Below are positions 1 through 64,000 of a stretch of 64,000 bases of DNA, one piece after another. The position numbers were made by a program, and so were the translations under genes. The notes under the pieces were generated by a model. The model saw only the letters and a program-made list of their open reading frames with translations. It ran no database searches and was not told where the DNA came from. Every line of letters starts with the position of its first letter. Position 1 is the stretch's first letter. The DNA is from Bacteroidota bacterium. Its GTDB lineage: Bacteria; Bacteroidota; Bacteroidia; Flavobacteriales_D; Crocinitomicaceae. The DNA lies in NCBI GenBank assembly GCA_006226425.1, contig SBGX01000010.1:1-64000 (forward strand), written 5' to 3'.

Positions 1-36
1 TCCAACATGTTGGAGGGCTTTTGAATTTCATAGGGC

Positions 37-1416
37 TTATTGCTCTTTTCGCTTGTATCTCAAGTCTTTCTCAATTCCTTCGATCATCTTACCAGCAATG
101 TCCTTATTGGATGCTCCTTCGATTCCTTCCAATCCGGGAGAAGAATTCACCTCCAGTAACAGCGGACCGTTTTGTCCGCGAATGATGTCCACCCCTGCCA
201 CTTTGAGATTCATTGTCTTTGCCGCCAAAACGGCCACTCTCCGTTCCTCACTGGTGATCTTTGTCAGCGATGCCGTTCCTCCCATGTGAATGTTTGCTCT
301 AAACTCTCCTGGTGCAGCGGTCCGCATAATGCTCTCTACTACCCGATCATTCACAACAAAACAACGAATATCCGTTCCATTTGCTTCTCGGATAAACTCC
401 TGAACCAAAATATTTGCTCTCAGACTCTTAAAGGCATTGATCAAACTTTCGGCCGCCTTTTTGGTCTCGGCCAAAACAACTCCCTTTCCCTGGGTTCCTT
501 CCAATAATTTTACGATTAGTGGCGCTCCTCCTACCATTTTGATCAAATCATCTGTATCCAATGGTGAATTAGCAAAACCAGTTGTAGGGATAGGAAGTCC
601 ACTATTGATCAATAACTGGAGCGCATACAGCTTGTCCCTGGATTGTGTAATTGCCGAGGCGGAGTTTTGTGTATAGACTCCCATTGCTTCAAAATGCCGC
701 GTCAGGGCACAACCGTAAAATGTGGCGCTGGGCCTGATCCGGGGAATAATGGCATCAAAACCACTTAAAATTCGACCTCCCCGATAGTGCATTTCCGGAT
801 TTTTCCCGTCCAGCTTGATATAACAATCTTTGATGTTCAGGAATTCCATTTCATGTCCCCGCTCCTGCCCTGCTTCAATGATTCTTCTGTTGCTATACAG
901 ATCAGGGTTACTAGCAAGGACTCCAATCCTTAAGCCGGTTGCCTGAACCAAATTCTTATTGTAATATTTGTTGAGTGCATCAACGGTGAGTTCCCCACAA
1001 ACAAATGAGCCCTCCGGGTCTACCAACATCTTCCCGGCCATGGCCTGTCGGCCTAATAACATCCGGTATCCCATGGTATCCCGATTTGTCAAAGTCACCT
1101 CTACCTCCCAGGCATGTTCAGCAATGGAAATAATTGTTTTTATCACAAAACGCACTTCACTGCTCCCACTTGAGCTTTTGACTTTTCGCTTATCGTGAAC
1201 CAGTGCCTCGCAGCGAACGGTTGTTTTGCCGTCATTCTGCAATGGGTGAAGATCAAAGCTCACCCAAGGCCTTCCATCTCTCTTAAACTGGGCAATATTC
1301 ACGGCATGTAATGCCGAGGTTTTTGCACCGGAATCCACCCGAACCTTAATTGCCGGGATATTGAGTTGAGGTAAATTACACCACTCCTCACTGCCAATTA
1401 TGATTTTGCCACTCAT
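37..1416 (-). CDS. rimK: RimB-like protease / RimK-like glutamate ligase fusion
   Basis: The 459-residue protein has two parts. Residues 1 to about 155 match the small retropepsin-like family called ATP-dependent zinc protease (RimB type): a DSGAKTS motif lies at 28-34 and an LLGRQAM motif near the end of the domain. Residues about 160-459 are an ATP-grasp ligase of the RimK family, with a nucleotide-binding stretch [13 protein letters not shown] and the metal-binding LLEVNSSPG near the C-terminus. RimK alone is about 300 residues, so the extra length is the protease domain. RimK adds glutamates to ribosomal protein S6 (established for E. coli); here the target is inferred. A -7 promoter element lies about 95 bases upstream. 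Confidence 0.85.
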
Positions 1417-1512
1417 TTCAACTAATTCTATTTTTATACAATCATCAGCTTTTTGAAGCTCTTCCTTTTTGCCTTTCCAAAACAGATTTTTTACTAAAAG
1501 TAATCGCTATTT

Positions 1513-1520
1513 CAAAAGTA
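1513..1520 (-). promoter_or_regulatory. -7 promoter element for the RimK fusion gene
   Basis: The minus strand reads TACTTTTG, a perfect match to the Bacteroidota -7 consensus TAnnTTTG. It lies about 95 bases before the start of the RimK fusion. No good -33 TTTG was found at the usual spacing. Confidence 0.4.
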
Positions 1521-1590
1521 ACATGATTTAGACCAAAAATTAACTTGTGGATATTCCAAATTGGGTTTTGATCGCCTCTTTCGTCTAACT

Positions 1591-2262
1591 TCAATACATC
1601 TCATAGGACCTGGTAACAATCCTTCCTCGATTCCCTGGCAGAGTGATCGATAAAATTTCTTTCTCTTTCTTCACCTTCAGATTAAAAGGTGGAGCCAATA
1701 AATCAATGCCACTCTGCTTTTTCAAGCGAATTCCCTGGCCCGAAATAATGTCCAGGTTGGGGACAAAATCACCTACCGGGATGTGTTCCGTCAGTAATAC
1801 ATATTTATAGGTTCTTAACTTCGCTGTCACTTGTTGTACCTCGTCATTCGATAAATGCTGCAGCACCTGTCTGAGAATGGCGCAATCGGCGGTAGGAAGT
1901 TCATCTCTGGAAAGGTCCATACATGCAAAGCTCAAGTTCTCTTCGCGAATTTTTTTTCTATTATAAGTGATCAAATCCGGAACAATATCGACGGCCACGT
2001 ATTCCCTGGCATACTTCAGAAGCCTCTTTCCCACATTAAAATCACCACAACCCAAATCGCAAACAGTTAGGGGTTCATCAAAAGAGGTCAAAAATGAACT
2101 GACAACATCAATGTACGGTTCCAATAGTTCCTCTTTATGGGACCCTTCCCCGGAATAATAATCAAACTCATCACTGTCACCCCAAAGCTTCTTCTCATAA
2201 ATCTGTATCATCGCTTCTTTCGTCGGCCAGGGGATTTTTGAAGTCTTTTCTTTTTCTTGCAT
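1591..2262 (-). CDS. class I SAM-dependent methyltransferase
   Basis: A Rossmann-type methyltransferase. The SAM-binding motif VCDLGCGDFNVG is followed by an acidic residue in YVAVDIVPD and by ADCAILRQVLQHLSNDEV, typical of the type 11/12 superfamily. The substrate cannot be told. The frame is open back to an ATG at 2349, which would add 29 residues. The start at 2262 (MQEKEKTSK) is preferred because the methyltransferase homology begins soon after it and a near-consensus -7 box (TATATTCG) lies just upstream. The gene is co-directional with the RimK fusion but separated by 174 bases with its own promoter element, so it is probably a separate unit. Confidence 0.7.
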   Translation of the reverse strand: MQEKEKTSKIPWPTKEAMIQIYEKKLWGDSDEFDYYSGEGSHKEELLEPYIDVVSSFLTSFDEPLTVCDLGCGDFNVGKRLLKYAREYVAVDIVPDLITYNRKKIREENLSFACMDLSRDELPTADCAILRQVLQHLSNDEVQQVTAKLRTYKYVLLTEHIPVGDFVPNLDIISGQGIRLKKQSGIDLLAPPFNLKVKKEKEILSITLPGNRGRIVTRSYEMY

Positions 2263-2463
2263 CAGTGTAAACGGTATTAACTGCGAATATATGGCTTTCA
2301 AATTTGAGTTCAGGTCAGCATTTCTTATGTTTACAGTTCCAAAGACCATATTTACTCAACTATGAAAAATAATTTCACCTTTTCCTTCCAATTCCTCCCG
2401 CTCCTCATCGCAAAATCCTGATTATCAAACTTGCATAATCACTAAACAGAGGTACTCAGGGAA

Positions 2464-2866
2464 ATGAACATATCCAGGAAAGATCCAGCTACTCATGTCA
2501 TCAATGCGTTTGTAGTGATTCTGTATCTACTCGTTCAGACACAGCTACATGCTCAAATCGAATCGACGAAAAATTATACCATCGAGCATGGGCTGCCCTC
2601 GAATGAAACTTATCAGGTATTTCAGGACTCCAGAGGGTTCATTTGGATCGGCACAGATCGAGGCGTTTCACGATTTAACGGATATTGATGAAATGAAATC
2701 GTCTATCGCCATGCAAGTACTAGATGCTCAAGGGCGAGAAATATTGAAGATGAATAAGGTCGGTAGCTTCTCAAATATCGATTTATTCAGGTTCAGACAA
2801 GGAATTTATTTCCTCAAAATTAGCGACGGAAAAACAAGTCAGGTTAAAAAGATCATCTACCAATAA
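2464..2866 (+). pseudogene. chimeric remnant: sensor propeller start joined to T9SS sorting end
   Basis: Two fragments lie in different frames. From 2464 to 2688 a 74-residue reading frame starts with a signal peptide (LLVQTQLHAQ) and continues with EHGLPSNETYQVFQDSRGFIWIG in pieces typical of the first two-component-regulator propeller repeat; it stops at TGA 2686-2688. From about 2690 to 2866, in the next frame, the peptide reads like the last part of a T9SS type A sorting domain (VLDAQGREILKM ... GIYFLKISDG ... VKKIIYQ) but lacks the usual YPNP beginning. The simplest reading is a large deletion that fused the start of one gene to the end of another. A strong terminator follows directly. 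Confidence 0.65.
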
Positions 2867-2890
2867 TTTACAGATCAACCAACTTAACAA

Positions 2891-2920
2891 GGCAGCCTAA
2901 TTGATAGGCTGCCCTTTTTT
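2891..2920 (+). terminator. rho-independent terminator
   Basis: A perfect 9-bp stem (GGCAGCCTA / TAGGCTGCC) with a 5-base loop is followed by CTTTTTT. It closes the plus-strand remnant that ends at 2866 and probably belonged to the lost T9SS-sorted gene. Confidence 0.88.
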
Positions 2921-3039
2921 AATTTCGTCCTGAGAAGTTCCTGAATTTTAGGTTTGACTATTTGGTCGTAAAAACATAACCTTGTGCTGCGATCAAAAAT
3001 AAAAAAGCCACTAGTCTTCGACCAATGGCTTCTGTCTTG

Positions 3040-3114
3040 TGGGCGATACTGGATTCGAACCAGTGACCCCCTGCTTGTAAGGCAGGTGCTCTGAACCAAC
3101 TGAGCTAATCGCCC
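3040..3114 (-). tRNA. tRNA-Val (anticodon UAC)
   Basis: The minus strand folds into a full cloverleaf: a 7-bp acceptor stem (GGGCGAT/ATCGCCC), D stem GCTC/GAGC, anticodon stem CCTGC/GCAGG with loop CTTACAA, and T stem ACTGG/CCAGT with loop TTCGAAT. The anticodon TAC (genome 3077-3079) reads the valine codon GUA. The discriminator is A and CCA is not encoded. Confidence 0.95.
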
Positions 3115-3172
3115 GATACGTAAAGTGCTATTGTCGTTTCAATAGCGAGTGCAAATATAGCCAATAATAAAT

Positions 3173-4417
3173 TTATGTCAAGTCATTTCTTGAAAAAAAA
3201 GTGAAAAAATCACTTAGCAAAAAGAAACTTCCACAAATTAGGATTTGATCTCCTTCATTTACAATGCTTTGTGCATAATCCCAGGCTTGTGAGACCCGCG
3301 AAAAAACTTCTATGGCTCGTTTGCTTTCAGCAGCCATTTCTTTCCAGCGAGTCACATCCACGGATCTGGGATTTCGAAAAGTGCTTGCAATCAAGACACC
3401 ATCTAGTGGAAACAATTCCAACAGTTCCGCCTGATCCTTTTCCTTTGTTGAACCGAAAATAATGATCAATTTTCCTTTCTCCCTTTTAGGAATGCTTCGC
3501 AGTAAAGCCCTGATCCCGTCTTCATTGTGTGCCGCATCCAATATCACATTCGGAAATTCCTTCAAGCGATGCATCCGCCCCCCATACCCCGTATTCGAGT
3601 GTGCTTTTCTAATTCCATCGAGCACTTGCTGCTCCGTGCAGGAAACTCCCGCTTCCCTCAGAAGAGACACAGCTCCTCGAACCGTTCTTTCATTCTCCTG
3701 CTGATAAGCTCCCTCGTGCCACAACTCTACACTTACTTTACACTCTTCTGCATAATACAGTGGCGCCTTTCTCTCATGACTTACCTGTAGATACACCTGC
3801 TCCGTCTCCGGCTGCCTTTTCCCAATAAGCACTGGAACTTCTCGCTTGATAATTCCCGCTTTCTCGAAGGCTATCTTTTCCAGAGAATCTCCAAGCACCT
3901 GAGCATGATCCATCCCTATGCGCGTAATTACACTTAACAAAGGACGAATGATGTTCGTCGCATCCAAACGTCCTCCCATCCCAACTTCGATCACGCAAAT
4001 TTCACATTCTTCCTCCAGGAAATGCTTGAGAGCCATCAGCCAGGTGATTTCAAAGAAAGAAGGTTGCATGCCCAAATCCTGTTGTTTTACCTGTTCACAA
4101 AAAGAAATCACTTTTTCTTCCGGAATCTGTACTCCATTTACCCGAATTCTTTCCGTAAAATCGATCAAATGTGGAGAAGTGAATAAACCAGTCTTGTAAG
4201 AAGCCTCCTGAAACACCGATGCCAACATGTGACAACAGGAACCTTTTCCGTTCGTTCCCGCAATGTGCACGTACTTCAATTTTTCATAAGGAATTTCAAA
4301 AATCCGGCACAATTCAAGAATGTTCCCCACATCAGGCTTATAGGCCATCAATCCATCTCGCTGAAACGCCGGAAACTGCTGAAAAAGCCAATCCGTTGCC
4401 TGAGTATAGGTCATCAT
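3173..4417 (-). CDS. folC: bifunctional folylpolyglutamate synthase / dihydrofolate synthase
   Basis: A Mur-ligase family protein of 414 residues that adds glutamate to dihydropteroate or folates. The ATP-binding P-loop AGTNGKGS lies at 53-60, followed by the family signature GLFTSPHLIDFTERIRVNG, and later VIEVGMGGRLDATN and the C-terminal-domain motif LDAAHNEDG. It starts 7 bases after the TonB-like gene and is the last gene of the nhaD-exbB-exbD-tonB-folC run. Two ATG codons stand in tandem at the start, and either may be used. Confidence 0.93.
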   Translation of the reverse strand: MMTYTQATDWLFQQFPAFQRDGLMAYKPDVGNILELCRIFEIPYEKLKYVHIAGTNGKGSCCHMLASVFQEASYKTGLFTSPHLIDFTERIRVNGVQIPEEKVISFCEQVKQQDLGMQPSFFEITWLMALKHFLEEECEICVIEVGMGGRLDATNIIRPLLSVITRIGMDHAQVLGDSLEKIAFEKAGIIKREVPVLIGKRQPETEQVYLQVSHERKAPLYYAEECKVSVELWHEGAYQQENERTVRGAVSLLREAGVSCTEQQVLDGIRKAHSNTGYGGRMHRLKEFPNVILDAAHNEDGIRALLRSIPKREKGKLIIIFGSTKEKDQAELLELFPLDGVLIASTFRNPRSVDVTRWKEMAAESKRAIEVFSRVSQAWDYAQSIVNEGDQILICGSFFLLSDFFTFFSRNDLT

Positions 4418-4424
4418 TTGGAAA

Positions 4425-5159
4425 TCACCGCGCCGATAGGTTCACGGTCAAAAATTGAATTTCTGGGGCCGCTCCTGCCACCTGATTGTATCGAACCTGT
4501 GACTTGACATTGGAAATCACCTGATTGATAATCACCTGATTGACTGTGGTTGTTCGGGAAACTATATTCTGTGCTTTAATCACCCGTCCTTCTCCATTCA
4601 CGGTAAGCTTCAAAAAAATCTTACAATCCTGATCGGATTGAATCCCATCGTTATTCGGATCATTTAGGCGAATTCGAGGTTTCTGTCCTCCATCCTTTCC
4701 TGGTCCGCTTCCATCTCCCTGGTCCTGGCCAAAACCATGACCGTCACCTCCATCCTCACCGTCTCCGGAACCTCCGGAATTGAACGGATTACTGGATTTT
4801 TGCGTCGTACTTGCCTGATTGTTCGGATCGTGATTTTTGGTCGAATGGTTACTTTCTCCCGTCTTTGTCGTCGTTTTAGACTCTTGTTTGGTAATCACTT
4901 TCTGAGTCTGTGACTCTGGTGTTTTACTAACTGGTGCCTCAGTCGGTTTCCCGGAACCACCTCCCTCTACGATCATCTTTTTCAGATTGATCTCTTTGGG
5001 CAAACTGATCGTCGTCGCCAACGGAATATCTTTCGGAGGAGGATCCGCCAGGGTAAAACTTACCAATTTCAGATAAAGAAAGATCAAAAGCACCATGAAC
5101 AAGGCCGCTATCAGCCCCTTGCGCTCGTCTTTTTTATCCGCAATTGGGATTCTACTCAT
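4425..5159 (-). CDS. TonB-like energy transducer
   Basis: A 244-residue inner-membrane-anchored periplasmic protein. One membrane segment (about residues 15-35, AALFMVLLIFLYLKLVSF) follows a short basic cytoplasmic start. A long low-complexity linker rich in Ser, Thr, Gly, Asp and Lys then spans the periplasm, and residues about 160-244 look like a TonB C-terminal domain (KIFLKLTVNGEGRVIKAQN). The gene is preceded 5 bases away by exbD and then exbB, so the three should form one proton-driven energising complex for outer-membrane receptors. The C-terminal domain is divergent, so a TolA-like role cannot be excluded. Confidence 0.75.
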   Translation of the reverse strand: MSRIPIADKKDERKGLIAALFMVLLIFLYLKLVSFTLADPPPKDIPLATTISLPKEINLKKMIVEGGGSGKPTEAPVSKTPESQTQKVITKQESKTTTKTGESNHSTKNHDPNNQASTTQKSSNPFNSGGSGDGEDGGDGHGFGQDQGDGSGPGKDGGQKPRIRLNDPNNDGIQSDQDCKIFLKLTVNGEGRVIKAQNIVSRTTTVNQVIINQVISNVKSQVRYNQVAGAAPEIQFLTVNLSAR

Positions 5160-5164
5160 GATTC

Positions 5165-5575
5165 TTATTTGTCGTAAGCCAACACCGGTTCCCAGCCATT
5201 TGCCTGTGCCAGGGCCAATACGTTAAAGATGGCCTCATAACTAGCTTTACGATGTCCGGCTATTTTTAGTTTCGGTTTACCCGAATTTTCTACCTCCTGT
5301 TGTACTTTGGCTTTGATATCTTCAAAGGCTCTTGCCTGACTAGCATCTTCTCCGGGCATGACAAAGTACGCGTTCTGCTCGTTAATCACAACTGTGGGAG
5401 TCACTGGATCCTGAACGGGCTTGATATCATCATCCGGCTTGGGTAAATCAATAGGTGTTTGATTGTTTGACATCAAACTCATGATGATGAAGAAGATCAG
5501 GAGTAGAAAGACCAAATCGGTCATGGAGGCCATTCCTCCCTCTACCTTGATTTTATTTCTGGAGCTTAAATCCAT
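5165..5575 (-). CDS. exbD: ExbD/TolR biopolymer transport protein
   Basis: A 136-residue protein with one N-terminal membrane segment (about 20-38, LVFLLLIFFIIMSLM). The conserved aspartate just before it (TDLVFL) is the proton-relay residue of the ExbD/TolR family. The periplasmic domain follows. The length is normal for ExbD. It sits between exbB (10 bases upstream) and the TonB-like gene (5 bases downstream), giving a complete energising module. Confidence 0.9.
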   Translation of the reverse strand: MDLSSRNKIKVEGGMASMTDLVFLLLIFFIIMSLMSNNQTPIDLPKPDDDIKPVQDPVTPTVVINEQNAYFVMPGEDASQARAFEDIKAKVQQEVENSGKPKLKIAGHRKASYEAIFNVLALAQANGWEPVLAYDK

Positions 5576-5585
5576 TCTTCTTCGA

Positions 5586-6278
5586 TTACTTGCCTGGTTG
5601 ATTCAGTAAATCCATAAACTCCAGGGCCGCGTTCTCCATTTGGTAGACCACTTTACCGATCCTTCCGACCAGGTAATTGTATCCCATGTATGCAATAATT
5701 CCTACGACCAAGCCGGCAACGGTCGTGACCATAGCGGTCATGATTCCCGGAGCAATTACTTTCAACTCCAGTGTTGCTGAATTTCTTAAATCCATGAATA
5801 CGACAATCATTCCAATCACTGTTCCGAGGAAGCCAATCATTGGTGCGGCACCAGCTGCGGTGGCCAAAAAGCTCAATCGTTGTTCCAATCTTAGCACTTC
5901 TAATTTTCCAGTATTCTCAATGGAGGCTGAAATGCTTTCAATTGGTTTTCCGATGCGCGCAATTCCCTTTTCCAACATACGAGCAGAAGGACTTTCGGAT
6001 TGTGCACAGAGTTGCTTGGCCTGGTCGATTTGTCCGGCAGATAACGATTCCTTGATCTTCGAAAGAAAATCACTTTCTTCACGGGAGGCTTTTCGCAGTG
6101 CCAGGTATCTTTCAACAAAGATAAAAATGGCATATCCCAACATCAAAACCAGCAAAATATTAATCAACCAACCGATTCCCGCATTGGAACTTTGGATAAT
6201 ATCCCAAAGCGGCACTTCTTTGGTTCCCTGAACTCCCTCCAAATCGGGACTGGCCTGTAATAAAAATGAAAAGCTCAT
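5586..6278 (-). CDS. exbB: MotA/TolQ/ExbB proton channel protein
   Basis: A 230-residue member of the ExbB/TolQ channel family. An N-terminal membrane segment (WLINILLVLMLGYAIFIFVERYLAL) is followed by a cytoplasmic helical stretch, then two more segments around AAGAAPMIGFLGTVIGMIVVFMDL and GIMTAMVTTVAGLVVGIIAYMGYNYL; the GLGTV-like motif FLGTVIGM and the conserved Thr region are typical. It starts the exbB-exbD-tonB set and lies 28 bases after the nhaD stop on the same strand, so it may be read from the nhaD promoter. Confidence 0.92.
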   Translation of the reverse strand: MSFSFLLQASPDLEGVQGTKEVPLWDIIQSSNAGIGWLINILLVLMLGYAIFIFVERYLALRKASREESDFLSKIKESLSAGQIDQAKQLCAQSESPSARMLEKGIARIGKPIESISASIENTGKLEVLRLEQRLSFLATAAGAAPMIGFLGTVIGMIVVFMDLRNSATLELKVIAPGIMTAMVTTVAGLVVGIIAYMGYNYLVGRIGKVVYQMENAALEFMDLLNQPGK

Positions 6279-6306
6279 ATTGATTTAACGTCCATTTAGT
6301 AATTCG

Positions 6307-7659
6307 TTACCCGATCAGCAGAATGACTCCTACTCCCGCCAAATAACCGATCAAGGCTAAGATAGCAATATTTTTCAAATACCATCCGAAGCTGATTTTC
6401 TCCATTCCCATGGCTACTACACCAGCTGCAGAACCAATGATCAACATACTACCACCTGTACCGGCCGCGTATGCGATAAAGTGCCATAAATGTGCATCTG
6501 TTCCTTGCTGAAACATCCCCATCGATGCTGCTACCAATGGAACGTTATCAATCACCGCGGAACCTGCTCCGAGTAGGACTACAAACAAATCAATATTCAT
6601 TCCTGAGTCCAATACGCTATTTCCGAAACTAAAAATCATTCCCAGAGATTCCAGGGCTGCCACGGTCATCAAAATCCCTAAGAAAAACAGGATAGATGGC
6701 ATCTCAATTTTTGACAGAGCGCGGAATGTTGGCCCATGTGTGTGTTCCTTATTCTCTACTTCCGAAAGGGAGAATTCACGATTACTGAAAATTTCAGCAA
6801 ACAATGAAACCACTCCGAGAGAAAGCATCATCCCAACGTAGGGAGGAAGATGGGTTACGGTTTTAAAAACAGGAACAAATACGATCATAGCCAATCCTAA
6901 AATTAGCATTCGCGTTCCAACTTTGTTCACCGGCTCATCATCATTCGCATCGTCCAGGTTCCCTTTAAAAGCAGGCAACAAGGTCGCAATGAACGTTGGC
7001 ACAGCCATACAAACCAGTGAAGGAAGCAACAATTTTTCGATCAGCACACCGGCAGTTACTTTATTCTGCATCCACAGCATCGTCGTTGTTACGTCTCCGA
7101 TTGGAGACCAGGCCCCACCAGCGTTGGCCGCCACAATAATCATCCCAGCGTACCACATACGCAACTTGGTGTCCGAAACGATTTTACGTAAAATGGTAAT
7201 CAACACGATCGTCGCCGTCAGGTTATCAATGATTGCTGAAAGGATGAATCCCAGAATACAAACGATCCACAAGAGGACACTTTTCTTTCTTGTTTTAAAA
7301 ATACTTTTAATTGCCTGAAATCCATTGAAGTGGTCAATGATCTCTACGATCGTCATAGCTCCTACGAGGAAAATAAGGATTTCACAGGTCTTTCCAAAAT
7401 GATGTAACAGGGTTGATTCAAACCAGAAAAAGCGTGAATGATGTCCTTCACCGTGCAATGGGAAGTGCTCAAAGCCTTCCACCAAAGTCCCATAATGACT
7501 ATCGAACCAGCTTTGAAAATCACCCAAACCGAAAGCTATTCCAGCCCAGGCCAGGGCCATCATGAAAAGAGCCGGGATTAGTTTGTCAATTTTTAGCTGA
7601 TGTTCCAGCGTGATTGCCAGATACCCCAACACGAATACTAAGACGATGAAAGTTTCCAT
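6307..7659 (-). CDS. nhaD: NhaD-type Na+/H+ antiporter
   Basis: A 450-residue polytopic membrane protein of the ion transporter superfamily. Family stretches include FLVGAMTIVEIIDHFNGF, IDNLTATIVLITILRK, ANAGGAWSPIGDVTTTMLW and VIDNVPLVAASMG, with the paired Asp-Asn motifs expected in NhaD. Such antiporters export Na+ in exchange for protons and are common in marine and halotolerant bacteria. A perfect -7 box (7680-7687) lies 20 bases before the start. The exbBD-tonB-folC genes follow closely on the same strand. Confidence 0.9.
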   Translation of the reverse strand: METFIVLVFVLGYLAITLEHQLKIDKLIPALFMMALAWAGIAFGLGDFQSWFDSHYGTLVEGFEHFPLHGEGHHSRFFWFESTLLHHFGKTCEILIFLVGAMTIVEIIDHFNGFQAIKSIFKTRKKSVLLWIVCILGFILSAIIDNLTATIVLITILRKIVSDTKLRMWYAGMIIVAANAGGAWSPIGDVTTTMLWMQNKVTAGVLIEKLLLPSLVCMAVPTFIATLLPAFKGNLDDANDDEPVNKVGTRMLILGLAMIVFVPVFKTVTHLPPYVGMMLSLGVVSLFAEIFSNREFSLSEVENKEHTHGPTFRALSKIEMPSILFFLGILMTVAALESLGMIFSFGNSVLDSGMNIDLFVVLLGAGSAVIDNVPLVAASMGMFQQGTDAHLWHFIAYAAGTGGSMLIIGSAAGVVAMGMEKISFGWYLKNIAILALIGYLAGVGVILLIG

Positions 7660-7679
7660 TTACACTTTTGAATTTGGGG

Positions 7680-7687
7680 CAAAGATA
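7680..7687 (-). promoter_or_regulatory. -7 promoter element for nhaD
   Basis: The minus strand reads TATCTTTG, a perfect TAnnTTTG match 20 bases before the nhaD ATG, implying a very short leader. A TTG lies 17 bases further upstream, a poor fit to the usual -33 spacing. Confidence 0.5.
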
Positions 7688-7759
7688 GAAACTTTATCGA
7701 AAGACAACAGGCCTCAAAACTGTTAAAAAAACGAACAATCTTCCGTTAATAATTCGCTC

Positions 7760-8989
7760 TTAAACCAACTGATTCAACGCTATTTCAAAGGCTGTTTTCG
7801 CCAGGTGTCGCTTCGAACTGTTACGTTCGTGTGTTTTTTCCAGGGCCTTTCTAATTGTCTCGCTAGTATCCCTAAAAATCTCTCCATCATCCAGGCGCTT
7901 CAAATCAGTGCTCATCAGGTAGGCAAAAACACGTGCCATCCCACAGTTAGAGATAAAATCGGGAACCAGGGCCAAATGCTCATCTGCCTTTTCAGCAATC
8001 GGTCCGAAGAAAATTTCGGGATCTGCAAACGGGACATTCGCTCCTGAAGAGACCAGTTCTACTCCGGCCTGAATCATTCGGTCCAACTGTTCTTCCGTAA
8101 TCAGACGTGACGCCGCACAAGGAACAAAAACATCTGCCGGAACGTCCCAGATTCTTTCATTGACTTCTTCAAAACTCAACATGTCTTCATGGGCCAACTC
8201 ATTCCCATTCTTGTTCAGGAACAGTGAACGAACTTCCTCCAGGGAAAGTCCTTCTTCCCGGATGATTCCACCGACCCGATCAATGATCCCAACAATCAGT
8301 GCCCCTTCCTGCGCCAGGTAAAAGGCCGCCGCCGAAGCAACATTCCCCCATCCCTGGATCAATACTTTTTTACCTTTCAGCTCTCCACCCCAGATATCAT
8401 AATAATGGCGAATCGACTCTGAAACTCCATATCCGGTCACCATGTCGGCGATCACATATTTTCTTCGAACATCTGGTGAATAGTTAGAATCTTCGATGAC
8501 TTTCAAGACTCCCTGTCTCAATTGTCCAATGCGGTGAATTTTTTGAGCTTCTCTAGGCTGAAAATGTCCATTAAAAACTCCTTCCTGAGGGTGCCATACT
8601 CCACAATCTTCCGTGATTGGAATCACTTCGTGAATCTCATCCACATTCATATCCCCTCCGGTTCCATAATAGTGTTTCAACAAGGGACTGACCGCTGCAT
8701 ACCATCTTCTCAATACTCCTTCTTTTCGAGGGTCTTTTGGATCGAAATTGATCCCTGATTTTGCCCCTCCAATGGGTGGACCCGCCACTGTAAATTTGAC
8801 TTCCATGGTCTTGGCCAGCGACTCTACTTCCCGCTTGTCCAATCCAACACGCATTCGGGTTCCTCCTCCAGCGGCACCGCCTCGCAGGGAGTTGATTACT
8901 ACCCAACCTTCTGCTTCGGTTTCCGCATCCTTCCATTCAAAAACGATTTCCGGACGTTTGTGTTCAAATTTGGAGAGCAATTCTTTCAT
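7760..8989 (-). CDS. Glu/Leu/Phe/Val dehydrogenase
   Basis: A 409-residue amino-acid dehydrogenase that deaminates an amino acid to its 2-oxo acid with NAD(P)+. The glycine-rich GGAAGGGTRMRVG and the catalytic-lysine region PPIGGAKSGINFDP are present, as is the nucleotide-binding Rossmann motif (GWGNVASAAAFYLAQEGA). Which amino acid is used cannot be decided. The ATG at 8989 (MKELLSKF) is chosen; the frame extends to 9016 but the extra residues precede the family start and begin just after the -7 box. It follows anmK on the same strand. Confidence 0.88.
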   Translation of the reverse strand: MKELLSKFEHKRPEIVFEWKDAETEAEGWVVINSLRGGAAGGGTRMRVGLDKREVESLAKTMEVKFTVAGPPIGGAKSGINFDPKDPRKEGVLRRWYAAVSPLLKHYYGTGGDMNVDEIHEVIPITEDCGVWHPQEGVFNGHFQPREAQKIHRIGQLRQGVLKVIEDSNYSPDVRRKYVIADMVTGYGVSESIRHYYDIWGGELKGKKVLIQGWGNVASAAAFYLAQEGALIVGIIDRVGGIIREEGLSLEEVRSLFLNKNGNELAHEDMLSFEEVNERIWDVPADVFVPCAASRLITEEQLDRMIQAGVELVSSGANVPFADPEIFFGPIAEKADEHLALVPDFISNCGMARVFAYLMSTDLKRLDDGEIFRDTSETIRKALEKTHERNSSKRHLAKTAFEIALNQLV

Positions 8990-9013
8990 GGTTTGAAGCT
9001 TTTTATGAAGGCA

Positions 9014-9021
9014 CAAAAGTA
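9014..9021 (-). promoter_or_regulatory. -7 promoter element for the dehydrogenase gene
   Basis: The minus strand reads TACTTTTG, a perfect TAnnTTTG match 24 bases before the preferred ATG at 8989. It lies inside the upstream extension of the open frame, which supports the shorter start. Confidence 0.5.
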
Positions 9022-9057
9022 GGAAAGAAAATTTGATTTTAATTCACCAATACAGAA

Positions 9058-10140
9058 TCATTTTGGACGCTCCACAGGGTGATAAATCCCTCCGCAAACA
9101 TTCTTTGAAGCACCTGTTACCGAAGCCAGGCAGTTCGCCTCTCCCCGTTGATGCAAAACTCCCAAAAACGCGAACACGATCGCTTCCTTTAAATGGATGA
9201 CTTCCGGTTCCGGGATGAACAAATCACCTGAAAACCTTTTGGCAATCTCTTCCATCAGGAAATCGTTTAGGGCACCTCCTCCACTCACCATGACTCGCTT
9301 TAAGCCCAACTCCTCAAAACTCCTGCTCAACTGTTCTGCAATGTGTTGACTAAAGGTATAAAGTTGATCTTCGATCGGAGTCTCCGTGTTCAGGAGGGGC
9401 AGGACATTCGCTTCCAGCCATTCATTACCTAAAGACTTTGGAGGCTGCATCTGATAAAAATCCAGTCGATTGAGTTTTTCCAATAGATCTGGCAATAAAC
9501 TTCCCTTTCTACTCAACGCTCCCCCCTTGTCATATTCCGCTCCGAGTTGATTGGCCAGATAATTCAGTACAATGTTTCCCGGACATATATCAAAAGCCCG
9601 GATCTCTCCCGAATGTCGATACGAAATATTGCAGTAGCCCCCGATATTTAAAAAGGCCTCCGCCTGATCTCCAAATAGCTTAAAATCACCAATCGGGACC
9701 AAAGGAGCCCCCTGTCCGCCGTGCTGCACATCTCTTTTTCTAAAATCATTGACCACCGGAATCCCAGTGAGTGCCGCCAGGGTATCCCCGCAAGCAATCT
9801 GAACAGTCAGTTGCTCTTCCGGACGGTGAAAAATGGTTTGTCCGTGAGAAACAATCAAATCGATACTGTCTTTAGGAATGTGCCCAATACTCAAAAAATC
9901 ATTCACACATTCCGCATAATAAACTCCTAAAAAGTGATCCAGCCGACAAAATTCTTCCGCACTTAAAGTTGGTGCAGAACGTATTCGACTACGTAGCTCC
10001 TCGCTGTAGTTCCTGGTTTCTCCGGCAATCAGCTGAAAAGACCAATTTTGAGAGGGTTCTTTTTGAACATCGACCAGTGCCAAATCCAATCCATCCAGTG
10101 AAGTCCCTGACATCAAACCCAGTACGCGATAGGATTCCAT
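9058..10140 (-). CDS. anmK: anhydro-N-acetylmuramic acid kinase
   Basis: A 360-residue sugar kinase that opens and phosphorylates 1,6-anhydro-MurNAc during recycling of cell-wall fragments. It begins with the signature GLMSGTSLDGLDLALV and has SHGQTIFHRP, GDFKLFGDQAEAFLNIGG and the C-terminal MVSGGGALNDFLM nucleotide-binding stretch. The length is normal for AnmK. It starts 83 bases from the divergent acyl-CoA dehydrogenase gene; a near-consensus -7 box (TACTTTTC at 10161-10168 on the minus strand) lies upstream. Confidence 0.93.
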   Translation of the reverse strand: MESYRVLGLMSGTSLDGLDLALVDVQKEPSQNWSFQLIAGETRNYSEELRSRIRSAPTLSAEEFCRLDHFLGVYYAECVNDFLSIGHIPKDSIDLIVSHGQTIFHRPEEQLTVQIACGDTLAALTGIPVVNDFRKRDVQHGGQGAPLVPIGDFKLFGDQAEAFLNIGGYCNISYRHSGEIRAFDICPGNIVLNYLANQLGAEYDKGGALSRKGSLLPDLLEKLNRLDFYQMQPPKSLGNEWLEANVLPLLNTETPIEDQLYTFSQHIAEQLSRSFEELGLKRVMVSGGGALNDFLMEEIAKRFSGDLFIPEPEVIHLKEAIVFAFLGVLHQRGEANCLASVTGASKNVCGGIYHPVERPK

Positions 10141-10180
10141 AAACTGGCTTTTAAAAGGTGGAAAAGTAAAATATTAAGAG

Positions 10181-10188
10181 TAAATTTG
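10181..10188 (+). promoter_or_regulatory. -7 promoter element for acyl-CoA dehydrogenase
   Basis: TAAATTTG is a perfect TAnnTTTG match 35 bases before the acyl-CoA dehydrogenase ATG. No clear -33 TTTG was found. Confidence 0.5.
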
Positions 10189-10223
10189 CAAGCTAACGAT
10201 CATGAAAACTAAAATTGTAACGC

Positions 10224-11363
10224 ATGAATTTTGATTTGACAGAAGAACACATTGCCGTGCGCGATGCCGCTCGTGATTTTGCTCAAAACGTACTGAAACC
10301 AGGAGTAATTGAGCGAGATAATGAACAGCGTTTTCCAGCGGAAGAAATTAAACAGTTGGGTGAACTGGGCTTCATGGGAATGATGGTTGACCCTAAATAC
10401 GGAGGTGGTGGAATGGACACTCTTTCGTACGTTTTGGCTATGGAAGAAATTTCCAAAATAGATGCCTCTGTGTCGGTCTGTATGTCTGTCAACAACTCAC
10501 TTGTATGTTGGGGTCTTGAGAAATTTGGTTCGGAAGAACAAAAAATGAAGTACCTGGTGCCACTTGCATCCGGTCAAAAAATAGGAGCTTTTTGTCTTTC
10601 GGAACCAGAAGCAGGTTCTGACGCAACTTCTCAAAGAACAACCGCTGTGGATATGGGAGATCATTATCTCCTGAATGGAACAAAGAACTGGATCACGAAT
10701 GGTTCTTCTGCTTCCACTTACCTGGTGATCGCTCAAACCAACCCAGAATTAGGGCACCGCGGAATCAATGCTTTCATTGTTGAAAGAGGAATGGAAGGTT
10801 TTGTTGTTGGTGCCAAAGAAGATAAACTGGGAATTCGTGGTAGTGATACCCACACGCTTTTATTCAACGATGTGAAGGTTCCAAAAGAAAACCGCATCGG
10901 TGAAGATGGTTTTGGATTCAAATTTGCGATGAAGACACTTTCCGGAGGTAGAATTGGAATTGCCTCTCAGGCACTTGGGATTGCTGCTGGTGCACTTGAC
11001 TTTGCCCTGGCCTACTCCAAAGAACGTAAGGCTTTTGGAAAAGAAATTTATAAACACCAGGCAATCGCTTTTAAACTAGCTGATATGGCTACCGAAATCG
11101 AAGCTGCTCGCTTGCTGGTTTGGAGATCTGCTCTGGATAAGGATGCCGGAAGGAATTATGACCAATCTGGTGCGATGGCGAAATTATACGCCTCCAAAGT
11201 TGCCATGGAGCAAACTGTTGAAGCAGTTCAAATTCACGGTGGATACGGTTTCGTGAAAGAATACCACGTCGAGCGTTTGATGCGTGATGCGAAAATCACA
11301 CAGATTTACGAAGGAACTTCTGAAATCCAGAAAATAGTCATTTCCAGAGGCTTGACTTCCTAA
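10224..11363 (+). CDS. acyl-CoA dehydrogenase (short-chain type)
   Basis: A 379-residue flavoenzyme introducing a double bond at C2-C3 of an acyl-CoA. Family marks include GAFCLSEPEAGSDATS, the FAD/substrate region LNGTKNWITNGSSAS, and the C-terminal IHGGYGF and IYEGTSEIQ, where the Glu of YEGT is the catalytic base of butyryl-type and medium-chain enzymes. The length is normal for this class. An in-frame ATG lies 21 bases upstream at 10203, but the second ATG fits the usual family start (MNFDLTEEH). A strong terminator follows, so it appears monocistronic. Confidence 0.93.
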   Translation: MNFDLTEEHIAVRDAARDFAQNVLKPGVIERDNEQRFPAEEIKQLGELGFMGMMVDPKYGGGGMDTLSYVLAMEEISKIDASVSVCMSVNNSLVCWGLEKFGSEEQKMKYLVPLASGQKIGAFCLSEPEAGSDATSQRTTAVDMGDHYLLNGTKNWITNGSSASTYLVIAQTNPELGHRGINAFIVERGMEGFVVGAKEDKLGIRGSDTHTLLFNDVKVPKENRIGEDGFGFKFAMKTLSGGRIGIASQALGIAAGALDFALAYSKERKAFGKEIYKHQAIAFKLADMATEIEAARLLVWRSALDKDAGRNYDQSGAMAKLYASKVAMEQTVEAVQIHGGYGFVKEYHVERLMRDAKITQIYEGTSEIQKIVISRGLTS

Positions 11364-11390
11364 AGGAATCTACATTTAATAAATTGCCAA

Positions 11391-11421
11391 GCCATCTGTC
11401 AATAGACAGATGGCTTTTTTT
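11391..11421 (+). terminator. rho-independent terminator after acyl-CoA dehydrogenase
   Basis: A perfect 10-bp stem (GCCATCTGTC / GACAGATGGC) with an AATA loop is followed by seven T residues, 27 bases after the stop codon. Confidence 0.92.
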
Positions 11422-11597
11422 ATTCCGTTTTTTTTCTTAAATTGTGCTGAACTCTACGCCACTATTTGATTTGAAAAAAACACTTTCGACTGCATTCAAT
11501 CTTTGTATTTAAACTTGCTGCATCTGTAAACACAAGATGTGTTTCTTTTCAATTGTCATGGCGTTAACCATTTTTTAACCGTAAACAAATAAGTACT

Positions 11598-12671
11598 ATG
11601 GGAAAAGCCAAATTGAAAAGCATCTTTCGAACAGGAAAGAAGAAACAAGGAATGAAATCGGACAACGACAAAAATTTCTTTGGAATCTACGATTACAGTA
11701 GCGTTGCATTTATGGAATTCAAAGGCGGAAGCAACAAGCATACCCTCACGGCCAAAGTGAATGCTGAGGCTGAAGATGGGAAGAGTACCGCTCTTTCCTT
11801 TCCGCTTTTTGCGGGTAGTTCCGAATTGGAAATAAACCTTAGCTGCGACGATGAGAAAGTCAAGGAAAAATGCAAGCACTTTGTGGTGATCAAAGGAAGT
11901 ACCAGCCTGAACATGGCGGGTAGCAGCATGGAAAACACCACCGTTAAACTGACCTGTAACTCGATTGTTAATTTTGATGGTAAAGCGAACACCACCGAAA
12001 GCGTCGAGTTGGATAATGAGCGGGAGCAAACCGGAACCATCACAGTGACCCGAAACACCAAAAACACTATCACAACCGGTGGAAACCTAGACGGAAACGG
12101 TGTCGCCGATGGAAAACCAATCACTTTTAAGTCGAATCTCTCCATTGTTCATGACGACAAAGTTGACTTCACTGCCAAACTTCCCGTAGAACGATTTAAC
12201 GCTGTACGAATTGCCAAAATGTTCAGTCACCTGTACTCGAAAGTCATTCCGATTGAATGCAACGAGACAAAGGTCATCCCAATCGAATCCAAATTTAATT
12301 TTGCACAAACCTTCGGAATTCCCACGCAGCAAAAAGAAGCTGTGCTGCTTGAAGAGATCGATACGGAAATCAGAACTTTTGGGTGGGAATTCATCCTTGA
12401 AAATAAAATCCTAAGTGTTGAACTAAAATCATTTTGTGGAGAGGAAGAATTGAAAAAAGTTCCTGATTTCCTGAAGGAGTTCGAAAAGAAAGAGGATCCA
12501 AAAAAGGAGGAAGAGAAAAAGGAAGAAACACCTAAAAAAGAAGAGGAGAAAAAAGAGGAGGAAAAGAAGAGTGAAAAGCCTGAAGAGAAAAAAGAAGAAA
12601 GCAAGACAAGTAGTTCTACATCAAGAACAACCAAAAAGGTTGAAACCAATGCCAAAGGAAAGGAAGACTAG
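11598..12671 (+). CDS. unknown protein with Lys/Glu-rich C-terminal tail
   Basis: A 357-residue protein that I do not recognise. It has no signal peptide or membrane segment and starts with a basic stretch (MGKAKLKSIFRTGKKKQG). The middle part looks rich in beta strands, with many Thr, Asn and Ser residues and short strand-like repeats (TVKLTCNSIVNFDG, TITVTRNTKNTITTGG). From about residue 295 to the end it is almost only Lys and Glu in EEKKEE-type runs, ending in a Ser/Thr-rich basic stretch. The preceding 230 bases hold the acyl-CoA dehydrogenase terminator and no other gene. Its stop overlaps the stop of the convergent SpoIIE-type gene by 4 bases. Confidence 0.7.
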   Translation: MGKAKLKSIFRTGKKKQGMKSDNDKNFFGIYDYSSVAFMEFKGGSNKHTLTAKVNAEAEDGKSTALSFPLFAGSSELEINLSCDDEKVKEKCKHFVVIKGSTSLNMAGSSMENTTVKLTCNSIVNFDGKANTTESVELDNEREQTGTITVTRNTKNTITTGGNLDGNGVADGKPITFKSNLSIVHDDKVDFTAKLPVERFNAVRIAKMFSHLYSKVIPIECNETKVIPIESKFNFAQTFGIPTQQKEAVLLEEIDTEIRTFGWEFILENKILSVELKSFCGEEELKKVPDFLKEFEKKEDPKKEEEKKEETPKKEEEKKEEEKKSEKPEEKKEESKTSSSTSRTTKKVETNAKGKED

Positions 12672-14773
12672 CTTTCCTTTGCACCATATCGCACTCCCAT
12701 GACACAAATGTCATCGACTTGCTCGTGATCTCCCTTCCATTGTTCGAAGGTCTCTCGAATGCACTGCTCCTGGGATGGCATTTTTTGATCCCGGATGGAC
12801 TGCAATAGCTTCTTGAAGTTGGCGGATTTATATTTCTTTCCTTTCGCTCCCCCGAACTGATCGGCAAAACCATCCGAGAACAGGTAGAATATATCTCCGG
12901 CTTGCAAAGTGCACGACTTGGTTGTGTATGGTGTGGCATGCTCAAACTTCCCGATAGGCTGCTTGTCAGCCTTAATTTCTTCCAGTTCTCCTGTTTCCCC
13001 GCGAACGATCCAAAGAGGATTATGTGCTCCGGCGAAACGAAGCGTATCCCCTTTCAAGGAACAGAGGGCGATGTCCATTCCGTCTCGGACTTCCTCCTGA
13101 CTCTTTTCAAACTCGGCCACCACCAAATCCCGGGTCTTGGTCAGAATTTCTCCTGGATCGGTCAGGGAAAAATCCCTCACAGCCTGGTTCAATGCTTTGT
13201 TACAGATCACACTTACCATGGCTCCTGGAACTCCATGCCCTGTACAATCAGCTACCGCAAACAAGAGTTCATCTTCTCTGGGTTCCAACCAATAAAAATC
13301 TCCCGCCACAATGTCTTTCGGAAGGTACATCACAAAAGCCTCCGGCAAATGCTTGCGAAACAAGGGAGGTGGTGGAAGGATCGCATTCTGAATCCTTCGA
13401 GCATAATTCATACTATCCAAAATCTCCTGGTTCTTGGCTTCCAGCGTTCTCTTCTGACGAGAAATAGTCTCATTCGCCTTTGATTGATTCCGGTAAGCAA
13501 AGAAAATGAAGATGACCAGGGCCAGAAGCAAGGTCAAACCAATAATCAAAATCCATCTAAAAAGACTTTCCCGCTCTAGCTTCAACTCCTTTTCGGATAA
13601 AATCTTTTGTTTCAACTTTTTGTCTTTTTCCAGGCGATCGATCTCCAACTCCTGACGTTCATTTTGAAAAACGGCCTCCAACTCATTTAACTGTCTCTGC
13701 TGTTCCAGCCCCATAATGGAATCCTTGAGTACCAAGTGCTCTTCCAAGTTGCTCATCGCTTTCCGATAGTCTCCGGTACGCTTGTAATAATCCGCCAGCA
13801 TAGAGCGAATCATACTTTGATACTCCACCCGATCCGAACTATCCGCCAATGCCTTCGCTTTCAAGAAATATTCAAGGGCTTTTTGGTTCCGATTCGTCTC
13901 CAGATACAAATGCCCCATATTGGCGTAATTCTCTGTGAGGTGGCGCAAATCCTGATTCCGTACATTATATTCAATCGCCCGTTCAAAATAAGAGATTGCC
14001 TGCTCGTATTTCTTCTTGGAACTCATCACGTTCCCCAGATTCATCAATGTATTAGGAACATCCTTTTCATCCCCCAACTTCAAACCTATTTCCAGTGCTT
14101 TTTCATAGTAGAGCAGCGCACTATCCAAGGCCCGGGTGTCATAAAAAACAATCCCTATATTATTCAGGCAGACCTGCTGGTTTCTCAAATTTCCTTGCTT
14201 TTGGAAATAATTCAACGATTTGCGATAGAATTTTAAGCTCTTCGCATATTGCTTTCTAATCTTATACAAATCCGCCAGGTATGTCTGCGCCTGAATTTCA
14301 ACCTTTTCAAGTCCCCGTTCATTTCCGATTCGCATGGCCTCCTGATAGTAGTCGATGGCTTTGGAGTAGTTTCCCAAATCCATATAGACGTAGCCAATAT
14401 TTGAGTACATGGAACCGACACTGGCCCATTTCCCTAACTTTTCGTATCGATCCATCGCCTCCTGATAATGGGTAATGGACTCCTTCAGTTTATTCTGATG
14501 CCAGGTAGTATGCGCCCAGGTTTCATACAAAAAGGCCTCTTGCTCAGCACTTCTATACCTCTCTTCAAGCTTCAATCCTTCTCGGACTAAAGCTACAGCC
14601 TGATCCGCATCACGATACTTTAGATAAGAAGACAGTTCTGAAATTGTTCCCGACAGTTCGGTTTTGTTTCCTTTTTTCTGGAGTCTATATGCTTTCCATA
14701 AGCTATCCACATTCTGTGCCTGCCCTGAAATACAGTACACAAGAAAAAACAGGAATGTCAACTGCCGCTTCAT
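12668..14773 (-). CDS. TPR-repeat SpoIIE/PP2C-type protein phosphatase
   Basis: A 701-residue membrane signalling protein. A signal peptide (LTFLFFLVYCISGQAQ) is followed by at least six tetratricopeptide repeats (about 40-330), a coiled coil (about 340-395), one membrane segment (WILIIGLTLLLALVIFIFFAY), a second helical linker, and a cytoplasmic SpoIIE/PP2C phosphatase domain (about 480-701) with DIVAGDFYW, AVADCTGHGVPGAMVS and LFSDGFADQFGG, holding the metal-binding aspartates. Such proteins usually dephosphorylate anti-sigma antagonists or control cell-surface processes; the partner is not in sight. The start at MKRQL is chosen because the signal peptide begins there and a -7 box lies just 5 bases upstream. 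Confidence 0.88.
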   Translation of the reverse strand: MKRQLTFLFFLVYCISGQAQNVDSLWKAYRLQKKGNKTELSGTISELSSYLKYRDADQAVALVREGLKLEERYRSAEQEAFLYETWAHTTWHQNKLKESITHYQEAMDRYEKLGKWASVGSMYSNIGYVYMDLGNYSKAIDYYQEAMRIGNERGLEKVEIQAQTYLADLYKIRKQYAKSLKFYRKSLNYFQKQGNLRNQQVCLNNIGIVFYDTRALDSALLYYEKALEIGLKLGDEKDVPNTLMNLGNVMSSKKKYEQAISYFERAIEYNVRNQDLRHLTENYANMGHLYLETNRNQKALEYFLKAKALADSSDRVEYQSMIRSMLADYYKRTGDYRKAMSNLEEHLVLKDSIMGLEQQRQLNELEAVFQNERQELEIDRLEKDKKLKQKILSEKELKLERESLFRWILIIGLTLLLALVIFIFFAYRNQSKANETISRQKRTLEAKNQEILDSMNYARRIQNAILPPPPLFRKHLPEAFVMYLPKDIVAGDFYWLEPREDELLFAVADCTGHGVPGAMVSVICNKALNQAVRDFSLTDPGEILTKTRDLVVAEFEKSQEEVRDGMDIALCSLKGDTLRFAGAHNPLWIVRGETGELEEIKADKQPIGKFEHATPYTTKSCTLQAGDIFYLFSDGFADQFGGAKGKKYKSANFKKLLQSIRDQKMPSQEQCIRETFEQWKGDHEQVDDICVMGVRYGAKES

Positions 14774-14778
14774 CGTTT

Positions 14779-14786
14779 CAAAAGTA
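14779..14786 (-). promoter_or_regulatory. -7 promoter element for the SpoIIE-type gene
   Basis: The minus strand reads TACTTTTG, a perfect TAnnTTTG match ending 5 bases before the ATG. The transcript would begin at or within a few bases of the start codon, so it may be leaderless. Confidence 0.5.
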
Positions 14787-14828
14787 CACAATTTGTATTT
14801 TTAGGCAGTCATACAAATCCGATTTACC

Positions 14829-15386
14829 ATGAATCCGTTTGAACAAATCGAAACAGAACGGTTAATTCTCCGGAAATGGACTCCGGAAATTGCTCAGAAA
14901 GTTTTTTACATGGACCTGGAAAAACAGATGGAATTCCTGGGTGTTTTCTCTGAAGAACAGTTACACGTTCATCGGGAACGTTTTGAAAAAGGTCTTAGTA
15001 CCTTCAACCGGGATCAACTTTATTTTTGGATCTTCCCGAAGAATGGTCGTGAATCAATTGGATGGTGCGGCTACCACACCTGGTACACATGGCATGATCG
15101 TGCCGAAATCGGATATGAACTTTTTGAAGAAGGAGAACGCAAAAAAGGGTACATGAAAGAAGCGCTTGCCGCCATCTTAAAATATGGCCTGACAGCAATG
15201 AAGCTCCATCGGATCGAGGCTTTTGTTGCACCTACTAACGAAGCTTCCCTGCGTCTGGTCAGACACTTTGGCTTCCGGGAAGAAGGACACTTGATTGAGC
15301 ACTACCAACGGGATGGCGTATGGGAGGATTCGCTCGCTTTTGGACTCCTAAAACACGAAGAAAGCGCTCAAAAAATCTGCCAGTAA
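14829..15386 (+). CDS. GNAT family N-acetyltransferase (RimJ/RimL-like)
   Basis: A 185-residue acetyltransferase of the Acetyltransf_3 group. It opens with FEQIETERLILRKWTPE, a typical RimJ-like start, and contains AEIGYELFEEGERKKGYMKEALAAILKYG (quoted only as a region, residues about 96-124) covering the acetyl-CoA binding motif A, followed by KLHRIEAFVAPTNEASLRLV and FREEGHLI. Substrates of this group are N-terminal amines of proteins or small molecules, so the target is unknown. Its last 19 bases overlap the end of the convergent YqaA-like gene. Confidence 0.85.
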   Translation: MNPFEQIETERLILRKWTPEIAQKVFYMDLEKQMEFLGVFSEEQLHVHRERFEKGLSTFNRDQLYFWIFPKNGRESIGWCGYHTWYTWHDRAEIGYELFEEGERKKGYMKEALAAILKYGLTAMKLHRIEAFVAPTNEASLRLVRHFGFREEGHLIEHYQRDGVWEDSLAFGLLKHEESAQKICQ

Positions 15387-15805
15387 AGCAGGCTGATCAC
15401 CAAGTAGCGGAGAAATTTTCCAAGGCTCATCCAAAAAAGTAATTTCCAAAAAGGAACACGGAAAAAACCCAGGACAAGTACCATCGGGTCTCCAATGAAG
15501 GGCACCCATGAAATCAAGCCGAGATAAGCTCCCCACTTGTTCACCCTTTGGTTCCAGACATGAAACTTCTCTTGTTCCGGTTTGAGAATTCCATATAGCC
15601 TCGTTTGACTTCCCCAATATCCCAGCGCATAATTGGTGGTTCCACCTAGCACGTTCCCTACACTTGCTGCCAAAAGCGCGGAGACAGGATCAATCCCTAA
15701 GGCATAGGCAGCTAGTAAAACAGCCTCAGACGGCAAGGGCAACAGGGTCGCCGCCAGAAAACAGGCCAGAAAAAGTCCGGGAAGTCCCCATTCCAGGTAA
15801 TCCAT
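15368..15805 (-). CDS. YqaA/DedA-like membrane protein
   Basis: A 145-residue integral membrane protein with a motif set like the SNARE-associated/DedA group: LLPLPSEAVLLAAY, SVGNVLGGTTNYALGYWG and LISWVPFIGDPMVLVLGFFR. It has about four hydrophobic segments. Family members are thought to move or flip lipids, but the YqaA branch is not characterised. The ATG at 15805 (MDYLEWGL) is chosen. An upstream TTG at 15844 would add residues that overlap a -7-like box (TTTCTTTG) just before the ATG. The 3' end overlaps the convergent GNAT gene by 19 bases. Confidence 0.8.
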   Translation of the reverse strand: MDYLEWGLPGLFLACFLAATLLPLPSEAVLLAAYALGIDPVSALLAASVGNVLGGTTNYALGYWGSQTRLYGILKPEQEKFHVWNQRVNKWGAYLGLISWVPFIGDPMVLVLGFFRVPFWKLLFWMSLGKFLRYLVISLLYWQIF

Positions 15806-15873
15806 GGCGGCAAAGAAACAACTTTCCCAGAAATCCCTCACCAAAAAGGGACTATGAAACCTCCATTTGGTGT

Positions 15874-15905
15874 ATTGACAAACTCTGTCGCCCCTGCTAT
15901 ATTTC
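15874..15905 (+). promoter_or_regulatory. putative promoter for the LpxR-like gene
   Basis: ATTG, 20 bases of spacer, then TATATTTC resembles the Bacteroidota promoter TTTG-N19-TAnnTTTG with one mismatch in each element. It ends 26 bases before the ATG. Confidence 0.45.
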
Positions 15906-15931
15906 GACCACTGAATTTCAATAAAAACGCC

Positions 15932-17806
15932 ATGAAAATTGTTGCTATCTGCCTCTTCCTTTATTGTCTGCTCGGATCAAGCACTTTAAAAGCCCAGCAT
16001 TCACCGGACATTTTCCAACTCAGAAAAGAAGGAAAAATGAAAGAAATTCTTGAGGCACTAGCCACACCAAATACTCCGACATTTAATTACTGGAGTCAAA
16101 ACAGGGACCAGCGCTACGGAGTTATTGGCTTTTTGGACACCATGATCAACCGAACACTGAGCATCCAGGGGGATCTATTCCGGAAAAGAAATATCCAGAA
16201 GCGATTGCTTTCCAGGGAGGATAGCCTGGCAACAAGCATTTCCTCCAATCAGGCTTATTACCAGCGCATTTTTGAGGGAAAAGACAGTCTACTCCGATTG
16301 GAGAAAGCCTTTCACGATAGTCTGTATCAAATTCCCATTGAACAGTATCTAAACAGGAATTTTAGCACGCTGGACTATTTCTTAATGCTGCTCCGATTTG
16401 AAAAAGACGCTGAAACAATTCACCTGAACCTCTCCTCCATGCATTCTTTCTATACGCTTCAATTGCTTTATGATCATTATTTGGAGTTGATTCAGGAGAA
16501 AAACCTGCTGATCCCCGAAACTATGCAAAGGAGAAATTTGCAACTCATTGCCAAACGCATGGCGGAAGTGGAACATGATCGCTTCATGATGTATCAAAGC
16601 TATTCGAGTCCGAGTAAAAAAGTGAAAGCCATCGATTTCTTTACCGACAATGACTTTTTTGCTTTGATTCCAGGTATGAATCAGGACCGCGAATATACGG
16701 GAGGAGGAGCCATTTCAATTAACACCGATTACCTCAAATGGAGATGGGGAAAAGCCAGTTGGCTGCTCAAATCAAAGAGAAAGAATGGCCGATTGCACGT
16801 GCTAACTTATCAATCAGTCAAGCTAGGAATGCATTTTTTTACACCCTATATCCGCTATCGATCAAACTACCAACTGGCAGATAGTCTTTACCAGCATGAT
16901 CGTCCGTTCGGATCTTTCATCTACCTGGAACGCTCTAAATACCGACTCTGGCCCAAAGGACTGGTTCGCAACCAGGGCGATTTCCAGGTCGGACAAATTG
17001 GCTCCAATGCCGGGCGCGACATTCAGGCCATGCTGCACAAAGATGTCATCCTGTCCTCCCAGAAAGTCTATGGATGGGAAACTCAGGTGGCTCATGGGGG
17101 CCGTTGGACTTTTCAACTAAATCAGCGCTTTGATTTCTTACTTTTCTCGAACACCAATCACTACAGTTCCATTTTTCGTCCCAATACTCCCATTTATCGT
17201 GACTGCCATCAAACCTTTGTCAGTTCACCAGTCGGAAAAATCAAGGCAATCAACAAAAGATACTCTGGATTCAATATGTACCAATCGATCAAGGTGCAGG
17301 CCGGAGGTTACTATACGGCACTCGGAACAGGACTTTATTTCTCCGGCCTTGATTTCACAGATCAATCGGGAGGACAGCTTATTCGAGTGAAATACGACAA
17401 CCTGATGGAATACGGTTTTAACTGGACTCTGGGCTTTAACTACCATTACGTCGTTCATAGCACCCTCCTGGAAGGTTTTGGTTTCTGGAACACGTCCGGG
17501 GATGATCCTTATGACGACGAATTCGAATCCCTCCACGCTCTAACTTCCGACCGCATCAATCGGCATATTTTGAGTGCCGAATTGAAACTACAACTTCGAT
17601 TTCGAAAAATCACCGCCTATTATGTACTCAACTTAAGTAGCAAGAGCTATCAGTCGCCCCAGGTTAATTATCAATCACTGACGAACCTGGTAAACCCAGA
17701 AGATCAGGAATTCTATCTCAATCAGGTGATCCCTGAATTGGAGGCTTTTGACAAACGACATTTCTATGCCTATGGTCGGATTGGAGTCAGTTGGTTACTG
17801 GAATAA
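15932..17806 (+). CDS. LpxR-like lipid A deacylase with N-terminal extension
   Basis: A 624-residue exported protein (signal peptide ends near KAQ, residue 20). Residues about 20-220 are helical and unrecognised. Residues about 230-624 resemble the outer-membrane LpxR (DUF2219) family, which removes the 3'-acyloxyacyl group of lipid A. The catalytic positions known from LpxR have candidates here: N240 and D241 in TDNDFF, T256 in DREYTGG, and H369 in AMLHKDV, followed by the family-like VYGWETQ. The C-terminus ends in alternating strand patterns as in a beta barrel. Typical LpxR is about 320 residues, so the extra 200-residue N-terminal part is unusual. ATG 15932 is chosen because the signal peptide begins there. 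Confidence 0.68.
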   Translation: MKIVAICLFLYCLLGSSTLKAQHSPDIFQLRKEGKMKEILEALATPNTPTFNYWSQNRDQRYGVIGFLDTMINRTLSIQGDLFRKRNIQKRLLSREDSLATSISSNQAYYQRIFEGKDSLLRLEKAFHDSLYQIPIEQYLNRNFSTLDYFLMLLRFEKDAETIHLNLSSMHSFYTLQLLYDHYLELIQEKNLLIPETMQRRNLQLIAKRMAEVEHDRFMMYQSYSSPSKKVKAIDFFTDNDFFALIPGMNQDREYTGGGAISINTDYLKWRWGKASWLLKSKRKNGRLHVLTYQSVKLGMHFFTPYIRYRSNYQLADSLYQHDRPFGSFIYLERSKYRLWPKGLVRNQGDFQVGQIGSNAGRDIQAMLHKDVILSSQKVYGWETQVAHGGRWTFQLNQRFDFLLFSNTNHYSSIFRPNTPIYRDCHQTFVSSPVGKIKAINKRYSGFNMYQSIKVQAGGYYTALGTGLYFSGLDFTDQSGGQLIRVKYDNLMEYGFNWTLGFNYHYVVHSTLLEGFGFWNTSGDDPYDDEFESLHALTSDRINRHILSAELKLQLRFRKITAYYVLNLSSKSYQSPQVNYQSLTNLVNPEDQEFYLNQVIPELEAFDKRHFYAYGRIGVSWLLE

Positions 17807-17874
17807 TCAATTGGCAGGCCAGAACATGATCAAATCAAAAAAGAAAACGTATCTTGTATTCAGTTCATCAGATC

Positions 17875-19035
17875 ATGAAAACAAGCCTTTTAATTATTAG
17901 TTTTTTGTCTTTTGCATGGATGTATCATGCACAAAGCTACCCTAACAAGCAGGCTAGAAAAAACTTCTACCAGGAAATTTCCGAAAAGTATAATTCTGAA
18001 TCAGTCAAACATATTCTTTCTGAAGATGATGAAGACGACTTTGACCTTTACGTGGATGGAAATAAGGAATTGGAACTGCTTGAAAGTTATGGAACAGTTA
18101 TCCATGAGCTTCTCCATGGACTCAACAGAACGGAGTCAAATAAACATCGTTACTTCGTTGAAAAAGGGATCACCATCGAAGTTCCTCTCAATGACTACTA
18201 CAACTCCAAAAAACTCAACCACTTTGTCCGAAAAGGACTCCAGGATAGCATCTTCCGCTACGGACTCTACGTCGGAGGAAAGTCCGAAGTCGCCGAACGA
18301 GGGAACGAAAAGATCAGGGTCAATCATCGCCTTGACGCAGAAGTCATGTCCATTAGTCAGGGAATATACGGCTTACTAGAAGAGTTTAACGCCTATTATT
18401 ATGGGAATCTGGCCGCTTTTGAGTTGATGGAATACTACCAGAAAAAATATCCAGACAATGAAGATGCCTGGGAGGATTTCGAACATTCGGTTCTGGGAGA
18501 TGCCGTGGCTTATTATGAATTCAAGTTGTTCATGGCCTGGTATCTGGAATACGCTAAGAAAAATGAACGAAAAAGCTTTCATTACAGTATGGACAATATG
18601 CCCCTGAGAGTCTGCTACACTTTACTTGACAACAAATATCAAGCACTCATTTCAGCCATTGAATCCAAACAGGATCTTTTTCAAAAAAAGACTGACGACA
18701 ACATGCTAAGCGAACTTAAATTTGACGGAAGCAAAGAGGATTTCGAACAATTCATGAGTAAAACCCTAAGCAATTCGGGAATGTCTATCGACGACATTAA
18801 AAAAGATCCCGAAATGTATCGGGCTTTTGAAAAGGAAATGAAACCAATTTACACTCAGTTGAAACAACAACTCAAAAAGGAGCTTCCTTCTTCCCTCAGC
18901 CTGTTCCATGCCAATCACAAGGCTCAGATCAAATGGCTCAAACAGCTCCTCTCCGAAAAAACGCATCAACAAATCCTGAATGAATTTCGGATCAAAGGGC
19001 TGGATCAATCAAATTATCAGAAATACCTTAGGTAA
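17875..19035 (+). CDS. secreted HELLH metallopeptidase candidate
   Basis: A 386-residue protein with an N-terminal signal peptide (LLIISFLSFAWMYHAQ). It has a zinc-peptidase motif HELLH at residues 77-81 inside YGTVIHELLHGLN, and LLEEFNAYYYG at 167-176 could supply the third ligand (E169 or E170), as in gluzincin peptidases where the glutamate lies on a later helix. I do not recognise the family beyond this. The C-terminal third is charged and helical. It lies 68 bases after the LpxR-like gene on the same strand and may be co-transcribed. ATG 17875 is chosen for the signal peptide. Confidence 0.6.
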   Translation: MKTSLLIISFLSFAWMYHAQSYPNKQARKNFYQEISEKYNSESVKHILSEDDEDDFDLYVDGNKELELLESYGTVIHELLHGLNRTESNKHRYFVEKGITIEVPLNDYYNSKKLNHFVRKGLQDSIFRYGLYVGGKSEVAERGNEKIRVNHRLDAEVMSISQGIYGLLEEFNAYYYGNLAAFELMEYYQKKYPDNEDAWEDFEHSVLGDAVAYYEFKLFMAWYLEYAKKNERKSFHYSMDNMPLRVCYTLLDNKYQALISAIESKQDLFQKKTDDNMLSELKFDGSKEDFEQFMSKTLSNSGMSIDDIKKDPEMYRAFEKEMKPIYTQLKQQLKKELPSSLSLFHANHKAQIKWLKQLLSEKTHQQILNEFRIKGLDQSNYQKYLR

Positions 19036-19053
19036 TTCTTCATCGAACCTGAC

Positions 19054-20064
19054 TTACATTTCCAATTCTAAGCGAATACGTTCCTGATATTTCCGGATCA
19101 TTTCCTGAATCCGGTGAAAATACTGATTGCGCTCCCGTTCATTTGTCTGACTGATACTAATCGAATTGGCCAGTTGTCTCTTTAAAATCTGCAAACTGTC
19201 CTTCACGTAGGCTTTATCCTCTGTATGCAAGGTGTTGAGAACATTGTGGGCCACATAAATTCCTTGCTGCAGATCGTTTTCGTAGTAAATCGTGGAATTC
19301 GTATTGACCGTTTCATTCAGATACATCTCAAAGTTATTTCCTGTCGCCGGGGGCTCCGTATTCACAATAAATTTCTGACCGCAAGCCGCCTGTTGTTTCA
19401 GGTGGTCCACAAATCGAGAAAGGGTTTCCAATAACTGAAGGGCGTAGGACGGATCTTCAAAATGACGGGCATTGAAATAATAATAGATTTCACGTACAAA
19501 TCCTCTCAACAACTCTGGGTCAAAGATTTCGACGGAGGGAATGCTATTGTACAACTTTAGGCATTCATGTCCCAGGCCGAAGGCATCCTCTGAAAATTTT
19601 TCGTAGCCGAAACTCTGATTCTGAAATTCAGGGATCAATAGGTGCGTTTTGGCCCAAAAGAATAATTTGAATCGTACGAGATGCGGATAATTAAATAACT
19701 GCAACAAAGGAGTATTATCGACAGCAATCGTCAGCCCGGGGTTCGGATGTGCCTTAATTTGTAACAATCCATCCCGAATCCCCCTTAAATACTCCACCAT
19801 GCTGAAATCATAGCTTTCTAAGCCCTGAAACTGGAATGCCACCTGATTTTTTTTCATTCCAAAAATCGTGTCGAGCGAAATTCCATAGTGCAGACACAAC
19901 TTTTCCAGTTCGTAAATTGTCAGTAAAGTTTCTCCCCGATACCTTCTATAAACAGCATCCTGACTCATTGAAAGTACTTCTCCGACGGCATATCCAAGAG
20001 ACTCTCCTGCCGGTAATTGGAGCTTAATCAATTCAAAGATATGTGTCTGATGATCTGCTTTCAT
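19054..20064 (-). CDS. HTH-type transcriptional regulator
   Basis: A 336-residue protein with a helix-turn-helix of Xre type near the start: GYAVGEVLSMSQDAVYRRYRGETLLTIYEL lies in residues about 23-52 (quoted here as a region), then LCLHYGISLDTIF. The remaining 260 residues are helical and of a type often seen in Bacteroidota regulators without a known ligand. It is convergent with the HELLH gene (18-base gap) and divergent from the YceI lipoprotein gene (110-base gap), so the YceI gene is a possible target. That is inference from position only. Confidence 0.65.
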   Translation of the reverse strand: MKADHQTHIFELIKLQLPAGESLGYAVGEVLSMSQDAVYRRYRGETLLTIYELEKLCLHYGISLDTIFGMKKNQVAFQFQGLESYDFSMVEYLRGIRDGLLQIKAHPNPGLTIAVDNTPLLQLFNYPHLVRFKLFFWAKTHLLIPEFQNQSFGYEKFSEDAFGLGHECLKLYNSIPSVEIFDPELLRGFVREIYYYFNARHFEDPSYALQLLETLSRFVDHLKQQAACGQKFIVNTEPPATGNNFEMYLNETVNTNSTIYYENDLQQGIYVAHNVLNTLHTEDKAYVKDSLQILKRQLANSISISQTNERERNQYFHRIQEMIRKYQERIRLELEM

Positions 20065-20082
20065 TTCCTGATTTCAACCCAT

Positions 20083-20114
20083 ATTGATCAGACTAATTTA
20101 CGTTTTTAGTTTTG
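20083..20114 (+). promoter_or_regulatory. putative promoter for the YceI lipoprotein gene
   Basis: ATTG, a 20-base spacer, then a perfect TAGTTTTG -7 element. It ends 60 bases before the ATG. The -33 element has one mismatch from TTTG. Confidence 0.55.
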
Positions 20115-20174
20115 AATCCGGTCATTCCTCGATTCATTCCTTAATTTTTAGTATTTTCGAAAAAAAAGGACATT

Positions 20175-20807
20175 ATGAAAACAAAACTATTCGTTGCACT
20201 GCTCATCGGACTCGGGACTGTCGCCTGTAGTGGAGGTGAACATGACGAGCCAGAGAACAATCAGGAACAGGAGCAGGAAGAAGTTTGCTCTTATAGCTAT
20301 GACCAGGCCAACACCAAATTTGAATGGACAGCCTATAAAACATCTGACAAAGTTGGAGTCAAGGGCTCTTTTCAGGATATTGAAGTAGAAAGTGAGGCGA
20401 ACGAAGACGCCAAAAAAGTAATCGAGTCATTGCATTTTAAAATGACAACAGCCAAAGTGTCGTCCGGGAATGAAGATCGGGACATGAAGATTTCGAAGCA
20501 TTTCTTTGAAACGATCAACACGCCAACCATCAGTGGACAGGTAAAATCGGTGAACGACGACGGTACGGCCGTGATTTCCGTGACAATGAATGGGGTGACC
20601 AAAGACGTTCAGGGAACGTATGAAATGCACGCCAATGATTTTGCCTTTACAGCGAGCATTGATGTCTCCGACTGGAATGCTATTCCGGGAATTGAGGCCT
20701 TGAATAAAATATGTAAAGACCTGCATACAGGGGCTGATGGTGTCTCTAAACTTTGGTCTGAAGTTGGACTAAGTTTCAGCACGAGCCTGATATCAGATTG
20801 TGATTAA
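20175..20807 (+). CDS. YceI-family lipoprotein
   Basis: A 210-residue lipoprotein: the signal peptide ends in the lipobox GTVAC (Cys18), followed by an acidic Glu/Gln-rich linker. Residues about 45-205 form a YceI-like lipocalin-fold domain (KFEWTAYKTSDKVGVKGSF, SGNEDRDMKISKHFF, ISVTMNGVTKDVQGTYEM). YceI proteins bind isoprenoid-type lipids such as polyprenols or quinones. The gene has its own promoter and terminator and so stands alone; the divergent HTH gene could regulate it. Confidence 0.85.
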   Translation: MKTKLFVALLIGLGTVACSGGEHDEPENNQEQEQEEVCSYSYDQANTKFEWTAYKTSDKVGVKGSFQDIEVESEANEDAKKVIESLHFKMTTAKVSSGNEDRDMKISKHFFETINTPTISGQVKSVNDDGTAVISVTMNGVTKDVQGTYEMHANDFAFTASIDVSDWNAIPGIEALNKICKDLHTGADGVSKLWSEVGLSFSTSLISDCD

Positions 20808-20825
20808 TTAAATCGTATTAATATC

Positions 20826-20856
20826 AAAAAAGGGGATCAAATGATCCCCTTTTTTT
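20826..20856 (+). terminator. rho-independent terminator after YceI gene
   Basis: The stem GGGGATCA / TGATCCCC, extended by A-T pairs, with a 2-base AA core loop is followed by seven T residues. The A-rich 5' arm would let it act in both directions. Confidence 0.88.
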
Positions 20857-20964
20857 GTGAGGTTTACTGGACTTTAAATAAGGACTACGAAATACTAATT
20901 CGTTATTGCATTACTTTCTAGCCTCACCTTGTCAAAAACCATCCGATACCGATCGAAAAAGCCT

Positions 20965-20972
20965 TATTTTTG
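20965..20972 (+). promoter_or_regulatory. -7 promoter element for mnmD
   Basis: TATTTTTG is a perfect TAnnTTTG match only 4 bases before the chosen ATG at 20977. Transcription would start at or near the start codon, suggesting a leaderless mRNA and ruling against the upstream ATG at 20929. Confidence 0.5.
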
Positions 20973-20976
20973 TGCC

Positions 20977-21648
20977 ATGCATCGAAATAAACGGATCGTA
21001 TTGACATCGGATGGTTCTCATACCATTTTTCTTCCAGAACTGCACGAACACTACCATTCTCATCACGGTGCCGTTCAGGAAGCACGTCACGTATTCCTTA
21101 AAAACGGGCTTGACTACTTCGATCACCGACAGGAAATTTCAATTCTTGAAATTGGCTTCGGAACTGGCTTAAACGCCCTGCTCACATGTCTGCACAGAGA
21201 ATCCCAGGAGAATAGTGGAATCATCAATTACCTTGGCCTGGAAGCTTTTCCACTTAATCCGGAGGACATCCAACAAATGAATTATACCGAACTGGTTGGC
21301 CACGAGGAACTCATGGAACAAATACACGCGACAAGTTGGCGGGAAGCACATCAAATGACACCTCAATTCATCCTGACTAAAATTGATCAGAAAATTCAGG
21401 ATTTTCAGTTAGATGATGACTCGATCGACCTCATTTATTTCGACGCTTTCGGTCCGCGTGTCCAATCCGAAATGTGGCAAAAAGAAATTTTTAAAAAAAT
21501 GTGGCGCTGTCTAAAACAAAGTGGTGTTTTGGTTACTTATTGTGCCAAAGGGCAAGTCAAACGGGATTTGAGAGCATGTGGATTTGGAGTTGAATCTCTG
21601 GAAGGACCTCCCGGAAAACGAGAGATGATTCGCGCCCTAAAACAATGA
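20977..21648 (+). CDS. mnmD: tRNA 5-methylaminomethyl-2-thiouridine methyltransferase
   Basis: A 223-residue protein equal to the methyltransferase half of MnmC (DUF752), without the FAD oxidoreductase half; stand-alone forms are called MnmD. It methylates the wobble uridine 34 of some tRNAs. The early substrate stretch (TIFLPELHEHYHSHHGAVQEA) covers about residues 14-34, followed by the SAM motif ILEIGFGTGLNALL and the catalytic-type motif DLIYFDAFGPRVQSEMW. The start at 20977 (MHRNKRIV) is chosen because the -7 box lies directly before it. It ends 2 bases from the stop of the convergent sigma factor gene. Confidence 0.85.
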   Translation: MHRNKRIVLTSDGSHTIFLPELHEHYHSHHGAVQEARHVFLKNGLDYFDHRQEISILEIGFGTGLNALLTCLHRESQENSGIINYLGLEAFPLNPEDIQQMNYTELVGHEELMEQIHATSWREAHQMTPQFILTKIDQKIQDFQLDDDSIDLIYFDAFGPRVQSEMWQKEIFKKMWRCLKQSGVLVTYCAKGQVKRDLRACGFGVESLEGPPGKREMIRALKQ

Positions 21649-21650
21649 TT

Positions 21651-22256
21651 TTAGATTGTATCCTTTGTTTTTTCCATGAGGTTGGCCAGGAAATCGCGCG
21701 CACGAAATAATTGTGCTTTTACGGTCCCCAAAGGTAAATTCAGCGTCTCTGCAATTTCCTCGTAACTGAGCTCCTCAAAATAGCGCAACTCAACCAATTC
21801 CCGATACCTCGGTTTAAGCTGTTCAACCAAATCGCGCATCAACTTTACTTTTTGAGATTGAATAACGGCCTCTTCGGGATTCTTCCCATGTGACTTTGCG
21901 TCAATATAGATGACCTCACCGGTCTCAGATGTAAAACCCGAATCCATGGACGTCACTTTGACACGCTTTTTCCGCATGAAGTCGATGCAATTATTTGAAG
22001 CGATCTTAAACAACCAGGTACTAAAGGCAAAACTGGGAGAGTACTGGTCCAAACGGCTAAATGCCTTTCCGAATGCTTCAATGGTTAAATCATCCGCATC
22101 ATCGTTGTTCTTGACCATTTTCAACATCATGAAATAAATCGACTCACGATAACGTTCCATCAGTTCAGCATAGGCTGCCTGACTTCCCTGACGAGCTTCT
22201 TCAACCAGTTTCAGGTCGTATTTTCCTTTATCGGATAAATTCTCGTTTATTTCCAT
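21651..22256 (-). CDS. RNA polymerase sigma factor, ECF-like
   Basis: A 201-residue sigma-70 family protein with region 2 (ELMERYRESIYFMML, then NNDDADDLTIEAFGKAF, FSTWLFKIASNNCIDFMRKK) and region 4 (LPLGTVKAQLFRARDFL) only, as in extracytoplasmic-function factors. No anti-sigma gene is adjacent. The start at 22256 (MEINENLSD) lies 10 bases inside the end of the upstream glycosyltransferase gene, so the two are translationally linked. The frame is open to 22373, but the upstream part is antisense-like filler before the conserved region. Confidence 0.88.
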   Translation of the reverse strand: MEINENLSDKGKYDLKLVEEARQGSQAAYAELMERYRESIYFMMLKMVKNNDDADDLTIEAFGKAFSRLDQYSPSFAFSTWLFKIASNNCIDFMRKKRVKVTSMDSGFTSETGEVIYIDAKSHGKNPEEAVIQSQKVKLMRDLVEQLKPRYRELVELRYFEELSYEEIAETLNLPLGTVKAQLFRARDFLANLMEKTKDTI

Positions 22257-23407
22257 TTTCCCAGTCGATCCTTTTCTGATGTGTAGTAAATTATTGGCAC
22301 AAAAATCGCATAGAAGAGATCCCAAAACGGAAAGGCGTAAACAAAGCTTGATGCCTTCAATCTCAGAAGACATTTACCCTGAATAATCCACTTAAGGATC
22401 ATCACCAAACCAAATCCCGCAAGCGAAAGCCAACGATACTCTGCATCGAATAACAAAATAACGAACGAAATCCATGCCAAAATCAACGAAAGTGGATATA
22501 TTCCTAACAATAACTTCTTAATAACCTGATACCTGGGGGAAGTCGTATAGTGTCTGGCTTTCTGTCTCATCCAATCTGCCCAACTCTCCTTGGCATCCGA
22601 CAAACAAAATGTATTGCTATCTACCTGGATCGTATAATTCCTCTTTTTGGCTGCGTCCTGAACGAAGAGGTCATCATCTCCTGAAATGATCGAATAATGG
22701 GACTTGAATCCATTGACCGACTCAAACAGGGACTTTGTATAAGCCAGGTTCCTCCCCACTCCCATGTATGGCAATCCGGCCCGTGCAAAGGACAAATAGT
22801 TCATCCCGATGAAGGCTGTATCCAGCCTAATCAACCGGTTGAGAAAACCTTTTTGTTTCTTGTAGGGTGCATAGCCTAAAACCATTTTTTTACTCCCTGT
22901 TAAACGCGAGACCATCAGGGATAGCCAATCCTTACTCTCTGGTCGACAATCAGCATCTGTCAGCAACAACAACTCGTGATTGGCAGCTTTGATCCCCAAT
23001 GAGAGCGGAAACTTCTTACCGGTTCCCAGATGCTTGCTTCTTTCCACCTCAATCAACTTCAACTTTGGATCATTCATCCGCATGGCGTAAAGGACCTGGT
23101 AAGAATTATCAATGGATTGATGATTCACTACCACCACCTCAAAATTGGGGTAATCCTGATTCAGGATGAGGGGGAGGTTGTGATAAAGATTGTCAGATTC
23201 ATTTCGGGCTGCAATAACTATCGACACTGGTGGAAATTCCTTTTTTCCTGCCTCTTGATCCGCTGGTCCCTGCACCTCCGTTTTTTTCATAAAAGCCAGT
23301 CGACCAAAGATGAGTACGGCAAACAGAAACTGAATGAACAGCATCAGGCCCAAAAAACAAAAGAGGATTAAAACACGGTTGAACTCAAAGTCCGGAAGAT
23401 ATTCCAT
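22247..23407 (-). CDS. membrane-bound family 2 glycosyltransferase
   Basis: A 386-residue protein with an N-terminal membrane segment (LILFCFLGLMLFIQFLFAVLIF), a GT-A domain (VSIVIAARNESDNLYHNLPL, then LLLTDADCRPESKDW holding the DxD-like DAD) and C-terminal membrane segments (LILAWISFVILLF, FVYAFPFWDLFYAIFVPII). The QRxRW-like acceptor motif appears as WADWMRQKARHY. It probably adds sugar to a lipid or makes a polysaccharide; the product is unknown. ATG 23407 is chosen since upstream codons overlap the tgt promoter region. It precedes and overlaps the sigma factor gene. Confidence 0.82.
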   Translation of the reverse strand: MEYLPDFEFNRVLILFCFLGLMLFIQFLFAVLIFGRLAFMKKTEVQGPADQEAGKKEFPPVSIVIAARNESDNLYHNLPLILNQDYPNFEVVVVNHQSIDNSYQVLYAMRMNDPKLKLIEVERSKHLGTGKKFPLSLGIKAANHELLLLTDADCRPESKDWLSLMVSRLTGSKKMVLGYAPYKKQKGFLNRLIRLDTAFIGMNYLSFARAGLPYMGVGRNLAYTKSLFESVNGFKSHYSIISGDDDLFVQDAAKKRNYTIQVDSNTFCLSDAKESWADWMRQKARHYTTSPRYQVIKKLLLGIYPLSLILAWISFVILLFDAEYRWLSLAGFGLVMILKWIIQGKCLLRLKASSFVYAFPFWDLFYAIFVPIIYYTSEKDRLGKWK

Positions 23408-23454
23408 TCGCAGCCTAAGTTTGTTACAAATATGGGAAGCTTCGGCAAATAGTT

Positions 23455-23462
23455 TATCTTTG
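23455..23462 (+). promoter_or_regulatory. -7 promoter element for tgt
   Basis: TATCTTTG is a perfect TAnnTTTG match 24 bases before the tgt ATG at 23487. Confidence 0.5.
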
Positions 23463-23486
23463 CTAAGTTTTTTTATCAACAAAGAT

Positions 23487-24617
23487 ATGCACTTTGACCT
23501 GAAGCATTCTGACCCTCAATCCAAAGCGCGAGCAGGTGTCCTTCACACCGATCACGGCCCGATCGAAACCCCTATTTTCATGCCTGTAGGTACGGCTGGA
23601 ACCGTTAAGGGTGTACACCAACACGAACTGAAAGAAGCGGTCAGGGCTCAGATCATTCTGGGAAATACCTATCACCTTTACCTCCGTCCGGGAACAGAGG
23701 TATTAAAAGCTGCAGGTGGCCTGCATCGTTTCAATGGCTGGGACAAACCAATCCTCACGGATAGTGGAGGTTACCAGGTGTACTCGCTCTCTTCCAGCAA
23801 CAAAATAACGGAAGAAGGGGTCAAATTTCAGTCTCATATTGATGGAAGCTATCACTTCTTTTCTCCTGAAAAAGCCATTGACATTCAACGAGCAATCGGA
23901 GGAGATATTATTATGGCCTTCGATGAATGCACTCCTTACCCATGCGACTATGGTTATGCCAAGCGCTCGATGCACATGACACACCGTTGGTTAAAGCGCT
24001 GCATGGACCAAATGGAGAAAACAGAACCCTTATATGGCTACCAACAAGCTTTGTTTCCGATTGTCCAGGGAAGTACCTACGAAGACCTGCGCAAAATTTC
24101 CGCAGAAACCATCGCATCTTTTGACGCAGTTGGAAATGCGATCGGCGGACTTTCTGTCGGAGAACCAGCAGAAGAAATGTATGCCATGACTGAACTCGTT
24201 TGTGATATTCTCCCTGGTGACAAACCACGTTATCTCATGGGGGTAGGAACTCCTTCCAATATCCTTGAGAGTATCGCGTTAGGAGTAGATATGATGGACT
24301 GTGTGATGCCTTCCAGAAATGCCCGACATGGACTTCTTTTCACCAGAGAAGGAACTATCAATATCAAAAATGAGAAGTGGGCGAAAGATTTTTCCCCGCT
24401 TGATCCAGATGGCACCTCATACGTGGACCACGCCTATAGCAAAGCCTATTTACGTCATTTGATCAAGGCAAAGGAAAACCTGGGGATCCAAATAGCAACC
24501 ATCCACAATCTGGCCTTTTATCTGGCCCTGGTTGAAGAAGCACGACAACGAATTCTGAACGGTACTTTCGTCGCCTGGAAGAATGCATTAGTCCCTAAAC
24601 TGGATCTCAGATTATAG
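23487..24617 (+). CDS. tgt: tRNA-guanine transglycosylase
   Basis: A 376-residue enzyme that swaps guanine 34 for a queuosine precursor in GUN-anticodon tRNAs. Family marks: ILTDSGGYQVYSL, MAFDEC, FPIVQGS, AIGGLSVGEP and DMMDCVMPSRNARHG with the nucleophilic Asp. The usual zinc ligands are missing: where E. coli has CxCxxC the chain reads DPDGTSYVD (307-314 region), though the later histidine in TIHNL remains. From memory this is shared by Bacteroidota Tgt proteins. The start at 23487 (MHFDLKHSD) fits the family and the -7 box. A VUT-type queuosine precursor transporter lies 12 kb downstream. Confidence 0.93.
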   Translation: MHFDLKHSDPQSKARAGVLHTDHGPIETPIFMPVGTAGTVKGVHQHELKEAVRAQIILGNTYHLYLRPGTEVLKAAGGLHRFNGWDKPILTDSGGYQVYSLSSSNKITEEGVKFQSHIDGSYHFFSPEKAIDIQRAIGGDIIMAFDECTPYPCDYGYAKRSMHMTHRWLKRCMDQMEKTEPLYGYQQALFPIVQGSTYEDLRKISAETIASFDAVGNAIGGLSVGEPAEEMYAMTELVCDILPGDKPRYLMGVGTPSNILESIALGVDMMDCVMPSRNARHGLLFTREGTINIKNEKWAKDFSPLDPDGTSYVDHAYSKAYLRHLIKAKENLGIQIATIHNLAFYLALVEEARQRILNGTFVAWKNALVPKLDLRL

Positions 24618-24623
24618 TTTTGC

Positions 24624-25697
24624 ATGGACATTATTGACAAATACATCATCCGCAAATTCCTGTCCACCTTTTTCTTCATGATCGGTGTGGTCATGTTGCT
24701 TTCTACGGTATTTGATATTTCAGCACGACTCGGAGAATTTATTGAAAATAATGCCAGCGCCAGTGCCATCATTTTCGACTATTACGTCCATTTCATTATT
24801 TATTACGGGAATACTTTTTCTTCCCTGATCATTTTTTTGTCGGTGATCTGGTTTACAGCCAAGATGGCCCAGGATTCAGAAATTATTCCTTTGCTGTTTA
24901 GTAGCCGGCCTTTTACCCGAATTCTAAGACCTTATTTCATTGCTGCAAGCATATTGGTCGTCTTTTCATTGATTCTGAATCATTTTGTGATTCCCCGATC
25001 CAACAAAACACGTTTGGCCTTTGAAGAACGTTTCTACCGGGACCGGATGTTTGTCCAGGACTACCATGTACAATTCCCTGGAAACAAAATCGTTTACTTC
25101 TCCAGTTACCTGAGTGACTACAATGTATTCAATGACTTTCGGATTGAAGTTTGGGACAAAAAAAACAAGGCAAAATCTATCCTGGTGGCCAAAAGTGCAA
25201 AAAATGAGTTGGGAACCAATCGCTGGAAACTTGAACACTATTATTCCAAACACTTTGGATATCCTAAAGACCGGCTTGAGGTCCGAAACAAGAAGGACAC
25301 GACCTTTGAGTTTCAAACCCATGAACTAGTCATTCGAGAAAACAGGGCGGAAACAATGACTTACAAGGAACTCAAAGCCTTTATCGCCCGCGAAAGCGAA
25401 AAAGGCAATCCCAATGTTCCTTTATACGAACTGGAATTGCATCGCCGGACCTCCCTCCCCTTTGCCACTTATTTCCTCACCTTGATGGGGGTTGCCGTTT
25501 CAAGTCGTAAAAAACGAGGTGGTATCGGAATCAACATTGCCATCGGACTCTTTTTTGTCTTCGTTTACATCTTTACTATGCAGGTTACAACAGTGGCAGC
25601 TGAAAAGATCGGCTTCCCCCCTGTTATCGCCGTCTGGATTCCAAATATTCTTTTTGGTCTGATCGGCTACTACATGTACAAAGTAGCACCCAAATGA
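24624..25697 (+). CDS. LptF/LptG family lipopolysaccharide export permease
   Basis: A 357-residue YjgP/YjgQ permease. Two N-terminal membrane segments (IIRKFLSTFFFMIGVVMLLSTVFDI and IIYYGNTFSSLIIFLSVIWF regions), a further segment near 105, a periplasmic beta-jellyroll domain (about 125-260) and three C-terminal segments (FATYFLTLMGVAVSS, IAIGLFFVFVYIFTM, AVWIPNILFGLIGYYMY). These proteins pull LPS from the inner membrane with LptB. It follows tgt by 6 bases and overlaps the next gene by 4, so the three form one operon. LptF and LptG cannot be told apart here. Confidence 0.88.
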   Translation: MDIIDKYIIRKFLSTFFFMIGVVMLLSTVFDISARLGEFIENNASASAIIFDYYVHFIIYYGNTFSSLIIFLSVIWFTAKMAQDSEIIPLLFSSRPFTRILRPYFIAASILVVFSLILNHFVIPRSNKTRLAFEERFYRDRMFVQDYHVQFPGNKIVYFSSYLSDYNVFNDFRIEVWDKKNKAKSILVAKSAKNELGTNRWKLEHYYSKHFGYPKDRLEVRNKKDTTFEFQTHELVIRENRAETMTYKELKAFIARESEKGNPNVPLYELELHRRTSLPFATYFLTLMGVAVSSRKKRGGIGINIAIGLFFVFVYIFTMQVTTVAAEKIGFPPVIAVWIPNILFGLIGYYMYKVAPK

Positions 25698-26458
25698 TCC
25701 GAAAAACCTTTTTCGTTTGCTTCTTTTTTCTATTCTCTACACTTTTCTGTTTGGGACAGATTGTTAACATCGAAAACAAACGTATTTACAGCGACACGGT
25801 TGGCTGGGATGGAAACCTAAGTTCGAGCCTTTCTTTGATCCAAAACAATGACCAGCTTTTACAATTCAAGTTGCATGGTCGCCTACAATACAAAGGAAAG
25901 AAAAACTACTGGCTCCTTATTCAAAACTATGTGTACTCGAAGGGAGGACAAAAAGTGTACGCCAATTCCGGCATGGGACATTTACGACACGCCTATATCT
26001 TCCAACTGAACTCCCTGAACTGGGAAACTTTTGCTCAGGCCCAATACAACCAGATTCTTCTGCAAAAACTCAGGGCACTGGTCGGAACAGGTCCCCGATG
26101 GAACTTTGTCAAAAAACCTCGATTTCGAGCCTTTCTGGGGAGTTCTGTTTTTTATGAATATGAAGAATTACAATTTGATCCCATTCAGTTTAACCGGGAT
26201 TTCCGATGGAACAACTACCTTTCCTGGTTCCTCGAATTTAAAAGCATCAAGTTTACGGCCACCAGCTACTACCAGCCACTCCTTGAAAATTTCTCAGACT
26301 TTCGATACTCCGGGCAATACGTGCTCCTCAACAAAATCAACAAGGTTTTTAGCCTGAAAGCCGAATGGAATATCTTCTACGACAGTCATCCGCCCAGTAG
26401 CGTTCCCAATACGGTCATGTCGCTATTATTCGGACTATCCATGGATTTTGGAAAATAA
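25694..26458 (+). CDS. DUF481-like outer-membrane protein
   Basis: A 254-residue exported protein (signal peptide TFFVCFFFLFSTLFCLGQ). The rest alternates hydrophobic and polar residues with many aromatic ends, as in an outer-membrane barrel: GNLSSSLSLIQNNDQLLQFKLHG region, YVYSKGGQKVYANSGMGHLR, VGTGPRWNF, VFYEYEEL and a final Phe-rich strand. This pattern matches DUF481-type salt-stress proteins. Its ATG overlaps the stop of the LPS permease gene (ATGA). Function is unknown; a role in the envelope is likely. Confidence 0.65.
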   Translation: MIRKTFFVCFFFLFSTLFCLGQIVNIENKRIYSDTVGWDGNLSSSLSLIQNNDQLLQFKLHGRLQYKGKKNYWLLIQNYVYSKGGQKVYANSGMGHLRHAYIFQLNSLNWETFAQAQYNQILLQKLRALVGTGPRWNFVKKPRFRAFLGSSVFYEYEELQFDPIQFNRDFRWNNYLSWFLEFKSIKFTATSYYQPLLENFSDFRYSGQYVLLNKINKVFSLKAEWNIFYDSHPPSSVPNTVMSLLFGLSMDFGK

Positions 26459-26486
26459 AAAAGGCCCGTTTTCACGAGCCCTTTCA
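26455..26486. terminator. bidirectional hairpin terminator between convergent operons
   Basis: AAGGCCCGT, loop TTTC, ACGAGCCCTTT pair with one bulge and one G-U pair. On the minus strand the hairpin is followed by TTTTTTATTTT, a good terminator for the choice-of-anchor V gene. On the plus strand the T tract is shorter. Confidence 0.7.
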
Positions 26487-26507
26487 CTATTTTTAATCAA
26501 CCTCAAT

Positions 26508-27878
26508 CTAATGACTGATTTGGATGACTTTTCGCAACACTTTTCCTTCTTTGGAAACAAATCGTAACTGATAAACTCCATGATCAATCCCCGACAAAGT
26601 AATCGTCTGCAAATGCTGATTATTCAAACTCCAGGAAGCAATCCGTTTTCCCGAAAGATCAATCATTTCAACAGTTCGATACTGAGACAGCATCGCTCCT
26701 TTAAGGGTCAGTTCTTCGCTTGTTGGGTTTGGATACACCGAAATCAGTTCGGCAGCTTGCTCCTCCAGAGAAGCGCAGTTTTCAGCTACAACTTCAACCG
26801 TATCTGAAGGCAAAGACTCACATCCCAACTCAATCACTGTCAGCGCAAACTTCCCGGAAGCCGCAACTTCTATCGCCTGCGTAGATTCTCCATTGGACCA
26901 GCTATATTCAGTAGCCGTACTGGATGTCAACGTCACTGTCTCTGTCCCCGAACAAATCACATTGTCTGCATCCGATGAAGTAATTGTCGGTTGAGCCGGA
27001 ATCGGATTGACAGTAATGAAAGCCGGAGCTGTCTTTGTGTCCGACCCCTGCCCATTCGTCACCGTCAACTGAACCTCATAAGTTCCTGCATCGCTAAAAG
27101 TAACCACCGGGCTGGCATCTGTACTCGTTAGTGGAGAACCTCCCTGAAAGGACCAGGAATACTCAGTGGGTGATCCTGTAGAAGTGCTCGTAAATGTCAC
27201 TTGCTCACCAGCACAAATGGTTTGAACATCCGCGTCAAAATTGGCTACAGGCATTTCTCCACTGACTTTTTCAGTAAATGTAAACTCTGATAAATGAATC
27301 TCATCTCCACTTGTATTTCCATTCGCGTTCGTATGATTGGACGACACATAAAAGCGAACATCCCCTGAACCAGCAGCGGGAGCCGTCCAGTCGAATGCAA
27401 AATTCGACATGGAAGTTGTCCCTGAAGCATGATTAATGAATTGCTTCTGCGCTTGCGTAATTCTTGCCGTTGAACCTGCAACAGCAGCTAAATCACCAGC
27501 TGTTAGGTTATCCGACAGAGTTCGGGCGGTTGTCTGAAATCCTTTCTTGATGGAAATTCCCGAAATGCTCAGAGCCAGCGTGTAGGTTTGACCCGGCTCA
27601 TATTCCGTCACTACATCTGTTGTTCCCTTTACTGTCATGACTAATTGATTCATTTGGGAATTCAAATTAGCGGTTCCAGTATGGCAATCCGTACAATTTC
27701 CCTCTCCGGGTGCGCCTGTTTTTCCAGCAATTGCTCCACCAGAATTTCTGGTATCAATATGTGAACCCTTGTAGGCTCCTTTCATAACGATCTCTCCAGA
27801 ACTTAATTTTGTGAATGAATATCCCCCAACCAGTATGGCCGAAAGCATCACCATTTTTACCGTATTATTTATTTTCAT
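26508..27878 (-). CDS. choice-of-anchor V / PKD / T9SS-sorted CxxCH protein
   Basis: A 456-residue exported protein. A signal peptide is followed by an N-terminal stretch with one heme-binding motif CTDCH inside GAPGEGNCTDCHTG (about residue 60). A choice-of-anchor V (Reeler-like) domain covers about 70-205. A PKD domain follows (PVANFDADVQTICAGEQVTF, YSWSFQGGSPLT), then a second Ig/PKD-like module, and a T9SS type A sorting domain at the end (VYPNPTSEELTLKG ... GVYQLRFVSKEGKVLRKVIQ). It should be exported by type IX secretion. The first about 200 residues are nearly the same as in the next gene upstream, so the pair arose by duplication. Confidence 0.82.
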   Translation of the reverse strand: MKINNTVKMVMLSAILVGGYSFTKLSSGEIVMKGAYKGSHIDTRNSGGAIAGKTGAPGEGNCTDCHTGTANLNSQMNQLVMTVKGTTDVVTEYEPGQTYTLALSISGISIKKGFQTTARTLSDNLTAGDLAAVAGSTARITQAQKQFINHASGTTSMSNFAFDWTAPAAGSGDVRFYVSSNHTNANGNTSGDEIHLSEFTFTEKVSGEMPVANFDADVQTICAGEQVTFTSTSTGSPTEYSWSFQGGSPLTSTDASPVVTFSDAGTYEVQLTVTNGQGSDTKTAPAFITVNPIPAQPTITSSDADNVICSGTETVTLTSSTATEYSWSNGESTQAIEVAASGKFALTVIELGCESLPSDTVEVVAENCASLEEQAAELISVYPNPTSEELTLKGAMLSQYRTVEMIDLSGKRIASWSLNNQHLQTITLSGIDHGVYQLRFVSKEGKVLRKVIQISH

Positions 27879-27894
27879 ATTATTGGTATTAAAT

Positions 27895-27925
27895 CAAAAA
27901 AGGCTACTCCTTGCGGCAGTAGCCC
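27895..27925 (-). terminator. terminator after the shorter choice-of-anchor V gene
   Basis: On the minus strand GGCTACT pairs with AGTAGCC around a 9-base loop and is followed by TTTTTT. It sits between the two paralogs and may cut or reduce read-through into the longer one. Confidence 0.75.
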
Positions 27926-27944
27926 TAACTTTATTAAAAGTTTT

Positions 27945-28826
27945 TTAGTGTCTTACCTGGATCGTTTTGACCACGTCGGCCATTGTCTTTCCACTGATCC
28001 GAAGATGATAAGTACCATCAGCCAACTCAGACAAGCGAATCAAATCCTGTTTCTTTCCTGACAAAAGGCTTTTCAAAACCACTTTCCCGGAAAGGTCCAG
28101 AATCATCACCTCATCATATTGGGTCAACTCTTCCCCTTTCAAAATCAACTCATCTGATGTTGGGTTCGGATATACCGAAAATTCCCATGCCTGTGCTTCT
28201 GCAATCGAAGCTGAGGACGTATTTTCAGAAAAAGTAAATTGCGACAAATGAATTTCATCTCCACTGGTGTTGCCGTCACCATTTGTATGATTGGATGACA
28301 CATAGAAACGAACGTCACCGGCACCAGCGTCTGGTGCTGTCCAGTCAAAGGCAAAATTCGACAGGGAAGTCGTTCCTGATGCATGATTAATAAACTGCTT
28401 TTGGGCTTGGGTGATTCTTGCTGTTGAACCAGTCACGGCTGCCAAATCTCCAGCTGTCAGGTTATCAGAAACCGTTCTTGCGGTTGCCTGAAAACCTTTC
28501 TTCGTAGAAGTACCGGAAATGGCAAGTCCCAGCGTATAGGTTTGACCCGGTTCATACTCGGTAACAACATCTGTTGTTCCTTTCACAGTCATCACCAACT
28601 GGTTCAATTGTGAATTCGTATTTGCCGTTCCGACGTGGCAATCTGTACAGTTTCCTTCTCCTGGAGCCCCTGTTTTTCCAGCAATTGCTCCGCCTGAATT
28701 TCTGGCCTCCAAATGCGAGCCTTTATAGGCCTTTTTAACAATGTTGTCCGAGACTCCCAACTTCGTAAACGAATAGGCTCCTAGAATCAGGACAGATAAT
28801 GAAAGTAAGGTAGTTGTGTTCTTCAT
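27945..28826 (-). CDS. choice-of-anchor V / T9SS-sorted CxxCH protein
   Basis: A 293-residue paralog of the neighbouring 456-residue protein, without the PKD modules. It has a signal peptide, a heme motif CTDCH inside GAPGEGNCTDCHVG, the choice-of-anchor V domain (TYTLGLAISG, FAFDWTAP, DVRFYVSSNHTN) and a T9SS type A sorting domain (VYPNPTSDELILKG ... TYHLRISG). A single covalent heme and cell-surface location are predicted. It lies downstream of the cytochrome lipoprotein and DUF5777 genes on the same strand and is probably part of that redox operon. Confidence 0.82.
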   Translation of the reverse strand: MKNTTTLLSLSVLILGAYSFTKLGVSDNIVKKAYKGSHLEARNSGGAIAGKTGAPGEGNCTDCHVGTANTNSQLNQLVMTVKGTTDVVTEYEPGQTYTLGLAISGTSTKKGFQATARTVSDNLTAGDLAAVTGSTARITQAQKQFINHASGTTSLSNFAFDWTAPDAGAGDVRFYVSSNHTNGDGNTSGDEIHLSQFTFSENTSSASIAEAQAWEFSVYPNPTSDELILKGEELTQYDEVMILDLSGKVVLKSLLSGKKQDLIRLSELADGTYHLRISGKTMADVVKTIQVRH

Positions 28827-28850
28827 GTATTTCGATTAAAAATTTCCAAT

Positions 28851-29213
28851 TTAATTATTCAGTTTTCCCTGCACTACCCAACAATTGAACATTTCAATCG
28901 TTGAATCCGCCAGATACGGTCCTCCGTTCGGCATTCTCGTTACACCCTCTCCTTTAAGAGCAGCATAGATCGAAGAAGCATTACTTGAGATCGTCGCATG
29001 GTCCTTCAAAAGTGGAGAAGTTCCCCCATTTTGGTCATGACAGGAAAAACATTTTTGTTGAAAAAGTGGCTCTATGACTCCACTAAAGCTGACTGTATCA
29101 GCACAGGCTCCGGGTGGCAACGGTGTTGGCTCTTCCGGTGCTTTATCTTTCGTACAGGAATAAGCGATCAAGATTAGAGAAACACTTAGTCCGGCAAATA
29201 TTTTCTTATTCAT
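28851..29213 (-). CDS. monoheme cytochrome-type lipoprotein
   Basis: A 120-residue lipoprotein: signal peptide with lipobox AYSC (Cys20), then a short Pro/Glu linker and a small cytochrome-like domain with heme motif CFSCH inside PLFQQKCFSCHDQNGG. MPNGGPYL supplies a possible Met ligand. The sequence matches the planctomycete/Bacteroidota cytochrome c domain group. It is 2 bases after the DUF5777 gene and so surely co-transcribed with it. Confidence 0.85.
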   Translation of the reverse strand: MNKKIFAGLSVSLILIAYSCTKDKAPEEPTPLPPGACADTVSFSGVIEPLFQQKCFSCHDQNGGTSPLLKDHATISSNASSIYAALKGEGVTRMPNGGPYLADSTIEMFNCWVVQGKLNN

Positions 29214-29215
29214 TC

Positions 29216-30067
29216 TTATCGTTTAAAATTTCTTGTAATGCTAAAGCCCAAACGGAATTGCCCTTTCGACCAATCTTCCGAAGTATATGAAATAAACTGC
29301 ACTTCATTAAACAGACTTGCATTCGTTATGTTAAAATGAAAATTGTGACCGTTCGTACACCACTCTGCGCCAATCGCAAAACTATTGGTCATACCATCGC
29401 GAACATCAGTTCCGTTCAGGTTATGATAATACTCGGCCAAAATCCCCCAACTTTTACTCAATTTAATATTCAGCGCCCCTCCCAAAGCAAATAATCCATT
29501 TACGTCGTTACTAGAAACGTAATTTCGGTGCACATAGGTTGGCATGAGAGACAAACTTATGCGATCACTCATCTTCCGGGCAATATTCAGTTGCGTTGCA
29601 TAGGCCAGTCGGTGAGCGAATTCTGGAAAATGAAGCACAGACAACTCATCTTCTACCGCCTTGTTATAACAATACAATGCCGAAGCTACCAGGGTCATCG
29701 AAACTGGCATTTTTTCTTTTTCCTGTCTCAGGAGTCTGTACTTCACAAAAGCATCCAGGTTATTTCGGTATGCCCTAATGTTTCCTTTTGTTCTCCCCAG
29801 ACCAATCATTAACTTATCACTGAGTCCGTATTCAAAGGCAAAACGGATATCAGCTGCGTTGTCAAAACCGAATCCCGCCTGAGCACCTCCGGCATCCCCT
29901 CCCATGTCACCAAAACGGTGTTCGATGCGATACTCAAAATAACGCTTCTTTAGGGTCTCCACCGAATGTCCATTAATGATTCTGGTGGCATTAAATGTCT
30001 CACTGACGATTTGTGCCGACAACATAGCTGGCGCGCACATCATTAGTATAATGCTTAGTTTTTTCAT
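29216..30067 (-). CDS. DUF5777-type outer-membrane beta-barrel protein
   Basis: A 283-residue exported protein (signal peptide MLSAQ) made of alternating strands ending in Phe-Lys-Arg. Family features are NATRIINGHSVETLKKRYFEYRIEHRFGDMG (in the first 55 residues), DIRFAFEYGLSDKLMIGLGR and KSWGILAEYYHNL. This barrel family regularly sits beside small cytochromes in Bacteroidota, suggesting that it holds or admits a redox partner in the outer membrane. That role is inference. It lies 3 bases after the diheme cytochrome gene. Confidence 0.8.
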   Translation of the reverse strand: MKKLSIILMMCAPAMLSAQIVSETFNATRIINGHSVETLKKRYFEYRIEHRFGDMGGDAGGAQAGFGFDNAADIRFAFEYGLSDKLMIGLGRTKGNIRAYRNNLDAFVKYRLLRQEKEKMPVSMTLVASALYCYNKAVEDELSVLHFPEFAHRLAYATQLNIARKMSDRISLSLMPTYVHRNYVSSNDVNGLFALGGALNIKLSKSWGILAEYYHNLNGTDVRDGMTNSFAIGAEWCTNGHNFHFNITNASLFNEVQFISYTSEDWSKGQFRLGFSITRNFKR

Positions 30068-30070
30068 GAA

Positions 30071-31135
30071 TTATTTCTTGGCTAGTTTCTTGATATAAGC
30101 CACCAAATCTTCTATTTGCTGGTCACTCATTTTTTCTTTCGTAAAGTGTGGCATGTATTGCTTCCTTCCGGTTTTGGCGTAAGTCCCATGTCGAATAATC
30201 TGATAAAGACTCAGGTCATTGTAGGTCGTAATATTCTTCCAAAACATTCGGGCACTTAATTGATCCTTTGATAAATTGAGGTAGGTCACTCTCCCATTCT
30301 CATGACAGTAAAGACAACTCAACTCATACAACTGCTCTCCTTTTTGCGCATCTCCGCCTTCTCCATATTTTCGTTGATCTCTCGGCATGGTCTCCAAAAA
30401 AGTTGCTGGAAATGCCCTCTCGAAACTGGATTCGATTGATTTTCGCAATGCTGTCTTCTCTGTTTTTCCCAACTGATCCGATTTCGCCAGTGCCATTAAT
30501 TGATCTTTACTCAAAGGAAGGTCACTCAAATGCAATTGTTGATCCTTGAAATAATGCATGATCGCATCTAATTCCCAGTCCTCCAAAAAGCGGCCAGAAG
30601 AACAATACTTGGAACAAACCTGAACCGCATTGGCTAACGAATCCCGGGCATTTGTAATTAAATCTCCATATTTTTTCACGTAATCATCATTATACCAATG
30701 ATTCCGGTCATAAATCCCCCACAGGGTTGAGCCGGGGAGAAACTGAATCTGTTTGCTTACGGCATACTTCAAACGATGAGCTGGATCCTTATCGGCAGGA
30801 TGCTCTGTTTCTTTCACCAGGTTATGGCAATCCGTACAAACAAAATGAATGGATACGAGCTTCCCTCTTTTTCCGTTTCTTTTGGCTCGTCCTTCAAAAA
30901 TCAACTCTTTTCCCCATTGAACCTTTTCCGGATCGGCCTTATCCAGATGATGAGCATAACGGGGACCATCAAGGCGACTCAAAGCATCCTCTACCGTCAT
31001 GGACTGCATATCGGCAAGTAATAACGTCTCTTCCGAATGCTCGGAAAAGGCAATTTCACTCCTCCAATTTAGGCTTAATAATGATAGTGAAGTAGCAGCA
31101 AGTACCAGAACGGACCCCAGGGTCTTGTAGATCAT
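30071..31135 (-). CDS. diheme cytochrome c
   Basis: A 354-residue exported protein with an N-terminal membrane/signal segment (VLVLAATSLSLLSLNW). The first heme motif CTDCH is in HFVCTDCHNLV (about residue 103) and the second CLYCH in LSCLYCHENGRV (about residue 273), each in its own cytochrome c-like domain. A Met-containing YMPHFTKEKMSDQQIEDLVAYI at the end is typical of the class I C-terminal helix. It leads the operon of DUF5777, monoheme lipoprotein and choice-of-anchor V genes, so the set probably forms an electron path across or on the outer membrane. Confidence 0.85.
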   Translation of the reverse strand: MIYKTLGSVLVLAATSLSLLSLNWRSEIAFSEHSEETLLLADMQSMTVEDALSRLDGPRYAHHLDKADPEKVQWGKELIFEGRAKRNGKRGKLVSIHFVCTDCHNLVKETEHPADKDPAHRLKYAVSKQIQFLPGSTLWGIYDRNHWYNDDYVKKYGDLITNARDSLANAVQVCSKYCSSGRFLEDWELDAIMHYFKDQQLHLSDLPLSKDQLMALAKSDQLGKTEKTALRKSIESSFERAFPATFLETMPRDQRKYGEGGDAQKGEQLYELSCLYCHENGRVTYLNLSKDQLSARMFWKNITTYNDLSLYQIIRHGTYAKTGRKQYMPHFTKEKMSDQQIEDLVAYIKKLAKK

Positions 31136-31141
31136 GGTTTA

Positions 31142-31149
31142 TAGTTTTG
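31142..31149 (+). promoter_or_regulatory. -7 promoter element for the YbaB gene
   Basis: TAGTTTTG is a perfect TAnnTTTG match about 98 bases before the YbaB-like ATG at 31247. It lies just outside the divergent diheme cytochrome gene. Confidence 0.42.
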
Positions 31150-31246
31150 CCAACTAATATATACTTTTTTTTTGAGTGATCAAACGAAAGATTTTCAATT
31201 TACACATATCTTACTTACTTTTAGCGGTCTATTAATTCTGGGTGCG

Positions 31247-31546
31247 ATGTTTGGATTAAACAATCAGGAGTTGCTGAAGCAGATGCAGGAATCCGTAGAG
31301 CTAAGCAAGCAAAAAATGGAAGAAACCCGTGTCTCCGGAGAAGCTGCCGGAGGATTGGTTCGAATCGAACTAAACGGGAATCGAAGACTGACCAATCTGG
31401 AAGTCAATGCTCCATTAGGAGACATTAGCAAAGAAGATTTGGAGGACTTTATCTCTGTGGCACTTAATCAGGCTTTGGAAAAAGCCAATGAGTTAAATGA
31501 GCAGGAAATGGCAGAATCCGCTCGTCAATTCATGCCCGGATTTTAA
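31247..31546 (+). CDS. YbaB/EbfC family nucleoid-associated protein
   Basis: A 99-residue protein with the YbaB pattern: a helical start (NQELLKQMQESVELSKQKMEET), then VSGEAAGGLVRIELNGNRRLTNLEV, then DLEDFISVALNQALEKANEL. YbaB-type proteins bind DNA as dimers and are usually beside recR or dnaX, which are not seen here. ATG 31247 (MFGLNNQEL) is chosen since the residues before it in the open frame do not match the family. The 5-formyl-THF cyclo-ligase gene starts 6 bases after its stop. Confidence 0.83.
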   Translation: MFGLNNQELLKQMQESVELSKQKMEETRVSGEAAGGLVRIELNGNRRLTNLEVNAPLGDISKEDLEDFISVALNQALEKANELNEQEMAESARQFMPGF

Positions 31547-31552
31547 TATTGC

Positions 31553-32119
31553 ATGGAAAAGGCTGAACTTCGTTCGAAATACAAAAAACTAAGGGCTAAA
31601 CTTGCTCCTGGTCAACTACAGCAAATATCGGAAGATGTTTGTCATCATCTGCTGGTCAATTATAAACTGGAAAACAAGTTTGTTAGTCTGTTTTTGCCTA
31701 TTGAGCGAAACAACGAACTCAACACCTACCTGATTTGGGAAAAGCTAAAATCTTTCGGGGCCAAAGTTGCCGTTCCCAAAGCGAATCATGAAACCGGTGA
31801 CCTCAAACACATCCTGTTTGAACAGGAAGAACAACTTGAGTTAAGCGATTGGGGAATTCCGGAACCCAAAAAAGGAAAGGTCATTGCCGCAGACCGTTTT
31901 CAGTATGTTTTTGTCCCTTTACTCGCATTGGATGAAAAAGGCTTCCGGGTGGGATATGGCAAAGGTTTTTATGATCGTTTTCTAAAAAAATGTGCTCCCT
32001 CCTGTCGATTTATCGGTCTTCATCACTTCCATGAAACAGAAATGATCGAGGATTTGCTCCCAACGGACGTTAAATTGCACGCCTGCATCACACCCAAAGG
32101 AATTCTGCGTTTTGAGTGA
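31553..32119 (+). CDS. 5-formyltetrahydrofolate cyclo-ligase
   Basis: A 188-residue enzyme that turns 5-formyl-THF into 5,10-methenyl-THF with ATP. The family starts with a basic helix (ELRSKYKKLRAKL) and has FVSLFLPIERNNELNT, VAVPKANHETGDL and the signature GYGKGFYDRFLKKC near residue 140. It forms an operon with the upstream YbaB gene (6-base gap) and with a very small membrane ORF that overlaps its end. Confidence 0.9.
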   Translation: MEKAELRSKYKKLRAKLAPGQLQQISEDVCHHLLVNYKLENKFVSLFLPIERNNELNTYLIWEKLKSFGAKVAVPKANHETGDLKHILFEQEEQLELSDWGIPEPKKGKVIAADRFQYVFVPLLALDEKGFRVGYGKGFYDRFLKKCAPSCRFIGLHHFHETEMIEDLLPTDVKLHACITPKGILRFE

Positions 32120-32276
32120 TCAAAAACATCAGGGAAAATTCCACTTACTTATTCTCTTCGGGATTCCTATTTTACTTGTTAGCATTTTTCTGGTTCAAAA
32201 TATTTGCCTGATCATCGGGGTCATTGTCTTGCTCTCCCTGATCTCCTACTTTCTCTTTCGACCAAAGAAACATTGA
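32112..32276 (+). CDS. small two-segment membrane protein, possible
   Basis: A 54-residue open frame starting with TTG that overlaps the end of the cyclo-ligase gene by 8 bases. After a short charged start (MSDQKHQGKF) it has two hydrophobic stretches split by a brief polar point (LLILFGIPILLVSIFLV and ICLIIGVIVLLSLISYFLF) and ends with a basic RPKKH. The pattern is typical of a real small membrane protein and less likely by chance. AAAGGA lies about 10 bases before the TTG. I know no family. Confidence 0.5.
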   Translation: MSDQKHQGKFHLLILFGIPILLVSIFLVQNICLIIGVIVLLSLISYFLFRPKKH

Positions 32277-32332
32277 TCTGATCTGCAACATTTTAGCACT
32301 TTTTTCGTATAATAGGTTCGAAATATAAAGTC

Positions 32333-32884
32333 ATGTTCTTTCGAGCTGCGTTGCTGTGTCTGGTCTGGTGCTGTTTTAGTTCTGTTGTCCACATGAACTC
32401 GAGACGACCTGTATTCGGTGTTCAAGTGAGCATGCAACCCAACTCGGGACTCTACATGTTGGTCGCTTATACCCACAATGGAAGGGCACTCACGAACCGC
32501 AAGATCATGCGTATGGATGAGTTTATCAAAATTGCCACCGGATTCTGGCCAAGCGTCTACAACCCGAAAAGAGAGAATTTACTGGAACAACACGGACTTC
32601 CCTGCGGACTGGTCACTGATCCAATCACCAATAAGAAAACACCCGCCTGCGGCCCATTGGATTCATTATGGAAAATTCGATACTCTGACTTCCCTTTTAA
32701 CACAGGAAATGAGCGGGGATGGAGTCAGGAGCTTTACAAACCATCCAGTAAACAAGCCGTCTATTTGCACCAGAATTACAATATTTACGACATCGATTTC
32801 AGTCCTTTTATCGACAGTAATTTTTGGAAAATTCTTCGCGACGTTCAGGATCCGAACTGGGTCAGGAAATACAAATCACTTTGA
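32333..32884 (+). CDS. secreted protein of unknown function
   Basis: A 183-residue protein with a signal-like N-terminus (AALLCLVWCCFSSVVHM). The rest has no motif I recognise. It has many Asn, Pro, Tyr and Trp residues, e.g. FWPSVYNPKRENLLEQHGLP, and three later cysteines (in GLPCGL and TPACGPL) that might form disulfides. A near-consensus -7 box (TAGGTTCG, 32313-32320) lies 12 bases before the ATG. Its end overlaps the convergent lnt gene by 9 bases. Confidence 0.65.
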   Translation: MFFRAALLCLVWCCFSSVVHMNSRRPVFGVQVSMQPNSGLYMLVAYTHNGRALTNRKIMRMDEFIKIATGFWPSVYNPKRENLLEQHGLPCGLVTDPITNKKTPACGPLDSLWKIRYSDFPFNTGNERGWSQELYKPSSKQAVYLHQNYNIYDIDFSPFIDSNFWKILRDVQDPNWVRKYKSL

Positions 32885-34480
32885 TGTCTGTGGCTTGACT
32901 CTTCGAAAAAAATAAACCAGGAGTAGGGCTATTGAAAGGTAAATCGCCAATTTCCCCAGGTAATCTCCCCAACGAACGTACAGCGTTTGAATATCATTTC
33001 GGTAGAGTGTCTTTTTGATTGCCGTTTCTGTCCACCAGGGTGTTTGCTGACTAATTCCACCTCTCGGATCGATGAAACAGGAACTTCCCGTATTGGCCGA
33101 GCGCGCCAGGTATTTCCTTGTTTCCAATGCTCGTAACCTTGCCAAGGCCTGATGTTGCTTATACCCCGGAGTATCATCCCACCAACCGTCATTGGTGATA
33201 ATGAATAACAACTCTGCTCCCTTACGACATTGTTCAGCTACAAAACCTCCGTAAATGGATTCATAACAAACGATTGGAGCAAAGACTGTCTTCCGGCTTC
33301 TCAGAACCTGTGACTCTTCTTCGATTCCCAGTGTCCCACTCGTTCCCCCGTTATTGATTGAAAGTTTTTCAAGTGCTGGAAACCAGTTGGAAAATGGCAC
33401 CTTCTCCACTCCTAATACAAGCTTGGACTTGTGCACAAAGGTTGGCTGATCGTACTCATCGATTAACAGGGAAGAATTGTAAAACTCTTCGTAACCGGGT
33501 CCTCCATAGATCGGCTTGGACGCACGCGAGCGTTTTTTTCTGAAATATTTCTTAGTGGATGCCCCAATCAACATGGATGCATTTTTCCACTTCGCCTTGC
33601 GCTCAACGAGGTATGGATAGTAAATAATACGTTTGATCTCATCCTCATAAAACGAAAATGGAAGCGCCGTTTCCGGAGCCAATACAAAGGCAGTCTGATC
33701 ACTCACCAGACCATCTGCCAAATCACAAATCCGATCCAGTTGTTCTGTTACACTCCCGGAAAACTTCTCATTGTATGGATCCACATTGGGCTGGGTAACC
33801 ACCACTTCTGCCGGGGTTCCCTGCTCCGGGTCAAATGATTGATACATGATCCGGCTAATGATAATGGGCACCGCAATGAGAGACACAAATAAAACTCCTT
33901 TTTTGATTAGTACACCACGCTCCTTTTTCGCTGTGAAAGCTTCCAACAATGAAAAAGCCATCAGGTTTGCCAATAAAATCCACAAAGTTCCCCCCAGCAC
34001 TCCGGTCACCGTGTACCACTGAACATTTTCAGGAACGATGGCAAAAACATTCCCCAGGTTCAACCAGGGCCAGGATAATTCCCAATGGTAATGGATCATT
34101 TCAAAGGCCATCCAGAAAGCGACAAAGGCCAAATAGCCCAAATTTCTTCCCAGCTTTCGCTTGCACAAATGAAACAAGTAGAAGACGGTTGCCATGATCA
34201 GGGTATTCATCCCAAAAGCCAGCACGGCTCCCATTTCGGAAGAATTCCAAATCCACCAGGTACTCCCGATGTTATAGATCAAAAACGCAAGGTAAGCATG
34301 GATAAAGACTTTCCCTGAACGATATGACTGCTCTGAAACCTGCTTCTCCACTATCAGTAATGGAACCCAGGCCAACAACATCACATAGCTCATACTCCCT
34401 GTAAAGGGAAAAGAAAGGACCATTAATATTCCGGAAACGATCGATAGCAGATAACGCCCTCCTTTATTCCAGTTCATCAT
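32876..34480 (-). CDS. lnt: apolipoprotein N-acyltransferase
   Basis: A 534-residue membrane enzyme that adds the third acyl chain to lipoproteins. About six to eight membrane segments precede a nitrilase-like domain (about 225-500) with the catalytic set: Glu in LAPETALPFSF, Lys in LVLGVEKVPFSNW and Cys in PIVCYESIYGGFV. A last membrane segment ends the protein (LAIYLSIALLLVYFF). The length is normal. Two ATG codons stand in tandem at the start. Confidence 0.92.
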   Translation of the reverse strand: MMNWNKGGRYLLSIVSGILMVLSFPFTGSMSYVMLLAWVPLLIVEKQVSEQSYRSGKVFIHAYLAFLIYNIGSTWWIWNSSEMGAVLAFGMNTLIMATVFYLFHLCKRKLGRNLGYLAFVAFWMAFEMIHYHWELSWPWLNLGNVFAIVPENVQWYTVTGVLGGTLWILLANLMAFSLLEAFTAKKERGVLIKKGVLFVSLIAVPIIISRIMYQSFDPEQGTPAEVVVTQPNVDPYNEKFSGSVTEQLDRICDLADGLVSDQTAFVLAPETALPFSFYEDEIKRIIYYPYLVERKAKWKNASMLIGASTKKYFRKKRSRASKPIYGGPGYEEFYNSSLLIDEYDQPTFVHKSKLVLGVEKVPFSNWFPALEKLSINNGGTSGTLGIEEESQVLRSRKTVFAPIVCYESIYGGFVAEQCRKGAELLFIITNDGWWDDTPGYKQHQALARLRALETRKYLARSANTGSSCFIDPRGGISQQTPWWTETAIKKTLYRNDIQTLYVRWGDYLGKLAIYLSIALLLVYFFRRVKPQTSK

Positions 34481-34588
34481 GGGATAAAATTACAGGAAAA
34501 ATCAGAAGTCCTCGCAGTTTTGCCCCCATTTTTTGTAGCTAATCTGTCCAATGACTCCAGGAACATGAATGCATGCCTCCAAATATTG

Positions 34589-34596
34589 TATTTTTG
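34589..34596 (+). promoter_or_regulatory. -7 promoter element for pnuC
   Basis: TATTTTTG is a perfect TAnnTTTG match 28 bases before the pnuC ATG. The short leader leaves no room for a riboswitch, which argues against thiamine control. Confidence 0.48.
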
Positions 34597-34624
34597 AAAC
34601 TCTGAAGGATGCAACCAACAAATC

Positions 34625-35218
34625 ATGCTTGATCAACTTTTAAGTGCTTTCGCAAATACCCCCTGGACAGAATGGGTAGCCTTCTTCACAAGCATTATTT
34701 ATGTCTGGTTGGCCAGTCGAAAAAGCAGTTGGTGCTGGCCCTTTGCAATCATTAGTTCTGGAATCTATATCCTCCTCTGTTTTCAATCTAAACTCTATGC
34801 TGACAGTGCCCTTCAAAGTTTTTATGTGCTGATGGCGGTTTGGGCCTGGGGGAATTGGGGAAAGGAAGGATCAAGTATCAAACTCATTGTCCAATGGCCT
34901 TATCAAAAGCACCTGATTAACATTGCCATTTGTTTGCTGGTGACCCTCCTAATTGGATTCATTCTGGATACCTACACGGATCAGGCACTTCCTTACACCG
35001 ATGCGTTCATTTTTTGTTTTAGTCTTTCGGCTACCTACCTGATCGGGAAAAAAGTACTGGAAAACTGGATCTATTTTATCATCATTGACCTGATCGCCAT
35101 TCCTCTCTTCTGGAATCGAGAATTGTATGTAACCTCCCTGCTCTATCTTTGCTACACCATCATTGCTCTGGATGCCTGGCGAAAATGGAGAAAGGATTTT
35201 CAAACGACCAGGTTATGA
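34625..35218 (+). CDS. pnuC: nicotinamide riboside transporter PnuC
   Basis: A 197-residue membrane protein with the PnuC signature WPFAIISSGIYILLCFQ followed by KLYADSALQSFYVLMAVWAWGNW, and ASRKSSWCWPF at the start. The seven-segment layout and length fit. The next gene, overlapping by 4 bases, is a NadR-type riboside kinase, which traps the imported substrate, so nicotinamide riboside is the likely cargo rather than thiamine. Confidence 0.9.
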   Translation: MLDQLLSAFANTPWTEWVAFFTSIIYVWLASRKSSWCWPFAIISSGIYILLCFQSKLYADSALQSFYVLMAVWAWGNWGKEGSSIKLIVQWPYQKHLINIAICLLVTLLIGFILDTYTDQALPYTDAFIFCFSLSATYLIGKKVLENWIYFIIIDLIAIPLFWNRELYVTSLLYLCYTIIALDAWRKWRKDFQTTRL

Positions 35219-35724
35219 TTCGAATCGCATTTACCGGTCCCGAATCCTCAGGCAAAAGCAGTTTGTGTGAATTTGCTGCCAAAAGATTGCAGGCTCCCCA
35301 CTGTTCCGAGTATGCCAGAAGTTTTTTGGATCAGCAGGACGGAAAATATCAACAAGCGGATTTATTGCACCTAGCCAAAGAGCAATTTCGACGTATCTCA
35401 GACGATAACGTGAAGGGGGATTTATTTCTCATTGATACGGAACTTCTAGTCATTAAAATTTGGTCCCTCGAAATCTACGGAAACTGTGATCCGGAAATTT
35501 TAAAGCTCATTGAAAAGCAGCAAATTGACCTCTATGTTCTATGTACACCCGATATCCCCTGGGAGCCGGATCCTTTAAGAGTAAACCCAAGTGACCGGAT
35601 GCGTCTCTTTGAGCGCTACAAAGAAGAACTGGAATTTTATCAATTCCCCTATATCATAGTTAGCGGAAGTATGGAAGATCGATTTCAACAGGTACATACT
35701 GAGATTCAAAAACGCTTTCATTAA
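35215..35724 (+). CDS. NadR-like nicotinamide riboside kinase
   Basis: A 169-residue P-loop kinase matching the C-terminal riboside kinase domain of NadR. The Walker A motif TGPESSGKSSL is at residues 6-16, with CSEYARSFLDQQDGKY, DTELLVIKIWSLEIYG and LYVLCTPDIPWEPDPLRVNP later; DIPWxxDPxR is typical of the family. The adenylyltransferase and DNA-binding parts of full NadR are absent. The ATG at 35215 overlaps the pnuC stop (ATGA), and together they import and phosphorylate nicotinamide riboside for NAD synthesis. Confidence 0.88.
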   Translation: MIRIAFTGPESSGKSSLCEFAAKRLQAPHCSEYARSFLDQQDGKYQQADLLHLAKEQFRRISDDNVKGDLFLIDTELLVIKIWSLEIYGNCDPEILKLIEKQQIDLYVLCTPDIPWEPDPLRVNPSDRMRLFERYKEELEFYQFPYIIVSGSMEDRFQQVHTEIQKRFH

Positions 35725-35756
35725 AACTTCCACCCGGTTTTGTTAATTTAGGGACA

Positions 35757-36548
35757 ATGTTCGGGACAGATCACATCCATAAAACGGTCTATCAGCGACG
35801 AAGAGAATTCGTCTTTCTGCTGTTGTCGGGAATTTTTCTGGGGTCTCTAACGATGTTGAATATCCTTGGGATCACCCGCTTCATTGATCTTTCCATGTAT
35901 TTTGGAATTCCTGAAAACAGCCCTGTTCACTTTTCGGTGGCCGTCGGTGTACTTGCTTATCCAATCACTTTTTTGTGCACCGATTTTATTTCTGAAATCT
36001 ATGGACGCAAGCGTGCCAATATGCTCGTCCTCATCGGATTGATCTTAAATGCCTGGGTACTTTTTGTCCTCTGGCTTGGTGGTACATTGGACCCTCCAAA
36101 AGCATTGAATGAATTCGGGTTACTAAGCCCTCAAATTGTTGATGGTGAAGTCAACATCCCGTATGGTTATGCTTTTTATGAAATCAGACAAGCCACTTTT
36201 GCCGCCACCTTTGCTTCGATGCTAGCTTATCTGGCTGCACAATTCTGTGATGTCCAGGTCTTTCATTTTTTTAAGAAACTGACCAAAGGAAAACATCTGT
36301 GGCTCCGAAATAACGCCTCAACCTTAAGTAGTCAATTGATTGATAGCTCCGTAGTGATTTTGATTACACATTATGTGGCACACGCTCTTCCTATTGATCC
36401 GGACCAATCGCTTGGCTGGCAACTCTTCCTCTTCATTGCCAGCAGTTACCTCTTCAAATTTTGTTTTGCCCTGATTGACACGATCCCCTTCTATTTTGGA
36501 GTTCGCTTCTTTCGTAAGTGGTTAAATATTCAGGATGAAGTTGAATAA
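35757..36548 (+). CDS. queuosine precursor transporter (VUT family)
   Basis: A 263-residue membrane protein of the VUT/YhhQ family, which imports queuosine precursors such as queuine or preQ1. It has the marks GVLAYPITFLCTDFISEIYGRKRA (residues about 63-86), AYLAAQFCDVQVFHFFK, LWLRNNASTLSSQLIDSSVV, and a final SSYLFKFCFALIDTIPFYFG. About six membrane segments are present. The tgt gene 12 kb upstream would use the imported base. Its stop directly abuts the stop of the convergent OmpA gene. Confidence 0.88.
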   Translation: MFGTDHIHKTVYQRRREFVFLLLSGIFLGSLTMLNILGITRFIDLSMYFGIPENSPVHFSVAVGVLAYPITFLCTDFISEIYGRKRANMLVLIGLILNAWVLFVLWLGGTLDPPKALNEFGLLSPQIVDGEVNIPYGYAFYEIRQATFAATFASMLAYLAAQFCDVQVFHFFKKLTKGKHLWLRNNASTLSSQLIDSSVVILITHYVAHALPIDPDQSLGWQLFLFIASSYLFKFCFALIDTIPFYFGVRFFRKWLNIQDEVE

Positions 36549-38105
36549 TTAGGGCTTTTCAAGGATGCCATCGCCCATATCCCGTAGAATGGACTCGGCC
36601 CTTTTGATGGTAATCCGCTCGCCCAGGTAATATGCCGTCACAAAAGCATCCGGGAACATCCCAAATCTTTTCAGACTGCTCAGTTCTTTTAGTGCCTGAT
36701 CTTTACTTTGATAAATCCCTACACTGTAACGCGTTAAATTTTGATTCGGTGCTTTGGAGTACAGTACCTTCCCAAATTTCTGCAGGGCATTTGGATTAAA
36801 CTGATATGAGTATGCTCCCACCTGAATCGTAAAGAGTAATCCCTGCAAACTCCGATCGGTCGTCAGTTCTTTGATATCAAAACGATTGTTAGAAATCCGC
36901 TCAAAAACGGCCAGGCGATTATGCCCAATCCGAGAATACACTGAATCTGCCAATTTTGGTCTTTTAGCCCCTTCCGACATCGCCACCAGACGATCTTTGT
37001 CCACCCCCTCCTGGGTCAATTGACGCTTCACATTTAAGGCTCTTCGATAGGCGATATCATCAATCGAAATGGGATCACCAATATTGTCTGCATAACCGTG
37101 AATAATTAGTTTGATCGAAGCATCCTTATTGAGACAGATGGCAAATTCCTTCAAGATCTGTTTATGCTCTTCTGTTAAGACAGTTGTGGATTTATCGAAA
37201 CGCAGAACAGGGAATTCTTCCAAATGACATTCCGCTACTGCTACAGGAGCTGGACAACCTCCATAAGTTTTCAAACCAGCTTTATCAGGACAAAGATCGA
37301 GACTATCCGGAATCCCGTCATAGTCCATATCATGATTCGTCTTTTCATTGTTTTCGACCAGGGGAGTCTCCACCGGCGGATCAATTGACTTTTTCTCTTC
37401 AAACTGCCAATCTACGTGTTCCTTGTATTTCCCAATGTAATACGTTACGCCAAGGTGCGCATTCAAAACACTCCCTTGAATACTCTTTGGATCAAGGATC
37501 TTAGGGCCAAAATTGAATTCATAGTTTTGATGCCAATGCGTCAGATACGTAAGATCTGCTGTCAATACCCAACGATTATTCAGACGGTATTGCGGGGTCA
37601 AACCAACAAGCAAATTCATCTTTTCGTCAGCCATGTTCGTTCGCCATCCTTTGATCCAATTTGTTCGGGCATCCCGCAAGGAAGAAAAACCTCCTCCACC
37701 ATGCATTAAAATGGAGAAATTGGGGGCAAATCGTTCAAAGTGTAGCGTTCTCCCCAGGTTCAATATGACCTGAAACGAAAGCCGGAGATTGACGGTCCGG
37801 AAATAGTTCATACTCGTTTTCAGGTTGTTGGACTCAAAAAATTCAAAGGAAGCATCTGTCATGACTCCCCATCTGGGATTAAACATGTAACGTCCAGCGA
37901 GCATCGGCTTGAAAAAGGTAACAGCTTTTGGGTTCAAACTATCGGGAAGATGAGTCAAAGCAGAAGACAAACCAACACTTCCTTCCAGCGAATAACGATT
38001 TCTGGATACATTCCCACTTTGTGCCAACAACTGCATTCCGCAAAAGAAAACAAATAGAAAGCTTAGTAGTCGTAGTGTTGTGCTCAACTTTTTGTAAAAC
38101 TCCAT
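36549..38105 (-). CDS. OmpA-family protein with SPOR-like C-terminus
   Basis: A 518-residue outer-membrane protein. A signal peptide (FLFVFFCGMQLLAQ) is followed by a barrel-like region (about 30-235), a thrombospondin type 3 calcium-binding repeat (DMDYDGIPDSLDLCPDKAG), an OmpA peptidoglycan-binding domain (about 295-395; VLRFDKSTTVLTEEHK, IHGYADNIGD, YRRALNVKRQL) and a C-terminal SPOR-like repeat (FTIQVGAYSYQFN ... YSVGIYQSKDQALKEL) that may also bind peptidoglycan. It is divergent from the polysaccharide operon, with a 112-base gap. Confidence 0.88.
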   Translation of the reverse strand: MEFYKKLSTTLRLLSFLFVFFCGMQLLAQSGNVSRNRYSLEGSVGLSSALTHLPDSLNPKAVTFFKPMLAGRYMFNPRWGVMTDASFEFFESNNLKTSMNYFRTVNLRLSFQVILNLGRTLHFERFAPNFSILMHGGGGFSSLRDARTNWIKGWRTNMADEKMNLLVGLTPQYRLNNRWVLTADLTYLTHWHQNYEFNFGPKILDPKSIQGSVLNAHLGVTYYIGKYKEHVDWQFEEKKSIDPPVETPLVENNEKTNHDMDYDGIPDSLDLCPDKAGLKTYGGCPAPVAVAECHLEEFPVLRFDKSTTVLTEEHKQILKEFAICLNKDASIKLIIHGYADNIGDPISIDDIAYRRALNVKRQLTQEGVDKDRLVAMSEGAKRPKLADSVYSRIGHNRLAVFERISNNRFDIKELTTDRSLQGLLFTIQVGAYSYQFNPNALQKFGKVLYSKAPNQNLTRYSVGIYQSKDQALKELSSLKRFGMFPDAFVTAYYLGERITIKRAESILRDMGDGILEKP

Positions 38106-38163
38106 TCTTGATCTGATGATCGCTTCAAGTCTTTGGTTGACCGGTAAAATTACGAATTATTTT

Positions 38164-38171
38164 TACTTTTG
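38164..38171 (+). promoter_or_regulatory. -7 promoter element for the polysaccharide superoperon
   Basis: TACTTTTG is a perfect TAnnTTTG match 46 bases before the flippase ATG. No good -33 element was found. It is the best visible promoter for the long run of genes from 38218 onward. Confidence 0.48.
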
Positions 38172-38217
38172 TTTGATCATTGAACTGTTAATTTAGTCTT
38201 AAATATTTGCGTTTTTC

Positions 38218-39546
38218 ATGGGGTTCTTCAAAGACTATTTATCGAAAGACAGCAAATTTTTGATTCGGAACAGTTCCTGGGTCATGTTCTCCAATTTTTC
38301 CCGGGTCGGATTGATTTTCGTAAAGTCCATCATCATTACCCAAAGCCTCGGAGTTAAAGTTTATGGGGATTACCTCACCATTCTGGCATTAATTCTGAGC
38401 ATTCAGGCCTTTTTTAATCTGAACTTTGGTACCGTTCTCATCAAATTCGGTTCCGAGTATAAAGCAGAAGGGAAAGATCGTCACCTTCACGCCCTATTGA
38501 AACTTGGCTACCAAACAGCACTTTCCAGTTCCCTCCTTTCTGTCGTAGTGATTACGGGTTTCGTCTTCCTGACCAGGTATTTCTTTGATCAACACAGTGA
38601 TCAGGAGTGGAACGTGGTGGTTCTGGCCCTTGCTTTCGGGAGCAATTTTATTGACTACATCCCCGAGAGTTTTTTGCGACTCCATTTCAAGTTTAAACTG
38701 ACCGCTTTTTTATCCATTCTGTCAACGGTCATTGATCTGGGAATCACTAGTGTTAGTGCCTGGATTTTTAGAGACGAATTCAGTTATTTCCTCTACGGAA
38801 TTGCCGGGGCAAAAATGGCCTCAAGCCTCTGCTACAATGTGCTCGCGAGTTACTTTATCCGGAGACTATCTAAAGAAAGATTTTTCGCCCCTCTCTCTCT
38901 TATTCGGACAGATTTCAAAACCATGTTTCGCTTCATTAGTTCCAATTACGGGAGCCGTCTTTTAAAGAACCTGATCGAACAGGGAGACATCCTGGTTTTA
39001 GGATATTTTTCCAACCAGAGCGAAGTCGGAATCTATGGAGTAGGTAAACGTCTGGGGTATGCCATCCTGAGTTTCATTGATCCGCTGGTAAACTCCATTT
39101 TCCCACAGTTTGCCCAAATGATTGCTGAGAAGAATTACAAAAACCTCTTGCAACTGATTCGCCAATTTTCATGGATCCTGGTTCTTCCGGGACTCCTCCT
39201 GCTGGTCATCACCTACTTTACTAAGGATTTTTTAATTACCTTTATTTACGGAAGCAATTTCCTTCCGGCAGCAGATGTGTTCTGGGTGGTTCTGTTTGCA
39301 GCAATCATCGCCAGCGTCACCTTCTGGAACATCACACTTCTGATCAGTCTGAATGAAGTAAACTACCGTTTCAAAATGAACTTATTCATTCTTTTTGTGA
39401 GTCTTCCAACAGCGTATTTAGTGATCCCTTCCTATGGGGCGCTTGGGGCCGCTATCATTCTGGTTGGAATCAAATTACTAGAATCTGCCATTGGCAGTTA
39501 TCGGGGAATTCGAATCGTTCAAAAACAACTCCGTCTCCATGGGTGA
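38218..39546 (+). CDS. Wzx-like polysaccharide flippase
   Basis: A 442-residue membrane protein of the MOP/polysaccharide transport superfamily, with about 12-14 hydrophobic segments. It begins with FLIRNSSWVMFSNFSRVGLIFVKSIIITQSLG (residues about 13-44), a typical Wzx start, and has GVYGVGKRLGYAIL-type and YGSNFLPAADVFW features later. It should move lipid-linked oligosaccharide units to the periplasm. It is the first gene of the plus-strand operon and overlaps the next gene by 8 bases. Confidence 0.87.
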   Translation: MGFFKDYLSKDSKFLIRNSSWVMFSNFSRVGLIFVKSIIITQSLGVKVYGDYLTILALILSIQAFFNLNFGTVLIKFGSEYKAEGKDRHLHALLKLGYQTALSSSLLSVVVITGFVFLTRYFFDQHSDQEWNVVVLALAFGSNFIDYIPESFLRLHFKFKLTAFLSILSTVIDLGITSVSAWIFRDEFSYFLYGIAGAKMASSLCYNVLASYFIRRLSKERFFAPLSLIRTDFKTMFRFISSNYGSRLLKNLIEQGDILVLGYFSNQSEVGIYGVGKRLGYAILSFIDPLVNSIFPQFAQMIAEKNYKNLLQLIRQFSWILVLPGLLLLVITYFTKDFLITFIYGSNFLPAADVFWVVLFAAIIASVTFWNITLLISLNEVNYRFKMNLFILFVSLPTAYLVIPSYGALGAAIILVGIKLLESAIGSYRGIRIVQKQLRLHG

Positions 39547-40279
39547 TTGCTACCTAAATTCGAAGAAATGGGCTCTTCGTCATCCAGCCAAAGCCTGGCA
39601 GTTTTACCGGGGAAATAAGTTGCCGCTCCAAAAAAAGATGCTTTTTTCTACCCTGGAATGGGCTCGTTTTGACACTAAAACGCTGGAGCAATTCGAAATA
39701 TTTTGGCAAGAAATCCTGCGGATGGAACAAAGCGGATTTCAGCAGGGCAATTCACATGGGAACCACATCTCTTCCACTTTTGCCAAATGGCTCTATCTTT
39801 TGATTCGCGCCACCAAACCAGAAGTCATGGTGGAAACTGGTGTGGCACACGGATACTCTAGTTCGATTATCCTGCAAGCCATGCATCAAAACAAACAGGG
39901 AACACTCTATTCCATAGACCTTCCAGGACACGACACCAATGCCAATTATAACCTTCAGGCTGATGCCATCGGACACGTGGTTCCAAATGACCTAAGATCA
40001 AGGTGGCAACTTATTCGGGGAGATGTACGGGAAGAACTCCCTCCTTTGTTAGATCGATTGCAGCAGATTGATTGCTTTTTTCACGATAGCGACCATTCCT
40101 ATGAAAATATGTCCTTCGAGTTCCAATTGGCCGACAAACACCTTCGAAATGGTGGCTTTCTGATTAGCGATGACGTCTATAAGAACAAGGCATACGCCGA
40201 GTTTATGGATGAAAAAAAATACCCAAGCGCTTACTTCACCAAAGGTGCTTGCTGTCGAAAAACGTTCGGAAAAACATGA
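39539..40279 (+). CDS. class I SAM-dependent methyltransferase (type 24)
   Basis: A 246-residue methyltransferase. The SAM-binding motif MVETGVAHGYSSSIIL lies near residue 96, followed by TLYSIDLPGHD and FFHDSDHSYENMSFEFQLA, as in the Methyltransf_24 group, where the aspartates bind metal or substrate. The substrate is probably a sugar or a lipid-linked intermediate given the operon. The start at 39539 (MGDCYLNSK) overlaps the flippase stop by 8 bases. The frame opens earlier but only inside the flippase gene. Confidence 0.75.
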   Translation: MGDCYLNSKKWALRHPAKAWQFYRGNKLPLQKKMLFSTLEWARFDTKTLEQFEIFWQEILRMEQSGFQQGNSHGNHISSTFAKWLYLLIRATKPEVMVETGVAHGYSSSIILQAMHQNKQGTLYSIDLPGHDTNANYNLQADAIGHVVPNDLRSRWQLIRGDVREELPPLLDRLQQIDCFFHDSDHSYENMSFEFQLADKHLRNGGFLISDDVYKNKAYAEFMDEKKYPSAYFTKGACCRKTFGKT

Positions 40280-41436
40280 GTTCGCGCAAGAAGTTTTTTT
40301 ACCTCTCTCCTTACGACCTTCAGCGGCCACGAACCAACCAGGTCAGCGATATGCGCTTCTGTGAAGCTTTTGCGCAAAACGATTTTGAGGTGGAAATAAT
40401 TTGTCCGACTGTTCAACGAAAAGACAACCTGGAGCAGGAAAAAATCAGGGATTACTACGAACTGGACACGGTCTTTGATATCCACTTTTTAAACACCTCC
40501 TACCTACATGAGAATCTGCGAAAAACAGCTTATCTTCGACTAAGCTGGAAGGGCTTTCAAAGAGTTCGAAAGCAACAGGTGTCAGAAACGATGTATGTTT
40601 GCTCCAGAAGTGAGATTATGCTCCTTTTTTGTCTTTTGTACAAGAAGCTTTTTTTCAAAAAGAACTGGAAAATCATTCCCTGGTTGCACGAGCTCAAAAG
40701 TGGTCAAATGCACCGTTGGGTCTACCGTCGGAGTGATTATATTCTGGCCACAAATTCCAATATCCTGGAGGATTTGAATACGCACTTAAAAATCCATCAA
40801 CCAGGAGGAATCACCTTAAATCCTATCAGCCGAAGACAGGCCCAACAAATCCCGGATCGAAAAAAAGCAAGAGAGATCATTGGCTACCACGATGAGCAGT
40901 TTCTGGTGGTCTATACTGGTAAACTATACCGACAACAGCGCGAAATTGAATTGCTCATCCAGTGTGCCCAACAACTCCCGGAAATCAATTTTTTGTTCAC
41001 CGGGGGTAAACCGGAAGTCGTCGAATATTATCATGATTACTTTCAAAAAAAACAGATTCAAAATATTCGTTTGAGTGGGTATCTCCCTGACTACAGAAGC
41101 ATCAAATATTACCAGCAAGCGGCGGATTTACTGGTTTCATATTACACGGCTGAAGAACATGCTCTACGTTACAACCTTCCAAATAAGTTGGCTGAATACT
41201 TTCTAAGCGGGAATCCGGTTGTTACTCCTTTTTACGAAGCGACAAAAGATTTCTTAAATTCGGAAATTGCCTTTGAGGTAGCAGCAGAAAATCCGATCCG
41301 TTTGGCCGAAGAAATAAGAGCGTTGAAGGAGGACTCTAAAAAAAGAAACCTGTTAGCCCAGAAGGCCCTGGAGTACGCTCAAAGGGAACACTATCAAGTC
41401 AGGGTGCAGGAAATTATCCGACAGCTGAAATTATGA
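40276..41436 (+). CDS. GT-B glycosyltransferase
   Basis: A 386-residue GT-B protein. The N-terminal part starts KKFFYLSPYDLQRPRTNQVSD and the C-terminal part has FLVVYTGKLYRQQREIELLIQCAQQL, FTGGKPEVVEYYH and a nucleotide-sugar binding region YNLPNKLAEYFLSGNPVV (NKLxEYxLSG), typical of GT4-like enzymes. Sugar donor and acceptor are unknown. ATG 40276 overlaps the preceding stop (ATGA), and its own stop overlaps the next ATG. Confidence 0.8.
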   Translation: MSSRKKFFYLSPYDLQRPRTNQVSDMRFCEAFAQNDFEVEIICPTVQRKDNLEQEKIRDYYELDTVFDIHFLNTSYLHENLRKTAYLRLSWKGFQRVRKQQVSETMYVCSRSEIMLLFCLLYKKLFFKKNWKIIPWLHELKSGQMHRWVYRRSDYILATNSNILEDLNTHLKIHQPGGITLNPISRRQAQQIPDRKKAREIIGYHDEQFLVVYTGKLYRQQREIELLIQCAQQLPEINFLFTGGKPEVVEYYHDYFQKKQIQNIRLSGYLPDYRSIKYYQQAADLLVSYYTAEEHALRYNLPNKLAEYFLSGNPVVTPFYEATKDFLNSEIAFEVAAENPIRLAEEIRALKEDSKKRNLLAQKALEYAQREHYQVRVQEIIRQLKL

Positions 41437-42284
41437 AACAAGTAGTCAAACTAACAGGAGCCAAGCATTTGGACCAACTGGAGCTTATTCAAGCGCTACG
41501 AGGCCTCCTGCAAGGGGAATATGCTTCCTTGTTTCACTGTGTGGCTGTACATGGAAGTGTAGCGACGGATGAAATTATCCCCTTCTCGGACTTCGACGGT
41601 TTGCTTATTCTTCGGTCAGGAAAAGAAAACTCACCGGAACTTCAGCAATTCCTGCGAAAATCGATGAAAATCATCTACGAATTTGATCCGCTTCAACATC
41701 ATTCCTGGTTCCAGATCAAAGAAGAGCAACTCCATCACTATCCCCAAAGTTATTTTCCGATAGAACTCCTTCAGGAATGTGCTTTGATTTTGCCGGAAGA
41801 CGATTGCTCCCTGGAAATTAACCCGGAACAAAGCACTGATTACGGACAGAATTTTTTGGCACTTCATCAATCACTCTCGAACAAGATCCACAGAAAGTTC
41901 ATTCCGGCGAATAAGTACCAACTCAAAAGTGTATTGAGCGAAATCTTGTTACTCCCCTGTTTCTTTTTGCAAGCTTATTTGGAAAAGGGAGTCCTGAAAA
42001 AGGAAAGCTTTGAACTCATCCGAACGTATTTCAATCCTGAAGAACTTCAACCTCTTCATCTTGCTTCTGAAATGAGACTTCGCTGGGAACGTCCCGCTTT
42101 GAGTTCCTTTCAAAAGTATTTCCTGGAACATCCCCAAAAAAAGCTCCACAAAATGGGAGAAAAATGGTTCGCCCCGGCATTGAACAAGCAGGAAAAAGAA
42201 ATTTTCAATCATGATTTCATGCAAGAGTTGAAAAAAATGATTGATTGCATGAAATTCAAACTTATCGAAGATGGGAAGCTATAG
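41433..42284 (+). CDS. nucleotidyltransferase-fold protein
   Basis: A 283-residue protein with a polymerase-beta-type nucleotidyltransferase signature near residue 35: HGSVATDEIIPFSDFDGLLIL, where GS is followed 10 residues later by DFD. The rest is helical without other known domains. Such proteins transfer nucleotides to sugars, antibiotics or proteins, or are inactive relatives; the job here is not known. A divergent second copy of the fold follows immediately, overlapping by 14 bases. Confidence 0.65.
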   Translation: MKQVVKLTGAKHLDQLELIQALRGLLQGEYASLFHCVAVHGSVATDEIIPFSDFDGLLILRSGKENSPELQQFLRKSMKIIYEFDPLQHHSWFQIKEEQLHHYPQSYFPIELLQECALILPEDDCSLEINPEQSTDYGQNFLALHQSLSNKIHRKFIPANKYQLKSVLSEILLLPCFFLQAYLEKGVLKKESFELIRTYFNPEELQPLHLASEMRLRWERPALSSFQKYFLEHPQKKLHKMGEKWFAPALNKQEKEIFNHDFMQELKKMIDCMKFKLIEDGKL

Positions 42285-43269
42285 ACTGATTGATCCACCT
42301 CTTTCCAGAACGCAAGCTGACTACGATCGGATCAGCGAAAAATTGTTGAACTTACTCGCGAAACAGCCGGGCCTATGTTCCCTGTACGCACTGGGAAACG
42401 TATCCGAACCCGGCATCTCAGACCTGGATTTATTGTGCGTTTTTGAAGATAACATCCACTGTTCTCTACAAATCAGTTCGCTATTGAGTGCCGAGGAGCG
42501 CTATTTGCTTCCACATGCTCCATTTGCAAGTAGTCTTCGAAATCTTGATGCCGCTTTAAATCAAACCTATTTCACCAATTTCAAGTTGCTTTCCGGCACC
42601 GATGTTATCCAGGAAAAAGGACTGCACGAAAACAAAAGTGCCGATTTAAAACAGCAAATAGCTCTTGAGTTCATCCTCATTTTCTACATTTCGCTTCACC
42701 GACAAATTCAATTAAAAAATGTCAAATGGCGGGGCTTTTTACTATCCTGCAAAGCATTAAAATTTGACCTGCAACTGCTCAACATTCATACAGGCCCCAT
42801 CCATTCCCTGGTGGAGGAATGCATCCAACTTAGACAACAATTTTTCACCTACTCATTGCACGAAGCAGAAACGAAAAGCCGTCAACTCATCGAGCAAGTT
42901 TATAAGGAATGTCGTTTATTCTTAAGTGAAACACTCCATGAGCTTCCCTTTTTCCTTCCACAGGCTCAATTTCAAATTGCCCGGAATATATCAATCGTGA
43001 AGAGTGATCATTTTCAAGTAAAACAACAGGGATTTTCCCTTCCTGGGCTATTCTCATTTGGCGGGAAGTACTACCACAAGATTGAAAATCGCTTTTCCAA
43101 TTTTGAATTCCATGTTCCTTATCAGCTTCCTGCACCAGGAAGTAAGCAAGAAGAGCGTTTCGCAAAACTCTCTGAAATCAGGTGTGAGCAGCAAAGCTTC
43201 TTCCCAAATTTCATACCTTTATCAACAGGCTTTAACTTTTTCTACGGGCAGCCATGTCGTTCAAATTAG
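42271..43269 (+). CDS. divergent nucleotidyltransferase-fold protein
   Basis: A 332-residue protein. Residues about 40-62 read SLYALGNVSEPGISDLDLLCVF, where GN replaces the usual GS and SDLDLL supplies the two metal-binding Asp residues of a polymerase-beta-type fold. The remaining sequence is helical in the middle with an aromatic C-terminal part. It overlaps both neighbours by 14-16 bases and looks like a partner of the preceding nucleotidyltransferase. The changed GS makes activity doubtful; function unknown. Confidence 0.6.
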   Translation: MGSYRLIDPPLSRTQADYDRISEKLLNLLAKQPGLCSLYALGNVSEPGISDLDLLCVFEDNIHCSLQISSLLSAEERYLLPHAPFASSLRNLDAALNQTYFTNFKLLSGTDVIQEKGLHENKSADLKQQIALEFILIFYISLHRQIQLKNVKWRGFLLSCKALKFDLQLLNIHTGPIHSLVEECIQLRQQFFTYSLHEAETKSRQLIEQVYKECRLFLSETLHELPFFLPQAQFQIARNISIVKSDHFQVKQQGFSLPGLFSFGGKYYHKIENRFSNFEFHVPYQLPAPGSKQEERFAKLSEIRCEQQSFFPNFIPLSTGFNFFYGQPCRSN

Positions 43270-43961
43270 GAGATTACATCATCGATCGCTTGCGAAGTGA
43301 TTTTCTTCAACAAACTTTTCAGGAGAAAGGAAACTGGGGAAAACTACTTGATCTGGGTTGTGGAAACAAACCCTACCGAGACTTCTATCAAAAGTATTGC
43401 GACAGTAGTATTGGAATAGATATAGAAAATTCACTCCATCGAAATGAACACATTGATCAGTATTATGATGGAGAGCATATTCCCTTTGAAGATGGACATT
43501 TTGATACGGTCTTATGTACTGAAGTATTAGAGCACGTCCCGAATCCACTTTCTTTTTTGGAAGAAATTCATCGGGTATTAAAGCCCCATGGCACACTGGT
43601 TCTGAGCGTTCCTTTTCTTCAGTTGTTGCATGAAGTTCCACACGACTACCACCGTTTTACGCCCTTTGCGCTCAAAAAGCTCATGAATCAAAGTCAATTT
43701 GAACTCACTCGGATTGCCGGACTTGGAGGAAGTGGTGGATTCTGGATTACCCTTTTGATCAGAAAGCCCCTTAAATTTTGGAACAAACTGTCTAAAATCG
43801 TCAGGTGGAAAGCACTCTATTCCGTCTACAACCCCTTCATTTTTCTGTTCGCATTTCTCCCTCAATACTTCTACGTCAAAGCATCCCGTCCCAAAATTGA
43901 TGAAGCAGTCTTTGGACACGAGACCTGCAAAGGCTATGTTTTAATTGCCCAAAAGAGATGA
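43254..43961 (+). CDS. class I SAM-dependent methyltransferase (type 11)
   Basis: A 235-residue methyltransferase with the SAM-binding motif LLDLGCGNKPYRDFY, acidic IGIDIEN, and DGEHIPFEDGHFDTVLCTEVLEHV, HRVLKPHGTLVLSVPF, the standard type 11 layout. It probably methylates a glycan or lipid-linked sugar. It overlaps the upstream nucleotidyltransferase gene by 16 bases and the next glycosyltransferase by 4. Confidence 0.85.
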   Translation: MSFKLGDYIIDRLRSDFLQQTFQEKGNWGKLLDLGCGNKPYRDFYQKYCDSSIGIDIENSLHRNEHIDQYYDGEHIPFEDGHFDTVLCTEVLEHVPNPLSFLEEIHRVLKPHGTLVLSVPFLQLLHEVPHDYHRFTPFALKKLMNQSQFELTRIAGLGGSGGFWITLLIRKPLKFWNKLSKIVRWKALYSVYNPFIFLFAFLPQYFYVKASRPKIDEAVFGHETCKGYVLIAQKR

Positions 43962-45037
43962 TCAAAGTAATTCATTATTTGGGAAGTTTGCGCTTCGGTG
44001 GAATTGAGCAATTGGTCTATGATCTTAGCCAGGAACAACTTACTCAGGGAATGGAGGTCGTTCTACTTGTCGCCAAAAAAGACGGAGAATTTCAGTCGCG
44101 ATTCGAAGCACTCGATGTGAAAATTCATTTTTTGGAACTGAAGTCTGGATTCGACTTTTCGGCTAGCAAAAGGCGTTTGATCAAACAACTTTTTCGGCAG
44201 GAAAATTTTGTCATTCATCTACATGAATTCAATCCAATTGTTGCCAAATTAGCCCTAAAAAGCGGCAAACGAATCATCTACACCGAACACGGAAACTTTG
44301 CTTTTGGAAGAAGGATCACCAGAAAGGACAAACTACTATTCTTTCTTCGAAAACGCTTCTTTCGGAACTCACAAGTGCTGATTTGCTGCAACTCAAACTT
44401 CACCAGGAACTATGTCGAAACCCATTTTTATCGAGGTCCGAGGTTATGCACCGTTCACAATGGAGTTTCTGAACACCGCCTGGTCGACCAAAACGAAGTT
44501 CGAAAGATCAGGGAAACATACAAGGACAAGTGGATCATTGGAAGCAGTTCCAGATTGGTCGCTTTCAAACGAATCGATCGTTTAATTCACGTTTTCACCC
44601 AACTGATTAAAGAAGAAAAAGATGCCCTCCTGCTAATCGTTGGAGAAGGACCGGAAAGAAAAAAATTAGAATCGCTGGTGAGTAGTCTGAACATAGCTGA
44701 ATCTGTCATCTTTACCGGATACCAGGGGGAAGTACAAAATTATCAGGCGGCCTTTGATTGCTGCGTATTTCCCTCTCAAAACGAACCTTTCGGATTGGTT
44801 GCTTTGGAATGTCTTCGTCTGCAAAAAGAAGTACTTGTTTTTAGCGATGGAGGTGGTTTAACAGAAATCATTGAACAGGATGAGCCCAAAAATATTTGCA
44901 AAACAGAATATGAACTTCTTCATCAGCTTCTGGAAATCAGGCATTCTGATCCCAAAAATCGCAACAAAAAAGAGCTTCTCGCGTATTTTAGCAGTAGTAG
45001 AATGTACCGGGAATACCTGGAAAAATACCAAGGCTAG
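43958..45037 (+). CDS. GT4-family glycosyltransferase
   Basis: A 359-residue GT-B retaining glycosyltransferase. It starts IKVIHYLGSLRFGGIEQLVYDL, a typical GT4 N-terminus, with TEHGNFAFG, NGVSEHRLVD, GSSSRLVAFKRIDRLIHVF, LLIVGEGPERKKLE and the E-x7-E region SQNEPFGLVALECL. Donor and acceptor are unknown. It starts within the stop of the methyltransferase gene (ATGA) and is followed 6 bases later by asnB. Confidence 0.88.
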   Translation: MIKVIHYLGSLRFGGIEQLVYDLSQEQLTQGMEVVLLVAKKDGEFQSRFEALDVKIHFLELKSGFDFSASKRRLIKQLFRQENFVIHLHEFNPIVAKLALKSGKRIIYTEHGNFAFGRRITRKDKLLFFLRKRFFRNSQVLICCNSNFTRNYVETHFYRGPRLCTVHNGVSEHRLVDQNEVRKIRETYKDKWIIGSSSRLVAFKRIDRLIHVFTQLIKEEKDALLLIVGEGPERKKLESLVSSLNIAESVIFTGYQGEVQNYQAAFDCCVFPSQNEPFGLVALECLRLQKEVLVFSDGGGLTEIIEQDEPKNICKTEYELLHQLLEIRHSDPKNRNKKELLAYFSSSRMYREYLEKYQG

Positions 45038-45043
45038 TACCAA

Positions 45044-46945
45044 ATGTGCGGAATTAACGGTTTAATCTCATGGAAGCAGCCATCAGCAGACAATCGAATG
45101 CTGGTGGAGCGAATGAATCATGCCCTCCAACATCGGGGACCAGACGGAGAAGGAATTTGGTCCACTCTAGATCACCGTGTTCACCTGGGACATCGACGTC
45201 TGAGCATCCTTGATCTCAGTGAGGCGGGGAAACAGCCCATGATAGATCGTGAAACACAAACGGTCATCAGCTATAACGGAGAAGTTTTCAATTTTCAGGA
45301 ACTCAAATCACATTGGCTTTCCGATCAATCCTTCCAGTCCAGAACAGATACGGAAGTTCTTTTAAAACTGTATCGAAAACTTGGAAAAGAGATGTTTCCC
45401 CAATTGAATGGCATGTTCGCCATCGCTATTTGGGATCAACAAGCGGAAGAACTTGTCCTGGCCAGGGATCTCATCGGTAAAAAACCACTTTACTGGCATT
45501 TTGACGGTCAAACGTTCAGCTTTTCATCTGAAATAAGAAGTTTGCTGGAACTCCCCTGGATTTCAGCCAAACTGGATGAAGAAGCGGCTTACGACTTCCT
45601 GACCTATAATATGACCCTAGGGAGTCAAACCATGTATCAGGGAATTCACAAGCTGGAACCAGGCAAACTGTTGGTCTTCAACAAACGATCCGAGGTACAA
45701 ATACATTCCTTTCAGGAACTTCAATTGGAAAGTGCCTTTCCAGAAGATGAATCCGAATTGATTCGGGAACTTCAGCAACGAACGCGATCTGTTGTCGAAA
45801 AAAGAATGATTTCAGATGTTCCTGTGGGCCTCTTCCTGAGCGGTGGAGTCGATTCCGGCGCCATCCTTGGAATCAGTCATGAACTTGGACATCGGAACAT
45901 GGCCTGCTATAATGTTTCCTACGAAGGGGCCGAAAACTATAATGAACGCGTTTATGCCGAACAACTGGCTAAAAGATTCGACGCTCAATTGGAAAATTGT
46001 GTGGTTCAAAAAGAAGATGTACTCACTTATCTCCCTCAGATCATCGAGACCTATGATGAACCACAAGCAGATACAACCGCCATACCGATTCATTTCATCT
46101 CAAAAATGGCCTCGGAACAAGGATACAAAGTCATGTTAAACGGAGACGGTCCGGATGAATTGTTTGCCGGTTACAATAGCTATCAAAACTATCTTCAAAA
46201 GGATGCCTGGTTTCAAAAAATGAAAGATATGCCCTCTGTCATCCAACGATTCGCTCATACCGGTCTGAAATATTTCAAGGCAGAATCGAATGAACTGGAG
46301 ATGATGGAACGAATTCTTCAAAAACAGCACTTCTACTGGCCCGGAGCAGCCGGGATCAAAGCAAGTCACAAAAAGCACTTGATGAGTACTGATTTTATGA
46401 AGCGAAATCCGCACCTTGATTCGTACAACGCAGTTCGAGCATTGGAAAAAGATTTCTTTGCATTCAAAAAATCAGATCAATTTGACTTACTCGACTGGAT
46501 GTGTTTTACTGGTATCAAACAAGCAATTCCGGAACGCTTTCTCTACCGCTCCGATAAAATTGGCATGAGTCATTCCCTGGAAATGAGAAGTCCTTTCCTG
46601 GATCGTGAATTCGTCCAGTGGTCCCTAAGTCTTCCCGGAAAATGGAAAATCAAGGATGGAACGGGAAAATATTTGTTCAAAAAAAGTCTGGAAGACCTCC
46701 TTCCTCCGGAGATTCTCTACCGAAAAAAAATGGGCTTCTGTGTCCCTTTAAAAGAGTGGATTTCAGAGACCATCCTAAGCGAGATTGATCAGGAACTGGA
46801 CTATTTCTGTCAAAACAGTGACCTTTTTGATCGAAAACGGGTCCAAACATATATTCATCAGCTAAGAAATGGAAACGAATCCATGACCAACCGCATCTGG
46901 ACGATCTATTTCTTTATCAAATGGCATCGCCGTTGGATGACATGA
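45044..46945 (+). CDS. asnB: asparagine synthase (glutamine-hydrolysing), copy 1
   Basis: A 633-residue AsnB-type enzyme. It starts MCGINGL, so Met removal exposes the glutaminase Cys. The glutaminase domain carries MNHALQHRGPDGEG, GHRRLSILDLSEAGKQP and SYNGEVFNF. The synthetase domain has LSGGVDSGAILG and LNGDGPDELFAGYNSY. In polysaccharide loci such enzymes often amidate uronic acids or other sugar carboxylates, and that role is inferred here. It overlaps the next glycosyltransferase gene by 4 bases. Confidence 0.9.
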   Translation: MCGINGLISWKQPSADNRMLVERMNHALQHRGPDGEGIWSTLDHRVHLGHRRLSILDLSEAGKQPMIDRETQTVISYNGEVFNFQELKSHWLSDQSFQSRTDTEVLLKLYRKLGKEMFPQLNGMFAIAIWDQQAEELVLARDLIGKKPLYWHFDGQTFSFSSEIRSLLELPWISAKLDEEAAYDFLTYNMTLGSQTMYQGIHKLEPGKLLVFNKRSEVQIHSFQELQLESAFPEDESELIRELQQRTRSVVEKRMISDVPVGLFLSGGVDSGAILGISHELGHRNMACYNVSYEGAENYNERVYAEQLAKRFDAQLENCVVQKEDVLTYLPQIIETYDEPQADTTAIPIHFISKMASEQGYKVMLNGDGPDELFAGYNSYQNYLQKDAWFQKMKDMPSVIQRFAHTGLKYFKAESNELEMMERILQKQHFYWPGAAGIKASHKKHLMSTDFMKRNPHLDSYNAVRALEKDFFAFKKSDQFDLLDWMCFTGIKQAIPERFLYRSDKIGMSHSLEMRSPFLDREFVQWSLSLPGKWKIKDGTGKYLFKKSLEDLLPPEILYRKKMGFCVPLKEWISETILSEIDQELDYFCQNSDLFDRKRVQTYIHQLRNGNESMTNRIWTIYFFIKWHRRWMT

Positions 46946-48069
46946 AAGTAGTACTGATCACGAACATACCAACCCCATACCGGATTCCCTTTTTCAGGAA
47001 AATTTCCGAACTGCTGGAGCAGGAAGGACATCACTTTGAAGTCTTCTTTGCAGCTGCGGGTTACGCGCACCGCAAATGGAATGTCAATTTGGAGAATGGT
47101 GGCTTCAAGTACCGCTTCCTGGAATCAGTAGCGATTGCCGGAAACAGTTCTGAACAGACTTCTTTTAGTTATCGGGGAATTAGCAAAATCATCAACGAAT
47201 CGAAAGCCACTCATGTAATTGTTCCGGGATTTTCCCGAGCCAGTTTGCGCCTATCATTGGCCTCCCTGTTTCAAAACTACCAATTGATCATGTGGACAGG
47301 CAGTGTTTCGCACCAGACAGATGGATTCTTGAAACGGATCTATCGTAAATGGATCGTTCGGCGAATGAAGCATTTCATTACCTACAGCCAGAGTTCAGCC
47401 AACTACCTAATCAAGCTCGGCGCCTCAGCCGATCGAATCAATGTTTCTCTGAATACCGTCGACCTGGACTTTTTCAGTCGTGCGTATGAAAAAAACAGAC
47501 GCTCACAGCCGAAACACGAAAATGTGAGACTTGGTTACGTAGGCTACCTGACAGAGAGAAAAGAGGTTCACCTGTTGATTTCCCTTTTCGAGGCAGTTCA
47601 TCAAAAATACCCGGACTGTGAATTGCATTTGGCTGGAGATGGAGATCAACGTGAAAGGCTGGAAAAAATGGTACAGCGCCAGGGACTTGAAAAACAAGTT
47701 CATTTTCATGGATATCTTCAACAAGAACAACTCCCCGCATTCCTGGCCCAAACAGACATTTTCCTTTATCAGACCAGTTTTGATATATGGGGATTGGTAC
47801 TGAACGAAGCAATGGCGTCAGGTCTTCCTTGTATGTCCTCAATCAATGCCGTATCCAGTCGCGAATTAATCCGGCACGCTGAGAATGGTTATCTTGTCGA
47901 TTTTCAGGAAATTGAACGTTGCGAACAACTTCTTTCCATCCTGATCGAGTCACCAAAACTCCGGGAAGATTTTGGAAAAAGAGCGAAACAAGATATTTTC
48001 GAGCAGGCAAGCATTGAGCAGTCTGCCCACACATTTGTAACAGCCATTTATGCCAGCCAGCATTCATAA
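46942..48069 (+). CDS. GT4-family glycosyltransferase
   Basis: A 375-residue GT-B protein. It starts MKVVLITNIPTPYRIPFFRK, the classical start for this group, and has LGYVGYLTERKEVHLLISLF, LAGDGDQRERLEKMV and SFDIWGLVLNEAMASGLPC with the donor-binding ExxxxxxxE region. The ATG at 46942 overlaps the asnB stop (ATGA), so the earlier ATG at 46921 is less likely. Sugar specificity cannot be told. Confidence 0.87.
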   Translation: MKVVLITNIPTPYRIPFFRKISELLEQEGHHFEVFFAAAGYAHRKWNVNLENGGFKYRFLESVAIAGNSSEQTSFSYRGISKIINESKATHVIVPGFSRASLRLSLASLFQNYQLIMWTGSVSHQTDGFLKRIYRKWIVRRMKHFITYSQSSANYLIKLGASADRINVSLNTVDLDFFSRAYEKNRRSQPKHENVRLGYVGYLTERKEVHLLISLFEAVHQKYPDCELHLAGDGDQRERLEKMVQRQGLEKQVHFHGYLQQEQLPAFLAQTDIFLYQTSFDIWGLVLNEAMASGLPCMSSINAVSSRELIRHAENGYLVDFQEIERCEQLLSILIESPKLREDFGKRAKQDIFEQASIEQSAHTFVTAIYASQHS

Positions 48070-48091
48070 AATATCACAGGGGATCATTCCG

Positions 48092-49354
48092 ATGAGCCTG
48101 CAATCCTGGTGGTCCTGGTTTGTGAAATCACCGCTTTCCTTAAAGTGGTTTGTGTTGTTAATCCTCTCCAAGCCCATCATTGATGCATTTTATTTTGTCA
48201 AGGATTCCGGGCTCCTTTCTCCAGCGCAAATCATCGGTTTTCTGAGCTTTTTGCTTTGTCTGATCATCCTTCTCAGTAAGAAACCTCGGAATTCATTTGT
48301 TTCGACCGATTATCTCATGCTGATATTCGGCTTTTTTCTCTTTCTCAATGCGACCCTCGTCTACGCCATCGACCTGGAGGTCAAAGGAATCGGAAATTTC
48401 ATCCGGATCATGATCCCGGTACTACTCTTCTTCTACCTACGCAATGAAATCAAATCAATGGACGATTTAAACGGATTGATTTTTACATTTTTGCTCTCCT
48501 CCATTTTTCCCTATGTCATCTATTTCTATGAATTTCTCTTTAAACCAATTCAAATAGAACACCTCAGTGAAGGAAGAGGTGGAGGAATGCGTCTGAGCGG
48601 AATTTATGCGGACATGTTTAACTATATGGCCTACATTATTGGAGACTTTCTCATTTTCTGCATTTATTTCACCAACCGTGCCTACGCCGGTCTCAAACCC
48701 CATTTTACTGGAATTTTGATCGTTACAGCGATCACGATCCTGGGCCTAACCGGTATTCGTCACCAGGCGTCCTGGGGAGTCTTTGCTGCTATTTTGCTAT
48801 TCTTTATCACATTTAACATCGGTAATCGCTACGGAAGATCGATCATGCTCGTGTTTAGTATTTCGTTTGTCCTGCTATTCCCCTATATCTGGCGGAAAAC
48901 CATTGCTCCGCTTTATAGTAAGGAAATCAACGCCTACAAAGGATTGACCCGAGAAGATCGAGCTCTGAATGGTCGAATTATCCGTTGGAAAAAATACTTC
49001 GGTTACTGGGATGATATGCCTATCGAAGCAAAGGTGTTGGGGGTTGGTTTATCCAATCATCCGGCCAGCCCAATCATGATGTCGGGGGGAATGCACTCAG
49101 ACTATGTTCGCTTCTTGTTTGCCACCGGAATCCTGGGAATACTTGTTTACATTGCGATGCTCGTTTCCATTATTTACCGAAGTTTTAGGTATCCTCGTCC
49201 ATTGAGGTTTTGGTCACTTTTATCCGTGGTGATTCTTATGCTCTACGCCATTTCATCCAATCCCTTTGGCTCTTCAGGTGCCTTGCTTTACCTTTGTCTA
49301 ATTGGAATGGTGGTTGCCGGAAAGCCACTTCGAGATTTCGTTGAAGCCACATGA
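48092..49354 (+). CDS. O-antigen polymerase/ligase (Wzy/WaaL-like)
   Basis: A 420-residue membrane protein with about 10-12 hydrophobic segments and one large periplasmic loop (about 265-335), which holds HPASPIMMSGGMHSDYVRFLFATGILG. The conserved histidine-rich SxxHxxYxxxLxxxGxxG-like pattern of the O-antigen ligase/polymerase family is seen in MHSDYVRFLFATGILGIL. It should join oligosaccharide repeat units. The start at 48092 follows AGGGGA at a normal distance; an earlier ATG at 48050 overlaps the previous gene. Confidence 0.82.
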   Translation: MSLQSWWSWFVKSPLSLKWFVLLILSKPIIDAFYFVKDSGLLSPAQIIGFLSFLLCLIILLSKKPRNSFVSTDYLMLIFGFFLFLNATLVYAIDLEVKGIGNFIRIMIPVLLFFYLRNEIKSMDDLNGLIFTFLLSSIFPYVIYFYEFLFKPIQIEHLSEGRGGGMRLSGIYADMFNYMAYIIGDFLIFCIYFTNRAYAGLKPHFTGILIVTAITILGLTGIRHQASWGVFAAILLFFITFNIGNRYGRSIMLVFSISFVLLFPYIWRKTIAPLYSKEINAYKGLTREDRALNGRIIRWKKYFGYWDDMPIEAKVLGVGLSNHPASPIMMSGGMHSDYVRFLFATGILGILVYIAMLVSIIYRSFRYPRPLRFWSLLSVVILMLYAISSNPFGSSGALLYLCLIGMVVAGKPLRDFVEAT

Positions 49355-50445
49355 AACAAGGGATTATAATTGTCGGGAAAATTCCACCACCTTATTTTGG
49401 TCCGGCCATCGCGAGCAAAATTATACTGGAATCAAAACTTCGCGAGGAGTTTCATCTCTTTCACGTAGATACAAGACTGAATCAGGGAATTGATACCATG
49501 GGACGCTTTTCCTTCAAAAAATTGTTCCGTTTACCACAAATTTATACGCATTTCCTGAAGTGCCTCCTCCATAAAGATACGAAGATCGTATTGATCCCCA
49601 TTGCTCAAAAGGGCTCGGCACTATACAAGGATGCCGTTTTTATCATCCTGGCCAAACTGTTTCGCAAAAAGATCATCCTACACCTGCGGGGAAGTCAGTT
49701 GCTGAACTGGTATCAGGGAACGCATGGCTGGAATCGTTGGTTCTTCAAAAGACAATTCCAAAAGGCTTCTGCAGCCATTGTTCTCGGAGAAAAACTTAGG
49801 TATATTTTTGAACACTTTCTTCCCCCGGAAAAAGTGCACGTGATCCCCAATGGAGGAAATTACCAACTTCCAGAAAGACGAGAGAGCAATGAACAAATCA
49901 GGATTCTTTATCTGGCCAATCTCATGCCTAGCAAGGGGGTCGATTTTTTTCTGGAAGCACTGACTGGTATTCCAGAAGCTTTGAGAGATCAGCTAAGTTG
50001 TCTGGTGGTCGGAGCCTGGGAAAGTGATTCTTTCCGAGCACATTGTGAAAAACTGGTTTCCGACTTTCAACTTCCGGTTACTTTTGAACCTGTTAAATCG
50101 GGAGATGAAAAGTTGAAATGCCTGGCCCAAAGTGACCTTTTTGTCTTTACCCCCAGAGCTCCTGAAGGCCATCCCTGGGTAATCGTAGAAGCAATGGCCG
50201 CAAGTCTCCCGCTCATTTCCACTGATCAGGGAGCCATTTCAGAATCGGTACTGGATGGAATCAATGGCTTCATTGTTGATCATCGGAACCCTCAGCAACT
50301 TCGTGAAAAATTGATGCTATTTGTACAGGATCGAAGCTTGTTAAAAAGCATGGGGAAAGACAGTCACCGACTTTATTTAGCTAACTTTACAGAAGAAAGC
50401 ATGGTCCAAAAACTAAGTGACCTGTTCAATACACTTCTGACCTAA
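49351..50445 (+). CDS. GT4-family glycosyltransferase
   Basis: A 364-residue GT-B protein that starts MKQGIIIVGKIPPPYFGPAI. It contains LHLRGSQLLNWYQG, VIPNGGNYQLPE, ILYLANLMPSKGVDFFLEAL and APEGHPWVIVEAMAASLPL, the donor-binding E-x7-E region. Donor and acceptor are not known. It overlaps the polymerase gene by 4 bases and is followed 2 bases later by the second asparagine synthase gene. Confidence 0.87.
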   Translation: MKQGIIIVGKIPPPYFGPAIASKIILESKLREEFHLFHVDTRLNQGIDTMGRFSFKKLFRLPQIYTHFLKCLLHKDTKIVLIPIAQKGSALYKDAVFIILAKLFRKKIILHLRGSQLLNWYQGTHGWNRWFFKRQFQKASAAIVLGEKLRYIFEHFLPPEKVHVIPNGGNYQLPERRESNEQIRILYLANLMPSKGVDFFLEALTGIPEALRDQLSCLVVGAWESDSFRAHCEKLVSDFQLPVTFEPVKSGDEKLKCLAQSDLFVFTPRAPEGHPWVIVEAMAASLPLISTDQGAISESVLDGINGFIVDHRNPQQLREKLMLFVQDRSLLKSMGKDSHRLYLANFTEESMVQKLSDLFNTLLT

Positions 50446-50447
50446 CT

Positions 50448-52322
50448 ATGTGTGGAATTGTTGGTTATAGTCTAGATTTTCATCCGGACCCCGAAAAATT
50501 GCTTCGGGCAATCAAACACCGGGGACCTGATGGATCAGGATTTCATCAGGAAACAAGTGGTCAGTTTTGTACCGGCCTCGGGCATCAACGTTTGAGTATT
50601 TTGGATCTAACGAATGCCGCCGCCCAACCCATGAAGCATGCTTCAGAAAAGGTCGTGATCAGCTTCAATGGAGAAATTTACAATTTCAGAGAACTCAAAG
50701 CACAATTTCTACCTGATACTTCATTCAAAACCCAGGGTGATACAGAAGTCATTTTGGAACTGTATTTAAAGTTAGGCACCTCCTTTGTGGAACATTTGAA
50801 CGGGGACTTTGCCATTGCTATTTTGGATCATCGCATTGAAAAGCTATACCTTCTTCGCGATCGCATGGGAGTCAAACCACTGTATTATTGCCACAACGAA
50901 AAAGGACTCGTTTTTGCCTCTGAAATAAAAGCCCTTTTTGAACTTGAGGTCCCCCGGGAAGTAAACCAGGAAGAACTGCTCCCCTACCTCATTTTCAAAT
51001 ACAGTCCTGAAGATCGTACCATGATCCGGGGAGTTAAACGACTGACTCCCGCCCACGTATTGGAATATGACCTACAGAGCAAAAAACGATCTATCGCCCC
51101 CTACTGGGAACTCCGAAAGATTCCTGAATACATAGGAATGACGTACGGGGACGCGGAGGAAAAACTTCGAACATTGCTGGAGGACGCCATTCGCTTACGA
51201 CTCGTCTCAGACGTTCCATTGGGAGCTTTTCTTTCTGGTGGATTGGATTCTTCCATCATTGCCCACCATCTCAGAAATGAAAAGGATATACGTTATTTCT
51301 GTGCCGTAAAAGAACAGCGTGATTTACAAAAAGAAGGCAGTACTTCCGATGGATACTTTGCTCAGAAATTGGCCAACGAGTGGCGATTGGATTTGCATCA
51401 AACTCCGATTGGCAGCAAAGTCCTTACGAACGAATACTTACACAAAACGCTCTTATTCGGGGACGACCTGATCGCGGATGGTTCACAGATTCCTTCTTAT
51501 CTGATCAGCCAGGAAGCAGTCAGTGAACGGAAGGTCCTTCTTTCGGGTATGGGAGCCGATGAAATTTTTCTGGGATACGCCGGACATCAATTGACCCGGG
51601 CATCACAGCTCATGCATTCCTTTCCTGGTTTCGTTGCGCGTCCGATGGCAAGAAAGATGGCCGGATTGAACCAGGGAAAAGGAAGATGGCTGGCTTACAG
51701 ACGTTATCTACATAAACTAGGAAAATATGCCTTCCATCCCCATAGGCTGCTGGCACTCAACATCGTCGGCGATTATGAAAGCGCTCAGAGTTTAATTCCC
51801 AGCGAACAAGCCAGTTTCGAAAATCAAATCACCCGTTTTTTCACCAGTGATCCGGACGAATTTGATCAACTATTTCATTTTGAACAACGGAATTTTTTGC
51901 ACAAAAACCTCAACTATATGGACCGAATGTCCATGGCTCATGGAGTTGAAACGCGCGTTCCTTTTCTGGATCATCGCCTGGTCGAATTTGCATACGCCCT
52001 ACCCCGCCATTTTAAATTAAGCAACTTCGGGAATGGAAAGCGCATTTTAAAATCTGCATATCGTGAACAGCTTCCGGCATACATTGTTAGGAGAAGAAAG
52101 GCCGGGTTTGGGATGCCCCTAAGAAGTATCTTTTCAGATGCCAGGGAAGTTGAACGACTCCTAAATATTGATTTTTTTAGTAATTTCAATCAGTTTTCCA
52201 TCGACCGCGTCCGTGAGTTGATACAAAAGCATCTCAGCGGACAGGAAGATCATTCCGCACTGATTTATGCACTGATTTCATTTCAACATTGGTACGGAAT
52301 ACACATTGAACAGCGTCTATGA
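50448..52322 (+). CDS. asnB: asparagine synthase (glutamine-hydrolysing), copy 2
   Basis: A 624-residue AsnB-type enzyme starting MCGIVGYSLDF. The glutaminase domain has IKHRGPDGSG, GHQRLSILDLTNAAAQP and SFNGEIYNF. The synthetase domain has FLSGGLDSSIIAHH and LLSGMGADEIFLGY. It differs clearly from the copy 1 protein 5 kb upstream, so it is not a recent duplicate. It probably amidates a second carboxylate in the glycan (inference). It overlaps the next gene by 4 bases. Confidence 0.9.
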   Translation: MCGIVGYSLDFHPDPEKLLRAIKHRGPDGSGFHQETSGQFCTGLGHQRLSILDLTNAAAQPMKHASEKVVISFNGEIYNFRELKAQFLPDTSFKTQGDTEVILELYLKLGTSFVEHLNGDFAIAILDHRIEKLYLLRDRMGVKPLYYCHNEKGLVFASEIKALFELEVPREVNQEELLPYLIFKYSPEDRTMIRGVKRLTPAHVLEYDLQSKKRSIAPYWELRKIPEYIGMTYGDAEEKLRTLLEDAIRLRLVSDVPLGAFLSGGLDSSIIAHHLRNEKDIRYFCAVKEQRDLQKEGSTSDGYFAQKLANEWRLDLHQTPIGSKVLTNEYLHKTLLFGDDLIADGSQIPSYLISQEAVSERKVLLSGMGADEIFLGYAGHQLTRASQLMHSFPGFVARPMARKMAGLNQGKGRWLAYRRYLHKLGKYAFHPHRLLALNIVGDYESAQSLIPSEQASFENQITRFFTSDPDEFDQLFHFEQRNFLHKNLNYMDRMSMAHGVETRVPFLDHRLVEFAYALPRHFKLSNFGNGKRILKSAYREQLPAYIVRRRKAGFGMPLRSIFSDAREVERLLNIDFFSNFNQFSIDRVRELIQKHLSGQEDHSALIYALISFQHWYGIHIEQRL

Positions 52323-54457
52323 AACAACTGACACAGCAGCTTAAATCCGGTAAAATGGAAATTCTGGAAGTCCCGTTTCCAGTGCTTCGCCCAAATGAAA
52401 TTTTGGTTCGGAATCACTATTCGCTGATCAGCTCGGGAACAGAATCCAAAACAGTCAGTGATGCCCGAAAAGGCTATGTCGCCAAAGCCAGAAACCGAAA
52501 AAAAGAAGTCCAGCAGGTGATTGACATGATCAAGAATCAGGGATTTTCCAATACCTACCAATTCGTCATGAACAAATTGGACGCTCCCTCTTCCCTGGGT
52601 TACAGCTGCGCAGGAGAAGTGATTGCTGCTGGAGATCAGGTACATGAATTTAAGGTTGGTGACCTGGTGGCCTGCGGTGGAAACTCTGCCAATCATGCCG
52701 ATGTTGTATCCGTTCCGGTCAATCTAGCTGTCAGGTGCCCTGATATCTCAATGAAAGAAGCTGCCTTCACTACACTGGGGGCTATTGCCCTCCAGGGAAT
52801 CCGGCAGGCCGAATTGAACCTCGGAGAACGTTGCCTCATTATTGGGATGGGGCTTGTCGGACAGCTCAGTGCCAAAGTTTTACAGGCTTCTGCCATCCAA
52901 TGTGCCTGCATTGACATTTCAGAAGAGGCCATCAAACATTCCAAAGCTGCGGGAATTCAAAACGTCTTCAACAGACATCAGGACGGTTTGGAGGAAATCC
53001 TCATGGAGCAAACAGGACAAATTGGTTTTGACAGCATTCTGATTACCGCCGGGAGCAGCTCACTAGATCCGGTTGAACTGGCCGGACAACTGGCTAGAGT
53101 CAAGGCAAAAGTGGTCATTGTTGGAGCCGTCCCCACTGGTTTTGATCGCAAAAATTATTACCAGAAAGAATTGGACCTACGTATGTCTAAATCTTATGGC
53201 CCTGGTCGGGGTGACCGAAACTATGAAGAAAAAGGCCAGGATTATCCGGTCGGTTTTGTACGTTGGACCGAAAACAGAAATATGCAAGCCTTTGTCGAAT
53301 TGATTCGACAGAAAAAAATAGAACTTCAATCCCTCATTTCCCACTGTTTCCCGCTGGAGGATGCAACCCAGGCTTATGACCTGATCCTGTCCAAAAATGG
53401 AAATGCCAATGCCATTTTAATCGAGTATGAAAAAGACAAAGAGCTGGTAAAACAGGTCGAGTTGTCCTCAAACCCGGCACCCGAAAAGGGAAATGTCGGC
53501 CTGATTGGAGCGGGAAAATTTGCCCAGGGAACACTCCTACCAGCTATGAAAGGTTTGTTTTCCTTCAAGACGCTCGTCAACTCAAAAGGCAATGTATCCA
53601 GATACGTAGGCGAAAAATATGCTTTCAAGCACATCTCCAACCAGGAAGAAGATCTTTTTAATGACCCTGGGATTGATACCGTATTCATTTGTACGCGACA
53701 CGATAGCCATGCTCGTTTGGTCATTGAAGCCATCAAATCTGGAAAGCACATTTTTGTGGAGAAACCTTTGGCCATCCGTGAAACAGAACTCGAAGAAATT
53801 CGATTGGCATATCGGGAAGCTGTTGAGCAAGGTTATTCCAAACAAGTGATCGTTGGCTTCAACCGACGCTTTGCTCCCGCTATTCAGGAACTCAAAAAAC
53901 AGTTGACGGACGCTCAAAGGAAAAGCATTCTTATCCGGGTAAACGCAGGCAAACTTGCGCCAGATCATTGGGTGAACGATCCCGAAGTTGGTGGTGGAAG
54001 AATCATCGGTGAATGTTGCCACTTTGTGGATTTGGCCATGCATATTGCTGGTTCCCGAATTAAAAGTGTGCATGCCCATGCCCTGGATAGCGATGAATAT
54101 ACCGAAAACACGGTTCAGATCAATTTACATTTTGAAAACGGTAGTATGGCTTCCATTGCCTATTTTTCAAACGGAAGCAAATTACTGAGTAAAGAGTTCA
54201 TCGAAGTTTTTAGTGCTGGTAACTCCTACCAAATCGATGATTTCAAAACATTGCATCGCTATGGGAAATCACATAAAAAGACGAAATATAGGACGCAAGA
54301 TAAAGGACATTTGAATGAGATGAAGCGCTTCTCAGAGGCCCTCAAAAAAGGGGAAAAGGAGGTGATCCCATTTCAGGAAAGTCTACACGTTACCCAGGTG
54401 TGTTTCGACATCCTCCGAAGCATTCGGGAGAGCAGGCAAATTGAGGTTTTGTCATGA
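52319..54457 (+). CDS. bi-domain oxidoreductase (zinc-type dehydrogenase + Gfo/Idh/MocA)
   Basis: A 712-residue fusion. Residues about 1-370 form a medium-chain dehydrogenase-like domain (GYSCAGEVIAAGDQVHEFKVGD, LIIGMGLVGQLSAKVLQ) and residues about 385-712 a Gfo/Idh/MocA domain (NVGLIGAGKFAQGTLLPAM, VFICTRHDSHARL, HIFVEKPLAI, GGGRIIGECCHFVDLAM). Such fused proteins occur in polysaccharide loci and probably oxidise or isomerise a sugar nucleotide, but the reaction is not known to me. It overlaps both neighbours by 4 bases. Confidence 0.85.
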   Translation: MKQLTQQLKSGKMEILEVPFPVLRPNEILVRNHYSLISSGTESKTVSDARKGYVAKARNRKKEVQQVIDMIKNQGFSNTYQFVMNKLDAPSSLGYSCAGEVIAAGDQVHEFKVGDLVACGGNSANHADVVSVPVNLAVRCPDISMKEAAFTTLGAIALQGIRQAELNLGERCLIIGMGLVGQLSAKVLQASAIQCACIDISEEAIKHSKAAGIQNVFNRHQDGLEEILMEQTGQIGFDSILITAGSSSLDPVELAGQLARVKAKVVIVGAVPTGFDRKNYYQKELDLRMSKSYGPGRGDRNYEEKGQDYPVGFVRWTENRNMQAFVELIRQKKIELQSLISHCFPLEDATQAYDLILSKNGNANAILIEYEKDKELVKQVELSSNPAPEKGNVGLIGAGKFAQGTLLPAMKGLFSFKTLVNSKGNVSRYVGEKYAFKHISNQEEDLFNDPGIDTVFICTRHDSHARLVIEAIKSGKHIFVEKPLAIRETELEEIRLAYREAVEQGYSKQVIVGFNRRFAPAIQELKKQLTDAQRKSILIRVNAGKLAPDHWVNDPEVGGGRIIGECCHFVDLAMHIAGSRIKSVHAHALDSDEYTENTVQINLHFENGSMASIAYFSNGSKLLSKEFIEVFSAGNSYQIDDFKTLHRYGKSHKKTKYRTQDKGHLNEMKRFSEALKKGEKEVIPFQESLHVTQVCFDILRSIRESRQIEVLS

Positions 54458-55614
54458 AACATGAAGAACTGAAGGAGGCGATCAAAGCTTTACAAAAACA
54501 CATTGAATCTTCTGAATATAGGGGCTTTGATCCCTATGACGGATTGGAATCTCCGATTTTTCAATGGCCCATTTTTCGATCCTGGAAGTCCTTTCGTTTT
54601 TATGCGCAACAATTAGTTAAGCGAAGTTCAATCAATTTGCGCCCATTATTGGGAATCAAACCCGGCCTTAATCCAGTAACCTTGGGCTTATGCCTCCAAT
54701 CTTACAGTTACCTGGCACTTGCCGATCCCTCCGAGAAGGAAACATACCTCCAACATGCAGAAGCGATGATCGATCAGCTTTCAAAGCTCCGATCCGAGGG
54801 GTACAACGGACTCTGTTGGGGCTACAATTTTGATTGGGAAGCAAGATATGCAAGCATTCCAGCTTTTGCACCCACCATCGTAGCGACTGGAATCATCACC
54901 AACGCCCTCTACGAGAACTGGTCGCTCCACGGAAATGAACGAAGCAAAGAAATGCTTCTTCAGAGTAGAGCATTTGTCCTGGAAGATTTAAATCGAAGTC
55001 AAAGCCCAAACGGAATTTGCTTCTCCTATTCGCCGCTTGATCAGCAACTGGTGCTCAATGCCTCCATGAAAGCAGCCCGTTTACTCGCCCAATGTTACTC
55101 AATTGCCCCTGACCGGGAAGACCGAAAAGTAGCTTTGGACACCGTCAACTACGTACTAAGTCAGCAAGCGGAAGACGGATCATTCCCCTATTCCGACAAA
55201 CGATCAAAAATTGATCATTATCACACCGCCTACGTCATCGATTGTTTACATTCGTGTCAAACACTCCTCCAGGAAGCGTCTATTTTTCCTTCCCTGGAAA
55301 AAGCCTATGCGTTCTACAAAAATGACCTAATCACCGACCAGGGGCACCCCAAATTCTATTCGGATGCAGAGTTTCCACTGGATTGTACGGCTGCAGGACA
55401 GGGCATACTCAGTCTCTGTCGTTTTCAGGATCTTGAAATAGCCTCTGAAATGGCCAGTTATACGATTCAGGAAATGCAATCACCAAAGGGATCCTTCTAT
55501 TTTAGAAAATATCCTCCAAAAACGAATAAAAGCTCGTTCATGAGATGGTCTGATGCCTGGATGTTTGCTGGACTAAGCTCATTGTTATTTCATCAGCAAA
55601 ACCGGAAAGCATGA
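54454..55614 (+). CDS. alpha-helical toroid-like protein in polysaccharide locus
   Basis: A 386-residue protein rich in paired helices with aromatic residues, like an alpha/alpha toroid. Motif-like parts are GYNGLCWGYNFDWEARYASIP, FAPTIVATGIITNALY, VNYVLSQQAEDGSFPYSD, KIDHYHTAYVIDCL and MRWSDAWMFAGLSSLL. The layout resembles the helix-rich prenyltransferase or glycan-processing folds found in polysaccharide operons (VpsJ-like). It lacks a signal peptide. A role in epimerising or processing a lipid-linked glycan is possible, but no catalytic residues could be assigned. Confidence 0.65.
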   Translation: MKHEELKEAIKALQKHIESSEYRGFDPYDGLESPIFQWPIFRSWKSFRFYAQQLVKRSSINLRPLLGIKPGLNPVTLGLCLQSYSYLALADPSEKETYLQHAEAMIDQLSKLRSEGYNGLCWGYNFDWEARYASIPAFAPTIVATGIITNALYENWSLHGNERSKEMLLQSRAFVLEDLNRSQSPNGICFSYSPLDQQLVLNASMKAARLLAQCYSIAPDREDRKVALDTVNYVLSQQAEDGSFPYSDKRSKIDHYHTAYVIDCLHSCQTLLQEASIFPSLEKAYAFYKNDLITDQGHPKFYSDAEFPLDCTAAGQGILSLCRFQDLEIASEMASYTIQEMQSPKGSFYFRKYPPKTNKSSFMRWSDAWMFAGLSSLLFHQQNRKA

Positions 55615-56690
55615 CCATTTTATTCCACCTGGGGCATCCGGCACACTTCCATCTGTTTAAGTTTTCGATCCGAGAATTGAAAGCATCCGGACACCACGTT
55701 CTAATTGCTATCAAAAAAAAGGACGTACTTGAAGAATTGCTGCAAGATTCCGGGCTGGACTACGTCAATATTCTCCCGGAAGGGAAGAAGCAAAGCAAAT
55801 GGGACCTGATCCGATCTCAGTGGAAACAGATTCGGGCCATTCATCGCCTGGTCAAAAAGGAAAAAGTGGATCTCCTCTGCGGGACCTCCGCGGCTATTTC
55901 TCTAGTTGGAAAATGGAATGGGATCACCAGCTACAATTTCAATGAAGACGATGCGGAAGTCGTTCCAATGTATGCCCGACTCGCCTATCCCTGGGCCACA
56001 CTGATTTTTGCCCCCAAATGTTGCTCTGTCGGAAAGTGGCAGCAGAAAAAAATAGCCTACCCTTCCTACCATGAACTAGCTTATTTGCATCCTGATCATT
56101 TCACTCCGGACTCAAAAATTTGGGAACAATACTTTGCCCAGAACGAATCTGTTTTCCTCATTCGTTTTGCGCAACTTACTGCACATCATGACAGCGGAAT
56201 CAAAGGAATAAATCTGGAACTTGCCCTAAAAATCATCGAAAAACTGGAACAGCATGGCACGATCTGCATCAACAGTGAAAAGGAACTTCCGCCTGAACTC
56301 GAGAAGTACCAGCTTCACATAAAAGCTTCGGAGATGCATCACATTCAAGCCAACTGCCGATTGTTTATCGGAGATAGTCAAACCATGTCTGCAGAATGCG
56401 CTGTCCTTGGAGTTCCATTCATCCGAATTAACGATTTTGCTGGACGCCTCTCCTACCTCGAAGAATTGGAAAACCATTTTGGACTTGGTAAAAGCTTTCT
56501 ACCTCAAGAAAAGGAGCAAATTCTGGAGACGCTCGACCATTGGTTAAATGCAAAGAATCTTCATTCCCAATGGCAGGAGAAAAAAGTACAAATGTTAACT
56601 CAACGTATTAATTTGTCCGACTACATCACCAGACAATTACTTCGCGCTCCCAAAGAGCTTCTAGAAGAGTCAGGAAAGGCCCGCCAATGA
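55611..56690 (+). CDS. DUF354-type GT-B protein
   Basis: A 359-residue protein with the DUF354 signature: ILFHLGHPAHFHLFKFSIREL at the start, LLCGTSAAISLVGKWNGI, YNFNEDDAEVV, and a C-terminal LFIGDSQTMSAECAVLGVPFIRIND nucleotide-sugar-binding-like stretch. The family has the fold of UDP-GlcNAc 2-epimerase and GT-B enzymes and usually lies in glycan loci, with activity unproven. It overlaps the toroid gene by 4 bases. The 45 bases to the next gene are the largest gap in this part of the operon. Confidence 0.8.
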   Translation: MTILFHLGHPAHFHLFKFSIRELKASGHHVLIAIKKKDVLEELLQDSGLDYVNILPEGKKQSKWDLIRSQWKQIRAIHRLVKKEKVDLLCGTSAAISLVGKWNGITSYNFNEDDAEVVPMYARLAYPWATLIFAPKCCSVGKWQQKKIAYPSYHELAYLHPDHFTPDSKIWEQYFAQNESVFLIRFAQLTAHHDSGIKGINLELALKIIEKLEQHGTICINSEKELPPELEKYQLHIKASEMHHIQANCRLFIGDSQTMSAECAVLGVPFIRINDFAGRLSYLEELENHFGLGKSFLPQEKEQILETLDHWLNAKNLHSQWQEKKVQMLTQRINLSDYITRQLLRAPKELLEESGKARQ

Positions 56691-56735
56691 AACAAAATGA
56701 GTAAATTGCCGTACCAAATAGCTTAAACGAGCATC

Positions 56736-57527
56736 ATGCGAAGAAAAAGTAAGCTCTTCCATACCACGATTTTGATTGTTGTCCTTGGCATTTTACTGCC
56801 GGCATGTAAGACTCGTGAAAAGCTCGTCTATTTTCAACATGGCGATCTTCCGGACAGCACGGAACAGAAGATTCCCTTTGAATTTCGATACAAACCGAAT
56901 GACATTGTTTCTATCAACATATCAAGCTCTAACCCAGAACTCGTTAAACCATTTAATGCAAACCTGCTACCTAGTAATTATCCGGACGGGTATACGAGTG
57001 GGAATGCTTCGCGAGACGGATACCTGATTGACGAGCAGGGAGAAATTCAATTTCCGGTCATCGGAAGCATTAAGATTGGTGGACTCAGTCGAACTGAAGC
57101 GATTGAAGTCATGACCAAAAAGCTCAAAGAATACGTGGATGATCCCATTGTTAATATGCGGGTCACCAACTTCAAAGTGACCATTCTGGGAAGTGTCAAC
57201 CAACCCGGAACTTTCAACATTCCAAATGAGCGAATTTCCTTATTGGAAGCATTGGGATTAGCGAAAGACACCAAGATCACTGGGATTCGGAAAAATGTAT
57301 TGATTATTCGGGACGAAGATGGCCAGAAAAAAGAGTATCGGATCGATTTGACCTCCCGGGAATTCTACAAATCTCAGGTATACTACCTGGAACAAAATGA
57401 TGTCGTTTATGTGGAACCGAATAAGAAAGAACGCTTCGGTTCAACAGTATTCAAATCATCTACCGGAATTTTCGTTTCATCGGTAACGGTTGTTCTAACT
57501 GCCCTAAACATCATACTGAACCAGTGA
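56736..57527 (+). CDS. Wza-like polysaccharide export lipoprotein
   Basis: A 263-residue outer-membrane export protein. The signal peptide has a lipobox at LPACK (Cys23). A Poly_export domain follows (YKPNDIVSINISS ... YLIDEQGEIQFPVIGSIKIGGLSRTEAIEVM) and an SLBB domain (KVTILGSVNQPGTFNIPNE). A C-terminal hydrophobic stretch (SSVTVVLTALNIIL) may span a membrane. It should form the outer channel that works with the Wzc-type kinase directly downstream. It overlaps that gene by 4 bases. Confidence 0.9.
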   Translation: MRRKSKLFHTTILIVVLGILLPACKTREKLVYFQHGDLPDSTEQKIPFEFRYKPNDIVSINISSSNPELVKPFNANLLPSNYPDGYTSGNASRDGYLIDEQGEIQFPVIGSIKIGGLSRTEAIEVMTKKLKEYVDDPIVNMRVTNFKVTILGSVNQPGTFNIPNERISLLEALGLAKDTKITGIRKNVLIIRDEDGQKKEYRIDLTSREFYKSQVYYLEQNDVVYVEPNKKERFGSTVFKSSTGIFVSSVTVVLTALNIILNQ

Positions 57528-59881
57528 GTGTAAGTAGCAAATACAAAATGGAAGGTGGAGAGCACCATGAAAATCAGTCTTTTAGTCTGGAAACCATCCT
57601 GTATTACCTGAAGCGAAGCCATTGGTTCGTCCTGGGGGTTCTTTTTTGCTTTTTGATGGCTCATCTGAAGCTGCGCTACGCCACTCCCCTCTTCCGTTCA
57701 ACGGCCAAAGTATTGTTCAAAACAGATGATAGCGGAGGACTCTTCAATGAGGGGTCGGCATTCCAGGACTTTGGATACGGTTATTACTCTCCGATTGAAA
57801 ATGAAATAGAGACGCTTAAGTCTCGATCACTGATGAAGGAGGTTGTCAAAAACCTCAAATTGAACATCGTATTTTATGATAACAACGGATTGGTTCCAGT
57901 TGAAAAATACAAAGACTCCCCGTTGAAAGTCACTTTTTTGCAGGGAGATTCTAGCGTTTATGAAACGGGGGCTCGTTTTGAAATCAAAATACTCTCCGAC
58001 AATCATTTTTTGATCGAGAACGAAAAGGACAAGTTTCAATTCGAAGGTGCTTTTGGAAAGCCTTTCCAAACCAAAATTGGTGAACTGATCCTGACTCCAT
58101 CTGGAAATCAGGTAAAAATCAAAAGTGGTCGCAAGTACATTCTCTATGTCTATTTACTTGAAGATATTGTGGATCAATATGCAGGATCAATCCAGGTGAT
58201 CCGGGCCAACGAGATGTCCAACGTCCTCGAAATCGGATTAATTGACAATTCAATCGACAAAGCTACCGACATCGTGAACCAGGTGATCGCCCAACATCAG
58301 CAAGAGGCCATTGATGACCACAACCAGGTCGCCAAAAATTCAATTCGCTTCATCAATGACCGGATCGGAATCATTTCCAAAGAGCTTGCCGACGTGGAGG
58401 GGGATGCCCAGGCATTTAAGACTGCTGAAAAAATTGTGGATGTCGGGTCCGAAGCGACCATTTTCATGGAAACGCAGCAGGAAATCGAAAAAGAGATTGT
58501 TGAAAATCAAATCCAGGTTAAATTAGCCGAATACGTCAACGAATACATTTCGGACAATCAGGACCCCACGGAATTGCTCCCAACGAATCTGGGACTTTCA
58601 GACCTTTCCATTATCAATGGTATAGAAACATACAACAACCTTGTATTGGAACGCAACCGAATTTTAGAACACTCCAATCCCAAAAATCCGGTAGCGATCA
58701 ATCTCGAATCCAAAATCCTGAACCTACAGAAAAACCTGGTCGAGAGTTTGCGAAAATATGAAACGACCCTCAAGGTCCGTGGAAAACAACTCGCACTTCA
58801 GAACGAAAAGCTGAACAAGCGAATTCAATCTGTTCCCAAACAGGAAAAATTGTTGCGCGAGATTCAGCGACAACAGCAAATCAAGGAATCTCTATACCTC
58901 TACCTGCTTCAAAAAAGGGAGGAAACGGCCATTACGCTTTCATTGACGGTTGCGAACAGCCGGGTCATCGACGAAGCTCACTCGAACGGAAATGTCGTGA
59001 GTCCGAATAGAAAGAACACCTATCTGATCGCTTTGATCCTGGGAATGGTCATCCCTTTTGTGATCCTGTTTGTCATTCGTAGAATGAACAATAAAATTCA
59101 GAACCGGGAAGAAATCGAAAGCCGCGGATTAAAAACCTTGTGTGAAATTCCTCAGAGCAAGACCAAAGGTGGAAATACCGTGTTCGACTCCAAAGAAAAT
59201 TCTGCCCTGGCCGAATCATTCCGTCTGCTGCGGACCAATTTGGACTTCATTTTGAAGATCAACGAATCAAAATGTAAGGTAGTCGTGGTTACTTCTACCA
59301 TCCCCGGAGAAGGAAAATCTTTTGTCTCACTGAATTTAGCCAAGTCCCTGGCGATTATCGGAAAACGAGTATTGGTACTGGGAATGGATTTGCGATCACC
59401 AACTTTGAATAAATACCTGGGTGTTCCTAACCAAATTGGTGTTTCCAATTTCATTGTCGATGCGGACATCACTATTGATCAAATTACAATGCCCCATCCG
59501 GAGGATCAGGAATTTGATCTCATTTGCTCAGGGGATATTCCTCCAAACCCTGCTGAATTGCTCTTACACCATCGCGTTAATCAGCTTTTCCAGCATGCCC
59601 AGGAACGCTACGACTATATTGTTGTGGACACTCCACCAGTTGGGGTCATTTCAGACACTTTACTATTGACAGGACATGCCGATATGTTCCTTTACATTGT
59701 TCGGGAGCGTTTCACACCGAAAAAGTATCTCAAACAGATCATTCAACTGAAGGAACAAAAGCGTTTGCCAAATGTTCAACTTGTACTCAACTGTGCTCAT
59801 GAAAAATCAGCATACGGGTACAATTATTACGGAAAGCCAGCAAAGAAAAAAGGAATTTCAAAAAAAGGTGAACGATCCTAG
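57524..59881 (+). CDS. Wzc-like tyrosine autokinase / chain-length regulator
   Basis: A 785-residue bacterial tyrosine kinase. A membrane segment near residue 35 (FVLGVLFCFLMAHL) starts a periplasmic Wzz/GNVR region with coiled coils, closed by a second segment (LIALILGMVIPFVILFVI, about 500). The cytoplasmic kinase follows: Walker A TIPGEGKSFVSLN, Walker A' VLVLGMDLRSPTL and Walker B YIVVDTPPVGV. The C-terminus has a Tyr cluster (AYGYNYYG) for autophosphorylation. It starts with GTG overlapping the wza stop (GTGA), or at ATG 57548. It controls polymer length and export. The 3' end overlaps the HprK-like gene. Confidence 0.9.
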   Translation: MSVSSKYKMEGGEHHENQSFSLETILYYLKRSHWFVLGVLFCFLMAHLKLRYATPLFRSTAKVLFKTDDSGGLFNEGSAFQDFGYGYYSPIENEIETLKSRSLMKEVVKNLKLNIVFYDNNGLVPVEKYKDSPLKVTFLQGDSSVYETGARFEIKILSDNHFLIENEKDKFQFEGAFGKPFQTKIGELILTPSGNQVKIKSGRKYILYVYLLEDIVDQYAGSIQVIRANEMSNVLEIGLIDNSIDKATDIVNQVIAQHQQEAIDDHNQVAKNSIRFINDRIGIISKELADVEGDAQAFKTAEKIVDVGSEATIFMETQQEIEKEIVENQIQVKLAEYVNEYISDNQDPTELLPTNLGLSDLSIINGIETYNNLVLERNRILEHSNPKNPVAINLESKILNLQKNLVESLRKYETTLKVRGKQLALQNEKLNKRIQSVPKQEKLLREIQRQQQIKESLYLYLLQKREETAITLSLTVANSRVIDEAHSNGNVVSPNRKNTYLIALILGMVIPFVILFVIRRMNNKIQNREEIESRGLKTLCEIPQSKTKGGNTVFDSKENSALAESFRLLRTNLDFILKINESKCKVVVVTSTIPGEGKSFVSLNLAKSLAIIGKRVLVLGMDLRSPTLNKYLGVPNQIGVSNFIVDADITIDQITMPHPEDQEFDLICSGDIPPNPAELLLHHRVNQLFQHAQERYDYIVVDTPPVGVISDTLLLTGHADMFLYIVRERFTPKKYLKQIIQLKEQKRLPNVQLVLNCAHEKSAYGYNYYGKPAKKKGISKKGERS

Positions 59882-60722
59882 GCACTTGTCAGACAACGAT
59901 TTTTCCATCCCGATTCAGGACGTAAAGATTAGCGTCAAGTCTTTTGAGTCCCCTGTTCTTCCTCCACTTGATGAAGAAACTTCATTGAATGAAACACACT
60001 TTTTATTACGAGTTCCTCAAGTAGCGAACTATTTGGTCAAAGAAGGACGAGAAATTTTCATTGAACCGGCGGAAGGTGCCGAACAAGATTTGATTCGTTT
60101 GTATCTGAATGGATCGGTATTGGGTGCCCTACTTATTCAACGCAACATCCTATGTTTTCACGCAAGCGCCTTTGAATACCATCAACAAGCTGTCCTGATC
60201 TGTGGTGAATCCGAAAGTGGCAAATCATCACTGGCTTTGGCCATGCACCTGAATGGAATGAAACTAATCAACGATGATATTTGTCCCATCAATCATCCAG
60301 ACTTCAATGTCCTGCCACTTGAAACTCCTTCCAAACTGTGGGCTGATAGTCTACAGGAACTTCAACAAGAAAAGTTAAAAGGTCCGGCCATTCATTCGGG
60401 AGAAAACAAGTTTTTCGTAGACATCAAGCATAAGCAGCACGAAAATCTACCGGTAAGAGGGATCATCATTCTGGAAAACGACGCTGTCAATGATTTTGAG
60501 ATCGAAGCATTGCAGGGAATGGAAAAATTTACGGCTCTGAGAAGTCATTTGTATCGAGGGAATTACCTGGCTCAAATGCCAAAAACAGAAAGCTTATTTC
60601 ATCAACGGCTCAGTTTATTGGCCAGTAGAATTCCTGTATTTAGATTCAATCGCCCCTATTCAGCAAACATTGAAACGAGCCAGGCAAGGCTTTTAAGTGT
60701 ACTGGAAAAGTACTACCTTTGA
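59868..60722 (+). CDS. HPr-kinase-like lasso-peptide tailoring kinase
   Basis: A P-loop protein related to the HPr kinase fold. With a GTG start at 59868 it has 284 residues; the open frame extends to an ATG at 59799, which would overlap wzc by 83 bases. The Walker A motif CGESESGKSSLALAMH is near residue 113, followed by KLINDDICPI (HPr-kinase-like LxxDD). In paeninodin-type lasso clusters such kinases phosphorylate the C-terminal Ser of the precursor, and the precursor here ends in Ser. The adjacent B2, precursor, C and B1 genes support this role. Activity is inferred. Its stop overlaps the next start. Confidence 0.8.
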   Translation: MNDPRHLSDNDFSIPIQDVKISVKSFESPVLPPLDEETSLNETHFLLRVPQVANYLVKEGREIFIEPAEGAEQDLIRLYLNGSVLGALLIQRNILCFHASAFEYHQQAVLICGESESGKSSLALAMHLNGMKLINDDICPINHPDFNVLPLETPSKLWADSLQELQQEKLKGPAIHSGENKFFVDIKHKQHENLPVRGIIILENDAVNDFEIEALQGMEKFTALRSHLYRGNYLAQMPKTESLFHQRLSLLASRIPVFRFNRPYSANIETSQARLLSVLEKYYL

Positions 60723-61153
60723 TTGTGCACCGATTATTGACATCACTGAGGAATTTCATCTTTCGCTGGAGCCTGAGCGAGAAGACACTGTTCCTGGAAG
60801 CAGTCACCACGCAACTCGGTGTCAAATTGTTCCTTTTAATAATTCCTTTTAAAAGCTGTTTGCGCTGGTTCCCCCCAGCCCAGGAAGAAACAAGAAATTC
60901 ATCGCAAGACGAAGTACTGAAGGCTATTCGAAAGGCTGTTCGACGATCAGGAAAGTTGGTCTCCTGGAAAAATCAATGCCTGGTACTAGGCTTCACGGCC
61001 AGGATCATGTTAAAACGTAGGGGAATCCATTCTTCCATCATTTTAGGAGCAAATAAGAACGTGGCTCAATGGAATATGCATGCCTGGGTCGAAAGCAGAG
61101 GAATAGAGATTACACCAATGAACGGAAATTTCCAGGCACTCCATCGTTTTTAA
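60719..61153 (+). CDS. lasso peptide B2 leader peptidase (transglutaminase-like)
   Basis: A 144-residue protein matching the B2 family of lasso-peptide clusters, a cysteine protease with a transglutaminase fold that removes the leader. The catalytic Cys is C87 in NQCLVLGFTARIML, the His is H121 in NMHAWVE, and E125 may replace the third residue. Other family parts are RWFPPAQEE and GIHSSIILGANK. The start is TTG at 60719, which overlaps the kinase stop (TTGA); a GTG at 60725 is an alternative. The precursor gene follows after 65 bases. Confidence 0.88.
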   Translation: MIVHRLLTSLRNFIFRWSLSEKTLFLEAVTTQLGVKLFLLIIPFKSCLRWFPPAQEETRNSSQDEVLKAIRKAVRRSGKLVSWKNQCLVLGFTARIMLKRRGIHSSIILGANKNVAQWNMHAWVESRGIEITPMNGNFQALHRF

Positions 61154-61166
61154 TGCGAACGTTCCA

Positions 61167-61198
61167 TTTGCTATTCTCTCAGAATAATTGTTTCTTTG
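61167..61198 (+). promoter_or_regulatory. possible internal promoter for the lasso precursor gene
   Basis: TTTG (61167-61170), 20 bases, then TTTCTTTG (61191-61198), one mismatch from TAnnTTTG. Transcription would start near 61205, before the ATG at 61219. It sits in the only long gap of the RiPP cluster and would give extra precursor mRNA. Confidence 0.35.
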
Positions 61199-61218
61199 TT
61201 ATGCAAAGCGGAAAGACC

Positions 61219-61359
61219 ATGAAAGAAAAGAAAACCCAACAAAAAAAGAAATGGCACTCCCCGAAAGTACAGGTGATGGACGTACGTTCAAACACGGCTG
61301 ACGGAACCGGAATGGGAGGAGAAACCATTATGATGGGAATGGTCAGTAAAGGTTCCTGA
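61219..61359 (+). CDS. lasso peptide precursor candidate
   Basis: A 46-residue peptide (52 residues if ATG 61201 is used) between the B2 and macrolactam synthetase genes. The basic start is followed by a leader pattern like those bound by PqqD-type B1 proteins: W12, P15, V17 and QVMDV (18-22), similar to the Y-x-P-x-L-x-V-x-D-V pattern of paeninodin-type leaders. T26 could be the conserved Thr near the cleavage site. The core would start at A27 or D28, with E35 as ring acceptor (9- or 8-residue ring), then a Met-rich tail ending in S46, the likely phosphorylation site. CGGAAAG precedes the ATG. No aromatic plug residue is seen. Confidence 0.78.
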   Translation: MKEKKTQQKKKWHSPKVQVMDVRSNTADGTGMGGETIMMGMVSKGS

Positions 61360-61378
61360 CCGCTAAAATCCTTTCACC

Positions 61379-63181
61379 TTGATTTGTGGTTGCTTTTCCC
61401 CGAACCAGGAGTTCAGAAAGGCTCAAAGCCTGGAACTGGCAAAGCGAATTGAACAGCCGGGTCGAGAAAATCACTCTATTGAATTTCATCATCTGACAGT
61501 CCATTTAATCGGTGAGACTAATCTTCAACAGCATTTTTTTATCGATGAAGAAAGAAATTGCTTGTTGGTCTATTCAGGTCATATTTATGGAGAGGAGTTC
61601 GTTGATAGCGAAAAGACAGTTGCCCGACAATTGTACGAACGATACCTGCAAAAAGGGAATCTATTTTGTACCGATCTCAACGGGGACTTCAGCCTACTGA
61701 TCTATGCTCCGAAATCAGGCAAATTGCTATTGGCCAGAGATCATTTGGGAATCGTACCCCTTTCTTACGCCAAACAGGAAAATACTCTCCTCTTTTCTTC
61801 TGATCATTTTCACCTTTGTGCCTTACTTCATCAGGACTCTAAAGACTTCAATCCAATGGCATTGATGGGAGGGATTACCTCTATCCCCTACCCGCTAAGC
61901 ATTCATCATGGGGTACACAAACTCCTTCCGGGACATTTTCTGAACTACGATGACCACACATACGGGCAGGAGCGCTACTGGTTTCCGGAAAGCATTCGAA
62001 GCGATCACCGTATTCAGCGAACACAAGCACTTGAAGAGCTGAAACAATTACTCAATGACGCTATCCGAATCAGAATTCCGAAGTCTGGAAAATGCACCGC
62101 TCATGTCAGTGGAGGCCTGGATTCATCGTATCTGGCAGCCCACTTATCCAAATTTCAGCCTCAAATCGATCGGCAATTCTATTCCTGGTCTCCCGACTAC
62201 TCCATCATTCCCAAGCAAGAACACGATGAACGCGAACTCATTGAGGCCTTCGAGACGCACACAGAACAAAAGGTAACGCTCCTGGACAGTGATCCTCAAG
62301 ATTCCTCCCTACTTGAAAGTGCCTACTTTCCCGGGCTTAGTTCCTTCGAAGAAGAAAGAACACTGGCCGCCGCCAAAGAAGCAGGTTACCAGATTCTGTT
62401 CAGTGGTTGGGGAGGAGATGAATTTCTTGGTATGACCGATCCTCCGATCATCCAGGACGTATTCCGCTCTTTTCGATGGCTGCGTGCCTGGAAGGGAATC
62501 AAAAAAGAGGGAATCCGAAGGAAAGTCGGGTATTTTTGGTATCAGCTTCTGCTGCCCTCCCTGGGATTCATTCATCCAAGCATCAAAGAAACGCTTCGAA
62601 AAGAAGTCTACTATCTAAAAAAGGGGGAGGACATGATCGATTGGGAGCAACAAAAAAAAATCTATTGTTACCGGTCTCGCAGACATCGAATGATTCAACA
62701 GCTTTCGGCCTACCGAATAGCTGAGCGCACTGACATCAGTTATGCCCTTTCATATCTCTACAATATTGAATATAAATACCCCCTACTCGACAAACGAATC
62801 ATCGAGTATCTGTTTCAGATTCCCTCCAACTTAGTTTTTTCCGAACGAGAAAACCGGAGTCTGATGCGGCAACTCAGTCGTGAACTTTTACCTCCAAAAA
62901 TATCCGAAAACCAACGCAAACGAGACCCTGCATTGGATCAATTATCCGAAATATTTTACAGTGAGTGCACCTGGCGTTTTTCAAAGAGAATCCCAGAAAT
63001 ACAAAACGAGTCAATTTTAAGTATCTTTAAGCTTCCTTCCATTCAGGAGGACCTTTCGAAATTTGGCAAAGAGGAGATTGGTGAGGAAGAAAAAGAAATT
63101 TTGATGAGTTTCGTTTATAATTTGGAAATGTTCGTCCAATTTTGCGAAAAATACGACCATGAAAAAATATGCTCAAAATAA
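61379..63181 (+). CDS. lasso peptide macrolactam synthetase (asparagine-synthetase-like C protein)
   Basis: A 600-residue asparagine-synthetase-related protein. The N-terminal glutaminase-like domain starts with ICGCF and has LNGDFSLLIYAPKSGKLLLARDHLG. The ATP pyrophosphatase domain has VSGGLDSSYLAAHLS (SGGLDSS at 244-250) and LFSGWGGDEFLGM. In lasso clusters the C protein adenylates the Asp or Glu side chain and closes the ring. It begins with TTG at 61379, giving M-I-C; an ATT start at 61382 would place Cys at position 2. Its position between precursor and PqqD-like B1 argues for the lasso role over ordinary asparagine synthesis. Confidence 0.85.
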   Translation: MICGCFSPNQEFRKAQSLELAKRIEQPGRENHSIEFHHLTVHLIGETNLQQHFFIDEERNCLLVYSGHIYGEEFVDSEKTVARQLYERYLQKGNLFCTDLNGDFSLLIYAPKSGKLLLARDHLGIVPLSYAKQENTLLFSSDHFHLCALLHQDSKDFNPMALMGGITSIPYPLSIHHGVHKLLPGHFLNYDDHTYGQERYWFPESIRSDHRIQRTQALEELKQLLNDAIRIRIPKSGKCTAHVSGGLDSSYLAAHLSKFQPQIDRQFYSWSPDYSIIPKQEHDERELIEAFETHTEQKVTLLDSDPQDSSLLESAYFPGLSSFEEERTLAAAKEAGYQILFSGWGGDEFLGMTDPPIIQDVFRSFRWLRAWKGIKKEGIRRKVGYFWYQLLLPSLGFIHPSIKETLRKEVYYLKKGEDMIDWEQQKKIYCYRSRRHRMIQQLSAYRIAERTDISYALSYLYNIEYKYPLLDKRIIEYLFQIPSNLVFSERENRSLMRQLSRELLPPKISENQRKRDPALDQLSEIFYSECTWRFSKRIPEIQNESILSIFKLPSIQEDLSKFGKEEIGEEEKEILMSFVYNLEMFVQFCEKYDHEKICSK

Positions 63182-63422
63182 AGATTTGATCAGTACCAAA
63201 CTGGATGAAGAACTGATTATGCTCGATATCGATCAGGGAAAATACTTCGGACTCAACCCCGTGGCTGTGCGAATTTGGGAACTGATTGAATCTCCAAAGA
63301 GCCTGGATGAATTATGTGAAGCCTTACTTCAAGAATATGAAGTTTCCCCAGCGCTTTGTCAGCAAGACACCGCAGTTCATCTCGAAGAAATGATTCGCAT
63401 GAACCTAATCTCTCAGGTTTAA
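63159..63422 (+). CDS. PqqD-like lasso peptide B1 leader-binding protein
   Basis: An 87-residue protein with the PqqD/RRE pattern: ISTKLDEELIMLDIDQGKYFGLNPVAVRIWELIE in residues 11-44 (region given, with the conserved LDIDQGKYFGLN), then SLDELCEALLQEYEVSP and VHLEEMIRMNLI. Such proteins hold the leader peptide and deliver it to the B2 protease and C synthetase. It overlaps the synthetase gene by 23 bases and is followed 4 bases later by the Cys-rich gene. The length is normal for a stand-alone B1. Confidence 0.9.
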   Translation: MKKYAQNKDLISTKLDEELIMLDIDQGKYFGLNPVAVRIWELIESPKSLDELCEALLQEYEVSPALCQQDTAVHLEEMIRMNLISQV

Positions 63423-63426
63423 TTTC

Positions 63427-64000
63427 ATGAAACTGGCGGAAAAAATACCGCTTCTGTATCACCGATTCCTGGATGACTTGATCGGGATCACCGTTCCGGA
63501 AGAAGAGATTGCCCGCTGCTCAAGCTGTGGACTGTGTCAGCATCCAAAGAGTCCGTATCAGGAAACCAAATGTTGTAATTACCAACCCTTTCAGGCGAAT
63601 TTTCTGGTTGGGGCGATCTTAAGTGATTCATCCGATCAAATGAAAACTGGAAAACGTCTCACGGAAGAGCTAATCCAACAACGAAAAGGATTAACCGCAT
63701 TTGGGCTCATTCCGGATCGGAAGTACCAACAAAACCAACATCAAATACTCACTCTTCCTAAAAGTTTTCACAACCAGGAAGAAATCATTTCCCAACGCTG
63801 TTCTTTTCTGCATGAAGGACATTGCAGTATCTGGGCCTATCGGGAACACTTATGCATCACCTATTTTTGCAGTTCCGTTGGTGCTTCCACGGGGCAACAA
63901 TTTTGGTCTGAGCTCAATGAAATGATGAAACATATAGAGTATCAACTAGCCCAGCATTTTGCTCAGAAATTAGGAATTACATGGCCGGAGAATTTCACCG
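63427..64000 (+). CDS. Cys-rich YkgJ-like metal/iron-sulfur protein, cut by window end
   Basis: An open frame of at least 191 residues running off the window. Nine cysteines are visible: C31, C34, C37 in RCSSCGLC, C49-C50 in ETKCCNY, and C125, C133, C143, C148 in RCSFLHEGHCSIWAYREHLCITYFC (residues 124-148, shown in pieces). The pattern CxxC...CC plus CxFLxxGxCxIWxxRxxxC is that of the YkgJ/CxxCxxCC family, which is thought to bind zinc or an iron-sulfur cluster. It starts 4 bases after the lasso B1 gene, so it belongs to the operon and may be a tailoring or metal-handling factor. Its function is unknown. Confidence 0.75.
   Translation, partial: MKLAEKIPLLYHRFLDDLIGITVPEEEIARCSSCGLCQHPKSPYQETKCCNYQPFQANFLVGAILSDSSDQMKTGKRLTEELIQQRKGLTAFGLIPDRKYQQNQHQILTLPKSFHNQEEIISQRCSFLHEGHCSIWAYREHLCITYFCSSVGASTGQQFWSELNEMMKHIEYQLAQHFAQKLGITWPENFT

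Follow-up and report, generated by a model that had tools for sequence, protein, structure and literature searches.

The 46-residue open reading frame at 61219..61359 (+ strand) of the 64,000-nucleotide stretch of Crocinitomicaceae DNA analysed here (hereafter the window) raises the question of whether it encodes a genuine lasso-type precursor and, if so, what kind of peptide would be made from it. Its translation, MKEKKTQQKKKWHSPKVQVMDVRSNTADGTGMGGETIMMGMVSKGS followed by a stop codon, contains every residue that a sequence-only reading of the same DNA had named in proposing such a precursor: W12, P15, V17, D21-V22, T26, A27, D28, M32 and E35, then M38, M39, M41 and the S43-K-G-S46 end, with no Phe, Tyr or Trp past residue 12. 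A longer frame is open upstream (61069-61359, 96 aa); translation probably begins at 61219 (ATG), since this codon lies 65 bases past the stop codon of the preceding gene, B2, and a homologous precursor from a second species of the genus aligns from its own methionine (MKEK...KKKW).

The frame (gene A) belongs to an array of genes on one strand (+), in the order K-B2-A-C-B1-Y, separated by short gaps or overlapping; genes past the window end were read in the same genome (G000, 3.41 Mb) on contig C13. The lasso leader peptidase B2 (60719..61153, +, TTG start) matches NF033537 with 57.4 bits, over the cut-off of 33, and its Cys87 and His121 are invariant in eight sequences; it is of the transglutaminase-like type. 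The lasso cyclase C (61379..63181, +, TTG start) has an asparagine-synthase fold with the motif SGGLDSS and scores 77.8 bits with PF00733 (cut-off 21) and 112.8 bits with NF033535, under the cut-off of 525 of that model. B1 (63159..63422, +) is a PqqD-like RiPP recognition element (RRE), with 66.6 bits for PF05402, over 23.4, and NF033536 (lasso_PqqD_Bac) as its best NCBIfam model, at 69.8 bits for a cut-off of 80. The sequence-only reading had seen the remaining parts incompletely, Y being cut by the window end and two further genes, OG and N, lying partly or wholly outside it; N (G000:C13:65306-66475, +) matches PF14907 NTP_transf_5 with 135 bits. An exporter gene (D) was not noticed, by reading alone, among the open reading frames of the window and the next 12 kb.

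The identity of the precursor is borne out by a homologue at the equivalent spot in a same-genus genome (G019; L042:7612-7764, minus strand), where MKEKSLSSKKKWIKPEVKQLKISSQTANGMGMGMETYMWLTMKWSNGSYQ is encoded between B2 and C in a cluster of the order K-B2-A-C-B1-Y-N. The local alignment of the two precursors scores 103, a value equalled by none of 5000 shuffles, and the cores alone score 43, again equalled by 0/5000. In this one same-genus cluster, no other conserved open reading frame was found at the precursor position. Homology and gene context together confirm that the frame is real and encodes a lasso-type precursor. The more distant precursors linked to Y resemble it only weakly and as wholes, the number of shuffles reaching the observed score (out of 5000) being 187 for Runella aurantiaca, 1 for G983, 14 for G1011 and 54 for L080; with the core alone, 378 to 4998 of 5000 shuffles score as well, so that beyond G019 the cores are no more alike than chance. 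G1011, a genome of the same class and another order, carries K, OG, Y, C, A, B1, B2 and N all on one strand. The cluster is patchy, as only two of the five genomes of the genus (the target and G019) carry Y and a target-like cyclase; B2 was found in 4/299 genomes of the window's order, its own included, of which two gave short matches containing stop codons, and the B2 model was matched by 36/395 genomes of the phylum.

Several variants of such clusters came up alongside. Locus L067, which has the closest cyclase by tblastn (30%), encodes between C and B1 a 187-residue protein (L067:5268-5834, minus) with a match to PF03692 (CxxCxxCC; E=2.6e-4, 22.1 bits, cut-off 23), a second type of Cys-cluster protein in a cluster of this kind, and a PhyH dioxygenase (PF05721; L067:9225-10028, minus) adjoins its kinase gene. 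In L074, another Trp-leader cluster, a sulfotransferase gene (PF00685; L074:8569-9429, minus) lies between B1 and the kinase.

Which family does the precursor belong to? With NF033524, the NCBIfam model of paeninodin family lasso peptides, the target scores 21 bits (E=2.1e-4), below the cut-off of 27, so it falls short of curated membership and is paeninodin-like in its workings only. Among eight other Trp-leader precursors, two gave 14.4 and 11.2 bits with this model and six had no match; a search of 59 relatives returned nothing, controls included, and is therefore uninformative. NF033528 (lasso_cyano) matches the R. aurantiaca and G983 precursors with 23.8 and 19.8 bits, both below its cut-off of 33. 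The predicted leader, M1-A27 (61219..61299, +), follows from the ring register and the WxxP motif: W12 stands at -16, P15 at -13, V17 at -11 and T26 at -2, which gives the lasso leader pattern [YW]xxPx[LVI] with Thr at -2 when residue 1 is placed at D28. The LppA leader likewise has its motif at Y-16 and P-13 (PMC13381572), and WxxP is described as almost invariant among paeninodin-like precursors (PMC9266682, PMC13381572).

The predicted core, D28-S46 (61300..61356, +), would consist of an eight-residue ring, D28-E35, and the tail TIMMGMVSKGS ending in Ser46. The sequence-only reading had left the ring start open between A27 (nine residues) and D28 (eight residues), with Glu35 as the acceptor. 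The acceptor holds up and the relatives favour D28, because with the conserved Thr at -2 ring position 8 is acidic in six of seven Y-linked precursors, the target included, and in L045 (target, G019, R. aurantiaca, G983, G1011, a Cytophagales MAG and L045). In the Rhabdobacter precursor the acid falls at position 7. Two acids, at 7 and 9, are present in L067, and in L074 the position is 8 or 7 according to the choice between two Thr. The reading of this register covers these ten precursors only; several others with a Trp leader have no Thr at that place. Residue 1 would then be Asp in the target and G983, Asn in G019, Gly in R. aurantiaca and G1011, Ser in the Cytophagales MAG and Lys in Rhabdobacter; Gly1 occurs in three of the position-8 set (R. 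aurantiaca, G1011 and L045). The first residues observed in lasso peptides are given as Gly, Cys, Ser and Ala, to which the metanodin paper adds Asn (PMC12670498). As far as the accessible open-access literature on lasso peptides goes, no precedent for Asp1 was found, and a ring that starts with Asp would be new.

The other end of the core bears on the kinase. The HPr-kinase-like gene K (59868..60722, +) matches TIGR04352 and PF07475 below their cut-offs; with TIGR04352 (HprK_rel_A system) it reaches 31 bits against a cut-off of 200, which leaves it outside that family. Its frame is open from an ATG at 59772, and a GTG start at 59868 is proposed on the basis of the overlap with the end of wzc. 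The H-K-D-D residues, a motif reported for lasso kinases (PMC9266682), are invariant in 8/8 sequences, so the target cluster combines an H-K-D-D kinase with a precursor ending in Ser. Among 31 candidate precursors picked by hand from motif lists, a C-terminal Ser is found in 14/16 with W..P.[VIL] leaders and in 0/15 others (Fisher p=5e-7, a test that ignores relatedness, as do all the Fisher tests on this list). A mechanical list gives 14/19 Trp-leader open reading frames ending in Ser. When three WxxPxM leaders, none of which ends in Ser, are moved to the Trp class, the counts become 14/19 versus 0/12 (p=9e-5), and when three Trp-motif frames dropped from the hand list as spurious or off-strand (L046:5794, L064:12732 and L076:6473, none ending in Ser) are added as well, 14/22 end in Ser (p=2e-4). 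The hand list omits 17 lasso loci with no convincing candidate (L044, L050, L053, L055, L058-L061, L064, L068-L070, L073, L075, L077, L123 and L124), and within it the target and G019, and likewise R. aurantiaca and G983, share a genus.

The link between the C-terminal Ser and the kinase, suggested from the target alone, thus holds up in comparison, since Ser ends go with Trp leaders, although G019 ends in Gln. Two traits noted in the target, a core free of aromatic residues and the terminal Ser, are indeed there, whereas the tail of the sister precursor contains Y, W, W and Y and ends in ...GSYQ, so both traits vary within the subgroup. The precursors of R. aurantiaca and G983 likewise lack a terminal Ser, ending in Val and Met; their kinases keep H-K-D-D, and the phosphorylation site may therefore differ there.

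Y extends over 63427..64000 in the window and is complete at G000:C13:63427-64458 (+), encoding a Cys-rich protein of 343 aa with a C-terminal RRE-like domain. Nine cysteines are invariant in eight sequences. No Pfam or NCBIfam family matched it, and no sequence in the PDB did so below E=0.33; PF03692 (CxxCxxCC/YkgJ) gave no match on eight Y members up to E=10, although HMMER's filters let few matches above about 0.1 through. A short local match of 32 columns joins Y to the PF03692-like protein of the L067 cluster. The structure model has a mean pLDDT of 78.8, with the Cys-rich stretches 27-33 and 141-150 under 50. Residues 258-343 align with TigE (Z 9.5), the PbtF RRE (9.3), MccB (8.6), ThcOx (8.4) and leader-bound TbiB1 (Z 7.1). 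Of these structural matches, 8t19 and TbiB1 are RRE-bearing by title and the others are proteins that we take to contain RREs. The best Foldseek E-value was 0.025, with no match reaching E=0.001, and the assignment accordingly rests on the top structural matches being RREs and not on the E-value. The C-terminal domain of Y thus models like an RRE, a domain of the leader-binding type.

Patterns from a three-sequence Y alignment, run against a collection of 84,980 species genomes, picked out 19 loci, of which five adjoin lasso genes, and profile searches in overlapping sets found Y in 3/240 genomes of the family, 6/222 of the Runella family (one a remnant), 7/375 of the class (three weak) and 4/194 of the order of Runella. 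Of fourteen homologues of 24-29% identity (L085-L098), 13 are myxobacterial and one comes from a Bdellovibrionales MAG; with Bacteroidota queries, K, B1, B2, C and N were unmatched in all 14 loci, the open reading frames of five of which were read. Some of these homologues match across the RRE part too. At L125 and L126 only Y was matched, and no relative of Y turned up in the viral-contig scan. The Y-linked precursors outside the genus are MKNKSLLKPKRKYATPVLKHYGSVQKLTFGMGSGGGDGMSTMMDV in R. aurantiaca, ...NLTLDAGSDTADVNGLMGMAMM in G983, ...STSGPRAGSSDSNMMSS in G1011, ...QTLSKGGPGGDGGPGNQNRS in the Cytophagales MAG and ...LTLKTGSQSDAFSPYTP in Rhabdobacter, the last about 5 kb from Y; none was found near Y in Arundinibacter. 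B1, B2 and Y lie together in both Rhabdobacter (L122) and Arundinibacter (L123), with neither a cyclase nor a precursor found adjacent; Rhabdobacter has these two genes about 5-6 kb away. In G975, of the R. aurantiaca genus, the start of C (25 residues) and the end of Y (60 residues) stand side by side (L124:9274-9535, minus) with no precursor found between the remnants, while B1, B2 and K remain, as in a decayed cluster.

The Met-rich tail noticed in the target holds up in the same comparison. Two or more Met fall within the last 20 residues in 5/7 Y-linked precursors versus 1/24 others (Fisher p=7e-4, on the 31 hand-picked candidates), and in the single such precursor without Y both Met belong to the leader part; the other two Y-linked precursors have no Met in that stretch.

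OG (G000:C13:64433-65242, minus strand) is a probable cluster member, being 45% identical to its counterpart in the G1011 cluster, though on the opposite strand in the target. No match was found in the G019 locus, and among 188 genomes of the phylum only its own gave one. Perhaps it is an Fe(II)/2-oxoglutarate oxygenase: it matches PF13532 weakly (E=0.078), H148xD150 and H213 are kept in both available sequences, and it is 24-30% identical over 41-48% to five phage records, labelled as ferrochelatase (three), hypothetical (one) and 2OG-Fe(II) oxygenase superfamily (one). Neither a PDB sequence match below E=0.75 nor any plasmid match was found, and its structure model (pLDDT 37) is not usable.

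How the core is cut, folded and phosphorylated can be read in other ways. A cut between T26 and A27, with Ala1 joined to E35 in a nine-residue ring, would start the ring on a residue observed experimentally in that position, unlike Asp, which is not named there (PMC12670498), and T-A is conserved in the G019 precursor. We nevertheless regard this ring as distinctly improbable, as it would put Thr at -1, contrary to the penultimate Thr rule for lasso leaders (PMC10368454), and strip Gly1 from G1011, L045 and R. aurantiaca; G983, moreover, also yields Asp1 by the Thr(-2) rule. Similarly doubtful is a product that is not a threaded lasso, that is, a linear or branched cyclic peptide, proposed because the tail of the target, whose core lacks F, Y and W, has no bulky plug. 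Linear polyphosphorylated relatives without a cyclase are known in Bacilli (PMC13381572), but here the full B1-B2-C set is present, its cyclase with the SGGxDS motif, the sister tail carries Y and W, and Met, Ile or Lys could serve as plugs. With the eight-residue D28-E35 ring kept as the preferred reading, the kinase might, by analogy, act on core residue 3 (T30) rather than on the C-terminal Ser, as BsfK phosphorylates core Ser3 (PMC10368454) and LppK S3 (PMC13381572); residue 3 is a Thr in the target, and some Y-linked precursors end without Ser. We hold this to be unlikely in view of the 14/16 Trp-leader precursors that end in Ser (14/19 mechanically), of the Met and Arg, neither a possible acceptor, at this position in G019 and G1011, and of the rejection of an S3T substrate by LppK (PMC13381572). 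Ser46 stays the most likely site.

The role of Y is the other matter to be weighed. It could be incidental, co-inherited without acting on the peptide, the Met tails being inherited in common within a small number of lineages: the five Y-linked precursors that are Met-rich amount to about three (the window genus, the Runella genus and G1011), two of seven lack Met among their last 20 residues, and the myxobacterial homologues have no lasso genes found beside them. The RRE-like model of its C-terminal domain and the fact that it still accompanies lasso genes in divergent genomes, where its identity is 29-35%, speak for a function in the pathway, and we consider the incidental explanation somewhat unlikely, if still the one to be taken most seriously among these alternatives. 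Lysine methylation in the manner of FliB was set aside, as Lys is absent from the predicted cores of R. aurantiaca, G983 and G1011. A more specific and quite speculative proposal is that Y is an RRE-guided metalloprotein of a new kind that modifies the Met side chains of the lasso thread or loads metal on them, the product being a thioether-rich, phosphorylated Asp1 lasso that would bind a soft metal such as Cu(I) and be made and displayed with exopolysaccharide. No paper joining a lasso peptide with YkgJ was found in the open-access literature.

A DUF354-like glycosyltransferase gene (55611..56690, +; PF04007 18.8 bits, below the cut-off of 22) is followed by wza-like (56736-57527, +) and wzc-like (57524-59881, +) genes, named by eye from the sequence and located directly upstream of K, and a sugar transferase gene (PF02397) lies downstream of the cluster on the minus strand; the lasso operon reads as a continuation of the wza-wzc-like polysaccharide locus upstream. 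A DUF354-like homologue adjoins the kinase gene in G019 (49%, PF04007 48.9 bits) and lies about 6 kb upstream of it in G1011 (35%), where genes for Wzi (PF14052) and for a NusG-like protein also lie near the cluster. Polysaccharide queries gave at least one match in 7/14 Trp-leader loci (6/14 without L067, matched only by its own queries), compared with 3/30 other lasso loci (p=0.02 for 6/14) and 2/20 arbitrarily placed control regions (p=0.04); at least two matches were seen in 2/14 versus 0/20 controls (p=0.16), both loci (L067 and L120) having supplied some of the queries. The polysaccharide link of Trp-leader lasso loci is thus only suggestive. In Bacilli, clusters of the paeninodin type are often neighbours of capsule loci (PMC13381572), an association whose meaning is still an open question. 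The polysaccharide-type locus of the window also holds two more asparagine-synthase-like genes (45044-46945 and 50448-52322), distant from the lasso cyclase (at most 29% over the matched part).

Taken together, the frame is probably the precursor of a paeninodin-like, kinase-type lasso peptide, a reading for which the sequence support shown here is the homology with G019, the make-up of the cluster, the consistency of the register and the association of Ser ends with Trp leaders and of Met tails with Y. By analogy with PadeK, PsmN, BsfK and CanE for cleavage, ring, thread, phosphate, sugar and the parts played by Y and OG, B1 would bind the WxxPxV leader, K would phosphorylate the precursor, most likely on Ser46, and B2 would cut after A27, whereupon C would form the bond between the D28 amino group and the E35 side chain, closing an eight-residue ring with the Met-rich tail threaded through it. 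N (NTP_transf_5) would probably elaborate the phosphate, as PsmN does in pseudomycoidin, and Y, with its own RRE-type domain and nine-Cys cluster, and OG would serve in tailoring or in handling metal, with Y linked to the Met-rich tail.

Paeninodin (PadeA, with the kinase PadeK) is the closest parallel in its kinase cluster, B1, B2, C, C-terminal Ser and WxxP leader (PMC9266682, PMC13381572); the target differs in belonging to Bacteroidota and not Bacillota, in scoring below the NF033524 cut-off, and in its predicted Asp1, Met-rich tail and extra Y and OG. Kinase and nucleotidyltransferase also share a cluster in pseudomycoidin (PsmK, PsmN; PMC9266682), where the likeness of N, an NTP_transf_5 protein by Pfam, to PsmN is one of description, and the sugar transfer is a prediction. 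The bsf cluster of Bradymonas (BsfK, BsfN) is a Gram-negative lasso cluster with the same pair, whose kinase targets Ser3 and whose leader carries Ile at -2, unlike the Thr at -2 and C-terminal Ser of the target (PMC10368454). Read by the Thr(-2) rule, metanodin starts with a non-standard residue, Asn1 (PMC12670498), which is also the one predicted for G019; it is gammaproteobacterial, and the target would have Asp1. In canucin, a 2OG oxygenase (CanE) tailors the lasso precursor (PMC9266682), whereas OG has no family assignment above cut-off. FliB has clustered Cys, eight of them highly conserved, holding a [4Fe-4S] cluster (PMC8598068), compared with nine invariant in Y, which, unlike FliB and PF03692 proteins, has no Pfam or NCBIfam match and carries an RRE-like domain.

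Compared with the known lasso systems, this one would be a variant set apart by its predicted Asp1, its Met-rich tail and its two extra partners, Y and OG. The locus points to a kinase-type Trp-leader lasso system with a C-terminal Ser in Bacteroidota, whereas paeninodins are described as confined to Bacillota in a 2026 paper (PMC13381572), and the Bacteroidota clusters suggest a polysaccharide neighbourhood like that in Bacilli. It would also tie a Met-rich lasso thread to a family of Cys-rich, RRE-like proteins that stands outside the present Pfam and NCBIfam models.
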